Positions 1-40,143 of a stretch of 40,143 nucleotides of DNA are shown here, in pieces. The DNA is taken from the NCBI RefSeq assembly GCF_017643905.1, contig NZ_JAEPMO010000017.1:1-40143 (forward strand), read 5' to 3'. This stretch comes from Marivita sp. (GTDB lineage: Bacteria > Pseudomonadota > Alphaproteobacteria > Rhodobacterales > Rhodobacteraceae). Position numbers and translations under genes: made by a program. The notes under the pieces are model-generated. The model worked only from the letters and a program-made list of their open reading frames with translations. It searched no databases and was not told the DNA's origin. Positions within the stretch are counted from its first letter, which is position 1, and every line of letters starts with the position of its first letter.

Positions 1-23
1 AACCGCTAAATCATTGAAATAAC

Positions 24-725
24 TCAGCCAGCCACCCTCAATTCAGGCGAATTTCGGCGGATTTTGTCGAACTTGGGTTCCCACGCTGTCACGGCCTCGT
101 CGGACGCAAACGTGCGCACTACGCCGTTGGTGTAGGACGGGTAGAGATAGCCCTGGAAGAAGCGGTGCTTGAGACCCTTCGGACCCGCCGGGAAGCCGAA
201 CTTGGGTTCACCCACGGCCGCATGGACATTCGCCGACCATTCGATCAGCTGGTCATAGGTCAATGCGTCGATATCCGCGCCTTCAGGCAGGTATTGCAGC
301 GCTTCCTTGTTGGCCGCCATGATGTAGCTGGCTTGCATCCAAGGGATTTACTGCATGGTGTCGGTGCCAAGTTTGGCCAGTGTGTTGAACGTGGCCGAGG
401 CGGAGGACACACCCAGATCGTCGAGATCAACCAGATCATCGGGGTTCATTGCCGAGAAATCACCGTGCAGCGATCCGAGGACACCAATGCTGCCAGAACC
501 CGCCTGCAATTCAGCCTGCAGACGGGTGAGCCATGGGCCACCTTCGTTTGGCTGGTAGTCCACGCCGCCCGCAAAACCCGAAAGCACCTGCTCTGTCATG
601 GACTGCGCTTCTTCGGCAGGACGTGCCTGCGTGGACCAGAAAAGAACGTCGGCCTGAGCGGCAACCGCAGCGCATGACATGGCTATGGCGGATGCTGCGC
701 CGAATGTTTTTGAGAATAGGGTCAT
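24..725 (-). pseudogene. Broken ABC sugar-transporter substrate-binding protein
   Basis: Remnant of a family-1 extracellular solute-binding protein, which would deliver a sugar or polyol to an ABC permease in the periplasm. The start at 725 opens a good signal peptide (MTLFSKTF, hydrophobic stretch, AQA cleavage region). Codon 126 is TAA (348-350), but the same frame continues as IPWMQASYIMAANKEAL, a typical solute-binding segment, and stays open to about position 80. From there to 24 the translation no longer looks like the family and soon stops, far short of the usual 400 or more residues. So there is one nonsense change and a lost or displaced 3' end. The gene is divergent from the LacI gene at 996, its likely former regulator. 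The left part of the transporter operon, if present, lies outside the window. Sequencing error cannot be excluded for the stop but does not explain the truncated end. Confidence 0.75.
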
Positions 726-862
726 GTTTCCTGCCAGATTTTGACCTGTGGGCTGACCGGATCGGCATTGCCCGTGTCGTCTGCGCCAAGTCGGGCTTGG
801 CTGTTTCGGCGTTGACGAACTGCCCGCAATCGGCAGCGCGAATCTCCCCCTTGATGTTGGAC

Positions 863-882
863 AACGATATATCGTTATATCA
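863..882. promoter_or_regulatory. Putative LacI-family operator
   Basis: 863-876 is a perfect 14-bp palindrome, AACGATATATCGTT. The overlapping 12-mer ATCGTTATATCA (871-882) recurs at 969-980, just before the LacI start. LacI regulators usually bind palindromes with a central CpG or TpA, and two spaced operators in the shared upstream region would fit autoregulation plus control of the divergent transporter gene. The binding itself is inferred. Confidence 0.5.
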
Positions 883-968
883 TCATCCAACCAAAAATTT
901 TGGGGAAAACAAGCAAAAACCAGTAGTGAATATTGATTTCAAAGCGATTTACAGGCATTTTTTGAATT

Positions 969-980
969 ATCGTTATATCA
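969..980. promoter_or_regulatory. Second copy of the putative LacI operator half
   Basis: ATCGTTATATCA is an exact 12-base direct repeat of 871-882, placed 15 bases before the GTG start of the LacI gene, where a bound repressor would block its transcription. The spacing between copies is 98 bases. Confidence 0.4.
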
Positions 981-995
981 AGTCAGAGCGGATTC

Positions 996-2009
996 GTGAC
1001 CCCCAAACCCACTCTCAGCACCGTCGCAAAAGAAGCCGGCGTGTCGATTCCGACCGTGAGCCAGGTCATGCGAGGCACGGGTCGCATCTCCGACGAGACC
1101 CGCGAAAAGGTGCTGAACGCCGCCCGCAAGCTGCATTATCTGCCGAATTCCCGTGCAGCCGCGATGCGGTCGGGCGAGAACCGGGAAATCGGGTTCGTGA
1201 TCAATCAGCTGGGCAACCCGTTCAATGCCGAAGTGGTGGGTGGCGTCGTCGATCTGCTTGAGGCCGAAGGATATCTTGTGTCTGTCGTCGACACCCGCGA
1301 CGACCGAGACCGCCAGAAACGACAGCTTGAATCCTTCATTCAACACGGGCGTGGCGGCCTGCTATGGGTGCCCGCCGTGGATACCTCGCAAGACACCTTC
1401 GACATGCTGGCCGCACAGCGCATTCCCGTCGTCACTTTCCTGCGTCATGTCCGCCGCGACCTGGATCACGTCGGCATCCGCAATACCGAAGCCACGGCCA
1501 CCGCCACACGGTATCTCGCCGACCTTGGGCACCGGCACATCGCCTATCTGGGCGGGACCGACGAAACACTGGTCCGCAAGGAACGTATCGCAGGCTACAA
1601 ACAGATAGTGGCGGAGCGGAATCTTGGTCCCGGCCTTGTCTGGAGTTGCGAGGACAACAAGCTTGCCGGTCTGAACGCAATGGGCGCTTTGCTTCAGGCC
1701 CATCCCGAGATCACGGCGGTCGTCTGCAATGGTGACATGGTCGCGCTTGGCGCCTGCCTTTCGCTGAACCGCGCAGGGAAACGGCCCGGCGTTGATGTCT
1801 CCGTATTCGGGTTCGACGACATTCAGGATGCAGCCGTGGCAACGCCTGCGCTGACGACCATGGCGGTCTCGCCACACAAGCTTGGCCGCAAACTCGCGCG
1901 CGCCCTGCTGGATCGCATTGCCGACCCGGACATGCCGCCCGTCGTGTCGGAGATCTCGGCCGAGCCCATCATCCGCGACACCACTGGCGCCCCTGCCCGT
2001 TCAGCATAG
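996..2009 (+). CDS. LacI-family transcriptional regulator
   Basis: 337-residue repressor of the LacI/GalR type. An N-terminal helix-turn-helix (TLSTVAKEAGVSIPTVSQVM, residues about 6-25) and hinge (LHYLPNSRAAAMRSG) are followed by the periplasmic-binding-like effector domain (IGFVINQLGNPFNAEVV to the C-terminus) with the usual GDMVALG and FGFDDI motifs. The GTG at 996 is chosen because the HTH begins within a few residues. It probably senses a sugar and controls the divergent transporter gene, which is now broken, so this may be an orphan repressor or may act on genes left of the window. Length is normal for the family. The following 155 bases to 2164 hold no recognisable gene or clear terminator. 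Confidence 0.92.
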   Translation: MTPKPTLSTVAKEAGVSIPTVSQVMRGTGRISDETREKVLNAARKLHYLPNSRAAAMRSGENREIGFVINQLGNPFNAEVVGGVVDLLEAEGYLVSVVDTRDDRDRQKRQLESFIQHGRGGLLWVPAVDTSQDTFDMLAAQRIPVVTFLRHVRRDLDHVGIRNTEATATATRYLADLGHRHIAYLGGTDETLVRKERIAGYKQIVAERNLGPGLVWSCEDNKLAGLNAMGALLQAHPEITAVVCNGDMVALGACLSLNRAGKRPGVDVSVFGFDDIQDAAVATPALTTMAVSPHKLGRKLARALLDRIADPDMPPVVSEISAEPIIRDTTGAPARSA

Positions 2010-2164
2010 CCGTGCGGTCAAGACAGAACCGCTTCTTGTGCGTTTTTTTGACGAAATATCAGAATCTTACAGCAGTTCGCTAAACCTTCCGTCGTGACCC
2101 CGGATGTGGTCACCGATCCCTTCGATGCGCTGTCCAGAGGCACGCGTGCCTTGCAAGAGGTTCC

Positions 2165-2977
2165 TCAGAGCAACATGTCGGGTTGGTCGATGATCAGTTG
2201 GTTCCAGATCGTCTGAAAATGCAGCCACCCGATATAGTCGCTACCCACATGCTCGCGGCTGTAGCGCGCGCGGTCGTCGGGGATGCGGATCGGCGTGATG
2301 CCGGAGGCGGCAATGTCGAGCTGTTGCTGGCAGCAGCGCTCCAGAGCGATGAACCAGAACGCGGCCGAGTCGATGCTGTGGCGGCTTGCGGTCAAAAGTC
2401 CGTGGTTCTGATGCAGCGCGGCTTTCACACCCTTGAAGGCTTTGGCGACGTCTGAACCCGCGTGGTTCTCCACCGCGACCTGTCCGCCCTGCTCGCCGAT
2501 CACCACATGGTCCTCAAAGAACGCACAGGCGTCCTGCGTGAAAGGGTCGATGGGCCGCCCCGTCGCGCACCAAGCGGTGCCGTAGGTTGTGTGGGCGTGG
2601 CACATGGCAATGATGTCGGGATGTTCCTCATGCACATTCGCGTGCAGCACGAACCCCGCGCGGTTCACGGCATAGTCGCCTTCGATTACCGTGCCTTTGT
2701 GATCCACAAGGATCAGGTTCGACAGCTTCACCTTGTCGAAATGAATGCACATCGGGTTGGTCCAGTAAAGCTCCGGCCGTTCCGGATCGCGCACCGTCAG
2801 GTGCCCGGCAAAGCCATAGTCGAACCGCTGTTGCGCAAAGGCGCGGCACGCGGCCACCAGCCGTTCCTTGCGGTGCTGGCGTTCGGCTTCGATACTGTCG
2901 AATTCCGGTAGCTCGGGAAAAATCAGCCCATCCTGTTCAGGCTGGTAGATCGAAACGCGGTTCCCAAGATCGAGCAT
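2165..2977 (-). CDS. Class II aldolase/adducin family protein
   Basis: 270-residue zinc-type aldolase-fold protein. It has the metal-binding His pair in CHAHTTYG, a third His in HQNHGLLT and the preceding acidic segment EEHPD, all usual for the fuculose-phosphate aldolase and adducin head family. Such enzymes cleave or epimerise phosphorylated sugars, or act as decarboxylases or lyases on related compounds; the substrate here is unknown. Start 2977 is preferred because an AGAAGG stretch lies ten bases upstream, whereas an upstream in-frame start at 3046 would put the intergenic terminator inside the protein. It is last in the minus-strand group after the GMC dehydrogenase, separated from it by a terminator hairpin, so it may be expressed at a lower level. 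Confidence 0.85.
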   Translation of the reverse strand: MLDLGNRVSIYQPEQDGLIFPELPEFDSIEAERQHRKERLVAACRAFAQQRFDYGFAGHLTVRDPERPELYWTNPMCIHFDKVKLSNLILVDHKGTVIEGDYAVNRAGFVLHANVHEEHPDIIAMCHAHTTYGTAWCATGRPIDPFTQDACAFFEDHVVIGEQGGQVAVENHAGSDVAKAFKGVKAALHQNHGLLTASRHSIDSAAFWFIALERCCQQQLDIAASGITPIRIPDDRARYSREHVGSDYIGWLHFQTIWNQLIIDQPDMLL

Positions 2978-3011
2978 GATAATGCTGCCTTCTGCAAATT
3001 GTATCAGATGG

Positions 3012-3042
3012 AAAAAAAACGGCGCCCCCGAAGGAGCGCCGT
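3012..3042 (-). terminator. Intrinsic terminator or attenuator after GMC gene
   Basis: Perfect 7-bp stem (3019-3025 with 3036-3042, ACGGCGC/GCGCCGT), followed on the minus strand by eight T residues (3012-3019). It lies between the GMC stop and the class II aldolase start, so it can end or reduce transcription into the aldolase gene. Confidence 0.8.
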
Positions 3043-3049
3043 CCATGGC

Positions 3050-4624
3050 TCAGAGGTTCTGCGCGCTCATTTCCCGCGCGATGTGGTCCGCTTGCCGGAT
3101 CGCCAGCGCCACGATGGTCAGCGTCGGATTTTCCGCGGCCCCGGTGGTGAATTGCGAGCCATCCGAGATGAACAGGTTCGCAATGTCGTGGGTCTGGCCC
3201 CACTTGTTCACCACACCGTCGCGCGCGTTTTCGGACATCCGGTTGGTGCCGAGGTTGTGCGTCGACGGATAAGGCGGCGTCGGGAAGGTGCGGGTTGCCC
3301 CAACCGCCTCGTAGATCGCCTGACCCTGCTTGTAGGCATGGTTGCGCATCGCGATGTCGTTCGGGTGGTCGTCGAAATGCACGTTGGCCACCGGCAAACC
3401 GTACTTGTCTTTGACGTCATGGTTGAGCGTGACGCGGTTGGTTTCCTGCGGCATGTCTTCGCCAACGATCCACATGCCCGCCATGTTCTCGTAATGATCA
3501 AGCGCGGAGGTAAACTCGCGGCCCCAACCACCCGGATCAAGGAAAGCCGCCATGAAGGGCAGACCCAGAGACAGGGTCTCAAGCTCGTACCCGCCAACGA
3601 ACCCGCGCGATGGGTCATGGCGTGCCTCGTCCTGGATGATGCCCGCCATCGTGGTGCCGCGCCACATCTTCACCGGCTTGTCGAAGACGCCATAGACCGA
3701 CCCGGTCATGTGCCGCATGTAGTTGCGCCCCACCTGACCCGAGCTGTTGGCCAAGCCGTCCGGAAACATCGAAGACGCAGAGTTCATGAGCAGGCGCGGG
3801 CTTTCGAAGGAGTTGCCCGCGACGCAGACGATGCGCGCCTTCTGCATCTGCAGCGTGCCGTTCGCGTCATAATATTCGACGCCCGTGACCTTGCCCGCTT
3901 CGTTGTGCAGAATGCGGGCGACATGGCTTTGCGGACGCACTTCAAGGTTTCCGGTCGCCTCACCCTCGGGGATCTCGTGATAGCCAGCTGACCATTTCGC
4001 ACCCCATTTGCACCCCTGAAAGCAGAAGCCAGTCTGCTGGCACATCAACCGTGCGTTGTCGTCATTGCGCGACGTGATGGCCATTCGGCCGGTGCTGACC
4101 TCTTTGTAGCCCAGCGCCTTGGCGCCCTTTTCGAAGACGAGGTAGTTGTTGTTGCCCGGCAGGCCCGGACGATTGCCCGTACGCGTCACGTTCAGCTTGT
4201 CTTCGGCCAGCGTGTACCACGGGTCCATCTCGGCCGCGTCGATCGGCCAGTCGAGCAGGTTTGCCCCCTGAACCGGACCATAGGTGGTTGCGGCTTTCCA
4301 CTCGTGCTCCTGAAAGCGCAGGCTGGCGCCAGCCCAGTGCTGGGTTGTGCCGCCCACGGATTTCACGATCCATGCGGGCAGACCCGAAAAATCCTTGGCC
4401 ACGCGCCAGTCACCGCTGGTGGTACGCGGATCGAGCCAGGCCAACTGGCCAAAACTTTCCCATTCATCGTTGATGAAATCCTCGGGCAGATGCCGCGCGC
4501 CAGCTTCCAAAGCCACGACGCTTATGCCCTTGCGGGCCAATTCGCTTGCCACGACACCGCCGCCGGCGCCAGTGCCGATAACAACGACGACACTGTCGTC
4601 ATTCAGATCAAAAGGTGCAGTCAT
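3050..4624 (-). CDS. GMC-family FAD-dependent dehydrogenase, large subunit
   Basis: 524-residue glucose-methanol-choline oxidoreductase. The FAD-binding Rossmann motif GTGAGGG is at residues 17-23, with the E of LEAG about 20 residues on. The family's C-terminal signature is present as THNLGTNRM and AENPTLT, which hold the active-site His and Asn. A cysteine group (MCQQTGFCFQGC) sits where gluconate and glucose dehydrogenases of this type carry an iron-sulfur cluster. The next upstream gene encodes a Tat-exported small subunit, matching membrane-bound FAD dehydrogenases that oxidise sugars, sugar acids or polyols and pass electrons to the respiratory chain. This subunit has no signal of its own, so it would travel with the small subunit. 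A GGGAGG ribosome site precedes the start. The substrate is not evident, and no cytochrome c subunit gene is nearby. Confidence 0.9.
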   Translation of the reverse strand: MTAPFDLNDDSVVVVIGTGAGGGVVASELARKGISVVALEAGARHLPEDFINDEWESFGQLAWLDPRTTSGDWRVAKDFSGLPAWIVKSVGGTTQHWAGASLRFQEHEWKAATTYGPVQGANLLDWPIDAAEMDPWYTLAEDKLNVTRTGNRPGLPGNNNYLVFEKGAKALGYKEVSTGRMAITSRNDDNARLMCQQTGFCFQGCKWGAKWSAGYHEIPEGEATGNLEVRPQSHVARILHNEAGKVTGVEYYDANGTLQMQKARIVCVAGNSFESPRLLMNSASSMFPDGLANSSGQVGRNYMRHMTGSVYGVFDKPVKMWRGTTMAGIIQDEARHDPSRGFVGGYELETLSLGLPFMAAFLDPGGWGREFTSALDHYENMAGMWIVGEDMPQETNRVTLNHDVKDKYGLPVANVHFDDHPNDIAMRNHAYKQGQAIYEAVGATRTFPTPPYPSTHNLGTNRMSENARDGVVNKWGQTHDIANLFISDGSQFTTGAAENPTLTIVALAIRQADHIAREMSAQNL

Positions 4625-4732
4625 ATGTGTTCCTCCCGGAACCGGCCATCATTGCCCCCGCATCGGTCGACCCGGTCTCGTCTCCTAGCGGTCACGAGAG
4701 GTCGCCAAAGCAGGCAACGCGGCGGGTTTCGA

Positions 4733-5257
4733 TTATAGCCAGTTGATGTCGTTGAAACCGCGATCGATGTAACCGCCCTGCGAGAAGGACTCGCCCTCGT
4801 AGCCAAAGATCGGCCAGACCGCCTTCTGGTTATAGAGGCCTGTGACCAGTCCGCCGCGGATCTGCTGGAAGAACGCGCTGTCCTCCATGCCGCGCAGAAT
4901 GTCGACGCGGTCGCGTTCCCATCCCGTGGCGAGATAGCTGTCAAAGCCCTTGCCCTGAGCGGCCGCATTCAATGCGGCAATCCCGGCCGTGATCCCTGCG
5001 GCGGCATCGGCGCTGTCATAGCCCTTGACCGCGATCACATAGTATTCATCGGCCACCTGATCATGCGGATAGATATCGCGCGCCATCTGGACAAGCGTGG
5101 CAAAGGTTTCTGCATCGAGATGCGTGGCTTCATAGGCCCATGCCGCGTCAGGCGCGGCAAGGAACCCGGTCCCGACGACAAAGGACGCACCCGCAGCACT
5201 TGCGCGCTTGAGCAGGTCACGCCGGGTCAGCCCACGCAGGCTTTCTTTCTGTGACAT
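4733..5257 (-). CDS. Tat-exported small subunit of FAD dehydrogenase (gluconate 2-dehydrogenase subunit 3-like)
   Basis: 174 residues with a clear twin-arginine signal (TRRDLLKRASAAG followed by a hydrophobic run and AWA). The rest is a helical domain with the IYPHD motif of gluconate 2-dehydrogenase subunit 3 proteins. In that family the small subunit carries the folded FAD subunit across the membrane by the Tat pathway and stabilises it. The start at 5257 is set by the strong GGGAGGAG site just upstream. The gene lies 108 bases before the GMC gene on the same strand, so the two very probably form one enzyme. The third subunit of the classical complex, a triheme cytochrome c, is not seen in this window. 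Confidence 0.82.
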   Translation of the reverse strand: MSQKESLRGLTRRDLLKRASAAGASFVVGTGFLAAPDAAWAYEATHLDAETFATLVQMARDIYPHDQVADEYYVIAVKGYDSADAAAGITAGIAALNAAAQGKGFDSYLATGWERDRVDILRGMEDSAFFQQIRGGLVTGLYNQKAVWPIFGYEGESFSQGGYIDRGFNDINWL

Positions 5258-5313
5258 GTGTAGTCTCCTCCCTGTTTGATGTGCACCCGTTGGGTAGGAC
5301 GGGTGCGGCCTGA

Positions 5314-5709
5314 TCACTTGAACCGCCCACCGCGTTCGAGCACCTCGATCTGGTACCCGTCCGGATCGGCGACGAAGAAAAACCGGGCGATCACCTCGCC
5401 TGCCGGTGCAAAGGACACGAGTTTGCGGGGGTTGAGGCCTTCCGCCTCGAACCGGGCATGCTCGGAGTCCAGATCGGTGACCGAGACAGCAAGGTGGCCG
5501 TAGCCGTTGCCAAGATCGTAAGGCTCGGTCTGACCCTTGTTCACGGTCAACTCGAGTTCGAACTCGGTTTCGGGATTGCTCAGATAGATCAGCGTGAAGT
5601 CCGGGAAATCGAGCCGGTCCGCGACTTTGAGGCCAAATGCCTTGTCGTAGAACGCGACCGACCGCTCCTCATCAAGAACGCGGATCATCGAATGGATTTG
5701 CTTGGCCAA
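5314..5709 (-). CDS. Glyoxalase/VOC-family protein (lactoylglutathione lyase-like)
   Basis: 131-residue vicinal oxygen chelate protein resembling bacterial glyoxalase I, which converts the methylglyoxal-glutathione adduct to lactoylglutathione. Candidate metal ligands are in the expected order: His6 near the N-terminus, a Glu in ETEFELELT, His in YGHLAVSV and Glu in YQIEVLERG. The start is TTG at 5709. It is supported by AGGAG six bases upstream and because the first ATG (5688) would remove His6. It sits between the RHH protein and the Tat small subunit on the same strand, so it may detoxify an aldehyde or dicarbonyl made by the dehydrogenase. Another VOC activity is possible. Confidence 0.8.
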   Translation of the reverse strand: MAKQIHSMIRVLDEERSVAFYDKAFGLKVADRLDFPDFTLIYLSNPETEFELELTVNKGQTEPYDLGNGYGHLAVSVTDLDSEHARFEAEGLNPRKLVSFAPAGEVIARFFFVADPDGYQIEVLERGGRFK

Positions 5710-5770
5710 GGGTGACTCCTGCGGTTGGTTTCTATGTCCATTCGCAGGGTAGTCGGGTCGTCAGGGGGCA

Positions 5771-5794
5771 CGGGTAGTATGCCTGTACTACCCG
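5771..5794. promoter_or_regulatory. 24-base inverted repeat upstream of glyoxalase/GMC operon
   Basis: Perfect 9-bp arms CGGGTAGTA (5771-5779) and TACTACCCG (5786-5794) around a 6-base loop, lying in the 116-base gap between the RHH and glyoxalase genes. A T run follows only on the plus strand, where no gene needs terminating, so an operator for the minus-strand operon is more likely than a terminator. Confidence 0.45.
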
Positions 5795-5825
5795 CCTATT
5801 TTTTGCAGATGACAGTGCGTGGGGC

Positions 5826-6119
5826 TCATTCCGCCGCCATGGCGTGTGCGGTGCCGGATTGATTGAGTTCCATGAATTTCAGGCAGGCGCAGCGCAGCAA
5901 CGAGGTGAAGTTTTTCGGCTCGCCGCGACGTTCCAGAACTTCGGAATGCAGGGTCGATATGAACATCGGGGTCGATACGCCATCGCGGGCCGCAATTTCG
6001 TCAAGCGTTGCCCAAAACGCGTTTTCGAGGCGAATTGACGTACTTTGACCGTTCAGGCGTAAACGCCGCGTGGTGCTTGTGTAGCGTTCGGGATCTTGTC
6101 CCGCAAAGACTTCACACAT
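5826..6119 (-). CDS. Ribbon-helix-helix domain protein
   Basis: 97-residue small protein. Its centre (STSIRLENAFWATLDEIAAR, then DGVSTPMFISTLHSEV) matches the RHH_4 type of ribbon-helix-helix domain: a beta strand for DNA contact followed by two helices. RHH proteins bind DNA as dimers. This subtype is common in Rhodobacteraceae beside oxidoreductase genes, and its targets are mostly not known. A GGGAGG site lies eight bases before the ATG. It is divergent from the GntR gene and shares the palindrome at 6162-6177. It could regulate the dehydrogenase operon downstream. Confidence 0.8.
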   Translation of the reverse strand: MCEVFAGQDPERYTSTTRRLRLNGQSTSIRLENAFWATLDEIAARDGVSTPMFISTLHSEVLERRGEPKNFTSLLRCACLKFMELNQSGTAHAMAAE

Positions 6120-6161
6120 GGTTCATCCTCCCAAAAATCATGCGTTAAGCATTCAACACGT

Positions 6162-6177
6162 ATTTCGTATACGAAAT
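6162..6177. promoter_or_regulatory. Putative GntR/FCD operator
   Basis: Perfect 16-bp palindrome ATTTCGTATACGAAAT in the divergent region between the RHH and GntR genes. GTATAC-centred palindromes are typical operators of FCD-type GntR regulators, so this is the likely binding site of the product at 6247 and would control both directions. Confidence 0.65.
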
Positions 6178-6246
6178 TTTTATTTTAATCTATGGCTTCG
6201 AAAAAGACATGCGACCAAGGTCTGGTCTGCGTGTTAAAGGATGGAC

Positions 6247-6918
6247 ATGCAGACGATAGAACAGCCCAAATCGCTGACCGAGCAAACATACGATATCCTG
6301 CTGAATGCGATCTGTTCTGGAGAGTTCGAACCGGGGGAGCGGCTCAATCAGGACGAGATCGCAGCCCGCCTGAAAGTCTCGCGACAGCCGGTGAACAGCG
6401 CGATCTCCCTGCTCAAGGCCAACGGGTTCGTCGAAGACACCGGACGCCGGGGTGTCGTGGTTTCACGCATCAGCCCCGAGCAGTTCCTCTCGATCTACGA
6501 ATTCCGCAGCGCCGTCGAACCCTTTGCGATCCGCCTCGCACATGAGCGCAAACCGGCGGATGCCGCACAAGAGGCGGAGATGATGCTCAAACGCGGTTGG
6601 GAAGCGGTGCGATCCAACGATCCGCATCAGCAGATTGCTGTCGATTTCGAGTTCCACGAAATGATCTACACTTGGGCCGGCAACGACACCATCCAGACCA
6701 CGATGCGCACCAACTGGCATCACATCCGCCGATCCATGGCGGTGGTTGTGCGCGGCGTCGTGTCGGCCGACACCTCATGGACGGAACACAGCCGGGTGAT
6801 CGAGGCGTTGATGCAAGGCGATGTCGCCCGTGCCGAAGACGAAATGAAGGCGCATATCGATCACGCCATGGCCAAGACGGTGAACCGTCTTTCGGAGACG
6901 GAAGCAGCACCGTCGTAA
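6247..6918 (+). CDS. GntR-family regulator (FadR/FCD subfamily)
   Basis: 223-residue regulator. The N-terminal winged helix-turn-helix has the GntR pattern (LTEQTYDILLNAICSGEFEP, then LNQDEIAARLKVSRQPVNSAI). The C-terminal helical FCD effector domain has the expected metal or ligand residues, such as the His in FEFHEMIY and in EHSRVIEAL. FCD regulators usually sense organic or sugar acids and repress catabolic operons. The second ATG (6247) is preferred: AAAGG ends six bases before it but abuts the first ATG at 6241. The divergent RHH-glyoxalase-GMC genes are the obvious target through the palindrome at 6162; the hydrolase-ABC operon downstream is another possibility. Confidence 0.9.
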   Translation: MQTIEQPKSLTEQTYDILLNAICSGEFEPGERLNQDEIAARLKVSRQPVNSAISLLKANGFVEDTGRRGVVVSRISPEQFLSIYEFRSAVEPFAIRLAHERKPADAAQEAEMMLKRGWEAVRSNDPHQQIAVDFEFHEMIYTWAGNDTIQTTMRTNWHHIRRSMAVVVRGVVSADTSWTEHSRVIEALMQGDVARAEDEMKAHIDHAMAKTVNRLSETEAAPS

Positions 6919-7434
6919 GTACCTCAAAAGACATCGCGCACCCGAAACCTGCAGCTTTGTTCGCGCGCAGAACCCGGTTCACTTTTTGCCCGCGACCCGT
7001 GCGAAACCAACGGACAGAATCGGTTTCACGCCTCGCAGAGTGCGGTTCACCCAGAGATTCAGCCGATCGGAAGATCAAGAACATATAATGATACTACATT
7101 TCAAATGTTCTTACATGTGTCGAGGTGGACAATTCCCCAGGCAGAGCGCACGCAACGTGATCGACTGAGTATCCTCCAATTTTTGAAATAATATTCTGTT
7201 TTACATAGATTTATTTTTCTCAATATCACATTGAGCTACCCACCCCGGAACACGCAAGCTGAGCGTTTGAAATTTTTATTTTGACATTTGATCTAATGTT
7301 AGAACATAAGTTCACAACCGCAGCACATGTTCAGGCGGCGTAAGGGACACACCCAAAGCCACCCTGACCGACCGCGAACACAAAGACCCCGCAACGTGAA
7401 GAGCATGGTCAAAGGCACCTAAAGGGAGGGAAAA
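6919..7434 (+). promoter_or_regulatory. Intergenic region with promoter for hydrolase-ABC operon
   Basis: 516 bases without a supported gene. The part from about 7080 to 7310 is clearly more AT-rich than its surroundings. A possible sigma-70 promoter is TTGACA at 7281-7286 with CATAAG at 7305-7310 (18-base spacer). An inverted repeat ATGTT-AG-AACAT (7296-7307) lies across this spacer and could be an operator. The GTATAC palindrome seen at 6162 is not found here. The stretch 6919-7080 shows nothing I recognise. Confidence 0.4.
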
Positions 7435-8346
7435 ATGGCCGAGATTTTCGATCATACAGGCGCACCGGTGAAGCATGGGCGTGCCCGCGTGAACGGCATC
7501 CGGATGCACTACGTGACTGCCGGTCAGGGCGAACCCCTGCTGCTGGTCCATGGCACACCCAAGACCAACTACTACTGGCACAAGCTGATCCCGCTGCTGA
7601 CCGAACATTTCACCGTTGTCGCCCCCGACCTGCGCGGCTTTGGCTACACCGACAAGCCCCCCGTCAGCGAAGGCTATGACAGCCGCACCAACGCGCAGGA
7701 CCTCGCAGAGTTGATGACCTTCCTTGGCCATGACACGTTCCATGTGCATGGCGAAGACCGCGGCGCGGAATTTGCCTATGTGCTGGCGGCAACCGAACGC
7801 AAGCGCGTCAAGACCCTGTCTTTCTGTGAAATGCTGCTGTCGAGCGAAGGTCTTGAAGAAGCGTCGTTTTTCACCCCCGACAACATCACGTCCCAGTTCC
7901 GCCAAAGCGGCGTCTGGGTCTGGCACATCCCCTTCTTCTGGATCCCCCACCTGCCCGAGATGCTGATCAACGGCAAGGAACGCGAGTTCTGGGAATTCTG
8001 GATCAAGGCCGAGACCTGGAACCCCAACGCCATCACCGAAGAGGCGATGAACGAGTGGGTCGCCAGCCTCAAGGCGCCGGGTGGTCTGCGGGGTACGCTC
8101 GAAACCTATCGCGCCGCCTTCAAGAACGCTGAGATCGTGCGCGAATTGCGCAACGAGAAACTCACCCTGCCCATCATGACCGTGGGCGCGCCGGAATTCT
8201 TTGGACCGCTGGTCGAGGAACAGATGGCGCGACTGTCCAACGGCGTCGAGAAAGCCGCCGTCTTCGAGGAATGCGGTCACTCACTTGCGCTCGAAGCGCA
8301 GGATCGCCTTGCGGCGATGCTCAAGGAATTCATGCTCGACCGCTGA
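7435..8346 (+). CDS. Alpha/beta hydrolase of the dehalogenase/epoxide hydrolase type
   Basis: 303-residue alpha/beta hydrolase. Visible motifs are the oxyanion HGTP (residues 39-42), DLRGFGYTDKP, the nucleophile elbow GEDRG with Asp108 as nucleophile, and His282 in ECGHSLALE. An Asp nucleophile points to haloalkane or haloacetate dehalogenases and epoxide hydrolases, not esterases. Relatives usually read GHD at the elbow; here it is GED, an unusual change just before the nucleophile. There is no signal peptide, so it acts in the cytoplasm. It is first in an operon with an RbsBAC-type importer (gap of 48 bases), suggesting that it acts on the imported compound. Substrate unknown. Confidence 0.85.
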   Translation: MAEIFDHTGAPVKHGRARVNGIRMHYVTAGQGEPLLLVHGTPKTNYYWHKLIPLLTEHFTVVAPDLRGFGYTDKPPVSEGYDSRTNAQDLAELMTFLGHDTFHVHGEDRGAEFAYVLAATERKRVKTLSFCEMLLSSEGLEEASFFTPDNITSQFRQSGVWVWHIPFFWIPHLPEMLINGKEREFWEFWIKAETWNPNAITEEAMNEWVASLKAPGGLRGTLETYRAAFKNAEIVRELRNEKLTLPIMTVGAPEFFGPLVEEQMARLSNGVEKAAVFEECGHSLALEAQDRLAAMLKEFMLDR

Positions 8347-8394
8347 TCGGCGGTCACCCCCTTAACGCGAAAACTTCCATCGGAGGAGACCAAA

Positions 8395-9576
8395 ATGAAG
8401 TTGACCCGTAGAACCCTCATGGCCACTGGCGCAACCGCTGCCATCCTTGGCCTGTCCCTGCCCGCCTTTGCGCAGGAAAATATCGGCGATGTCCGTCACC
8501 CGCTGTGGTACAAGGCGCCGACAGAACGCACGCTGGAGCTGGCCAAGATCGACGATCTGTCCCAGACCGTCGTCAGCCTTGGACCGCGCGGTGAGGAAGG
8601 TGTGCTTTACACCGAGATCCAGATCACCGAAGAGCAAAAAGAAAAGATCCGCGCAGGCAATTTTACCGCTGCGATCTCAATGGGTTGGCTGGGTGACGAC
8701 TGGGCCTCGCAGCAGCTTCTGGGCCTCAAGGAAACCTTTGCCGATCTGGGCATCGAAGTGGTCGCAGAAACCAATGCGAACTGGGAAGACGCACGCCAGA
8801 TTTCCGACCTTGACGCGATCTCGGTTCTGAAGCCCGATCTGGTGGTATCGATCCCGCTGAACACCGCGACCACCGCATCCGCGTTCCAGCGCCTTGCCGA
8901 TGCCGGTTCGCAGACCGTGTTCATCGACCAGGCCGCCGACGGCATGCAGCCCGGTGAGGACTACGTGTCGGTGATCTCGTCCGACAACCTTGCCCTTGGC
9001 ATGTATCTGGCTGACCTTTTGAACGACGCAGTCGGCGGCAAAGGCGATGTCGCGGCGATGTATTACGCAAACGACTTCCACGTGACCAATCTGCGCTACA
9101 TCGGCTTCATTGCCCGCATGATCGCCAAGTATCCCGATCTGCAACTGGTCGCTGCCGCCGGTCATGACAACCCGAACAAGGGTCAGGAAGTGGCACAGGC
9201 CCTGCTCGCCCGTTATCCCACGCTGCAGGGTGTTTACGGGTCGTGGTCGATCCCGGCGATGGGTGCTGCCACAGCCGCCCGCATCAATGGCAAGCGTCCG
9301 GCGGACTTCAAGATCGTGAACGAGAATTTCGATCAGATCGTCGCCGCAGAGATGGCTGCCAACAGCTTCATCGCCGGCATCTCGACCCAACAGCCCTACA
9401 CACAGGGCGTGACCGAAGCGAGCGCCGGTGCGCTGGCGCTGATCGGCGAAAGCCTGCCCTCCTACATCTCGGTGCCGCCGGTTCGTGTGAGCCGCGACAA
9501 CCTCGCCGAGGCGTATGAGAAGATCTACCGCATCCCGTTGCCGGAAACGATGCAAGCCGATCTGGCCAGCAACTGA
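8395..9576 (+). CDS. Ribose-type ABC transporter periplasmic binding protein
   Basis: 393-residue periplasmic-binding protein of the RbsB/LacI-like group. An N-terminal signal with an Arg pair (LTRRTLMATGATAA) ends near AFA. The two-lobe fold starts near FTAAISMGWLGDDWASQQLLG, with family features such as VSIPLNTATT, FIDQAADG and SSDNLALG. About 60 residues between signal and first lobe form an N-terminal extension compared with RbsB, which is about 300 residues. It would bind a sugar or sugar-like ligand and deliver it to the permease at 11117. A strong hairpin follows the gene. Confidence 0.9.
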   Translation: MKLTRRTLMATGATAAILGLSLPAFAQENIGDVRHPLWYKAPTERTLELAKIDDLSQTVVSLGPRGEEGVLYTEIQITEEQKEKIRAGNFTAAISMGWLGDDWASQQLLGLKETFADLGIEVVAETNANWEDARQISDLDAISVLKPDLVVSIPLNTATTASAFQRLADAGSQTVFIDQAADGMQPGEDYVSVISSDNLALGMYLADLLNDAVGGKGDVAAMYYANDFHVTNLRYIGFIARMIAKYPDLQLVAAAGHDNPNKGQEVAQALLARYPTLQGVYGSWSIPAMGAATAARINGKRPADFKIVNENFDQIVAAEMAANSFIAGISTQQPYTQGVTEASAGALALIGESLPSYISVPPVRVSRDNLAEAYEKIYRIPLPETMQADLASN

Positions 9577-9584
9577 TGCAGCTT

Positions 9585-9616
9585 GCCGTACGCCACGCCT
9601 CCCCGTGGCGTACGGC
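9585..9616 (+). promoter_or_regulatory. Strong intercistronic hairpin after binding-protein gene
   Basis: Perfect 13-bp stem, GCCGTACGCCACG (9585-9597) with its complement at 9604-9616 and a 6-base loop, lying between the binding-protein stop and the ATPase ribosome site. No T run follows. Such hairpins commonly protect the 3' end of binding-protein mRNA so that this subunit is made in excess. Confidence 0.7.
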
Positions 9617-9639
9617 TTGTCCGTGAGGAGGAGCACGAC

Positions 9640-11133
9640 ATGTCGACAGATGTTTTGACCATGCGGGACATCGACAAGGCGTTCAACGGGAACCCCGTGC
9701 TGCGCCATGCCGGGTTCACTCTTCGCAAGGGCGAATGCCATGCCCTGATGGGCGAAAACGGCGCGGGCAAGTCCACCCTCATGAAGATCCTGACAGGCGT
9801 CTATCAGCGGGATGCCGGCATCGTGCAGATCGACGGACAGGATGTCAGCTTTGCCGCACCCCGCGATGCAGAAGCCGCCGGGATCGCGATGATCTTTCAG
9901 GAATTCAGCCTGATCCCCACCCTGACCGTCGCCCAGAACATCTTTCTGGGTCACGAGCCGAAACGCGGCAACAACATCTTCATCCGCGATGCGGAAATGA
10001 TCCGCCGCGCCCACGAGATCCTGCGCGAATTCGGCGAAAACATCGACCCGCGCTCCCGTGTCGAAGACCTGAGCGTCGGCGCGAAACAGATGGTCGAGAT
10101 CGCCAAGGCGTTGTCCAAGAACGCCCGAATCATCGTGATGGACGAGCCCACCGCTTCGCTGTCCGAAAGCGAGGTTGAGACCCTCTTCCGGCTGGTGAAC
10201 CAGTGGAAAAAGCAAGGCATTTCCATCGTCTACATCTCGCACCGCATGGCCGAGATTTACCAGATTTGCGACCGTATCACCGCGATGCGTGACGGGCGCG
10301 ACATGCTGACGGCCGACACAAGTGACGTGACAATGGAAGAGCTGATCCGCGCCATGCTTGGCTCTGACAGCACCGCCGCGTTGGATTGGGTCGCGCGCGA
10401 CGTCGACATGACGGCGGCCCCCGTTCTCGAGGTCGAGAACCTGCGGGTGAACGGATATGTGGACGACGTGAGCTTTGATGTCCGCCCCGGCGAGATCCTT
10501 GGACTTGCCGGACTCACCGGTTCGGGCCGCACCGAGATTGTCGAGGCCATTTTCGGCATTCGCCAGATTGACGGCGGGTCTGTCCGGATTGATGGCCATT
10601 CCGTGCGCAGTAATCGCGATGCCATTGAGGCAGGCGTCGGGCTGGTGCCCGGGGACCGCCGGACACAGGGCCTAATTCTGGATCACAGCCTTCGGGACAA
10701 CGTGATCCTGCCGAACCTTGCCCGCTTCACGCGCAACCTGTTTGTCGGGGACACGACCGCGCGCGCGGCATCCGACCGGCATATCGCGGACCTCAAGATC
10801 AAGTGCGAAGGCCCGGAACAAGAGGTCTACCTTCTGTCCGGCGGCAATCAGCAAAAGATCGTTCTCGCCAAGTGGCTGGAGCGCAAACCCAAAGTCCTGA
10901 TCCTTGATGAGCCGACCATCGGTGTCGATATCGGCGCGAAATCCGAACTGGTGCGCAAAGTACGCGAGATCGCGGATGCAGGCACGGCGGTTGTCGTCAT
11001 TTCATCCGAATTCGAAGAGCTGCTCGCGATCAGCGACCGGCTGCTCATCATCTACGATGGCAGCGTGATCGGGAACATGAACCGCAAAGACGTGCAATCT
11101 GAGGAGGCTCTGCACCATGCAGTCCAAGGCTGA
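9640..11133 (+). CDS. Ribose-type ABC transporter ATP-binding protein (double domain)
   Basis: 497-residue RbsA-like ATPase with two nucleotide-binding domains. The first has Walker A GENGAGKST (residues 38-46), the signature-like LSVGAKQM and Walker B IIVMDEPTASL. The second has the degenerate Walker A GLTGSGRTE typical of RbsA and XylG, signature LSGGNQQK and LILDEPTIGVD. It drives carbohydrate import at the cytoplasmic membrane. The ATG at 9640 is preceded by GAGGAGG. It overlaps the permease gene by 17 bases, showing translational coupling. Confidence 0.94.
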   Translation: MSTDVLTMRDIDKAFNGNPVLRHAGFTLRKGECHALMGENGAGKSTLMKILTGVYQRDAGIVQIDGQDVSFAAPRDAEAAGIAMIFQEFSLIPTLTVAQNIFLGHEPKRGNNIFIRDAEMIRRAHEILREFGENIDPRSRVEDLSVGAKQMVEIAKALSKNARIIVMDEPTASLSESEVETLFRLVNQWKKQGISIVYISHRMAEIYQICDRITAMRDGRDMLTADTSDVTMEELIRAMLGSDSTAALDWVARDVDMTAAPVLEVENLRVNGYVDDVSFDVRPGEILGLAGLTGSGRTEIVEAIFGIRQIDGGSVRIDGHSVRSNRDAIEAGVGLVPGDRRTQGLILDHSLRDNVILPNLARFTRNLFVGDTTARAASDRHIADLKIKCEGPEQEVYLLSGGNQQKIVLAKWLERKPKVLILDEPTIGVDIGAKSELVRKVREIADAGTAVVVISSEFEELLAISDRLLIIYDGSVIGNMNRKDVQSEEALHHAVQG

Positions 11134-12094
11134 CCCCATGCCGCAAGAAAGATCGTTCCATCTCGGACGCATCAACTGGCGCGAAAACATCGTTTACATC
11201 TGCTTTGCCGGTGTGCTTCTTTTCTTTGCCGTCACCATTGGCGACAAGGGCTTCCTGACGGTGTCGAACCTCTTCAACATCGCCCGCACAACCGCGATGA
11301 TCGCGGTGATTTCCATCGCGATGACCTTCATCATTTCGTCAGGCGAACTGGACCTGTCCGTCGGTTCGACTGCCGCGCTGGCGGCGCTTGTGTCGGCGCT
11401 GGCGATACAGGCGGGATACGGATTTGTCGGCGGCGTGATCGCAGGATTGCTGTGCGGCGTGGCGGTCGGTCTGGTCAACGGGTTCTTCGTCACCGCCCTG
11501 TCGATCCCGTCTTTCCTTGTGACGCTGGGCATGATGCAGCTGGTGCGCGGCATCGACATGCGGATCACCTACACCAACCCCGTGCCCGTGCGGAACGAGA
11601 CCTTCGACATGGTGTTCGGCCCCGGCACGATCGGCGTGGTCCCCACCCTGTTCCTCTGGGCTGTTGCCGTGGCGATCCTCGGCCATGTGGTGCTGCGCTA
11701 TACACCCTTCGGTCGGCAAGTTCTGGCCACCGGAGGCAACCGCGAAGCGGCGCGCTATTCCGGCATCAACACCAAGCGTGTGAAAATCATCTGCTTCCTG
11801 ATCACCGGTGTCGGCGCGGCTTTGGCCGGGATGCTCTGGACCGGGATGATGGGAACCGCGCGTTACAACTTCGGCGAAGGCGCGGAACTCGCCGCCATCG
11901 CGGCTGTGATCCTTGGGGGAACAAGCCTGTTCGGAGGCAAGGGCACGATCATCGGCACTTTCGTGGGCGCCCTGCTGATCGGGACCATCAACAACGGTCT
12001 GATCATCATGGGGCTGGACGTGTCCGAGCAGATGATGGTGGCGGGTGCGATCATCGTTCTTGCGGTCGCCTTCGGCAAAAAACCCAGCCGCTGA
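11117..12094 (+). CDS. Ribose-type ABC transporter permease
   Basis: 325-residue integral membrane permease of the RbsC/BPD_transp_2 family. It has about 8-10 hydrophobic segments, the conserved SSGELDLSVGS early motif, NPVPVRNETFD and the cytoplasmic loop FGRQVLATGGNREAARYSGI, which contacts the ATPase. One permease gene is enough because these transporters use homodimers. A second ATG seven codons in (11138) is an alternative start. It completes the hydrolase-RbsBAC operon, and a terminator follows at 12120. Confidence 0.93.
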   Translation: MQSKADPMPQERSFHLGRINWRENIVYICFAGVLLFFAVTIGDKGFLTVSNLFNIARTTAMIAVISIAMTFIISSGELDLSVGSTAALAALVSALAIQAGYGFVGGVIAGLLCGVAVGLVNGFFVTALSIPSFLVTLGMMQLVRGIDMRITYTNPVPVRNETFDMVFGPGTIGVVPTLFLWAVAVAILGHVVLRYTPFGRQVLATGGNREAARYSGINTKRVKIICFLITGVGAALAGMLWTGMMGTARYNFGEGAELAAIAAVILGGTSLFGGKGTIIGTFVGALLIGTINNGLIIMGLDVSEQMMVAGAIIVLAVAFGKKPSR

Positions 12095-12110
12095 GATTTG
12101 ACCAAATGGT

Positions 12111-12147
12111 AAAAAAGGGCGCGGGGCCGGATCGGCCTCGCGTTTTT
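12111..12147. terminator. Bidirectional intrinsic terminator
   Basis: A stem of about 10 bp built from CGCGGGGCC (12120-12128) and GGCCTCGCG (12134-12142, one G-T pair) is followed by TTTTT on the plus strand and preceded by AAAAAA (12111-12116), which gives a T run on the minus strand. It lies between the convergent permease and HAD genes and can serve both. Confidence 0.85.
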
Positions 12148-12151
12148 CCTG

Positions 12152-12838
12152 TCACATGAGGTGTCCGGACAGGACCAAATCCCGAAACCTATCCAGACGA
12201 TCCACAATCGACACGCAGCCTGCTTGTCTGAGCGTATCCGCGTGATCGTCGCGCCGACCTTCAAAATGCCCACCGCCGACAAACCCGACAGGTGTCATCC
12301 CGGCGGCCAAAGCGCCTTCGACGCCATGCGGGGAATCCTCGATCACGATGCAATCGCCCGGCGCACGACCAATCACCTTGGCTGCCAAAAGAAAGAGGTC
12401 CGGCGCGGGTTTGCCATGTTCGACCTGGTCAGAGCTGCACGCGCGGCCTTCGAAGAAGCCATCAAGTCCCGTTGTGCGCAGGGCCAGCGCCATTCGTGCC
12501 TTTGAACTGCCCGTGGCGACCGCCATGTGACACCCGGCATGATGAAGGGCTGACAACAGGTCGTATGCGCCGTCGATTGGGTTCAGGTCGGTCGGGTACT
12601 GATCCATCAGAACTCGGTCAATACGTTGCGCGAAGTCTTCGGGCGCAGGCCGCCCTGCCCTGTCTGCAATCAATTCGGCGATGCGCGACATCTTGAGGCC
12701 AAGCACCTCTTTCCCCAAGTCGCGCGGATTCAGGTCTTGGGCACCCAGACGGTGCGCCTCGTCGGCGATGGCCTTGAGCGACAGCACTTCACTGTCCACA
12801 AGGCAGCCGTCGAGATCGAAGATGATCGCGGGGGGCAT
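12152..12838 (-). CDS. HAD-superfamily phosphatase (beta-phosphoglucomutase-like)
   Basis: 228-residue HAD subfamily IA hydrolase with a helical cap. The motifs are complete: DLDG with nucleophile Asp8 and acid Asp10, ATGSSKAR (motif II), the Lys in HGKPAPDLF (motif III) and IEDSPHGVEG (motif IV). Such proteins remove phosphate from small sugar or polyol phosphates, or act as mutases. It is last in the minus-strand sugar operon, 33 bases after the PfkB kinase, so a sugar phosphate in the same pathway is the probable substrate. A kinase and a phosphatase in one operon suggests either different intermediates or clearing of a dead-end phosphate. Confidence 0.9.
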   Translation of the reverse strand: MPPAIIFDLDGCLVDSEVLSLKAIADEAHRLGAQDLNPRDLGKEVLGLKMSRIAELIADRAGRPAPEDFAQRIDRVLMDQYPTDLNPIDGAYDLLSALHHAGCHMAVATGSSKARMALALRTTGLDGFFEGRACSSDQVEHGKPAPDLFLLAAKVIGRAPGDCIVIEDSPHGVEGALAAGMTPVGFVGGGHFEGRRDDHADTLRQAGCVSIVDRLDRFRDLVLSGHLM

Positions 12839-12871
12839 TCAGTGGCTTTCGTTAGGGTGTTGCAGACCGGA

Positions 12872-13816
12872 TCACGCGCGGATCGGCGTGGTCTCCATAA
12901 AGGCGATGGTGTTTTCGAGCGACGACACAACCGCCTGGGAACCAAGCCCCATTGCGTTCTGTGCCGAGGATGCCTGTCCGAAGCGGATGCAGTCCTCAAT
13001 GGAACGGCCCAGATGCAGCCCGGTGGCAAAGCCCGCGTTGAAGCAATCGCCGCAGCCACAGGTGCAGACCACATCGATCTTGTAAGATGGGATGTCGATC
13101 TTCTGACCGCGCTGATCGCGGTACATGGCCCCATCTGCGCCAAGCGTCAGGATGACAGCACCGACGCCCTGATCCAGTAGGAATGCGGCGATCTGTTCAT
13201 AATCGGTCATGCCCGACAGGGCCATCGCCTCTTCCTCGGACGGCATGAAGTAGTCGGTATGCGCCAGAAGCGGGCGGATCAGTGGGAAATCCTCGGGAGT
13301 TGAGGCGAAGACATCCAGCGTGGTGGTGATGCCGCGGGCCTTGGCCTCGGCCAGAAGTTCGGCATTGCGCCCCTGGTCCATCGCGTCCATGAGGCCGACG
13401 CCGCCGATGTGCAGGATTTTGGTGTCCAGAACCCGGTCCATTTGGTCATCAGTGACATAGAACCCCGCCGTCGCACCGCGCTTGTGGAGTGCCGGGCGCG
13501 CCCCATCGGGGCGGGTGGTCACAACACTGGACGAGGTGGTCATGTCGGGGATGCGCTGCATCATCTCGGTATCGACGCCGAAGTCGCCAAAGCGACGCAG
13601 GACCCAATCGCCCATCAGGTCATTGCCGACACCGCCCACAGCCTGAACCTTAAGCCCATGCTTGGCCGCGACGATGGCCGCTGAGCCCGCAGCGCCGGAC
13701 ACAGCCAACGTAAATTCATCGACGAAATAGGTGTTTCCGCCGGGGGGGATTTCGGTCACCGGGCGGCACAGCGCGTCAAAGGTGTGAAACCCCATCGAGG
13801 TATAGTCAAAGGTCAT
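12872..13816 (-). CDS. PfkB-family carbohydrate kinase
   Basis: 314-residue ribokinase-fold kinase that would phosphorylate a sugar, keto-acid or polyol with ATP. The N-terminal part has the GG-type substrate region (VSGAAGSAAIVAAKHG and GGVGNDLMGDWVLR). The C-terminal anion-hole signature reads CTCGCGDCFNAGF at 251-263, with the catalytic base at Asp257. The usual form is DTTGAGDxF, so this copy is cysteine-rich, including Cys in place of the leading Asp; GCGD itself occurs in some relatives. Start 13816 has GGAG upstream. It lies 25 bases after the ABC ATPase gene and is part of the transport operon, so its substrate is probably the imported sugar or a product of it. Confidence 0.9.
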   Translation of the reverse strand: MTFDYTSMGFHTFDALCRPVTEIPPGGNTYFVDEFTLAVSGAAGSAAIVAAKHGLKVQAVGGVGNDLMGDWVLRRFGDFGVDTEMMQRIPDMTTSSSVVTTRPDGARPALHKRGATAGFYVTDDQMDRVLDTKILHIGGVGLMDAMDQGRNAELLAEAKARGITTTLDVFASTPEDFPLIRPLLAHTDYFMPSEEEAMALSGMTDYEQIAAFLLDQGVGAVILTLGADGAMYRDQRGQKIDIPSYKIDVVCTCGCGDCFNAGFATGLHLGRSIEDCIRFGQASSAQNAMGLGSQAVVSSLENTIAFMETTPIRA

Positions 13817-13841
13817 GGGTTGTTCTCCATCCTGTGCGGCG

Positions 13842-14891
13842 TCAGCGCAGGCGCTGACCGGAGGCCGTATCGAAAAGGTAAATCCGCTTGGGATCAAAGC
13901 CGACAGACGCGTCGGAATTCAAGTCCGCGCGATAGTCGCGATGGGCCTTCACCTCGATCAGCTTGTCCCCTGCCTTGAGCGTGAGATAGGTCATGTCGCC
14001 CGTCGGCTCGACCCCGTAGACGCTGCCCGTCAGATGACCGGCCTCGGCCGTCACCGCGCAATCCTCGGGGCGCACGCCCAGAGTGACCTTGCCGTCATGT
14101 TTGGCGGGCAGCCCCTCTACGCGGACACCGGGCGCTGTGAAGATGCCCTGCTCCATCCTGCCTGCGATCAGGTTCATAGGCGGCGCACCGATGAAGTTGG
14201 CGACAAAGGTGTTCGCGGGATCGTTGTAGATCTCGTCCGGCGTGCCGATCTGCTGGATCGCGCCCTTGTCCATGATCACGATGCGGTCTGCGAGCGTCAT
14301 CGCTTCGATCTGGTCATGGGTCACGTAGACGGTGGTGATCTTCAGCTCGCGCTGGATATGCTTGATCTGCACGCGCATGTGCTGACGCAGCTTGGCGTCG
14401 AGGTTCGACAGCGGCTCGTCCATGAGGAACGCATGCGGTTGGCGCACGATGGCACGGGCCAACGCGGCGCGCTGGCGCTGACCGCCTGACAATGCGCTGG
14501 GTTTGCGGTCGAGGTAGTCGACCAGTTCGACCAGTCCTGCCGCACGGCGGATCAGGGCATCATGCTGCTCCTTCGGAACGCCGCGCATGCGCAAGGGAAA
14601 GCGGATGTTCTCGTAGATCGTCATGTTGGGATAGAGCGCGTAGCCCTGGAACACCATCGCCACATCCCGGTCGCGGGCGTCGATGTCGTTCATCACCTCG
14701 CCGTCCATGACGATCTCGCCTTCGGATGGCTCTTCAAGACCTGCGATCATGCGCATGGTGGTGGTCTTGCCGCAGCCCGAGGGGCCAAGGAAGACGACGA
14801 ATTCCTCATCCGCGATGTCGAGGTTCACGTCCCGGACACCCCAGATGGCGCCCCAGCGTTTCTGGATGTTGTTGAGTTGGATTCTTGCCAT
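13842..14891 (-). CDS. ABC sugar transporter ATP-binding protein (MalK/UgpC type)
   Basis: 349-residue ATPase of the carbohydrate uptake CUT1 group. Walker A GPSGCGKTT is at residues 36-44, followed by Q-loop FQGYALYP, signature LSGGQRQR, Walker B FLMDEPLSNLD and the His switch VTHDQIEA. The C-terminal regulatory TOBE-type domain follows (VTLGVRPEDCAV). It powers the two permeases encoded just upstream, with only 3 bases between genes. Start and length are normal for the family. Confidence 0.95.
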   Translation of the reverse strand: MARIQLNNIQKRWGAIWGVRDVNLDIADEEFVVFLGPSGCGKTTTMRMIAGLEEPSEGEIVMDGEVMNDIDARDRDVAMVFQGYALYPNMTIYENIRFPLRMRGVPKEQHDALIRRAAGLVELVDYLDRKPSALSGGQRQRAALARAIVRQPHAFLMDEPLSNLDAKLRQHMRVQIKHIQRELKITTVYVTHDQIEAMTLADRIVIMDKGAIQQIGTPDEIYNDPANTFVANFIGAPPMNLIAGRMEQGIFTAPGVRVEGLPAKHDGKVTLGVRPEDCAVTAEAGHLTGSVYGVEPTGDMTYLTLKAGDKLIEVKAHRDYRADLNSDASVGFDPKRIYLFDTASGQRLR

Positions 14892-14894
14892 TTC

Positions 14895-15740
14895 TTATCC
14901 TTTGACGGCCCCCATGGTCAGACCGCGTGAGAGATGTTTCTGGATCAGCACGACAACCAGGAACACCGGGAGGAACGCGAGGAAGGCGACCAGCGCGATT
15001 GCATTGTAGATCACACCGTCCGACCCGCCGGTGAAGTTCGCCAGCGCCACCGACATGGTGTAGGCGTCGGGCGTCGAGGCGATGAGCAGCGTGAAAAGGA
15101 ATTCGTTGATCGCGAAGATCATCGCGATCACGGACGCCGTGATGATCCCGGGCAGGATCGCCGGAATGATGATTTCCCAGAGAATGCGCAATTCCCCCGC
15201 CCCATCGGTCTTGGCGGCGTCTTCCAGTTCCTTCGGGATGTCCAGCATGTAGGACCGGATGATCCATGTCACAAAGCTCAGGTTGATGGCGGCATAGATC
15301 AGCATCAGCGCCCAGATCGTGTCCAAAAGCCCGAAATTGCGGAACAGGAAGAAGATCGGCACCGCAACGATGGCGGGCGCCATCATGCGGGTCGACAGGA
15401 TGTAAAACCCGATATCGTCCCGCCCTTTGTATTCGAAGCGCGACAGCGAGTAGGCGGCGGGGATCGCCAACACGAGGTCGATGATCACCGACCCGATGAT
15501 GGCCAGCACCGAATTGCGCAGGTATTTTCCCATCGGCCAGTCTTCCCAGATCATATGCCATGCATCGAGGCTGAAGGTCGGGAAGTAGATCGGTTGCGGC
15601 GTGATGATCTCGGTCCGGGGGCGCAGGCCGATGGACAGGAACCACAGAACCGGAACAAGGCAGAACAAAGCCCATGCGCCAAGGATCGCGTAGCGCAGGG
15701 CAAGGCTTTCGCCGCGGGAACGTTTGCGGGCAGATGCCAT
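14895..15740 (-). CDS. ABC sugar transporter permease (MalG type)
   Basis: 281-residue inner-membrane protein with six predicted membrane segments and the CUT1 EAA-loop region (KELEDAAKTDGAGELRILWE), which docks on the ATPase. It begins with a short basic cytoplasmic tail (MASARKRSRGES). It lies between the ATPase and MalF-type genes with 3-base gaps on both sides, a tightly coupled operon. Substrate unknown. Confidence 0.94.
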   Translation of the reverse strand: MASARKRSRGESLALRYAILGAWALFCLVPVLWFLSIGLRPRTEIITPQPIYFPTFSLDAWHMIWEDWPMGKYLRNSVLAIIGSVIIDLVLAIPAAYSLSRFEYKGRDDIGFYILSTRMMAPAIVAVPIFFLFRNFGLLDTIWALMLIYAAINLSFVTWIIRSYMLDIPKELEDAAKTDGAGELRILWEIIIPAILPGIITASVIAMIFAINEFLFTLLIASTPDAYTMSVALANFTGGSDGVIYNAIALVAFLAFLPVFLVVVLIQKHLSRGLTMGAVKG

Positions 15741-15743
15741 GGC

Positions 15744-16688
15744 TCAGGTCCTCGCCGAGACAAAGGCGCGTTTGACGACAAACTGCGCAATGATGATCGT
15801 GATGATCAACATGATCACCGATGCGGCCGAGGCATAGCCGAAGTTGAAGAACTTGAAGCCCGTCCGGTATATGAAATAGCTGATGGTTTCGGTACCAAAG
15901 GCCGGACCACCCTTTGTGATGATGAAGACGTTGGTGAACATCGTGGTGATGTCGATGGCCCGCAGGATGAGCGCGACCGCGATGATCGGCTTCATCATAG
16001 GCAGTGAGATGTTCCAGAAGATCGCATACCAAGATGCGCCATCGAGCCGCGCGGCCTCTTCCACTTCTTCATCCTGTGCCTGAAGACCGGCGACGAAGAT
16101 GATGAAAAGAAACGGAGTCCATTGCCAGACATCGGCGATGATCAGGATCATCCGGCTGAGCCATGTTGACGACTGCCACGCGACGTTGCCGTCCAGCAGA
16201 CCGACCCGGATGAACAAATCCGCGACCACCCGTGCGTCCAGAAAGGCCAGCTTGTAGATGAAGGCCACCGCCGAGGGCATGAAGAGCATCGGAATAAGGA
16301 AGATGATCCGCCACCCCTGAACCCACGGGTCGCGATAGGCATAGAACGCCAGCGCCAGTGCGATCACGCATTGCAGGATCAATGAAATCGAGCCGATGAC
16401 AAAGGTGTTCCAGAGCGCGCCCCAGAACTGGTAGTCGCCCATCAGGCGCGTGTAATTGTCGAACCCGGCCCATTGCCACGGTCCGAACTTGACGTTGTAG
16501 AAGCTCTGAGTGATCGCAAAGATGCCCGGATAGAGCGTGATCAACATCAGATACAGAACCGCCGGCGCGACCAGTATGTAGGGCAGCAAGGCTTTCATGC
16601 GCTTGCTGCGCCGCTTGAATCTGCGGTGCGTCGGCTGTGCCGGGGCAGCGTGTGCCGCCCCGGAGTCCGACAGAGCTGGATTGCTCAT
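15744..16688 (-). CDS. ABC sugar transporter permease (MalF/UgpA type)
   Basis: 314-residue inner-membrane permease with a basic N-terminal tail (RRFKRRSKRMK) before the first membrane helix and about six membrane segments. The EAA loop is EEVEEAARLDGASWYAIFWN. It forms the heterodimeric CUT1 channel with the MalG-type protein encoded immediately downstream. The binding-protein gene is 42 bases upstream. Confidence 0.94.
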   Translation of the reverse strand: MSNPALSDSGAAHAAPAQPTHRRFKRRSKRMKALLPYILVAPAVLYLMLITLYPGIFAITQSFYNVKFGPWQWAGFDNYTRLMGDYQFWGALWNTFVIGSISLILQCVIALALAFYAYRDPWVQGWRIIFLIPMLFMPSAVAFIYKLAFLDARVVADLFIRVGLLDGNVAWQSSTWLSRMILIIADVWQWTPFLFIIFVAGLQAQDEEVEEAARLDGASWYAIFWNISLPMMKPIIAVALILRAIDITTMFTNVFIITKGGPAFGTETISYFIYRTGFKFFNFGYASAASVIMLIITIIIAQFVVKRAFVSART

Positions 16689-16730
16689 GACAATCTCGAT
16701 CCTGTCCAGTTTGCGCTTAGTCTAAGACCC

Positions 16731-18284
16731 TTAGAACGGCAAAGACTTGCCTTCGCCGACATAGAGCCCCGGTGCCGCCTGAGCATAGTCTACCGGATCA
16801 TTGCCCTGATAGAAGCCGTTCGACGACATGATCTGCTTGACCGCAGCCGCCGCGTTGTCGAGCGCTTCTTTCGCAGAGATCTGGCCGACTACGGCGCGGT
16901 TGATCTCGTTGCCGATGGCCTGTTCGATCGGGAAGGCCCCGGGAAGACGCGGGCTGCACCATGCGTGATGCAGGCTGTCGCCCCAGACTTTTGCGGGCTG
17001 CGACACGGCCTGAAGGTTTTCGTTCTCCAGAACCGACTTGTAACCCGGCGCCACGCCATTTGCGTTGGCTTCGTTCATCGCCATGATCGACGCCGTGGTC
17101 AGGAAGCCCAGCATGAGGAATGCACCTTCCGGGTTCTGCGCCGAGGCAGACACGCACGAGGTCGAACCCGCGATGTTCGGCGGGGCAAAGCGGCCACCCG
17201 AGATGCGCGGTTCGTAGATCGTGACGAAATCGTCGACGATCTGCGACTGGTCGGGACGCATGGCCTGTGTGCCGCTGTCCTGCCAGCTGATGTTCGTGGC
17301 AACCTGCCCGCCCAGCCATGCGGCACGGTTTTCCGGCCAACCTGCACCAGCGTGACCTTCGTTTGCGTTCTTGGCCAGTTCGAGAATGATCTCGAGACCT
17401 TTCATGCCCGCATCGCCGTTGAAGATCGGCTCCCAGTTTTCGTCGAACAGCATCATACCGGCCTGCGCCGCAATGTGTTCCCATGTGTAGGTCGACCAGA
17501 AGCCGGGTGCCGCCATCAGGCCCACACCGGACACACCGGGTTCCACTTTGTTCAGTTCGCCGGACAGGCGGATCAGTTCGTCATAGGTCGGAACCGAGTT
17601 TGCCTTGTCGATCGGACCACCCAGAACCTGCTCGAGATAGCCTTTGCGCAGGTGGACCATCTGAATGTCGCAGTCGAACGGGATACCGTACATCTGGCCG
17701 TTGAAATAGCCATAGTTCAGACGGTACGTGTCGTAGAAGTCGTCAAGCGGAAGCTTCCACTTGTCCGCGAACTCCTGCAGCGGATAGAGGAAGCCCGGCG
17801 CTGCGAAGTCACCCAGCCAAGGCGAGAAAAACTGCAACGCGTCGAACGAGGCATTGCCCGAAATGAATTCGGCAAGCGCTTTGTCGTAGAAGCTGTCATC
17901 CGGGATCGGAACCAGCTCGACCTTGATCCCCGAGAGCGCTTCGAAGGGCACAAGGCCTTCGGCTGCGGATTCGGTGTCGGCGGCACCGATGGCGAAACGA
18001 ACCGTTGTGCCGGCAAGTTCGGAACGAACAGCCTCCCAGTCAACGGTGCGAATCCAGTCTTTGCTGTTGTCCCAGATCGGCTTGTCATCCGACATGCCAT
18101 AGAGATCGCGATAATCCGCGCGGACGTATTGCGAGATCGAGATCCCGTCGAGCACGCTTTGCGGATCCGGCAGGTGGCTGGCTGCGAGCAGCTTGCCGCC
18201 CCAGGTGGAGCCAGTTGCGGCGATTCCCATGGCGGATGCACTCGCCATGAACGACCGTCTGGATAGTCTTCCTCTGAATTCCAT
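16731..18284 (-). CDS. Tat-exported ABC sugar-binding protein (family 1)
   Basis: 517-residue extracellular solute-binding protein with a twin-arginine signal (LSRRSFMASASAMG) ending near LLAAS. The mature part has the family-1 pattern (SGIKVELVPIPDDSFYDKAL, GYFNGQMYGIPFDCD, VPTYDELIRLSGEL). It is somewhat longer than the usual 400-450 residues. It binds the substrate in the periplasm for the permeases encoded after it. Two adjacent ATGs exist; 18284 is preferred because GGGAGG lies six bases upstream, but 18287 is possible. It is the first gene of the operon and divergent from the SAF oxidoreductase. Confidence 0.93.
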   Translation of the reverse strand: MEFRGRLSRRSFMASASAMGIAATGSTWGGKLLAASHLPDPQSVLDGISISQYVRADYRDLYGMSDDKPIWDNSKDWIRTVDWEAVRSELAGTTVRFAIGAADTESAAEGLVPFEALSGIKVELVPIPDDSFYDKALAEFISGNASFDALQFFSPWLGDFAAPGFLYPLQEFADKWKLPLDDFYDTYRLNYGYFNGQMYGIPFDCDIQMVHLRKGYLEQVLGGPIDKANSVPTYDELIRLSGELNKVEPGVSGVGLMAAPGFWSTYTWEHIAAQAGMMLFDENWEPIFNGDAGMKGLEIILELAKNANEGHAGAGWPENRAAWLGGQVATNISWQDSGTQAMRPDQSQIVDDFVTIYEPRISGGRFAPPNIAGSTSCVSASAQNPEGAFLMLGFLTTASIMAMNEANANGVAPGYKSVLENENLQAVSQPAKVWGDSLHHAWCSPRLPGAFPIEQAIGNEINRAVVGQISAKEALDNAAAAVKQIMSSNGFYQGNDPVDYAQAAPGLYVGEGKSLPF

Positions 18285-18379
18285 CATTTTCCTCCCTTGA
18301 TGGCGCAATTACCTATTTTTTTCCGCCTCAAGCAGCCTCCTGTGCGGCGCGAGAGCATCGGAACACCTAATTGCACTTA

Positions 18380-18464
18380 TGAACCATTGTTCACGATCAC
18401 TCCTTTCGTCAAGAACATTTCTATGTTTTTTGAACATTTTTATTGACTAGACATCAATTGTTCA
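18380..18464. promoter_or_regulatory. Cluster of TGAACA/TGTTCA half-sites in divergent promoter
   Basis: Inverted repeats TGAAC-CATT-GTTCA (18380-18393) and AACAT-TTCT-ATGTT (18414-18427) are followed by TGAACA (18431-18436) and TGTTCA (18459-18464), all in the 218-base region between the two sugar operons. The repeated half-site is a plausible operator for the SorC regulator at 23248, which needs several sites because the family acts as a tetramer. The specific match is inferred. Confidence 0.5.
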
Positions 18465-18470
18465 GGATAT
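18443..18470 (+). promoter_or_regulatory. Putative sigma-70 promoter of SAF-E1-E2-SorC operon
   Basis: TTGACT at 18443-18448 and GATATT at 18465-18470 are separated by 16 bases. A TGTTCA half-site fills the end of the spacer, so a bound repressor would exclude RNA polymerase. The predicted start of transcription is about 25 bases before the ATG at 18503. Confidence 0.4.
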
Positions 18471-18502
18471 TCCCAGCGAACTTCAGCGACAGGAAAAGAC
18501 GC

Positions 18503-19834
18503 ATGGCATCCAACATCGCACTGACCGGATTGGCGAAAGACCTCGCCGCCCGAGCTTCTTCTGGCAAACCTGTTCGCATCGGACTGATCGGGTCAGGCGA
18601 AATGGGAACCGATATCGTGACCCGCGCTGCGATGATGGACGGAGTGGACGTGGCGGCGATCTCGGAGCTCAACGTACCGAACGCACACAAGGCCGTGTCC
18701 ATCGCCACTGGAGAGGACGGGCACAGTCAGGACGCGACCTCTACTGACAGTCTCAACGCAATCATCGAGTCGGGCAAAACGGCAATCACCGACAATGCCG
18801 ACCTGATCCTCGAATCGGGACTAATTGACGTGGTGATCGATGCGACCGGCATTCCCGCCGTGGGCGCCGAAATCGGCCTAAGGGCAATGGAGCGCGGCAA
18901 GCATCTGACCATGATGAACGTCGAAGCGGACGTGACCATCGGCGCTTACCTGCGCAACGAGGCGGACCGGTTGGGCGTTGTCTATTCGCTGGGCGCGGGC
19001 GACGAGCCGTCTTCGTGCATGGAGCTGATCGAGTTCGTGACCGCCATGGGTCACAAGGTGGTCTGTGCCGGCAAAGGCAAGAACAACCCGCTGAACATCG
19101 ATGCGACACCGGACGCGTATGAGGCAGAAGCGATCCGGCGCCACATGAACCCGCGCCTTCTGGTGGAGTTCGTGGACGGGTCGAAAACCGCCGTTGAAAT
19201 GGCCGCCATCGGCAATGCCACCGGGCTGATCCCGGATGTGGACGGAATGCACGGACCCGCCGCGGGACCAAAGGAACTTGCGAAGGTGCTGATCCCGCAA
19301 AAGGATGGCGGCATCCTGTCAGGGATCGGAAAAGTCGATTACTCCATCGGCAAAGGCGTGTCACCGGGCGTTTTCTGCATCGTGGAGGCCGAACATCCGC
19401 GCATCCACGAGCGGATGAAAGACCTCAAGATGGGCGACGGCCCCTACTACGAATTCATCCGCCCCTACCACCTGACCTCGCTCGAAGTGCCGCTGACTTG
19501 CGCGCGTTCCGTGCTCTACGGCAAGGCCGACATGGTTCCACTTGAAAAGCCGGTGGTCGAGGTCTGCGCCTTGGCCAAGAAGGATCTGCAGCCGGGCGAT
19601 ACGCTCGACCAGATCGGGGAATACACCTACCGCGCCTGGGCGATGGAAGTGGGTCGGGCGCAAGCCGCGCGCGCCCTGCCCGCCGGGATGCTGACCGGAG
19701 CCAAGGTGACGGCGCCGATCAAGAAAGGTGAGCTGATCACCCTCGCCAACACGACCCTGCCGCACTCGCGGTTGGTCGAGCTGCGCCGCCGTCAGGACAT
19801 GATGCTTTATGGGAAGGACCTTCTCAATGCGTGA
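18503..19834 (+). CDS. NAD(P)-dependent oxidoreductase, homoserine-dehydrogenase-like with SAF domain
   Basis: 443-residue protein of the COG4091 type. An N-terminal Rossmann fold (VRIGLIGSGEMG, residues 24-35) binds NAD(P). The middle part (MMNVEADVTIGAYL, YSLGAGDEPSSCMELIEF) matches homoserine-dehydrogenase-like proteins. A C-terminal SAF domain (about 355-430; KKDLQPGDTLDQIGEY, LPAGMLTGAKVTAPIKKGE) resembles sialic acid synthase and altronate dehydratase ends, which handle sugar-like ligands. True homoserine dehydrogenases lack SAF, and the operon contains no amino-acid genes, so a role in sugar or polyol breakdown is likely. The exact reaction is not known to me. Start 18503 has AGGAAA upstream. 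It overlaps the E1 alpha gene by 8 bases. Confidence 0.85.
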   Translation: MASNIALTGLAKDLAARASSGKPVRIGLIGSGEMGTDIVTRAAMMDGVDVAAISELNVPNAHKAVSIATGEDGHSQDATSTDSLNAIIESGKTAITDNADLILESGLIDVVIDATGIPAVGAEIGLRAMERGKHLTMMNVEADVTIGAYLRNEADRLGVVYSLGAGDEPSSCMELIEFVTAMGHKVVCAGKGKNNPLNIDATPDAYEAEAIRRHMNPRLLVEFVDGSKTAVEMAAIGNATGLIPDVDGMHGPAAGPKELAKVLIPQKDGGILSGIGKVDYSIGKGVSPGVFCIVEAEHPRIHERMKDLKMGDGPYYEFIRPYHLTSLEVPLTCARSVLYGKADMVPLEKPVVEVCALAKKDLQPGDTLDQIGEYTYRAWAMEVGRAQAARALPAGMLTGAKVTAPIKKGELITLANTTLPHSRLVELRRRQDMMLYGKDLLNA

Positions 19835-20843
19835 CACCGTGATACCCAATAACGTGCCCTACGCCATTTCGCGGTACAGTGCGGAGGAGCTGAAAGAGGC
19901 TCTCAAAAAGATGTACCTGATCCGCAAATTCGAGGAAGGCGCGGAAGACAGCTACATGCGCGGGCTGATCCATGGCACGATGCACCTGAGCATTGGGCAA
20001 GAAGCGTCAGCGGTTGGGTCCTGCATGTCGCTGAGCGACGAGGACAAGATCACCTCGACCCACCGGGGTCATGGCCATTGCGTCGCCAAAGGTGCGGACC
20101 TGTCGCGCATGTTCGCGGAATTCTTCGGCAAGGAAAGCGGCTATTGCAAAGGGCGCGGCGGGTCGATGCATATCGCCGACCCAAGCAAGGGCAATCTGGG
20201 CGCGAATGGCATCGTGGGGGGGGGTCTACCCATCGCCGTGGGCGCGGCCCTGTCGGCCAAGCGGCTGGGCACAGGGGCCGTCACGATCTGTTTCTTCGGC
20301 GACGGTGCGAACAACGAGGGCGCGTTCCACGAGGCGTTGAACATGGCCAAGGTTTGGAACCTGCCGGTGGTATTCGTCTGTGAGAACAACAAGTACGGTA
20401 TGTCGACCTCGACCGAACGCTCGACGGCGGTCAAGAACATCGCGGATCGGGCGGTGGCCTATGCCATGCCAGGCGTGACCGTCGACGGGAACGACTTTTC
20501 CGCCGTGACCGAAGCGGTGGATGCCGCTGTCGAGCGCGCCCGCAACGGTGAAGGCCCGAGCCTTGTCGAGAACGTCACTTACCGCTGGCGCGGGCATTCC
20601 AAATCGGACCGCAACCGCTACCGCACCAAGGAAGAGATCGCCGAGTGGCAGTCTCGCGACCCGATTGCCGCGATGGCGAAGCTGCTGGTGGACCACAAGA
20701 TCGCAACCGAGGACGAGGTTGCAGGGATCGAAGCCGACGCCACCCGGATCATCGAAGAGGCCATCGCCTTTGCGACCGAGGGCGACAACCCGAAGATCGA
20801 AGAGGTCACCCGCGACGTCTACACCGAAGAGACTGCATCATGA
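19827..20843 (+). CDS. TPP-dependent dehydrogenase E1 component, alpha subunit (acetoin/pyruvate type)
   Basis: 338-residue E1 alpha subunit. It has the thiamine diphosphate motif, [17 protein letters not shown] through to ENNKYG, the HRGHGH segment near the cofactor, and the conserved loop [10 protein letters not shown]. With E1 beta it would decarboxylate a 2-oxoacid or cleave an acetoin-like hydroxyketone and pass the acyl group to lipoyl-E2. The ATG at 19827 lies inside the end of the SAF oxidoreductase gene, with GGAAGGA upstream, and the stop overlaps the next start as ATGA. The length fits acetoin dehydrogenase alpha (about 325-340) better than the larger E. coli-type E1. Confidence 0.92.
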
Positions 20844-21850
20844 ACATGCACAGCAAGACCGACCTGCGCGAATTGTCCTATGCCGAGGCCATCCGCGAAG
20901 CCATGGATATCGCCATGGTCCGCGATGAACGCGTCATCCTCATGGGCGAGGATATCGGAGTTTATGGCGGGGCCTTTGGCGTCACTGGCGATCTGGTCGA
21001 GAAATACGGCACTGACCGTGTCATGGACACGCCTATTTCCGAGTTGGGCGGCGCTGGCGTCGCTGTCGGTGCCGCGATGACCGGGCTTCGGCCGATCTTC
21101 GAATTCCAGTTCTCGGACTTCGCGACGCTCGGGATGGAACAGATCGTCAATCAGGCGGCCAAGATCCGTTACATGCTGGGCGGCGCAGTGTCGGTGCCTG
21201 TGGTCATGCGCTTTCCCTCGGGGTCCGGCACGGGCGCTGCTGCGCAGCACAGCCAGAGCCTTGAAGCGTGGACCGCGCATGTGCCGGGTCTGAAGGTGGT
21301 CCAACCCGCGACACCTGCCGATGCGAAGGGTCTATTGCTGGCTGCGCTGGAAGATCCCGATCCGGTGATGATCTACGAGCACAAGATCCTCTACAAGATG
21401 AAGGGGCATGTGCCCGACGGCTATTACACGACACCCATCGGCAAGGCGGCGGTGATGCGCGAAGGCAAGGACCTGACCATCGTTGCCACCTCGATCATGG
21501 TGCACAAAGCGCTTGATGCGGCCGAGACATTGGCCGCCGAAGGCATCGAAGCCGAGGTGATCGACCTGCGCACGATCCGTCCTATGGACCGCGACACGGT
21601 GCTCGCCTCGGTCCGCAAGACCGGACGGCTGGTCTGCGTCTACGAGGCGGTCAAGACACTGGGCGTAGGTGCCGAGGTGTCGGCGATGGTCGCCGAAAGC
21701 GACGCGTTCGACTACCTTGATGCGCCGATCGTCCGGCTGGGAGGGGCCGAATGCCCGATCCCTTATAATCCGGAGCTTGAGAAAGCGGTTGTTCCACAGG
21801 TGCCCGACATCCTGGAGGCCGCGCGCAATCTGGCAAGGGGACGCGTCTGA
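20840..21850 (+). CDS. TPP-dependent dehydrogenase E1 component, beta subunit
   Basis: 336-residue transketolase-like beta subunit. It has the N-terminal segment [29 protein letters not shown] (seen in two blocks), then [20 protein letters not shown] with the Glu that activates thiamine diphosphate. The C-terminal transketolase domain ([25 protein letters not shown]) is present. Overlaps on both sides (ATGA with E1 alpha, one base with E2) show that the three subunits are translated together. It forms the heterotetrameric E1 with the product at 19827. Confidence 0.93.
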
Positions 21851-23163
21851 TGCCAACCGAAGTCATCATGCCCAAGGTCGACATGGACATGGCCAAAGGC
21901 AAGATCATGTCGTGGCATATTGCCGAGGGCGAACGCGTGTCCAAGGGCGATCCTCTGTTCGACATCGAGACAGACAAGGCCGCAATGGAGGTCGAAGCGC
22001 CTGCCGACGGCATCCTGTACCACACCGCCCCAGAGGGCATGGACATCCCAATCGGCACACCCTGCGCCTGGCTCTATGCCGAGGGCGAAGAGGTGGGCGA
22101 ACAACCCGCACCGTTTGCGGGGCAAGCCGGGGCCGCACCCAAGCCTGAACCAGTCGCGGCGGACGTTCCGAACGACACCAAGCCCGTCGAGGCCGAATTA
22201 GAACTGGTTGACGCCATTGCCGGGGACGCCACGGGCAAGGTCCGCGCCACCCCGCGCGCACGCTCCTTGGCCAGCGGTGCGGGCCTGAACATCGCAGACC
22301 TGATCGGAACCGGTCCGCGCGGACGGGTGCAGGCGCTGGACGTCGAAAACGAAATCGCTCTGCGAGACACGCGCCCTGCCCAGCTGGCCGCACCCGTAAC
22401 ATTCAAGGTGGAAACCGGCGCTCTTGCCGTGACCCGCTCAAAAGGTGGCACCGGCACACCCATTGTGATGATCCACGGCTTTGCCAGCGACGCGATGTCC
22501 TGGGCTCCCGTTGAGACGCATCTGAAACACCGCCCGCTGATCCGCATCGACCTGCCCGGTCACGGCAAATCGCCGAAACTGCGCATCGACAGTTTCGCCG
22601 ATCTTGTCCGCGAAGTGCGCCGCGCCTTTGACGATCTTGGTCTCGAGACAGCGCATCTGGTTGGTCACAGCCTTGGGGGTGCCATCAGCATTGGATTGGC
22701 CGACACGCGGGCAAAACGTCTGTCTTCATTGACACTGATCGCACCTGCGGGACTTGGCCCGGATATCAATGGCGATGCACTGTCGGGGATCTGCCGGGCC
22801 ACCCGTGCCGAAAGCCTTGGCCCGTGGCTGCGCAGCCTAGTGGCGAACGAAGACATCGTGACCGACAGCTATGTCCGGCTCGCGATGGCGGGCCGCGAGG
22901 ACGCCAACCTGCGCGCGGCACAGTCGCGTCTTGCCGACATTCTCTTTCCCGATGGGGTTCAGGCATTCGACCTGCGCGCGGCACTTGAACGGATCGACAC
23001 ACCGACCCGGATCATCTGGGGCAAACAGGACGCGATCATCCCCTGGAAACACGCGCTACGCGCTCCGGGCAAGATGGCGCTTCACCTTTTTGACGGCGTT
23101 GGGCACATGCCCCAGATCGAAAACAGTGACGCCGTGGGCCGGATTCTCTCGGCCAGCGTTTGA
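21850..23163 (+). CDS. E2 subunit: lipoyl domain fused to alpha/beta hydrolase (acetoin dehydrogenase E2 type)
   Basis: 437 residues in three parts. A lipoyl domain (1-80) carries the lipoylated Lys43 in ETDKAAME. A peripheral-subunit-binding segment follows (about 130-170; ATPRARSLASGAG to GTGPRGRVQ). An alpha/beta hydrolase domain runs from about 190 to the end, with MIHGFASD, nucleophile elbow GHSLGG and GHMPQIE. This replaces the usual acyltransferase domain and is the arrangement known for AcoC of acetoin dehydrogenase systems, so the complex probably releases an acyl-CoA from a hydroxyketone or diketone. No E3 gene is present, so E3 must come from a housekeeping complex. Acetoin itself is not certain as substrate, since acoX and the acoR activator are absent here. 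Confidence 0.9.
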   Translation: MPTEVIMPKVDMDMAKGKIMSWHIAEGERVSKGDPLFDIETDKAAMEVEAPADGILYHTAPEGMDIPIGTPCAWLYAEGEEVGEQPAPFAGQAGAAPKPEPVAADVPNDTKPVEAELELVDAIAGDATGKVRATPRARSLASGAGLNIADLIGTGPRGRVQALDVENEIALRDTRPAQLAAPVTFKVETGALAVTRSKGGTGTPIVMIHGFASDAMSWAPVETHLKHRPLIRIDLPGHGKSPKLRIDSFADLVREVRRAFDDLGLETAHLVGHSLGGAISIGLADTRAKRLSSLTLIAPAGLGPDINGDALSGICRATRAESLGPWLRSLVANEDIVTDSYVRLAMAGREDANLRAAQSRLADILFPDGVQAFDLRAALERIDTPTRIIWGKQDAIIPWKHALRAPGKMALHLFDGVGHMPQIENSDAVGRILSASV

Positions 23164-23247
23164 TCAGTTGTTGATTGTCACTCACCGAAAACATCGGTTA
23201 CCTGTCAAAAGCCAGAGACATAAGCCAGATCACAAGGGGGCGCACCG

Positions 23248-24222
23248 ATGGCAAAATCGCAAGACCAGCTTCGGGTCCGCGCCGCATGGCTTTACTACAT
23301 CGAAGGCATGACCCAATCCGATGTGGGCAAAAAGCTTGGCGTGAACCGGATCACGGTGACCCGTCTGCTGTCCGAAGCCAAGAAACGTGGCGAGGTTGTG
23401 ATCCGGATCAAGTCGGAATTGACCGAACTGATCGAACTACAACAACAGCTTCAGGATCACTACGATCTCGAACAGGCCATCGTTGCGCCGATGGAAGCCA
23501 TCGAAGACGACCCGACACGGGTGATCGCCGCGGCCGCTGGCACCTATGTGTCGAACCTGATGGAAAACGGCATGACCGTTGGCGTGGGTTGGGGAAAAAC
23601 GCTTCACGCAATGTTGCCCTATATCGAGGAAAAGCCCCTGTCTGACGTGCGGGTTGTGTCCCTTCTCGGCGGCATTGCACAAGCCAGACGCTTCAACCCT
23701 GCCGAATTTGCGTGGCAATTCGCCGAACTGTTCGAAGCCGAAGGCTATCTGATTTCTGCCCCGGCAGTTGTGGATTCGCCGCAAACACGGCACGCGCTGT
23801 TGGAGAACTGTGGTCTCGATCAAATCCTGCAACTCGCCGAAGCCTGCGACGTGGCCTTGCTGTCCTGCGGCGGGATCACCTCTTTGACCACGTCCTATCG
23901 CTCGGGTCACATCACGGAGTCGGACCGTCAATCGCTGATCGCGGCGGGTGCGGTCGGCGATTTCCTGTATCACTTCCTCGACAAGGACGGAAATATCGTG
24001 GACCATCCGGTCAACAATCGGTCGATCTCGATGTCGCTCGATCGCTTGAAACGCGTTCCAAGAAAAGTTCTCATGTCGGGGGGCCGGGAAAAGATCGAAA
24101 TCCTGCGCGCCAGCATCACGTCGCTTGCACCAAATGTCCTGATCACCGATGAGATTACCGCGCGAACCTTGCTTGAAACCGCTGACGCAAAGACCGGGCG
24201 CGCAGTTGCCGCAGCGGACTGA
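23248..24222 (+). CDS. SorC/DeoR-type sugar-binding transcriptional regulator
   Basis: 324-residue regulator. An N-terminal helix-turn-helix (MTQSDVGKKLGVNRITVTRL, about residues 21-40) precedes the SorC-type sugar-phosphate-isomerase-like effector domain (GMTVGVGWGKTLHAML, SLLGGIAQARR, LLSCGGI, VPRKVLMSGGREK). SorC proteins sense phosphorylated sugars or polyols. It lies 84 bases after the E2 gene, on the same strand, and probably controls both divergent sugar operons through the TGAACA repeats at 18380-18464. The effector is likely a phosphate made by the PfkB kinase. Confidence 0.92.
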   Translation: MAKSQDQLRVRAAWLYYIEGMTQSDVGKKLGVNRITVTRLLSEAKKRGEVVIRIKSELTELIELQQQLQDHYDLEQAIVAPMEAIEDDPTRVIAAAAGTYVSNLMENGMTVGVGWGKTLHAMLPYIEEKPLSDVRVVSLLGGIAQARRFNPAEFAWQFAELFEAEGYLISAPAVVDSPQTRHALLENCGLDQILQLAEACDVALLSCGGITSLTTSYRSGHITESDRQSLIAAGAVGDFLYHFLDKDGNIVDHPVNNRSISMSLDRLKRVPRKVLMSGGREKIEILRASITSLAPNVLITDEITARTLLETADAKTGRAVAAAD

Positions 24223-24360
24223 TATTGGTGATGTCAGGCGCGCTGCCAACCGTCTTGAGGTCGACCGCACAAAGACTGCAAGACATCCGGAAAACGCGGC
24301 ACCGGTAGAGGCTAGATTGGTCAACCGACCATGTGCTAACATCCAAACGAGGAGGTGGAT

Positions 24361-25065
24361 ATGATGGTTGCCAGCCCGAAGAAATTCACTCTCTTGCATG
24401 ACATGAACATGCCGATCCGCGACGCATTGCGCGGCGTGGTGAACCTTGCGGATGCTACGGAAGACATGCTGGAGCCCGCCTCCAAACTGTTGCCGGAACC
24501 GTTGCGCAGTCGCTTTCACAGCGCGATGCAGGCATTCGAGCAAGCCGGCAAACGCCTGCTCCATGCGCCGATCGACATGGAGAGGATCAGCGATGCCGCG
24601 CAGTTTGCACGAGGCATCGCGTTGGACAAAACCGGAGTTAGTGCTGCCGCAAGTGTGATCGTGTTCGCCTGGGAGCACCTGAACCAGTCCCGCGTCGACC
24701 ATCGCCACCTCATCAGTGAAAACATCGTAGCAGACCGATTGTCGCGCTTGCAACCGGACGGCGGCAAGACAGGTTTTGACTTGGCGGCTTCGCTGTTCCT
24801 CGACCTGCTGCAATCCTCCGCCATCGGTGGAATGCCCGGGGTGACGCTGGGCATCAAAAGGGAAGAAGAAACCGAAGTCGACTTGGCACTTATGGCGATT
24901 GCTGTCTGGCTCGCGTCGAAACGGGCGGACACGCTCGAGGAAGAAGAAAAGCTGCTGGATCTGTCGATGGCCCTTGTCCGCGCCCTCCAGTCAGAAGCGG
25001 AAACCGCCTTCAAGAGCCACGCGGCTTTGGCCCATTTTCTTGATGAAACCTCATCGCATCTATAG
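24361..25065 (+). CDS. Hypothetical protein, first of a two-gene operon
   Basis: 234 residues, not recognised. It is largely helical by composition, with alternating Leu and Ala stretches (PIRDALRGVVNLADATEDML, TGVSAAASVIVFAWEHL) and an acidic run EEEEK near 198. There is no signal peptide or clear membrane segment, so a cytoplasmic protein is likely. GGAGG five bases upstream supports the ATG at 24361 (24364 also possible). It lies 11 bases before the next gene, which is also unknown. Base composition is slightly less GC-rich than the neighbouring metabolic genes. The 138 bases upstream (24223-24360) show no feature I can name. Confidence 0.7.
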   Translation: MMVASPKKFTLLHDMNMPIRDALRGVVNLADATEDMLEPASKLLPEPLRSRFHSAMQAFEQAGKRLLHAPIDMERISDAAQFARGIALDKTGVSAAASVIVFAWEHLNQSRVDHRHLISENIVADRLSRLQPDGGKTGFDLAASLFLDLLQSSAIGGMPGVTLGIKREEETEVDLALMAIAVWLASKRADTLEEEEKLLDLSMALVRALQSEAETAFKSHAALAHFLDETSSHL

Positions 25066-25076
25066 GATCGGACGCC

Positions 25077-25694
25077 ATGCAAACGCATGATTTGACCAAG
25101 ACCGACCAACCGCTGCGCAAATCCGCGCAACGTCTGCGGTGGTTTGTCGATGCGTTCGATCAGCAAATCCAGAACACCGAAGCGCAGACGGGGAATGCGT
25201 TTTCCGTCGACCGGGGCGCTTTGGCACAAGTGTTTGCCGATTGGCTGAAAGCGTTCGAAGCCCAGAAACCGACGCGGGAAGACGATAAACCCGCCTATGT
25301 CGGATTTGCAGCGGGTCTCATGCTCCGCACGCTGATCAAGCACAAACCCGTCGCATTGCTGAAACGCCCTGACAACGCTGACCAGTCCAATCCGGCATAT
25401 TTCTGGCCTGAGGGATATCTCTATGTCGCATTCTGTCTGAACGTGCGTGGGTTGGTTCTCGAAACAGATTTCCATTCCGCACAACAGCCAAGTGATCGGC
25501 TGTCAGACAACAGGACCTGGTGGAGTTTCCGGGAGAACGTGCAAAAGGACCCCTCTCTGGCGATTGCCTTCCTCGACCTGTTTGCCGGAGATGAACCGGA
25601 ATGGACCATGCCCGAACTGTTCCGAACAGGCCGCGTCGCCTGTATCGCGGAACGGTTTTACGCCAAGGAAGTGACGTCACACGACGATGAGTGA
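25077..25694 (+). CDS. Hypothetical protein, second of a two-gene operon
   Basis: 205 residues, not recognised. Soluble, with an N-terminal helical part (LRKSAQRLRWFVDAFDQQI) and an aromatic C-terminal half (NPAYFWPEGYLYVAFCLNV, WWSFRENVQ). It ends in an acidic tail (SHDDE). It starts 11 bases after the upstream gene with a weak AGGA site, so the two are co-transcribed and may act as partners. No catalytic motif can be named. Confidence 0.68.
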   Translation: MQTHDLTKTDQPLRKSAQRLRWFVDAFDQQIQNTEAQTGNAFSVDRGALAQVFADWLKAFEAQKPTREDDKPAYVGFAAGLMLRTLIKHKPVALLKRPDNADQSNPAYFWPEGYLYVAFCLNVRGLVLETDFHSAQQPSDRLSDNRTWWSFRENVQKDPSLAIAFLDLFAGDEPEWTMPELFRTGRVACIAERFYAKEVTSHDDE

Positions 25695-25835
25695 CGGCAG
25701 CCGTTGGCCGTCGGCATCTGCCTCAGAACGACGCGTAGCACTGGCGTTCGCCTGTTCGCGTGGTCGGAGTTTCCGCTTCAGGTTTGCAGCCCTCGGCTGC
25801 CGAAGCCTCTTGGCGCTTGAACAGTATCAATGAAA

Positions 25836-25912
<77 letters not shown>

Positions 25913-25996
25913 CTGGCGCCTCTATACGCAGAAGGGTTTGGGGGCGCAAATGCAAATCTTGCTCTGCCCCCGGTTTCTTGCAGCGGTCGCCAATGG

Positions 25997-26040
25997 CGCA
26001 GGATGCGTCAACGCATCCTGCGTTTCGGTCGACCGAAACG
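25997..26040 (-). terminator. Double hairpin downstream of malate synthase
   Basis: Two adjacent perfect inverted repeats: an 11-bp stem with a TCAA loop (25997-26022) and a 20-base palindrome CGTTTCGGTCGACCGAAACG (26021-26040), overlapping by two bases. They begin 8 bases after the glcB stop. A T run is missing, so they may end transcription with help, or protect the 3' end of the mRNA. Confidence 0.6.
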
Positions 26041-26047
26041 CACCAGA

Positions 26048-28198
26048 TCAGCCTGCGGCCTTCAGCTCCAGACGACGTTGGTGCAGAACCGGCTCGGTAT
26101 AGCCCGAGGGCTGCACGCGGCCTTCGAAGACCAGATCGCAGGCGGCTTTGAAGGCGATGGTCTCAAACCCCGGCGCCATCGGTGTGTAGGCCAGATCACC
26201 CGCATTCTGCGTGTCCACAACAGCGGCCATACGTTGCAGGATCTCCATCACGTCGTCTTTGGACACCACGTCATGGTGCAGCCAGTTGGCGATGTGCTGC
26301 GCGCTGATGCGGCAGGTCGCGCGGTCCTCCATCAGGCCGATGTTGTTGATGTCGGGCACCTTGGAGCAGCCCACCCCCTGATCAACCCAGCGCACCACGT
26401 ACCCGAGGATACCCTGCGCGTTGTTCTCGACCTCGCGGGTGATCTGGTCCTTCGACCATTTCTGGAACGCGGCCAGTGGGATATCGAGGATCGTATCGAC
26501 ATGCGCGCGACGTCCTCCCTTGCGCAGCTTGTCCTGCACGGCGAACACATCGATCTTGTGATAATGCAGCGCGTGCAGCGTGGCCGCTGTCGGCGACGGC
26601 ACCCAAGCGCAGTTGGCACCGGATTTCGGGTGTTCGATCTTCTGCTCCAGCATGGCGGCCATCATGTCGGGCATGGCCCACATGCCTTTGCCGATTTGCG
26701 CTTTGCCCGAAAGGCCACATTCAAGGCCGATATCCACGTTGCGGTTCTCGTAGCCGCCGATCCACGCCTTGCGCTTGATGAAATCCTTGCGACTGAAGGG
26801 GCCCGCTTCCATCGAGGTGTGAATCTCGTCACCCGTGCGGTCGAGGAAGCCGGTGTTGATGAAGGCAACCCGGTGCTTCGCGGCGCGGATGCATTGCTTG
26901 AGGTTGACGCTGGTGCGGCGCTCCTCGTCCATGATGCCCAGCTTGACGGTGTATTGCGGCAGGCCCAGTGCCTTCTCGACAAACGTAAAGGTCTCATCGG
27001 CAAAGGCCACCTCGTCCGGCCCATGCATCTTGGGCTTCACCACGTAGACCGAGCCATGATGCGAATTGCGCAGGCCCGCGGTCTTGCCCAGATCGTGCTT
27101 GGCGATGAGCGTGGTGATCATCGCGTCCATCAGACCTTCATAAATCTCGGTCCCATACTTGAGCAGGATCGCCGGATTGGTCATCAGGTGGCCCACATTG
27201 CGCACCAGCATCAGAGCACGGCCCTTGATCGTAACCTCACCCTTGCCGTCCGGCGCGGTGTAGGTCAGGTCGGAGTTCAGCGCGCGGGTAACGGTCTTGC
27301 CGCCCTTTTCGAACGTGTCGGCCAGATCGCCCTTCATCAGGCCCAGCCAGTTGGCATAGGCCAGTGTCTTGTCCTCGGCATCGACGCAGGCGACCGAGTC
27401 TTCGCAATCCATGATTGCGCTGATCGCGCTTTCAAGGCGCACATCCGCCAGCCCCGCCTGATCGCGGCTGCCGATGAAATGAGTGCGGTCAAAGATTAGT
27501 TCGACATGCAGCCCGTTGTTCCGCAGCAGCACAGCATCGGGTGCTTTGGGGTGGCCCTTGTACCCGATGAACTTTTCCGGCTGCGCCAGCGGCATATCGT
27601 CAATCAGCAGCGCGCCGTTGTGAACATAGTAGCGGCGCACGTCGGCATGGCTGCCACCCTCGATCGGAAATGCTTCATCAAGGAAGACACGCGCACGTGC
27701 CACAACACGGGCACCTCGGCCTTTGTCGTAGCCGCCTTTGGGTGCGGGTGTGCCCATCGCGTCGGTGCCGTAGAAGCCATCGTAAAGGCTGCCCCAGCGC
27801 GCATTGGCGGCATTCAGCGCATAGCGGGCGTTGGTGATCGGCACGACAAGCTGCGGACCGGGAACACTGGCGATCTCGGGGTCGGTATTGGTGGTCTCGA
27901 TTTCGAAATCATCGCCTTCGTCCAGCAGGTAGCCGATCTCGGACAGAAACGCCTTGTAGGCCTCGTGGTCATGCGGCTGGTTGCGGTGGCGGATGTGCCA
28001 TTCGTCGATCTGGGTCTGCAGGTCTTCGCGCGTCTTCAGCAGCGCCGCGTTCTTCGGGCCAAACTCATGCGCCAGCGTCGACAGCGCGGCCCAGAACGCA
28101 TCGGCTTCGACACCGGTGCCGGGCAAGGCCTGCCCTTCGATGAAATCAAAAAGCGTCTGGTCGATCTGCAATCCGTGGCGGTCGATGCGCGTGCTCAT
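26048..28198 (-). CDS. glcB: Malate synthase G
   Basis: 716 residues, close to the 723 of the E. coli enzyme. It condenses glyoxylate with acetyl-CoA to malate, in the glyoxylate route or during growth on glycolate. The family landmarks are visible: N-terminal [17 protein letters not shown], the central inserted domain, the active-site strand [42 protein letters not shown], and the C-terminal helical plug ending LELKAAG. It is expressed alone, with an inverted repeat 67 bases upstream and a double hairpin after the stop. Confidence 0.96.
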
Positions 28199-28264
28199 GG
28201 CGGTTATCCCCTCGCTGTATACGGCGGTATTCCATTAGAAAGAAAGTTTCCGATCCGCAACAGG

Positions 28265-28287
28265 TTTGGTCAGGTTATCTGACCAAA
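28265..28287. promoter_or_regulatory. Putative operator upstream of glcB
   Basis: Perfect 9-bp arms TTTGGTCAG and CTGACCAAA around GTTAT, 67 bases before the malate synthase start. No T run follows on either strand, so a protein-binding site is more likely than a terminator. TGGTC/GACCA arms resemble those of GntR regulators of the PdhR, FadR and GlcC group. Confidence 0.5.
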
Positions 28288-28346
28288 AATAGTGCATTTT
28301 GGAAATCTTGATAATCGAATGTGACTCTTCCGTGTTTGACGAAAGC

Positions 28347-28496
28347 TCACGCCTTCCCCTTGGCCTTACGGCAGCGATCCGAGCAGTATTTCACCTCGTC
28401 CCAAACCTTTTCCCACTTCTTGCGCCATGTGAACGGCAACCCGCAGCTGGCACAGGTCTTGGTGGGCAGGTCGGATTTCTTGCGCTGTTTGGGCAC
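28347..28496 (-). CDS. DUF2256 small zinc-ribbon-like protein
   Basis: 49-residue protein starting with GTG at 28496, whose G overlaps the last base of the photolyase stop codon (TAGTG). It carries the DUF2256 pattern: [18 protein letters not shown] followed by YCSDRCR. The four cysteines, as CxxC and CxxxC, would bind a zinc ion. Basic ends (PKQRKK, KAKGKA) suggest nucleic-acid contact. DUF2256 genes are often found beside cryptochromes and photolyases, and here translation is directly coupled to one. Its function is unknown. It is easily missed because of its size and GTG start. Confidence 0.85.
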
Positions 28497-30013
28497 TACA
28501 GGTCCAGTGTCAGTTGTGCGCTATCGGATTTGGTCCGGCGCGGTTTGCGTGGTGCGCGGTCATTGACGAAATGCCCGGCGCTGTCCTTGCGGCTGGCATG
28601 TTTGTGGATCACGCGCTGCGTCTCGGATCGGTCCACGCTGCGGCGCATGGAGAAAATGCGGTCCCGTGCGGTGCGGGCAGCCTCGCCCACATCGATGATC
28701 GGCTCCGGATAGGCCTTGCCCAGCACCCGCCCTGCCCCGTCCCATGTCCATGGCGTTTGCAGATGCTTGTCAGGCACATCTGTCAGCTCGGGCAGCCAGT
28801 GTCTTGTGAAAGCCCCGGTTGGATCCTGGTCGGAGCCCTGCTTGATCGGATTGTAGATACGCGGCGTGTTGATGCCCGTGGTACCCGATTGCATCTGCAT
28901 CTGGGACCAATGGATGCCCGGCTCATAATCCGTAAACATCCGGGCCAAGTGTTTGCCGGTGCTGCGCCAATCGAGCCAAAGATGGTAACTCGCCACGCTG
29001 ACCACCATCGCCCGCATCCGGAAATTGAGCCAACCGGTGGCCCTCAGGGACCGCATACAGGCGTCAAGGAAAGGTAGACCGGTTTCGCCTTTTTCCCATG
29101 CGCTGAGGCGGCTCTGATCCGGTTCCAGCGGGCGCATGCCTTCATAGGCGCGATGCAGGCAGCGATGTTCAAGGGCTGGTTCATCCTCCAGCTTTTGCAT
29201 GAAGTGATCGCGCCACGCGAGGCGGGATTGAAATGACTTGAGGCTGCCCGCCCAGCCATCGCGCGGCCCGCCCTTGACCTCGCGCTGGCGGGCGGCAGTG
29301 GCCTGAACCACTTCGCGGATCGTGATGGTGCCCAGCGCCAGATGCGGGCTGAGGCGAGAACAGGCGGCAGCGCCCTCCAGCGGTGAGGACATCGCGCTGC
29401 GATAGGTTTGCCCCCGGTCTGTCAGGAAGCCGCCAAGCAGAGAAAGCGCGTGGTCTCGTCCTCCCGGTTGCCTGCGTGAACAGACATCCGGCTCGCAGAG
29501 CGTCGGGACCGGGTCCGACGGCAGGTCGCAAGGCGGCAACGCCTTTGGTGCCATGATCTGAGCCCGCGCGATAAAGGCGTTGCGCTGTCCCGCCCAACCG
29601 TCGCGCCCCTGCAGGCGGCGCACAACGCCCGATTGCGGCAGTTCGGTCCATCGAACGCCCTGGGCTCTTGCCCATGCAGCCACGCGCTTGTCACGTTCAA
29701 AGGTCCAAGCGTTGCCCGTTTCTTCATGACTCACCAGATGGTCGAATTTTACCGTTTGGTACAAATCTTCCAGCACCGTAACTGCATCGCCCAAACGCAG
29801 GACCAAATTGCTGCCAAGTCCACGTAATGCAGTTTGCAAATCAGCCAGACTCTCGCGCAAAAACGCAAACTGTCGACCCGACGTATCGGTCAAAGCCCAA
29901 TAATCCGGCTCGACGATATAGAGCGGTACGACTTTTTCATCCCGCGCGGCCAAGGCCAGAGCGGGGTTGTCATGGATGCGCAGGTCGCGTTTGAACCAGA
30001 GGATCGTCGTCAT
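28496..30013 (-). CDS. Cryptochrome/deoxyribodipyrimidine photolyase family protein
   Basis: 505-residue FAD flavoprotein. It has an N-terminal antenna-type Rossmann domain ([18 protein letters not shown], residues 2-19) and a C-terminal helical FAD domain ([49 protein letters not shown]). Photolyases repair UV pyrimidine dimers using blue light, while cryptochromes sense light; sequence alone does not decide here. The C-terminal tail beyond the FAD domain (about 60 residues, basic) is longer than in E. coli PhrB. Start 30013 begins at the conserved core. The product downstream is DUF2256, and pepN is divergent on the other side, sharing a 116-base promoter region. Confidence 0.92.
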
Positions 30014-30129
30014 GCCTGCACATCTAGGCAGCGCGCGCCGCGCGACCAGTGATGGAACCCGTTTCCCTTCTTCCAAATCGCGGCGTAGGTACTACCTCAA
30101 CACGCAATGATCCCAATTCGGAGCTTCTG

Positions 30130-32679
30130 ATGAAAGACGCCGCGCCCAAGACGATCTACCTCAAGGATTACACTCCCTTTGGCTATGTGGTGGAGAGTGT
30201 TCACCTGACCTTTCGTTTGGCGCCGACTTCCACGCGGGTGATCAGCCGGATTGCGTTTGCGCCAAATCCGGATGCGACGGACCGGGCGTTTTTCCTGCAT
30301 GGCGAAGAGCTTTCCCTGATCTGGGCCAAGATCGACGGGAAGGACGTGACGCCTGACCTGACCGACGACGGGCTGCGCTGCGCCGTGCCGGACAGGCCGT
30401 TCATTTGGGAGGCCGAGGTCGAGATCAGCCCGCAGACCAACACCGCGCTTGAGGGGCTTTACATGTCGAACGGCATGTATTGCACCCAATGCGAGGCGGA
30501 AGGGTTCCGCAAGATCACCTACTATCCGGACCGCCCGGACGTGATGAGCACCTTCACCGTACGAATCGAGGGTGAAGAAAAGGTGAAGCTGTCCAATGGA
30601 AACCCGGTTGGCAGTGGTGATGGCTGGGCGGAATGGCATGATCCATGGCCGAAGCCCGCCTATCTTTTTGCGCTGGTGGCCGGCGATCTGGTGAACCATC
30701 CCGACCGGTTCACAACCATGTCCGGCAAGGAGGTGGAGCTGAACATCTGGGTCCGCCCCGGCGACGAGGACAAATGCGCCTTCGGGATGGAAGCGCTCAA
30801 GAAATCAATGACTTGGGATGAAGAGGTTTACGGTCGCGAGTATGATCTCGACATCTTCAACATCGTGGCCGTCGACGATTTCAACATGGGCGCGATGGAG
30901 AACAAGGGATTGAACGTCTTCAACTCCTCCTGCGTTCTGGCCTCGCCCGAAACCTCGACCGACATGAATTTCGAGAGAATTGAAGCGATTATCGCGCATG
31001 AGTATTTCCACAACTGGACGGGCAACCGGATCACCTGCCGCGACTGGTTCCAGCTTTGCCTGAAGGAAGGGCTGACCGTCTTCCGCGATGCGCAGTTTAC
31101 AGCGGATATGCGGTCGGAACCGGTGAAGCGGATCAGCGACGTGATCGACCTGCGCGCGCGGCAGTTCCCCGAGGATCAGGGCCCGCTGAGCCATCCGGTG
31201 CGGCCGGAGAGTTTTCAGGAAATTAACAATTTCTACACCGCCACGGTCTATGAAAAGGGCGCCGAGGTGATCGGCATGCTCAAAACGCTGGTCGGTGACG
31301 ATGCTTATAAAGCTGCTCTTGATCTCTATTTTGACCGCCATGATGGTCAGGCCTGCACCATCGAGGACTGGCTGCGCGTGTTCGAGGATGCCACGGGCCG
31401 CGACCTTGCGCAGTTCCAGCTTTGGTATTCGCAATCCGGCACCCCGCGTGTGGCCGTGTCGGAGGATTGGGCGGACGGGGTCTATACCCTGACCTTCAAT
31501 CAGCACACACCGCCGACGCCCGGTCAGGATGTGAAAGACCCGAAAGTCATTCCGATTGCCGTGGGCCTGCTCAACCCCAATGGCGACGAGGTTGTGCCAA
31601 CACAGGTTCTGGAGATGACGCAAGCCGAACAGAGCTTCCGCTTTGATGGCCTCGCCAGCAAACCGGTGCCGTCGATCCTGCGGGGGTTCTCTGCGCCCAT
31701 CGTGCTCGAGCGGGAAGTCAGCCGCGAGGAACGCGCGTTTCTGCTGGCGCATGACACAGACGCGTTCAACCGCTGGGAAGCGAACCGCAATCTGGCCCGG
31801 GACTGCCTTGTGGCGATGATCCGCGATGGCGCGGACCCGGACACCGCATGGCTCGACGGGTTGGAGCGGGTGGTGCGGGACGACACGCTTGATCCCGCCT
31901 TCCGGGCGCTGATGCTATCTCTGCCCACCCAGTCGGAAATGGCGCAGGTGCTGTTCGAAATGGGCACGACGCCCGATCCCGACGCAATCTGGCAGGCCGC
32001 CGAGGACTTGCGCGGGCACATGGCCGAAGCATGGCGCGGCTTTCTGCCCGAGTTGCGGGCATCGGTCGCGGTGGATGCGCCCTACCGGCCCGATGCGGAC
32101 CAATCGGGCAAGCGGTCGCTGGGATCCGCCCTGCTGGCCTTGCAGACGCGTCTTGATGGTGGGGCGGCCGCACAGGCGCAATACGATGCGGCAGACAATA
32201 TGACGTTGCAGCTTTCTGCGCTGTCACAGCTGGTTTACGCCGGACGGGGCGCTGCGGCGACCAAGGCGTTCGAACAGCAGTGGAAACACGACCGTTTGGT
32301 GATGGACAAATGGTTCGGGTTGCAGGTGGGCATGGCGAAACCGGACATGGCGGTCGACGTGGCAGAAGGATTGGTGGAACACCCAGCCTTTGACATGGGC
32401 AATCCCAACCGGTTCCGCGCGGTCATGGGAGGGTTTGCCATGAACCATGCTGGGTTCCACCGAAAGGATGGTGCGGGATACGCGTTCCTTGCCGATTGGT
32501 TGATCAAGCTCGATGACAAGAACCCGCAAACCACGGCGCGGATGTGTTCGGTATTCCAGACCTGGAAGCGTTATGATGACGGTCGGCAAGCGCTCATCCG
32601 CACCCAGTTGGAGAGGATCAAGGCCAAACCGAAGCTGAGCCGCGACACGGACGAGATGGTCAGCCGCATCCTGGGTTGA
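30130..32679 (+). CDS. pepN: Aminopeptidase N
   Basis: 849-residue M1 zinc metallopeptidase that removes N-terminal residues from peptides in the cytoplasm. The exopeptidase motif GAMEN is at 254-258 and the zinc site HEYFH at 290-294, with the third ligand Glu in KEGLTVF. The four-domain length matches proteobacterial PepN (about 870). The ATG at 30130 is chosen because GGAG precedes it and the protein then starts right before the conserved YLKDYTPFGY segment; an upstream in-frame start at 30049 is less likely. Confidence 0.96.
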   Translation: MKDAAPKTIYLKDYTPFGYVVESVHLTFRLAPTSTRVISRIAFAPNPDATDRAFFLHGEELSLIWAKIDGKDVTPDLTDDGLRCAVPDRPFIWEAEVEISPQTNTALEGLYMSNGMYCTQCEAEGFRKITYYPDRPDVMSTFTVRIEGEEKVKLSNGNPVGSGDGWAEWHDPWPKPAYLFALVAGDLVNHPDRFTTMSGKEVELNIWVRPGDEDKCAFGMEALKKSMTWDEEVYGREYDLDIFNIVAVDDFNMGAMENKGLNVFNSSCVLASPETSTDMNFERIEAIIAHEYFHNWTGNRITCRDWFQLCLKEGLTVFRDAQFTADMRSEPVKRISDVIDLRARQFPEDQGPLSHPVRPESFQEINNFYTATVYEKGAEVIGMLKTLVGDDAYKAALDLYFDRHDGQACTIEDWLRVFEDATGRDLAQFQLWYSQSGTPRVAVSEDWADGVYTLTFNQHTPPTPGQDVKDPKVIPIAVGLLNPNGDEVVPTQVLEMTQAEQSFRFDGLASKPVPSILRGFSAPIVLEREVSREERAFLLAHDTDAFNRWEANRNLARDCLVAMIRDGADPDTAWLDGLERVVRDDTLDPAFRALMLSLPTQSEMAQVLFEMGTTPDPDAIWQAAEDLRGHMAEAWRGFLPELRASVAVDAPYRPDADQSGKRSLGSALLALQTRLDGGAAAQAQYDAADNMTLQLSALSQLVYAGRGAAATKAFEQQWKHDRLVMDKWFGLQVGMAKPDMAVDVAEGLVEHPAFDMGNPNRFRAVMGGFAMNHAGFHRKDGAGYAFLADWLIKLDDKNPQTTARMCSVFQTWKRYDDGRQALIRTQLERIKAKPKLSRDTDEMVSRILG

Positions 32680-32900
32680 TGCGCCCTGGCAAAGCTGCGG
32701 CGGCCCTGATGGCCATTCGCCAGTGCCTTGGTTGAAAAAATCTTCTTTGCCGTGGAACCGGCAGGGCATTGCCGACGTTTGCCGATAAGTGGCATGACAC
32801 CGCGCAGAACCGTCCGCACTGGAATTATGACTTGCCTCCCGGTGCGGAATGTCCTGCGGTTGTCATGCCATTGTCACGCTGCTCTGTCAGGAGAGCTCGC

Positions 32901-33848
32901 ATGAAAGACCGCATCGACCCGCTGATCGAGGACCGCGCGCCTTGGTTGTTCCGCCCGACACTGGCCGCCTCGTTGGCGCGTCCCGCGTTGAACCGGCTTT
33001 TGGGATATGATCGGACGGTCGCTCTGGCCGAAGAAGTCCAGCACCTCAGCTCTCTCGATATCATGACCGTGATGGCCGACATGCTCGCCCGCGATGTGAC
33101 GGTGTCCGGCCTTGGCCAAATTCCCCGGCACGGCGCGGCGATGATCGTGGCCAACCACCCAACCGGCATCGCCGACGGCATCATTCTGCATTCCGTGCTG
33201 CGCGAGGAACGCACAGACGCGTATTATTTCGCGAATCACGACATCCTCAAGGTGCTGCCGCAGATGGGGGAGATGATCGCCCCCGTTGAATGGCGCAAGG
33301 AGCGGCGCAGCCACGCCAAGACGCGCGGCACGATGCTGTTCGCCCGCAAGGCGGTGGAAGACGGGCGGCTGGGCGTGATCTTTCCGTCGGGCAGGCTGGC
33401 AAAACGGCGCGGTGCGCGTCTGCATGAGCGACCTTGGATGGCGTCCGCTGCGATGCTTGCGCGCAAATTCGACCTGCCAGTGATCCCGATCCACCTGCAG
33501 GCGCGCAATTCGGCGCTGTTCTACCTGTTCGATGCAATCCACCCGACGCTGCGGGACATCACGCTGTTTCACGAGACGCTGAACAAGAACCGCCAGCCTT
33601 TTGAAATCCGCATCGGCGAGCCGATCTCTCCAAAGGCGCTGCCGGAAAATTCGGAAGAGGGAATTGCACTCCTGCGCCGGGCAACTCTGGCTTTGGGGGA
33701 ACCCCGAAAACAAGGTGTTTCGCTGCTGGACGCCACGCGTTTTCCGGCCCGTCGGGCCGAGAAACCGCGGGTCGAGACCACGCCTTCCCAGGGGGCACGC
33801 ACTGGGCGCGCCACAGGCCGCAAAGACCGTGAAAGCCCTGCGCAATAA
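32901..33848 (+). CDS. PlsC-like acyltransferase
   Basis: 315-residue protein related to 1-acylglycerol-3-phosphate acyltransferases, or to the lysophospholipid/ornithine-lipid acyltransferase branch. The acceptor motif reads NHPTGIADG, a longer-spaced form of the HX4D box, and a second block reads VIFPSGRLAKR, which corresponds to the FPEG motif. It would transfer an acyl chain to a membrane lipid precursor. CAGGAGAG lies before the ATG at 32901. The last 280 bases overlap a convergent gene. The C-terminal 40 residues (EKPRVETTPSQGARTGR) are low complexity and basic and probably not part of the fold. Confidence 0.83.
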   Translation: MKDRIDPLIEDRAPWLFRPTLAASLARPALNRLLGYDRTVALAEEVQHLSSLDIMTVMADMLARDVTVSGLGQIPRHGAAMIVANHPTGIADGIILHSVLREERTDAYYFANHDILKVLPQMGEMIAPVEWRKERRSHAKTRGTMLFARKAVEDGRLGVIFPSGRLAKRRGARLHERPWMASAAMLARKFDLPVIPIHLQARNSALFYLFDAIHPTLRDITLFHETLNKNRQPFEIRIGEPISPKALPENSEEGIALLRRATLALGEPRKQGVSLLDATRFPARRAEKPRVETTPSQGARTGRATGRKDRESPAQ

Positions 33849-34477
33849 GGCTGCGCGCGGGTCCACGACATCATGTCGGTGCGTTTCGTGCGGCTGTGAA
33901 ACGGGCCCCAATCCGCCGCAACGCCACGCATGCCATGGGACACGACCCCATCGCGCGGCACAGTCACCGCCATGATCCGAAGTGCACATTGCAGGTTCGC
34001 GGCACCGCTCTTCAAATCTTCGCGCGAGGTGGCCTTGCAGCCGTAGCCACGCGCTGTGGCAGGCAGGATCTGCAAAAGGCCGTACCACTTGCCACCCCCA
34101 CCGACAGCGTTCGCACGGAAGGTGCTTTCGTGCTTGGCCAGCGTCGACAGCAGGCCGATCCAGAACGCCTCCCGCGCCGCGGTATCGTTGGTCACATAGG
34201 CCGGACACCAGTCGCCGATGTCCTTGGGCACGACGCGCGGAAGAACGCTGGCATGGCTGCGCAATGCCGTAAGCGCGGCACGAGACCAACGATCCGCCTC
34301 GCGCCGGTGACTCCAGCGCATTTCGGGAAGAGGGGTGTAATTGCGCGCAACCGGTCTGAGCGACACGGTCAGCGCGTTGGTTGATTGCGTATCAACCATT
34401 GTGGCGGGTGAGGCGGCAACAGCCCCGGCTAAACCAAGCACAAACACCGCCACGCATATGATCCCCCAGCGTGACAT
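33569..34477 (-). CDS. Lytic transglycosylase-like (SLT domain) secreted protein
   Basis: 302 residues. A signal peptide (MSRWGIICVAVFVLGLAGAVAAS, first 23 residues) is followed by a lysozyme-like domain at about 85-190: LAKHESTFRANAVGGGGK with the catalytic-type Glu, then WYGLLQILPATARGYGC and a late LQCALRIMA helix. It would cut peptidoglycan in the periplasm. The last 93 codons lie antisense to the PlsC-like gene and look like translated noise (Arg- and Ser-rich), so the natural domain probably ends near residue 210 and the extension is a readthrough of a lost stop. Not yet certain to be expressed in this long form. Confidence 0.75.
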   Translation of the reverse strand: MSRWGIICVAVFVLGLAGAVAASPATMVDTQSTNALTVSLRPVARNYTPLPEMRWSHRREADRWSRAALTALRSHASVLPRVVPKDIGDWCPAYVTNDTAAREAFWIGLLSTLAKHESTFRANAVGGGGKWYGLLQILPATARGYGCKATSREDLKSGAANLQCALRIMAVTVPRDGVVSHGMRGVAADWGPFHSRTKRTDMMSWTRAQPYCAGLSRSLRPVARPVRAPWEGVVSTRGFSARRAGKRVASSSETPCFRGSPKARVARRRSAIPSSEFSGSAFGEIGSPMRISKGWRFLFSVS

Positions 34478-34719
34478 CAGAATTTGCTTTCCGATTTTTT
34501 CCCAAAAATCAAGGAAAAGCGCAAAACGCCGCCCTCATGAGCGGATTTCGGCCTCGAAGGCAGGTCACTTGCGAATTGTCGCCGATGCTCGAAAGAGCGC
34601 CCTCGGAATACCCATACGAAATCGCTTTGCCGCCCGATTTGCGACACGTTTTTCGGGCATTTCAAAGATCGAATGTTGCTCGTCCGGCCCATAATCCGGA
34701 TCTTCCAAAGGCCATTGCC

Positions 34720-35922
34720 ATGACCGTTTTGAACAACCTCACAAGCCTGATCCGCCGAGGACGCGGCGCTGCGTCTGACACCGCACCCCGCGGAAAAGTT
34801 CTGAATATCGAAGCACTTGGCATGACCCCGAAATCCGACCGTCCCGTCCTGGTCACCAGCGAAGAGGAAGACGTCCACCACGCATTGTTCGAGGCCGGAC
34901 TCTATCTCGCCCGGCAGGACGCGTGGGCAACTCTGGGGGAACGCATTCGCGACGCCGATTCCAAACGCAGCCTTACGGCCGGCGGCGTGCCCGAGGCCGA
35001 GATTCTTGCCGAGGGAGCGCGTGCAGATGCCGTTACAGCAGCGACCCGCGCGGTCACTGCGGGCGATGAACTGGGCGCGGCATCCATCATGAACGAAATG
35101 CAGCTCGTCCTCGAGGAAACACCGCAGGATCACGGCGTTGCCTATGTCGTGGCGATGGCTCATGTCGACATCGGCTGGGCTTGGCGCGGCGAAGGATGGA
35201 GACAGGATATTCCCGCCGCGCACCGCGCCGCGTTTTTCCGCCATTTCCGCAGTGCTGCGGGCCTGATCGACCAATATGATGCGTTCGAGCTGGATTCGCC
35301 CATGCTGGCATCGGTCCGCTGCGCGCTGCTGACGGCCGAAACCCAACCCCGCACCCGCGCCAGCGACGATTACGAAGACCTGATCGACCTTGCGCCCAAC
35401 GTAGCCAAATACATGCGTGCACTTGGCAATCACATGCTCCCACGCTGGTTTGGCAGTTACGAACGGCTTGACCATGAGGCTCGTCGCACGATGGAGCGTA
35501 CGGCGGATGTCTGGGGCGCGGGCGGTTACACCTGGACCTATTTCGATGCGCTGACCGTAGATGATGAGGCGTTTGCGCTGCTGGATGCCGACCTGTTCTG
35601 CACCGGCATCCGGGACATTCTTGCCCGCCGCGCCGACCAGCACACGGTCAACACCTTTGCCGCCTACACCGGGACGGCACTGGAACCCGAGGGCGTCAAT
35701 CAGGACGCTCGGGCGCAGATCGCCGACTGTTTCGAATGGATCGTCGCCGACCACCTGCGCGAGGTGCATCCCCGCATCTGGTACGCCGCAAAGGGCGTCT
35801 GGGCCACCCGCCTTGAAGACCGGGACCGACTGGCCAAAGGGCGTCAGCGCGCCGCAGCGGCACTGGACCGCCATGCCAAAGGGCTGCCACCCGTCACCGC
35901 ACCCGGGCGTCCTCACGCCTGA
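34720..35922 (+). CDS. Hypothetical protein
   Basis: 400 residues, function not recognised. Rich in helices with alternating small and aromatic residues ([40 protein letters not shown]), consistent with an alpha-helical solenoid or TPR-like fold, but no clear repeat is visible. No signal peptide. AAAGG precedes the ATG. It lies 83 bases before gatB on the same strand, though with its own likely control. A partial 5' extension in frame to 34471 has no ribosome site and looks non-coding. Confidence 0.72.
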
Positions 35923-36005
35923 GGCCGGGAAACCCGGCACGGCCCCCTTGCCCCCTGCCCCCCTCTGGCGTATTCGAACGGGCGTTCCTGCCAAGAGGAT
36001 TTGCC

Positions 36006-37520
36006 ATGCTGGACCTGACCTTCGACGCCCCGAAACCCAAAGTGATTGCTGGCGCAAAGCATGACTGGGAACTGGTCATCGGGATGGAAGTGCACGCACA
36101 GATCGCCTCCAAGGCCAAGCTGTTCTCGGGCGCGTCGACCCAATTCGGGGCAGAGCCGAACTCGAACGTGGCCTTCGTGGACGCGGCCATGCCGGGGATG
36201 CTGCCGGTCATCAACGAGTTCTGTGTTGAGCAGGCGGTGCGCACCGGGTTGGGCCTCAAGGCCCAGATCAACCTCGTAAGTGCTTTTGATCGCAAGAATT
36301 ATTTCTACCCCGACCTGCCGCAGGGCTACCAGATCAGCCAGCTTTACCATCCCATCGTGGGCGAAGGCGAAGTGATCGTGGACATGGAACCGGGCATTGC
36401 GCGGCGGGTGCGGATCGAACGCATCCATATCGAGCAGGACGCGGGCAAGTCGATCCACGACATGGATCCGGCGATGTCTTTCGTGGATTTGAATCGCACC
36501 GGTGTGGCGCTGATGGAGATCGTCAGCCGTCCGGACATTCGCGGGCCAGAGGAAGCGGCGGCCTATGTGGTGAAGCTGCGGCAGATCCTGCGGTATCTGG
36601 GGACGTGTGACGGGAACATGCAGAACGGCAACCTGCGGGCGGACGTGAACGTGTCGGTCTGCCGTCCCGGCCAGTACGAGAAGTATCAGGAAACACAGGA
36701 TTTTTCCCATCTCGGGACGCGCTGCGAGATCAAGAACATGAACTCCATGCGGTTCATCCAGATGGCGATCGACTACGAGGCGCGGCGGCAGATCGGGATT
36801 TTGGAGGCCGGTGGGTCGATCGATCAGGAGACGCGGCTCTACGATCCGGATAAAAATGAAACAAGATCAATGCGTTCCAAGGAAGAGGCGCATGATTACC
36901 GGTATTTCCCCTGCCCGGATCTGCTGCCTCTGGAAATCGAACAGGCCTGGGTGGACGACATCGCGGCGTCCCTGCCCGAGCTGCCGGACGAGAAAAAATC
37001 CCGCTTTGTCAATGAGTTCGGCCTGTCCGAATACGACGCGGGCGTGTTGACGGCGGACACGGCGAACGCGGGGTACTTCGAAAACGTGGTCGCGGCGTGC
37101 GGGGATGGCAAGCTGGCGGCGAACTGGGTGATCAATGAGCTGTTCGGGCGGTTGAAGAAAGAGGATCACGACATCACGGAAAGCCCGGTGTCGCCTGCAC
37201 AACTGGCTGGAATCATTGCACTAATCAAGTCGGGCGACATCTCAGGCAAGATCGCGAAGGACCTCTTTGAGATCGTCTACACCGAAGGGGGCGACCCGGC
37301 GGAGATTGTTGACGCGCGGGGCATGAAGCAGGTCACGGACACGGGAGCCATTGAAAAAGCGGTGGACGAGATCATCGCGGCGAACCCGGCGCAGGTGGAA
37401 AAAGCCCAGCAAAATCCGAAGCTTGCGGGCTGGTTTGTGGGCCAGGTGATGAAAGCCACGGGCGGCAAGGCCAACCCGGCGGCGGTCAACCAGATCGTGA
37501 CGGCGAAGCTGGGGCTGTAA
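36006..37520 (+). CDS. gatB: Aspartyl/glutamyl-tRNA amidotransferase subunit B
   Basis: 504-residue GatB of the GatCAB complex, which converts misacylated Glu-tRNA(Gln) and Asp-tRNA(Asn) to the amide forms. The conserved segments are [56 protein letters not shown] and [15 protein letters not shown]. The C-terminal YqeY-like tail is present to the end ([16 protein letters not shown]). AGAGG is six bases upstream. gatA and gatC are not in this window. A strong terminator follows. Confidence 0.98.
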
Positions 37521-37542
37521 AGCGCCCATAAATTGGGCTTTT

Positions 37543-37677
37543 GTACGGTTCACGCGGTCGAACCGTACGGCCCAGAGAGGAAAAACGGGCCATTTCGGCC
37601 CGTTTTTGCGTTTTCGGGGGGTCTTGGGTGTGAACCGTACGGGAGGTGGGCGCGAAGCTTACGGTTGATCCGTACGG
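37543..37677. repeat. Cluster of CCGTACGG-type palindromes
   Basis: The 11-mer GTGAACCGTAC occurs at 37630-37640 and inverted at 37543-37553. AACCGTACGG occurs at 37561-37570 and 37633-37642, and CCGTACGG again at 37670-37677. 37543-37550 and 37561-37568 form an 8-bp inverted repeat. The cluster surrounds the gatB terminator and reaches the stop of the small gene. It may be binding sites or a degenerate repeat family; nothing here decides. Confidence 0.5.
37581..37607 (+). terminator. gatB terminator
   Basis: Perfect 11-bp stem AAAAACGGGCC/GGCCCGTTTTT with loop ATTTC, ending in five T residues, 61 bases after the gatB stop. The A run on the other side makes it functional in both directions, so it can also end the small minus-strand gene at 37678. 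Confidence 0.92.
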
Positions 37678-37857
37678 TCAGTGCCTTTGGGCGACCATCG
37701 TGCAGTAAAGCGCGGTCGCGATCTGCGCGACGGTCTCTTTTTCGATCACACCAAAGCACCCTGCCCCATAGGCAAGGGCCAGTCCGGCATAGGTCACGCG
37801 GTGGCACCAGATGGTGCAGAGGAGGGTCGTCAAAATCGTCTTCAGTTGGTTCAGCAT
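37678..37857 (-). CDS. Small putative membrane protein
   Basis: 59 residues. A basic-polar N-terminus (MLNQLKT) is followed by a hydrophobic, cysteine-containing stretch (ILTTLLCTIWC, then VTYAGLALAYGAGCFGVI) and a second moderately hydrophobic part near the end. GGAG lies eight bases before the ATG, supporting translation. No family recognised. It is divergent to the HTH-TPR gene (141 bases between starts), and its stop touches the CCGTACGG cluster. It could be a small membrane protein or a peptide precursor. It is included because the start site, size and composition all fit, but homologue support is needed. Confidence 0.5.
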   Translation of the reverse strand: MLNQLKTILTTLLCTIWCHRVTYAGLALAYGAGCFGVIEKETVAQIATALYCTMVAQRH

Positions 37858-37998
37858 TTTCGTCACTCCACGAAAGGTTGAACCGGGCCCGGTGTCGGCT
37901 ATGGTGCCGACAGGAACAGGATCGCAGAGGCAGCGATGAAAATCGGTGACTTCGGGTGGACCTTGGGTGGACAGGAAAGACGTAAAAAGTGACATCGA

Positions 37999-39717
37999 GT
38001 GACATCTGACCTGGTAGAATTCGGCAAAGCGGTGCGGCTGGCGCGCACGGCGAAAGGCATGACGCTGGAAATGCTGGCGCATGAGGCGTTGGGGAATCAG
38101 GACCGCAAAAGCTATGTCAGTGCGGTCGAAAAAGGCCGAAAACGGCTTTCCGCCCTCACCGTTCAGAAATTCGCAACCTTTTTGGAGTTGGATGATCCCG
38201 TCGTCGCGCGTCTTGTGACCGGGGCCGCCGACGAAGACGAACCGATCACGCAAGTCGAGGTGAATGCCGATGCGATTTCGAAAGAGCTGGAGGAGGTGCG
38301 CAAGACCCTGAAACTATCAGAGGCTCTGGCCGTGTCGCTGGCCTATGAATTTGCCGAAGGCAACCCGACCGACCTGACCAGCGCGTTGAACGAATTGCGC
38401 CGCGCGTTCGAGGTGGCGGCGAAACAGCCGACGACGGGCAATCTGGATGCCGATGTGAACGCGGTGCTCGAGGAAGTGCGGCGGCTGAATGCCGATGACC
38501 GGATGGAGGAGGCCAAAGAGGCGCTGCGGGAGGCGCTGGAGCGCAAGAAAGCGCAGCAGGAGCAGGTTGCGGCCGAGGTGTCGGCCCTGATCCGGTCGGG
38601 GATCGATCAGGCGGTTCTGATGCGCGATGTCGAGGAAGCGGCGCGGTTGGTGGTGGAGCAGGTCGAGACAGAAGTTCAGGCACCAGAAGATAGGTTTTAT
38701 GCAATCGACCGAGCATCCATCGATTGGCAGGAGCGCGGGCGTGATGGAAGGCTAGCTTTTGATCTTGAAGTCAGCATCGCCATCGCTCGCCATTTGTTGG
38801 AACGGTCGACTTCCGCCGAAAAACGCGGGAAAGCTTTTAATTCGCTGGCCACCGCCCTCGCCATCCTCGGGGAGCGCGAAATCGGGACCGCGCGGTTGGA
38901 AGAAGCGGTGGCCGCCTATCGCTCGGCCTTGGAGGAACACACGCGCGAGCAGGTGCCGCTGGACTGGGCAATGACGCAGAACAATCTGGGCAATGCGCTG
39001 CAAAACCTTGGGACGCGCGAAAGCGGGACGGCGCGATTGGAGGACGCGGTGACTGTCTTTCGCTCAGCATTGGAAGAATACACGCGGGAGCGGGTGCCGT
39101 TGGACTGGGCAATGACGCAGAACAATCTGGGAACTGCGCTAGCCACCCTCGGGGAGCGCGAAAGTGGGACAGCGCGGCTGGAGGAGGCGGTGACAGCCTT
39201 TCGCGCGGCGTTGGAGGTAAGAACACGGGAACGGGTGCCGCTGAACTGGGCCGCAACGCAGAACAATCTTGGCGCTGCACTACTAACCCTCGGAGAACGC
39301 GAAAGCGGGACCGAGCGGTTGGAGGAGGCAGCAACTGCCTTTCGAGCGGCGCAAAAGGAAATCACGCGGGGACGGCTGCCGCTGAACTGGGCCAAAAATC
39401 AGAGCAATCTGGGTAATGCGCTTCTAATGTTGGGTCAGCGCGACAGCGGGACCCAGCGGTTGGAGGAGGCAGTTGAGGCTTATCGCGCGGCATTAGAAGA
39501 ATTCACCCCAGAGCAGCTTTTACTTGATTGGGCCATGACGATTGGAAACCTGGCGGTGGCGTACGGTGCGATGTTCGAAAAGACGGGGGACCGGGCGCGG
39601 TTGGAGGAGGCGATTGCGTTGGTGCGGGCGGCGCGGGAGGTGTTCGATGAGGCCGGGGCGTCGTATTTCATCGAAAAGTCGGATTGGATTTTGGCGCGGT
39701 TGGAGGCGAAGCTTTGA
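37999..39717 (+). CDS. HTH (XRE) regulator with C-terminal TPR repeats
   Basis: 572 residues in three parts. An N-terminal Xre-type helix-turn-helix lies at about 7-60 (GKAVRLARTAKGMTLEMLAH, then SYVSAVEKGRKRLSALTVQK). A charged helical or coiled-coil linker follows (about 85-250; KEALREALERKKAQQEQVAA). At least five TPR-like units of exactly 47 residues start at residue 290 (LGEREIGTARLEEAV, then PLDWAMTQNNLGNAL). TPR solenoids bind proteins or peptides, so this looks like a DNA-binding regulator controlled by a bound partner. The GTG at 37999 is chosen since the HTH starts 10 codons later. The gene is divergent to the 59-residue protein. Target genes and ligand are unknown. Confidence 0.85.
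   Translation: MTSDLVEFGKAVRLARTAKGMTLEMLAHEALGNQDRKSYVSAVEKGRKRLSALTVQKFATFLELDDPVVARLVTGAADEDEPITQVEVNADAISKELEEVRKTLKLSEALAVSLAYEFAEGNPTDLTSALNELRRAFEVAAKQPTTGNLDADVNAVLEEVRRLNADDRMEEAKEALREALERKKAQQEQVAAEVSALIRSGIDQAVLMRDVEEAARLVVEQVETEVQAPEDRFYAIDRASIDWQERGRDGRLAFDLEVSIAIARHLLERSTSAEKRGKAFNSLATALAILGEREIGTARLEEAVAAYRSALEEHTREQVPLDWAMTQNNLGNALQNLGTRESGTARLEDAVTVFRSALEEYTRERVPLDWAMTQNNLGTALATLGERESGTARLEEAVTAFRAALEVRTRERVPLNWAATQNNLGAALLTLGERESGTERLEEAATAFRAAQKEITRGRLPLNWAKNQSNLGNALLMLGQRDSGTQRLEEAVEAYRAALEEFTPEQLLLDWAMTIGNLAVAYGAMFEKTGDRARLEEAIALVRAAREVFDEAGASYFIEKSDWILARLEAKL
38866..39570 (+). repeat. Five 141-bp tandem units in the TPR region
   Basis: Units start at 38866, 39007, 39148, 39289 and 39430, always exactly 141 bases apart (47 codons) with no insertions. 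Consensus at the protein level: LGxRExGTxRLEEAVxAYRxALEE, then TRERVPLDWAxTQNNLGxAL. Similarity is highest between neighbouring units 1-3 and falls in unit 5, suggesting growth by tandem duplication. Confidence 0.8.
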
Positions 39718-39757
39718 GGGTTGGGGCGTTTGGGTGCGTCTTTCGGGGCTTTGGGGT

Positions 39758-39858
39758 GCCGGGCTGATGCCCGGCCTACGGGGTTGGGCCGGGGTGGTGC
39801 GTGCGAGCACGCACCCTACGGGGGCTTTGGGGTGGTGTGTCAACAGGCGCCCTACGGG
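39758..39858. repeat. REP-like hairpins with CCTACGGG tails
   Basis: Unit 1: GCCGGG...CCCGGC hairpin (39758-39775) followed by CTACGGGG. Unit 2: GGTGCGTG-CGAG-CACGCACC (39796-39815) followed by CTACGGGGG. Unit 3: a degraded stretch (39834-39850) followed by CCTACGGG. They fill the gap after the HTH-TPR gene. This type of extragenic palindrome with a constant CTACGGG tail suggests a dispersed repeat family of the host genome. Confidence 0.6.
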
Positions 39859-39917
39859 CTGGTCTCTGGCGGCGGGCTTGGGTATGACAGCCGAGGGTCT
39901 GTGAAGAGGCGGTGCGC

Positions 39918-40143
39918 ATGTTCGAATACAAGGTGGTTCCGGCCCCGGTGAAGGGGGTCAAGGCCAAGGGGGTCAAGACGCCCGAGGCGCGGTTTGCGCT
40001 GGGGGTGGAGCAGGCGATCAACGACCTGGCGGCAGAGGGCTGGGAGTATCAGCGCTCGGACGTGCTGCCCTCGAGCGAGCGGGTGGGGCTGACCGGGTCG
40101 GAGACGCATTGGCGGACATTGATGGGGTTCCGGCGGGCTGTGG
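39918..40143 (+). CDS. DUF4177-like small protein (partial)
   Basis: The first 75 codons, with the 3' end cut by the window. It begins MFEYKVVPAPVKGVKAKGVK and continues with a helical part (ARFALGVEQAINDLAAEG), WEYQRSDVLP and THWRTLMGFRR. This order of an N-terminal strand EYKVV and GWEYQ fits DUF4177 proteins, a small fold common in Rhodobacteraceae whose function is unknown. ATG at 39918. No clear ribosome site is seen; the AAGAGG at 39904-39909 may serve. Confidence 0.75.
   Translation, partial: MFEYKVVPAPVKGVKAKGVKTPEARFALGVEQAINDLAAEGWEYQRSDVLPSSERVGLTGSETHWRTLMGFRRAV

Follow-up and report, generated by a model that had tools for sequence, protein, structure and literature searches.

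A gene cluster of Marivita sp. centred on a type II DXP reductoisomerase: a predicted route for 2-C-methyl-D-erythritol catabolism

The Brucella enzyme DRL (PDB 3upl/3upy) acts in the MEP pathway and belongs to the same family, the type II DXP reductoisomerases (DXR-II), as an oxidoreductase encoded on a 40,143-nucleotide stretch of Marivita sp. DNA (contig NZ_JAEPMO010000017.1, assembly GCF_017643905.1; hereafter the window), which matches it over its full length and has the same signature residues. The window gene differs from its Brucella counterpart in that it lies in an operon with an importer, a kinase and a TPP-dependent complex, in that the genome also has DXR-I, and in that the direction proposed for it is reversed. 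The acetoin dehydrogenase system (acoXABCL, acoR) shares with the window cluster an E1 alpha/E1 beta pair and a hydrolase-fold E2 and, as predicted here, the cleavage of a CH3-CO-CHOH-R compound to acetyl-CoA. In contrast to that system, the window cluster has no acoX or acoR among the genes scanned, its substrate is proposed to be imported and phosphorylated, and its E1 alpha is nearer to other DXR-II-linked E1s than to Paracoccus acoA. The D-apionate oxidoisomerase pathway oxidises a branched sugar compound for catabolism and rearranges its carbon skeleton, as is proposed here, although its enzymes and downstream cleavage differ from those of the window cluster. Finally, the Asp nucleophile, Glu, His base and His/Tyr pair of Cif-type epoxide hydrolases align with the product of gene 7435, which, unlike the described Cif-type enzymes, co-occurs with an Rbs-type importer and the DXR-II operon.

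The window cluster (Table 1) probably serves the catabolism of 2-C-methyl-D-erythritol (ME), with the entry of the MEP pathway run backwards. The ABC importer and its binding protein would bring in ME, the PfkB kinase would phosphorylate it to MEP, DXR-II working in reverse would convert MEP to DXP, and the dedicated E1 alpha/E1 beta/E2 complex, with CoA and NAD, would cleave DXP to acetyl-CoA and glyceraldehyde 3-phosphate. E3 for the complex would be supplied from elsewhere in the genome, and the SorC regulator would control the promoter via GAACA-N22-TGTTC palindromes. According to PMC3424233, purified pyruvate dehydrogenase (PDH) forms 1-deoxyxylulose from pyruvate and glyceraldehyde, and DXP is formed in cells of aceE mutants; a table in PMC13001223 lists the DXR reaction as reversible. 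A description of methylerythritol catabolism was not found in the open-licence literature, in which the original prediction, that this gene set matches no named pathway, also holds.

Table 1 Features of the DXR-II cluster and of the adjoining hydrolase/Rbs cassette in the Marivita sp. window.
Feature	Position	Strand	Basis
Palindrome GAACA-N22-TGTTC, candidate SorC operator upstream of hydrolase/Rbs operon	7079-7110		motif search
Palindrome variant, 21-nt spacer	7302-7332		
Alpha/beta hydrolase, Asp nucleophile, predicted Cif-like epoxide hydrolase	7435-8346	+	PDB match 7ac0; residues
Rbs-type sugar-binding protein (Peripla_BP_4)	8395-9576	+	profile match; co-occurrence
Rbs-type ABC ATPase	9583-11133, probable start about 9640	+	read from translation; ortholog co-occurrence
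Rbs-type permease	11117-12094	+	read from translation; ortholog co-occurrence
HAD-type phosphatase, variable accessory gene	12152-12838	-	profile matches
PfkB-family kinase, proposed 2-C-methyl-D-erythritol 4-kinase	12872-13897, probable start near 13816	-	PF00294 E 2e-41; neighbourhoods
ABC importer ATPase, MalK/UgpC type	13842-14891	-	profile match
ABC permease, MalG type	14895-15740	-	profile match
ABC permease, MalF/UgpA type	15744-16688	-	profile match
SBP_bac_1 binding protein, RR-containing leader	16731-18308, probable start 18287	-	PF01547 E 2e-26; orthologs
Candidate operator GAACA-N22-TGTTC, divergent promoter	18361-18392		motif search
Candidate operator GAACA-N22-TGTTC, near DXR-II gene	18432-18463		motif search
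DXR-II (DRL), DXP reductoisomerase family, proposed MEP -> DXP	18503-19834	+	3upl/3upy; PF21135; signature residues
E1 alpha, TPP-dependent	19809-20843	+	PF00676
E1 beta	about 20840-21850	+	PF02779/PF02780
Acetoin-type E2: lipoyl, E3-binding and alpha/beta hydrolase domains	21850-23163	+	NF011457; Pfam
SorC/DeoR-type sugar-binding transcriptional regulator	23248-24222	+	PF04198 E 2.5e-58

All previously predicted open reading frames were recovered at their coordinates in an ORF check, and their families agreed with NCBIfam and Pfam profiles. The earlier operon extent, 12152-24222, was correct for the genes it contains, but the functional unit probably starts further left, at about 7079, since the region 7079-12094 has this palindrome too, together with a hydrolase/Rbs cassette that co-occurs with the DXR-II operon. 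The HAD phosphatase, previously taken as a pathway component, is present but is not constant across relatives: an ortholog of at least 60% identity was found at one of 88 E1-linked loci (L085), and weaker matches (about 38-43%) occurred in several neighbourhood stretches.

The central oxidoreductase had been read as a COG4091-type protein with a SAF domain, which misidentified the gene. Its sequence matched Brucella DRL (3upl/3upy) over residues 1-435 of 443 (E about 8e-188) and the Pfam DRL_cat family PF21135 (E 1e-65), and by these matches it is a DXR-II, a member of a characterised family. The full-length match ruled out a homoserine-dehydrogenase-like or generic sugar oxidoreductase. The Pfam SAF model did not match the gene, while the same search of its own genome matched three others; a SAF domain is given for the DXR-II family in a figure legend of PMC3847144, and our literature search found no paper on COG4091 with a SAF domain. 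The substrate-site residues K191, K193 and T229 and the interface residue R320, listed in section 6 of PMC3847144, are all present in the aligned window protein. E168 and K193 occurred together in all 81 E1-linked and all 46 stand-alone DXR-II rows, as against Q168 in 17/17 and K193 in 0/17 of the distant DLO-type rows. By homology and tree, verified DXR-II are closer to the window protein than these more distant relatives, most of which were 28-43% identical to it. The identity of the oxidoreductase is a pointer to the substrate: we infer that the enzyme interconverts DXP and MEP, with MEP to DXP as the proposed direction.

The Marivita genome carries DXR-I and IspG besides a single DRL_cat gene, as found by profile searches, and because DXR-I is present, DXR-II would be unneeded for isoprenoid biosynthesis here. 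In a family/class sample, DXR-I was found in this genome and in 10/10 others with a single, E1-linked DXR-II (two of the matches score under the curated cut-off, one is truncated at a contig edge and one is split into three pieces), in none of seven genomes with a stand-alone DXR-II, and in 10/10 genomes without DXR-II. The neighbourhood search proposed with the original prediction gave a broader view: in the 80 closest named loci (the best 80 of 570 relatives found), which are spread over 78 genomes, DXR-II lay beside a dedicated acetoin-type E1/E2 in 72 genomes. Within this best 80 of 570, 31 of the 72 genomes also carry DXR-I, another 31 have no DXR-I but a further DXR-II copy that stands alone, two have a second copy that may be of either kind, and in eight the E1-linked DXR-II is the only DXR found, all eight having IspG. 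In the tree, the clade that holds all 81 E1-linked rows includes 14 stand-alone rows, and 31 of 45 stand-alone copies branch outside it. It is on the 14 nested rows and the eight single-copy genomes, because of those 31 outside copies, that we base the suggestion that E1-linked and stand-alone DXR-II share an activity.

These distributions bear on two other readings. A second, regulated entry to the MEP pathway, in which E1 is a DXP synthase acting on pyruvate and glyceraldehyde 3-phosphate and DXR-II makes MEP, would fit the PDH variants able to yield DXP (PMC3424233) and the way that stand-alone DXR-II tracks the absence of DXR-I. However, it leaves the importer, the kinase or PTS, the lipoyl E2 and the sugar-sensing regulator unexplained in a genome that has DXR-I, and we consider it highly improbable. 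Somewhat less improbable, though still unlikely, is a drifted DXR-II that acts by the same route (phosphorylation, oxidation with rearrangement, CoA cleavage) on another branched or deoxy polyol, such as a 2-methylthreitol stereoisomer or an apiitol-like compound. Importers do vary between lineages, and extra dehydrogenases (Zn-ADH, FAD GlpD-like) lie close to some clusters; yet the signature residues are unchanged, stand-alone rows are nested among the E1-linked ones, and the E1-linked copy is the sole DXR found in the eight genomes mentioned.

Catabolism of ME would require a complex that cleaves DXP. The window E2 scored 358.9 bits against NF011457 (acetoin dehydrogenase E2; cut-off 307), as a hydrolase-fold lipoyl E2, and E1 alpha scored 386.2 bits against TIGR03182, below the pyruvate dehydrogenase cut-off of 393.85. 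Window E1 alpha was 54% identical to its counterpart in a DXR-II cluster of Priestia, 46% to one acoA (Paracoccus) and 43-44% to the only other E1 alpha of its genome (PDH). In a tree with few references, a single acoA and long branches, E1 alpha proteins of DXR-II clusters from two phyla grouped together, apart from that acoA and the genome's own PDH; window E1 alpha thus did not group with acoA. DXR-II adjoins E1 alpha in 70 of the 80 named loci (best 80 of 570), and a Bacillota plasmid carries the two no more than 10 kb apart. A chance neighbourhood of an unrelated sugar operon and an ordinary pyruvate or acetoin dehydrogenase would account for the acetoin type of E2, but the E1 alpha comparison and the linkage to DXR-II make it the most improbable of the readings. 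That an acetoin-type TPP complex cleaves a hydroxyketone with CoA, as the original prediction already had it, is probable, with DXP as the proposed substrate of E1. The reported lack of acoX and acoR was borne out among the genes of 12152-25065 and ten further window genes scanned, and the window cluster has no E3 gene. E2 and regulators differ between E1-linked operons, and in some rhizobial operons similarity to the window E2 is limited to the lipoyl part.

Uptake and phosphorylation appear to be exchangeable modules. Among the 88 E1-linked loci, which are partly redundant and count related genomes at full weight, the ABC module was found in 24, a glucitol-type PTS in 22 and both in none; PfkB was found in 35, two of them with PTS, and 30 had none of the three within the stretch examined. 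The distribution of PTS and PfkB tracks lineage, and several clusters employ other importers. Priestia, Listeria innocua and Ligilactobacillus also have a PTS no more than about 12 kb from DXR-II, and in L. innocua no E1 was found within 10 kb. Since a glucitol-type PTS replaces ABC plus PfkB in related operons, the polyol is probably phosphorylated before oxidation, and the earlier assignment of the kinase to the other fragment after cleavage is probably wrong. The original prediction of an importer-fed catabolic pathway is supported. PDB sequence matches of the window binding protein were weak and gave no readable ligand, and its structure predicted from an alignment of seven close orthologs (mean pLDDT 41) was too poor to use.

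The SorC-type regulator matched PF04198 (E 2.5e-58), and its NCBIfam matches were under cut-off. The motif GAAC-N24-GTTC, expected 0.007 times per 400 bp, occurred within 400 bp upstream of DXR-II in 30/82 E1-linked loci and 0/48 others; the exact palindrome was missing in 52/82 E1-linked loci. The GAAC-N24-GTTC motif also preceded the hydrolase ortholog, at a distance of at most 450 bp, in four of seven other loci and in two of four further loci. The GAACA-N22-TGTTC palindromes are candidate operators of the SorC regulator.

The hydrolase/Rbs-type importer cassette downstream of this palindrome co-occurs with the DXR-II operon in other loci. The product of gene 7435 had its best PDB match to the soluble epoxide hydrolase 7ac0 (E 7e-40), and D108, E132, H164, Y225 and H282, invariant in 8/8 aligned orthologs, correspond to the Asp nucleophile, the acid, the His base and the His/Tyr ring-opening pair of Cif. 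A fluoroacetate dehalogenase is less likely, as the position that we take to hold the second Arg of its carboxylate-binding pair is Glu112. Isoprene epoxydiols (IEPOX) are major atmospheric isoprene oxidation products, and their opening yields 2-methyltetrols. The epoxide-hydrolase residues suggest that IEPOX may feed the route, and we tentatively propose, as a possibility that we hold to be rather doubtful, that the regulon is an isoprene-carbon route: the Rbs-type importer and the Cif-like hydrolase (7435-12094) would import IEPOX and hydrolyse them to 2-methyltetrols, for degradation by the DXR-II operon via MEP and DXP to acetyl-CoA and glyceraldehyde 3-phosphate. PMC12177631 makes no mention of IEPOX.

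The discussion of PMC3847144 presents as a puzzle the origin of DXR-II in strains that have DXR-I, where redundancy is not expected to be favoured, and our reading of the cluster offers a testable answer. Were DXR-II originally a catabolic oxido-isomerase that was later recruited to biosynthesis, its patchy spread and its presence on plasmids would make sense: 38 plasmid records carry DXR-II (E up to 1e-100). One plasmid DXR-II (L199), which lies beside an Rbs-type importer and without E1, counts against our reading of the cluster. The two Firmicutes that, according to section 7 of PMC3847144, have DXR-II without other MEP or MVA genes would likewise be explained. Methylerythritol and its glucosides accumulate in plants (PMC11192765). 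If the proposal is true, methylerythritol, and possibly isoprene oxidation products, would join the known bacterial carbon sources, and if the IEPOX reading also holds, the regulon would make bacteria a sink for major products of isoprene oxidation in the atmosphere.

The two divergent operons of the original prediction were found in the window where it had placed them. The oxidoreductase of the right operon matched Pfam DRL_cat (E 1e-65) and, over residues 1-435 of 443, the Brucella DRL structures 3upl and 3upy (E ~8e-188), and it retains K191, K193, T229, H250 and R320, residues linked to DXR-II function by Carretero-Paulet et al. (PMC3847144, section 6). As judged from its sequence, this protein is a type II DXP reductoisomerase (DXR-II). 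Residues were compared in an alignment of 81 E1-linked DXR-II rows (beside an E1 alpha gene), 46 stand-alone rows (without that neighbour) and 17 more distant rows, labelled DLO-type in this analysis. E168 and K193 were present in every E1-linked (81/81) and stand-alone (46/46) row; the DLO-type rows had Q168 in 17/17 and K193 in 0/17.

Positions and contents of the features discussed in the window
Feature	Position (strand)	Content or setting
Left operon		binding protein, two permeases, ATPase, PfkB kinase, HAD enzyme
Right operon		oxidoreductase, E1 alpha, E1 beta, hydrolase-fold E2 of acetoin type, SorC-type regulator
DXR-II gene	18503..19834 (+)	oxidoreductase of the right operon
Further small sugar-type cluster	996-4624	LacI regulator, class II aldolase, GMC oxidoreductase; upstream
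Hydrolase/Rbs cassette	7079-12094	hydrolase gene and Rbs-type importer
Hydrolase gene	7435..8346 (+)	epoxide-hydrolase-like
GAACA-N22-TGTTC	7079	ahead of the hydrolase gene
GAACA-N22-TGTTC	18361	divergent promoter
GAACA-N22-TGTTC	18432	divergent promoter
Loosened-spacer match	3170	intragenic
Loosened-spacer match	17445	intragenic
Another GAAC-N24-GTTC	25726	away from the pathway genes

In a quick tree of 135 DXR-II rows, 13 changes were needed for the E1-linked label and 15 for the stand-alone one. One clade of 96 contained all 81 E1-linked rows together with 14 stand-alone rows and 1 indeterminate row; the other 31 stand-alone rows fell outside it and were mostly second copies from Mesorhizobium- and Brucella-group genomes. 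Two Aminobacter genomes carried near-identical DXR-II copies in both settings. We infer that E1-linked and stand-alone DXR-II would have one activity in common, the interconversion of DXP and 2-C-methyl-D-erythritol 4-phosphate (MEP). The 2013 DXR-II paper describes two functional DXR-II paralogs each in Mesorhizobium loti and Ochrobactrum anthropi, and raises the question of DXR-II evolution in strains with the type I enzyme, DXR-I (PMC3847144). Judging from relatives, one paralog in each of these species is presumably E1-linked. In seven Brucella/Ochrobactrum-group genomes (loci L165-L171), a HAD gene 38-40% identical to that of the window adjoins the stand-alone DXR-II. The DXR-II of locus L157, from a record titled Bacillus subtilis SK6B4, groups with Paenochrobactrum, and this assembly is probably mislabelled or contaminated.

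The Marivita genome itself encodes DXR-I (391 bits), IspG and one DRL_cat gene. Because DXR-I is also encoded there, DXR-II is not required for isoprenoid synthesis in this genome. Some match at E 0.001 was found in 82 genomes of a 248-genome family sample, and 17/248, the Marivita genome included, had a match of at least 61% identity across nearly the full length; in a class sample of 385 genomes, 98 had some match, mostly weak. Among 20 DXR-II neighbourhoods drawn from both samples, E1 alpha adjoined DXR-II in 11, DXR-II was stand-alone in 7, and 2 lay too close to a contig end to be assigned. DXR-I was present in the Marivita genome and in 10/10 others with a single, E1-linked DXR-II; two of these matches were below the curated cut-off (one split by a contig edge, the other in three pieces). 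Genomes with a stand-alone DXR-II gave no DXR-I match (0/7), and all genomes without DXR-II gave one (10/10); these counts ignore kinship. No DXR-I was found in G227, a genome with two DXR-II copies of which the E1-linked one is in pieces, or in G438, whose DXR-II is of indeterminate setting. At the E1-linked locus L083 (G227:C203), the DXR-II matches occur in separate pieces only and the gene seems to be disrupted, with a further copy located at the edge of a contig.

A scan with alignment A1 yielded at least 570 relative-encoding stretches, of which the best 80 were taken, and the set is thus one of close relatives. Among these best 80 of at least 570 loci, E1 alpha was adjacent in 70, not adjacent in 9 and indeterminate in 1. 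DXR-I was searched for in the 78 genomes that carry 79 of these loci, two loci sharing one genome. An E1-linked DXR-II was present in 72/78 of these hosts; G640 was counted for its copy in L083 (in pieces), and both G644 and G661 for a second copy. Within the 72, DXR-I was found in 31, another 31 lacked DXR-I but had a second, stand-alone DXR-II, 2 had a second copy of indeterminate setting, and 8 had the E1-linked copy alone; second copies were looked for in the 47 DXR-I-free genomes only. DXR-I was absent too from the 6/78 hosts of this best-80 set that had no E1-linked copy. Since IspG was found in all 8 lone-copy genomes (and in 22/22 genomes queried), the E1-linked copy probably serves as DXR in those 8, 3 of which are titled as metagenome assemblies and are possibly incomplete.

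Our main reading is catabolism of 2-C-methyl-D-erythritol (ME) through a reversed DXR-II. ME would be imported, phosphorylated to MEP by PfkB (by a PTS in other lineages) and then oxidized by DXR-II to DXP; E1/E2 with an E3 would then turn DXP and CoA into acetyl-CoA and glyceraldehyde 3-phosphate. The substrate, the direction and the specificity of E1 are those that we infer. The DXP end, CH3-CO-CHOH-, is like that of acetoin. A precedent for the E1 step is the formation of 1-deoxyxylulose from pyruvate and glyceraldehyde by PDH; DXP is supplied in cells by aceE mutants, and Yokota and Sasajima 1986 is cited on acetoin dehydrogenase (all in PMC3424233). A table in PMC13001223 lists the DXR step as reversible. 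Searches of the open-licence literature found no methylerythritol catabolic pathway, and 'catabol' is absent from the main text of the 2013 DXR-II paper (PMC3847144) and from three later publications on the MEP pathway, a study of 2023 and reviews of 2024 and 2026.

Importers are exchanged among DXR-II clusters. Of 88 E1-linked loci compared for modules, at least 3 pairs of which are duplicates, 24 had an ABC module, 22 had a glucitol/sorbitol PTS and 0 had both; PfkB occurred in 35, together with a PTS in 2, and 30/88 had no ABC module, PTS or PfkB in the stretch examined. By annotation, the DXR-II cluster of a Rhizobium from blueberry includes GutM, IIC, IIB, IIA and PtsP, and a PTS is annotated at the clusters of Terrarubrum and Pseudoroseomonas, that of Aminobacter being more distant. 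In Priestia, PTS, E1, E2 and E3 all lie within 12 kb of DXR-II; Listeria innocua and Ligilactobacillus have DXR-II with a PTS and no E1, and E1 is likewise missing beside the plasmid-borne DXR-II of Phyllobacterium T1293. An ABC importer and a sugar kinase accompany DXR-II in Sinorhizobium meliloti Rm41, whose cluster has its own lpdA and lipA, and in Rhizobium sophoriradicis; the DXR-II region of a Paracoccus versutus record is without annotation. A PTS imports and phosphorylates in one step, and the oxidoreductase of these clusters should therefore use a phosphorylated polyol. MEP, the known product of DXR-II, is such a compound.

A second kind of DXR-II cluster (L101, L111, L125, L130, L153 and L201), with a PfkB ~57-59% identical to that of the window, possibly feeds other 2-methyltetrol stereoisomers. 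Beside this PfkB-type cluster in L101 are a Zn alcohol dehydrogenase and an FAD GlpD-like enzyme, and a zinc dehydrogenase and a GlpD-like gene lie near the S. meliloti cluster. In Ligilactobacillus salivarius (L208), genes for DXR-II, a PTS and a sugar-binding regulator are followed by fructose-6-phosphate aldolase and transketolase, not E1/E2, perhaps as an alternative cleavage of the ketose phosphate. On a Rhizobium plasmid (L200, 18817-24026), thiC, thiO, thiS, thiazole synthase, thiamine phosphate synthase and thiD follow the DXR-II/E1/E2 operon. Thiamine too has DXP as a precursor, and the cofactor of E1 is TPP.

The E1 alpha of the window shares 54% identity with its counterpart on a DXR-II-bearing Bacillota plasmid from Priestia, against 46% with Paracoccus denitrificans acoA and 43% with its own genome's PDH. 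In an E1 alpha tree, a branch with SH-aLRT 93 separated the 24 DXR-II-linked rows from the rest, the references being one acoA and one PDH only, on long branches. The window E2 was matched only in its lipoyl/E3-binding part in several rhizobial operons (plasmid matches such as H58, H69, H79 and H84), which suggests that the E2 of this operon comes with either of two kinds of catalytic domain.

Three copies of the palindrome GAACA-N22-TGTTC lie in the window, and loosening the spacer to 10-30 nt gave 6 matches against 0.76 expected. GAAC-N24-GTTC was found within 400 bp upstream of DXR-II at 30/82 E1-linked loci and 0/48 others, with a background expectation of 0.007 per stretch. The gene after the site at 7079 encodes an Asp-nucleophile hydrolase, whose top match is a soluble epoxide hydrolase (E 7e-40), and is followed by the Rbs-type importer. 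Its D108, E132, H164, Y225 and H282 align with the Cif set and are unchanged in 8/8 orthologs. Orthologs (at least 74%) were found at 8/108 loci compared, all 8 E1-linked. In the family sample, 5/248 genomes had an ortholog, 4 of these being among the 12 E1-linked genomes (P 1.6e-5); with the Marivita genome excluded, 3/4 ortholog-bearing genomes were E1-linked (P 2.6e-4). All 4 E1-linked orthologs lie on the DXR-II contig, at most ~15 kb away, and the fifth genome, 79% complete, has no DXR-II match. The hydrolase gene lies upstream of an RbsB ortholog in 3/4 other genomes, and the palindrome stands ahead of the hydrolase in the window, in 4/7 named orthologs and in 2/4 further ones. Because an epoxide hydrolase stands ahead of a 2-methyltetrol pathway, we conjecture that isoprene epoxydiols may be the substrate that feeds it.
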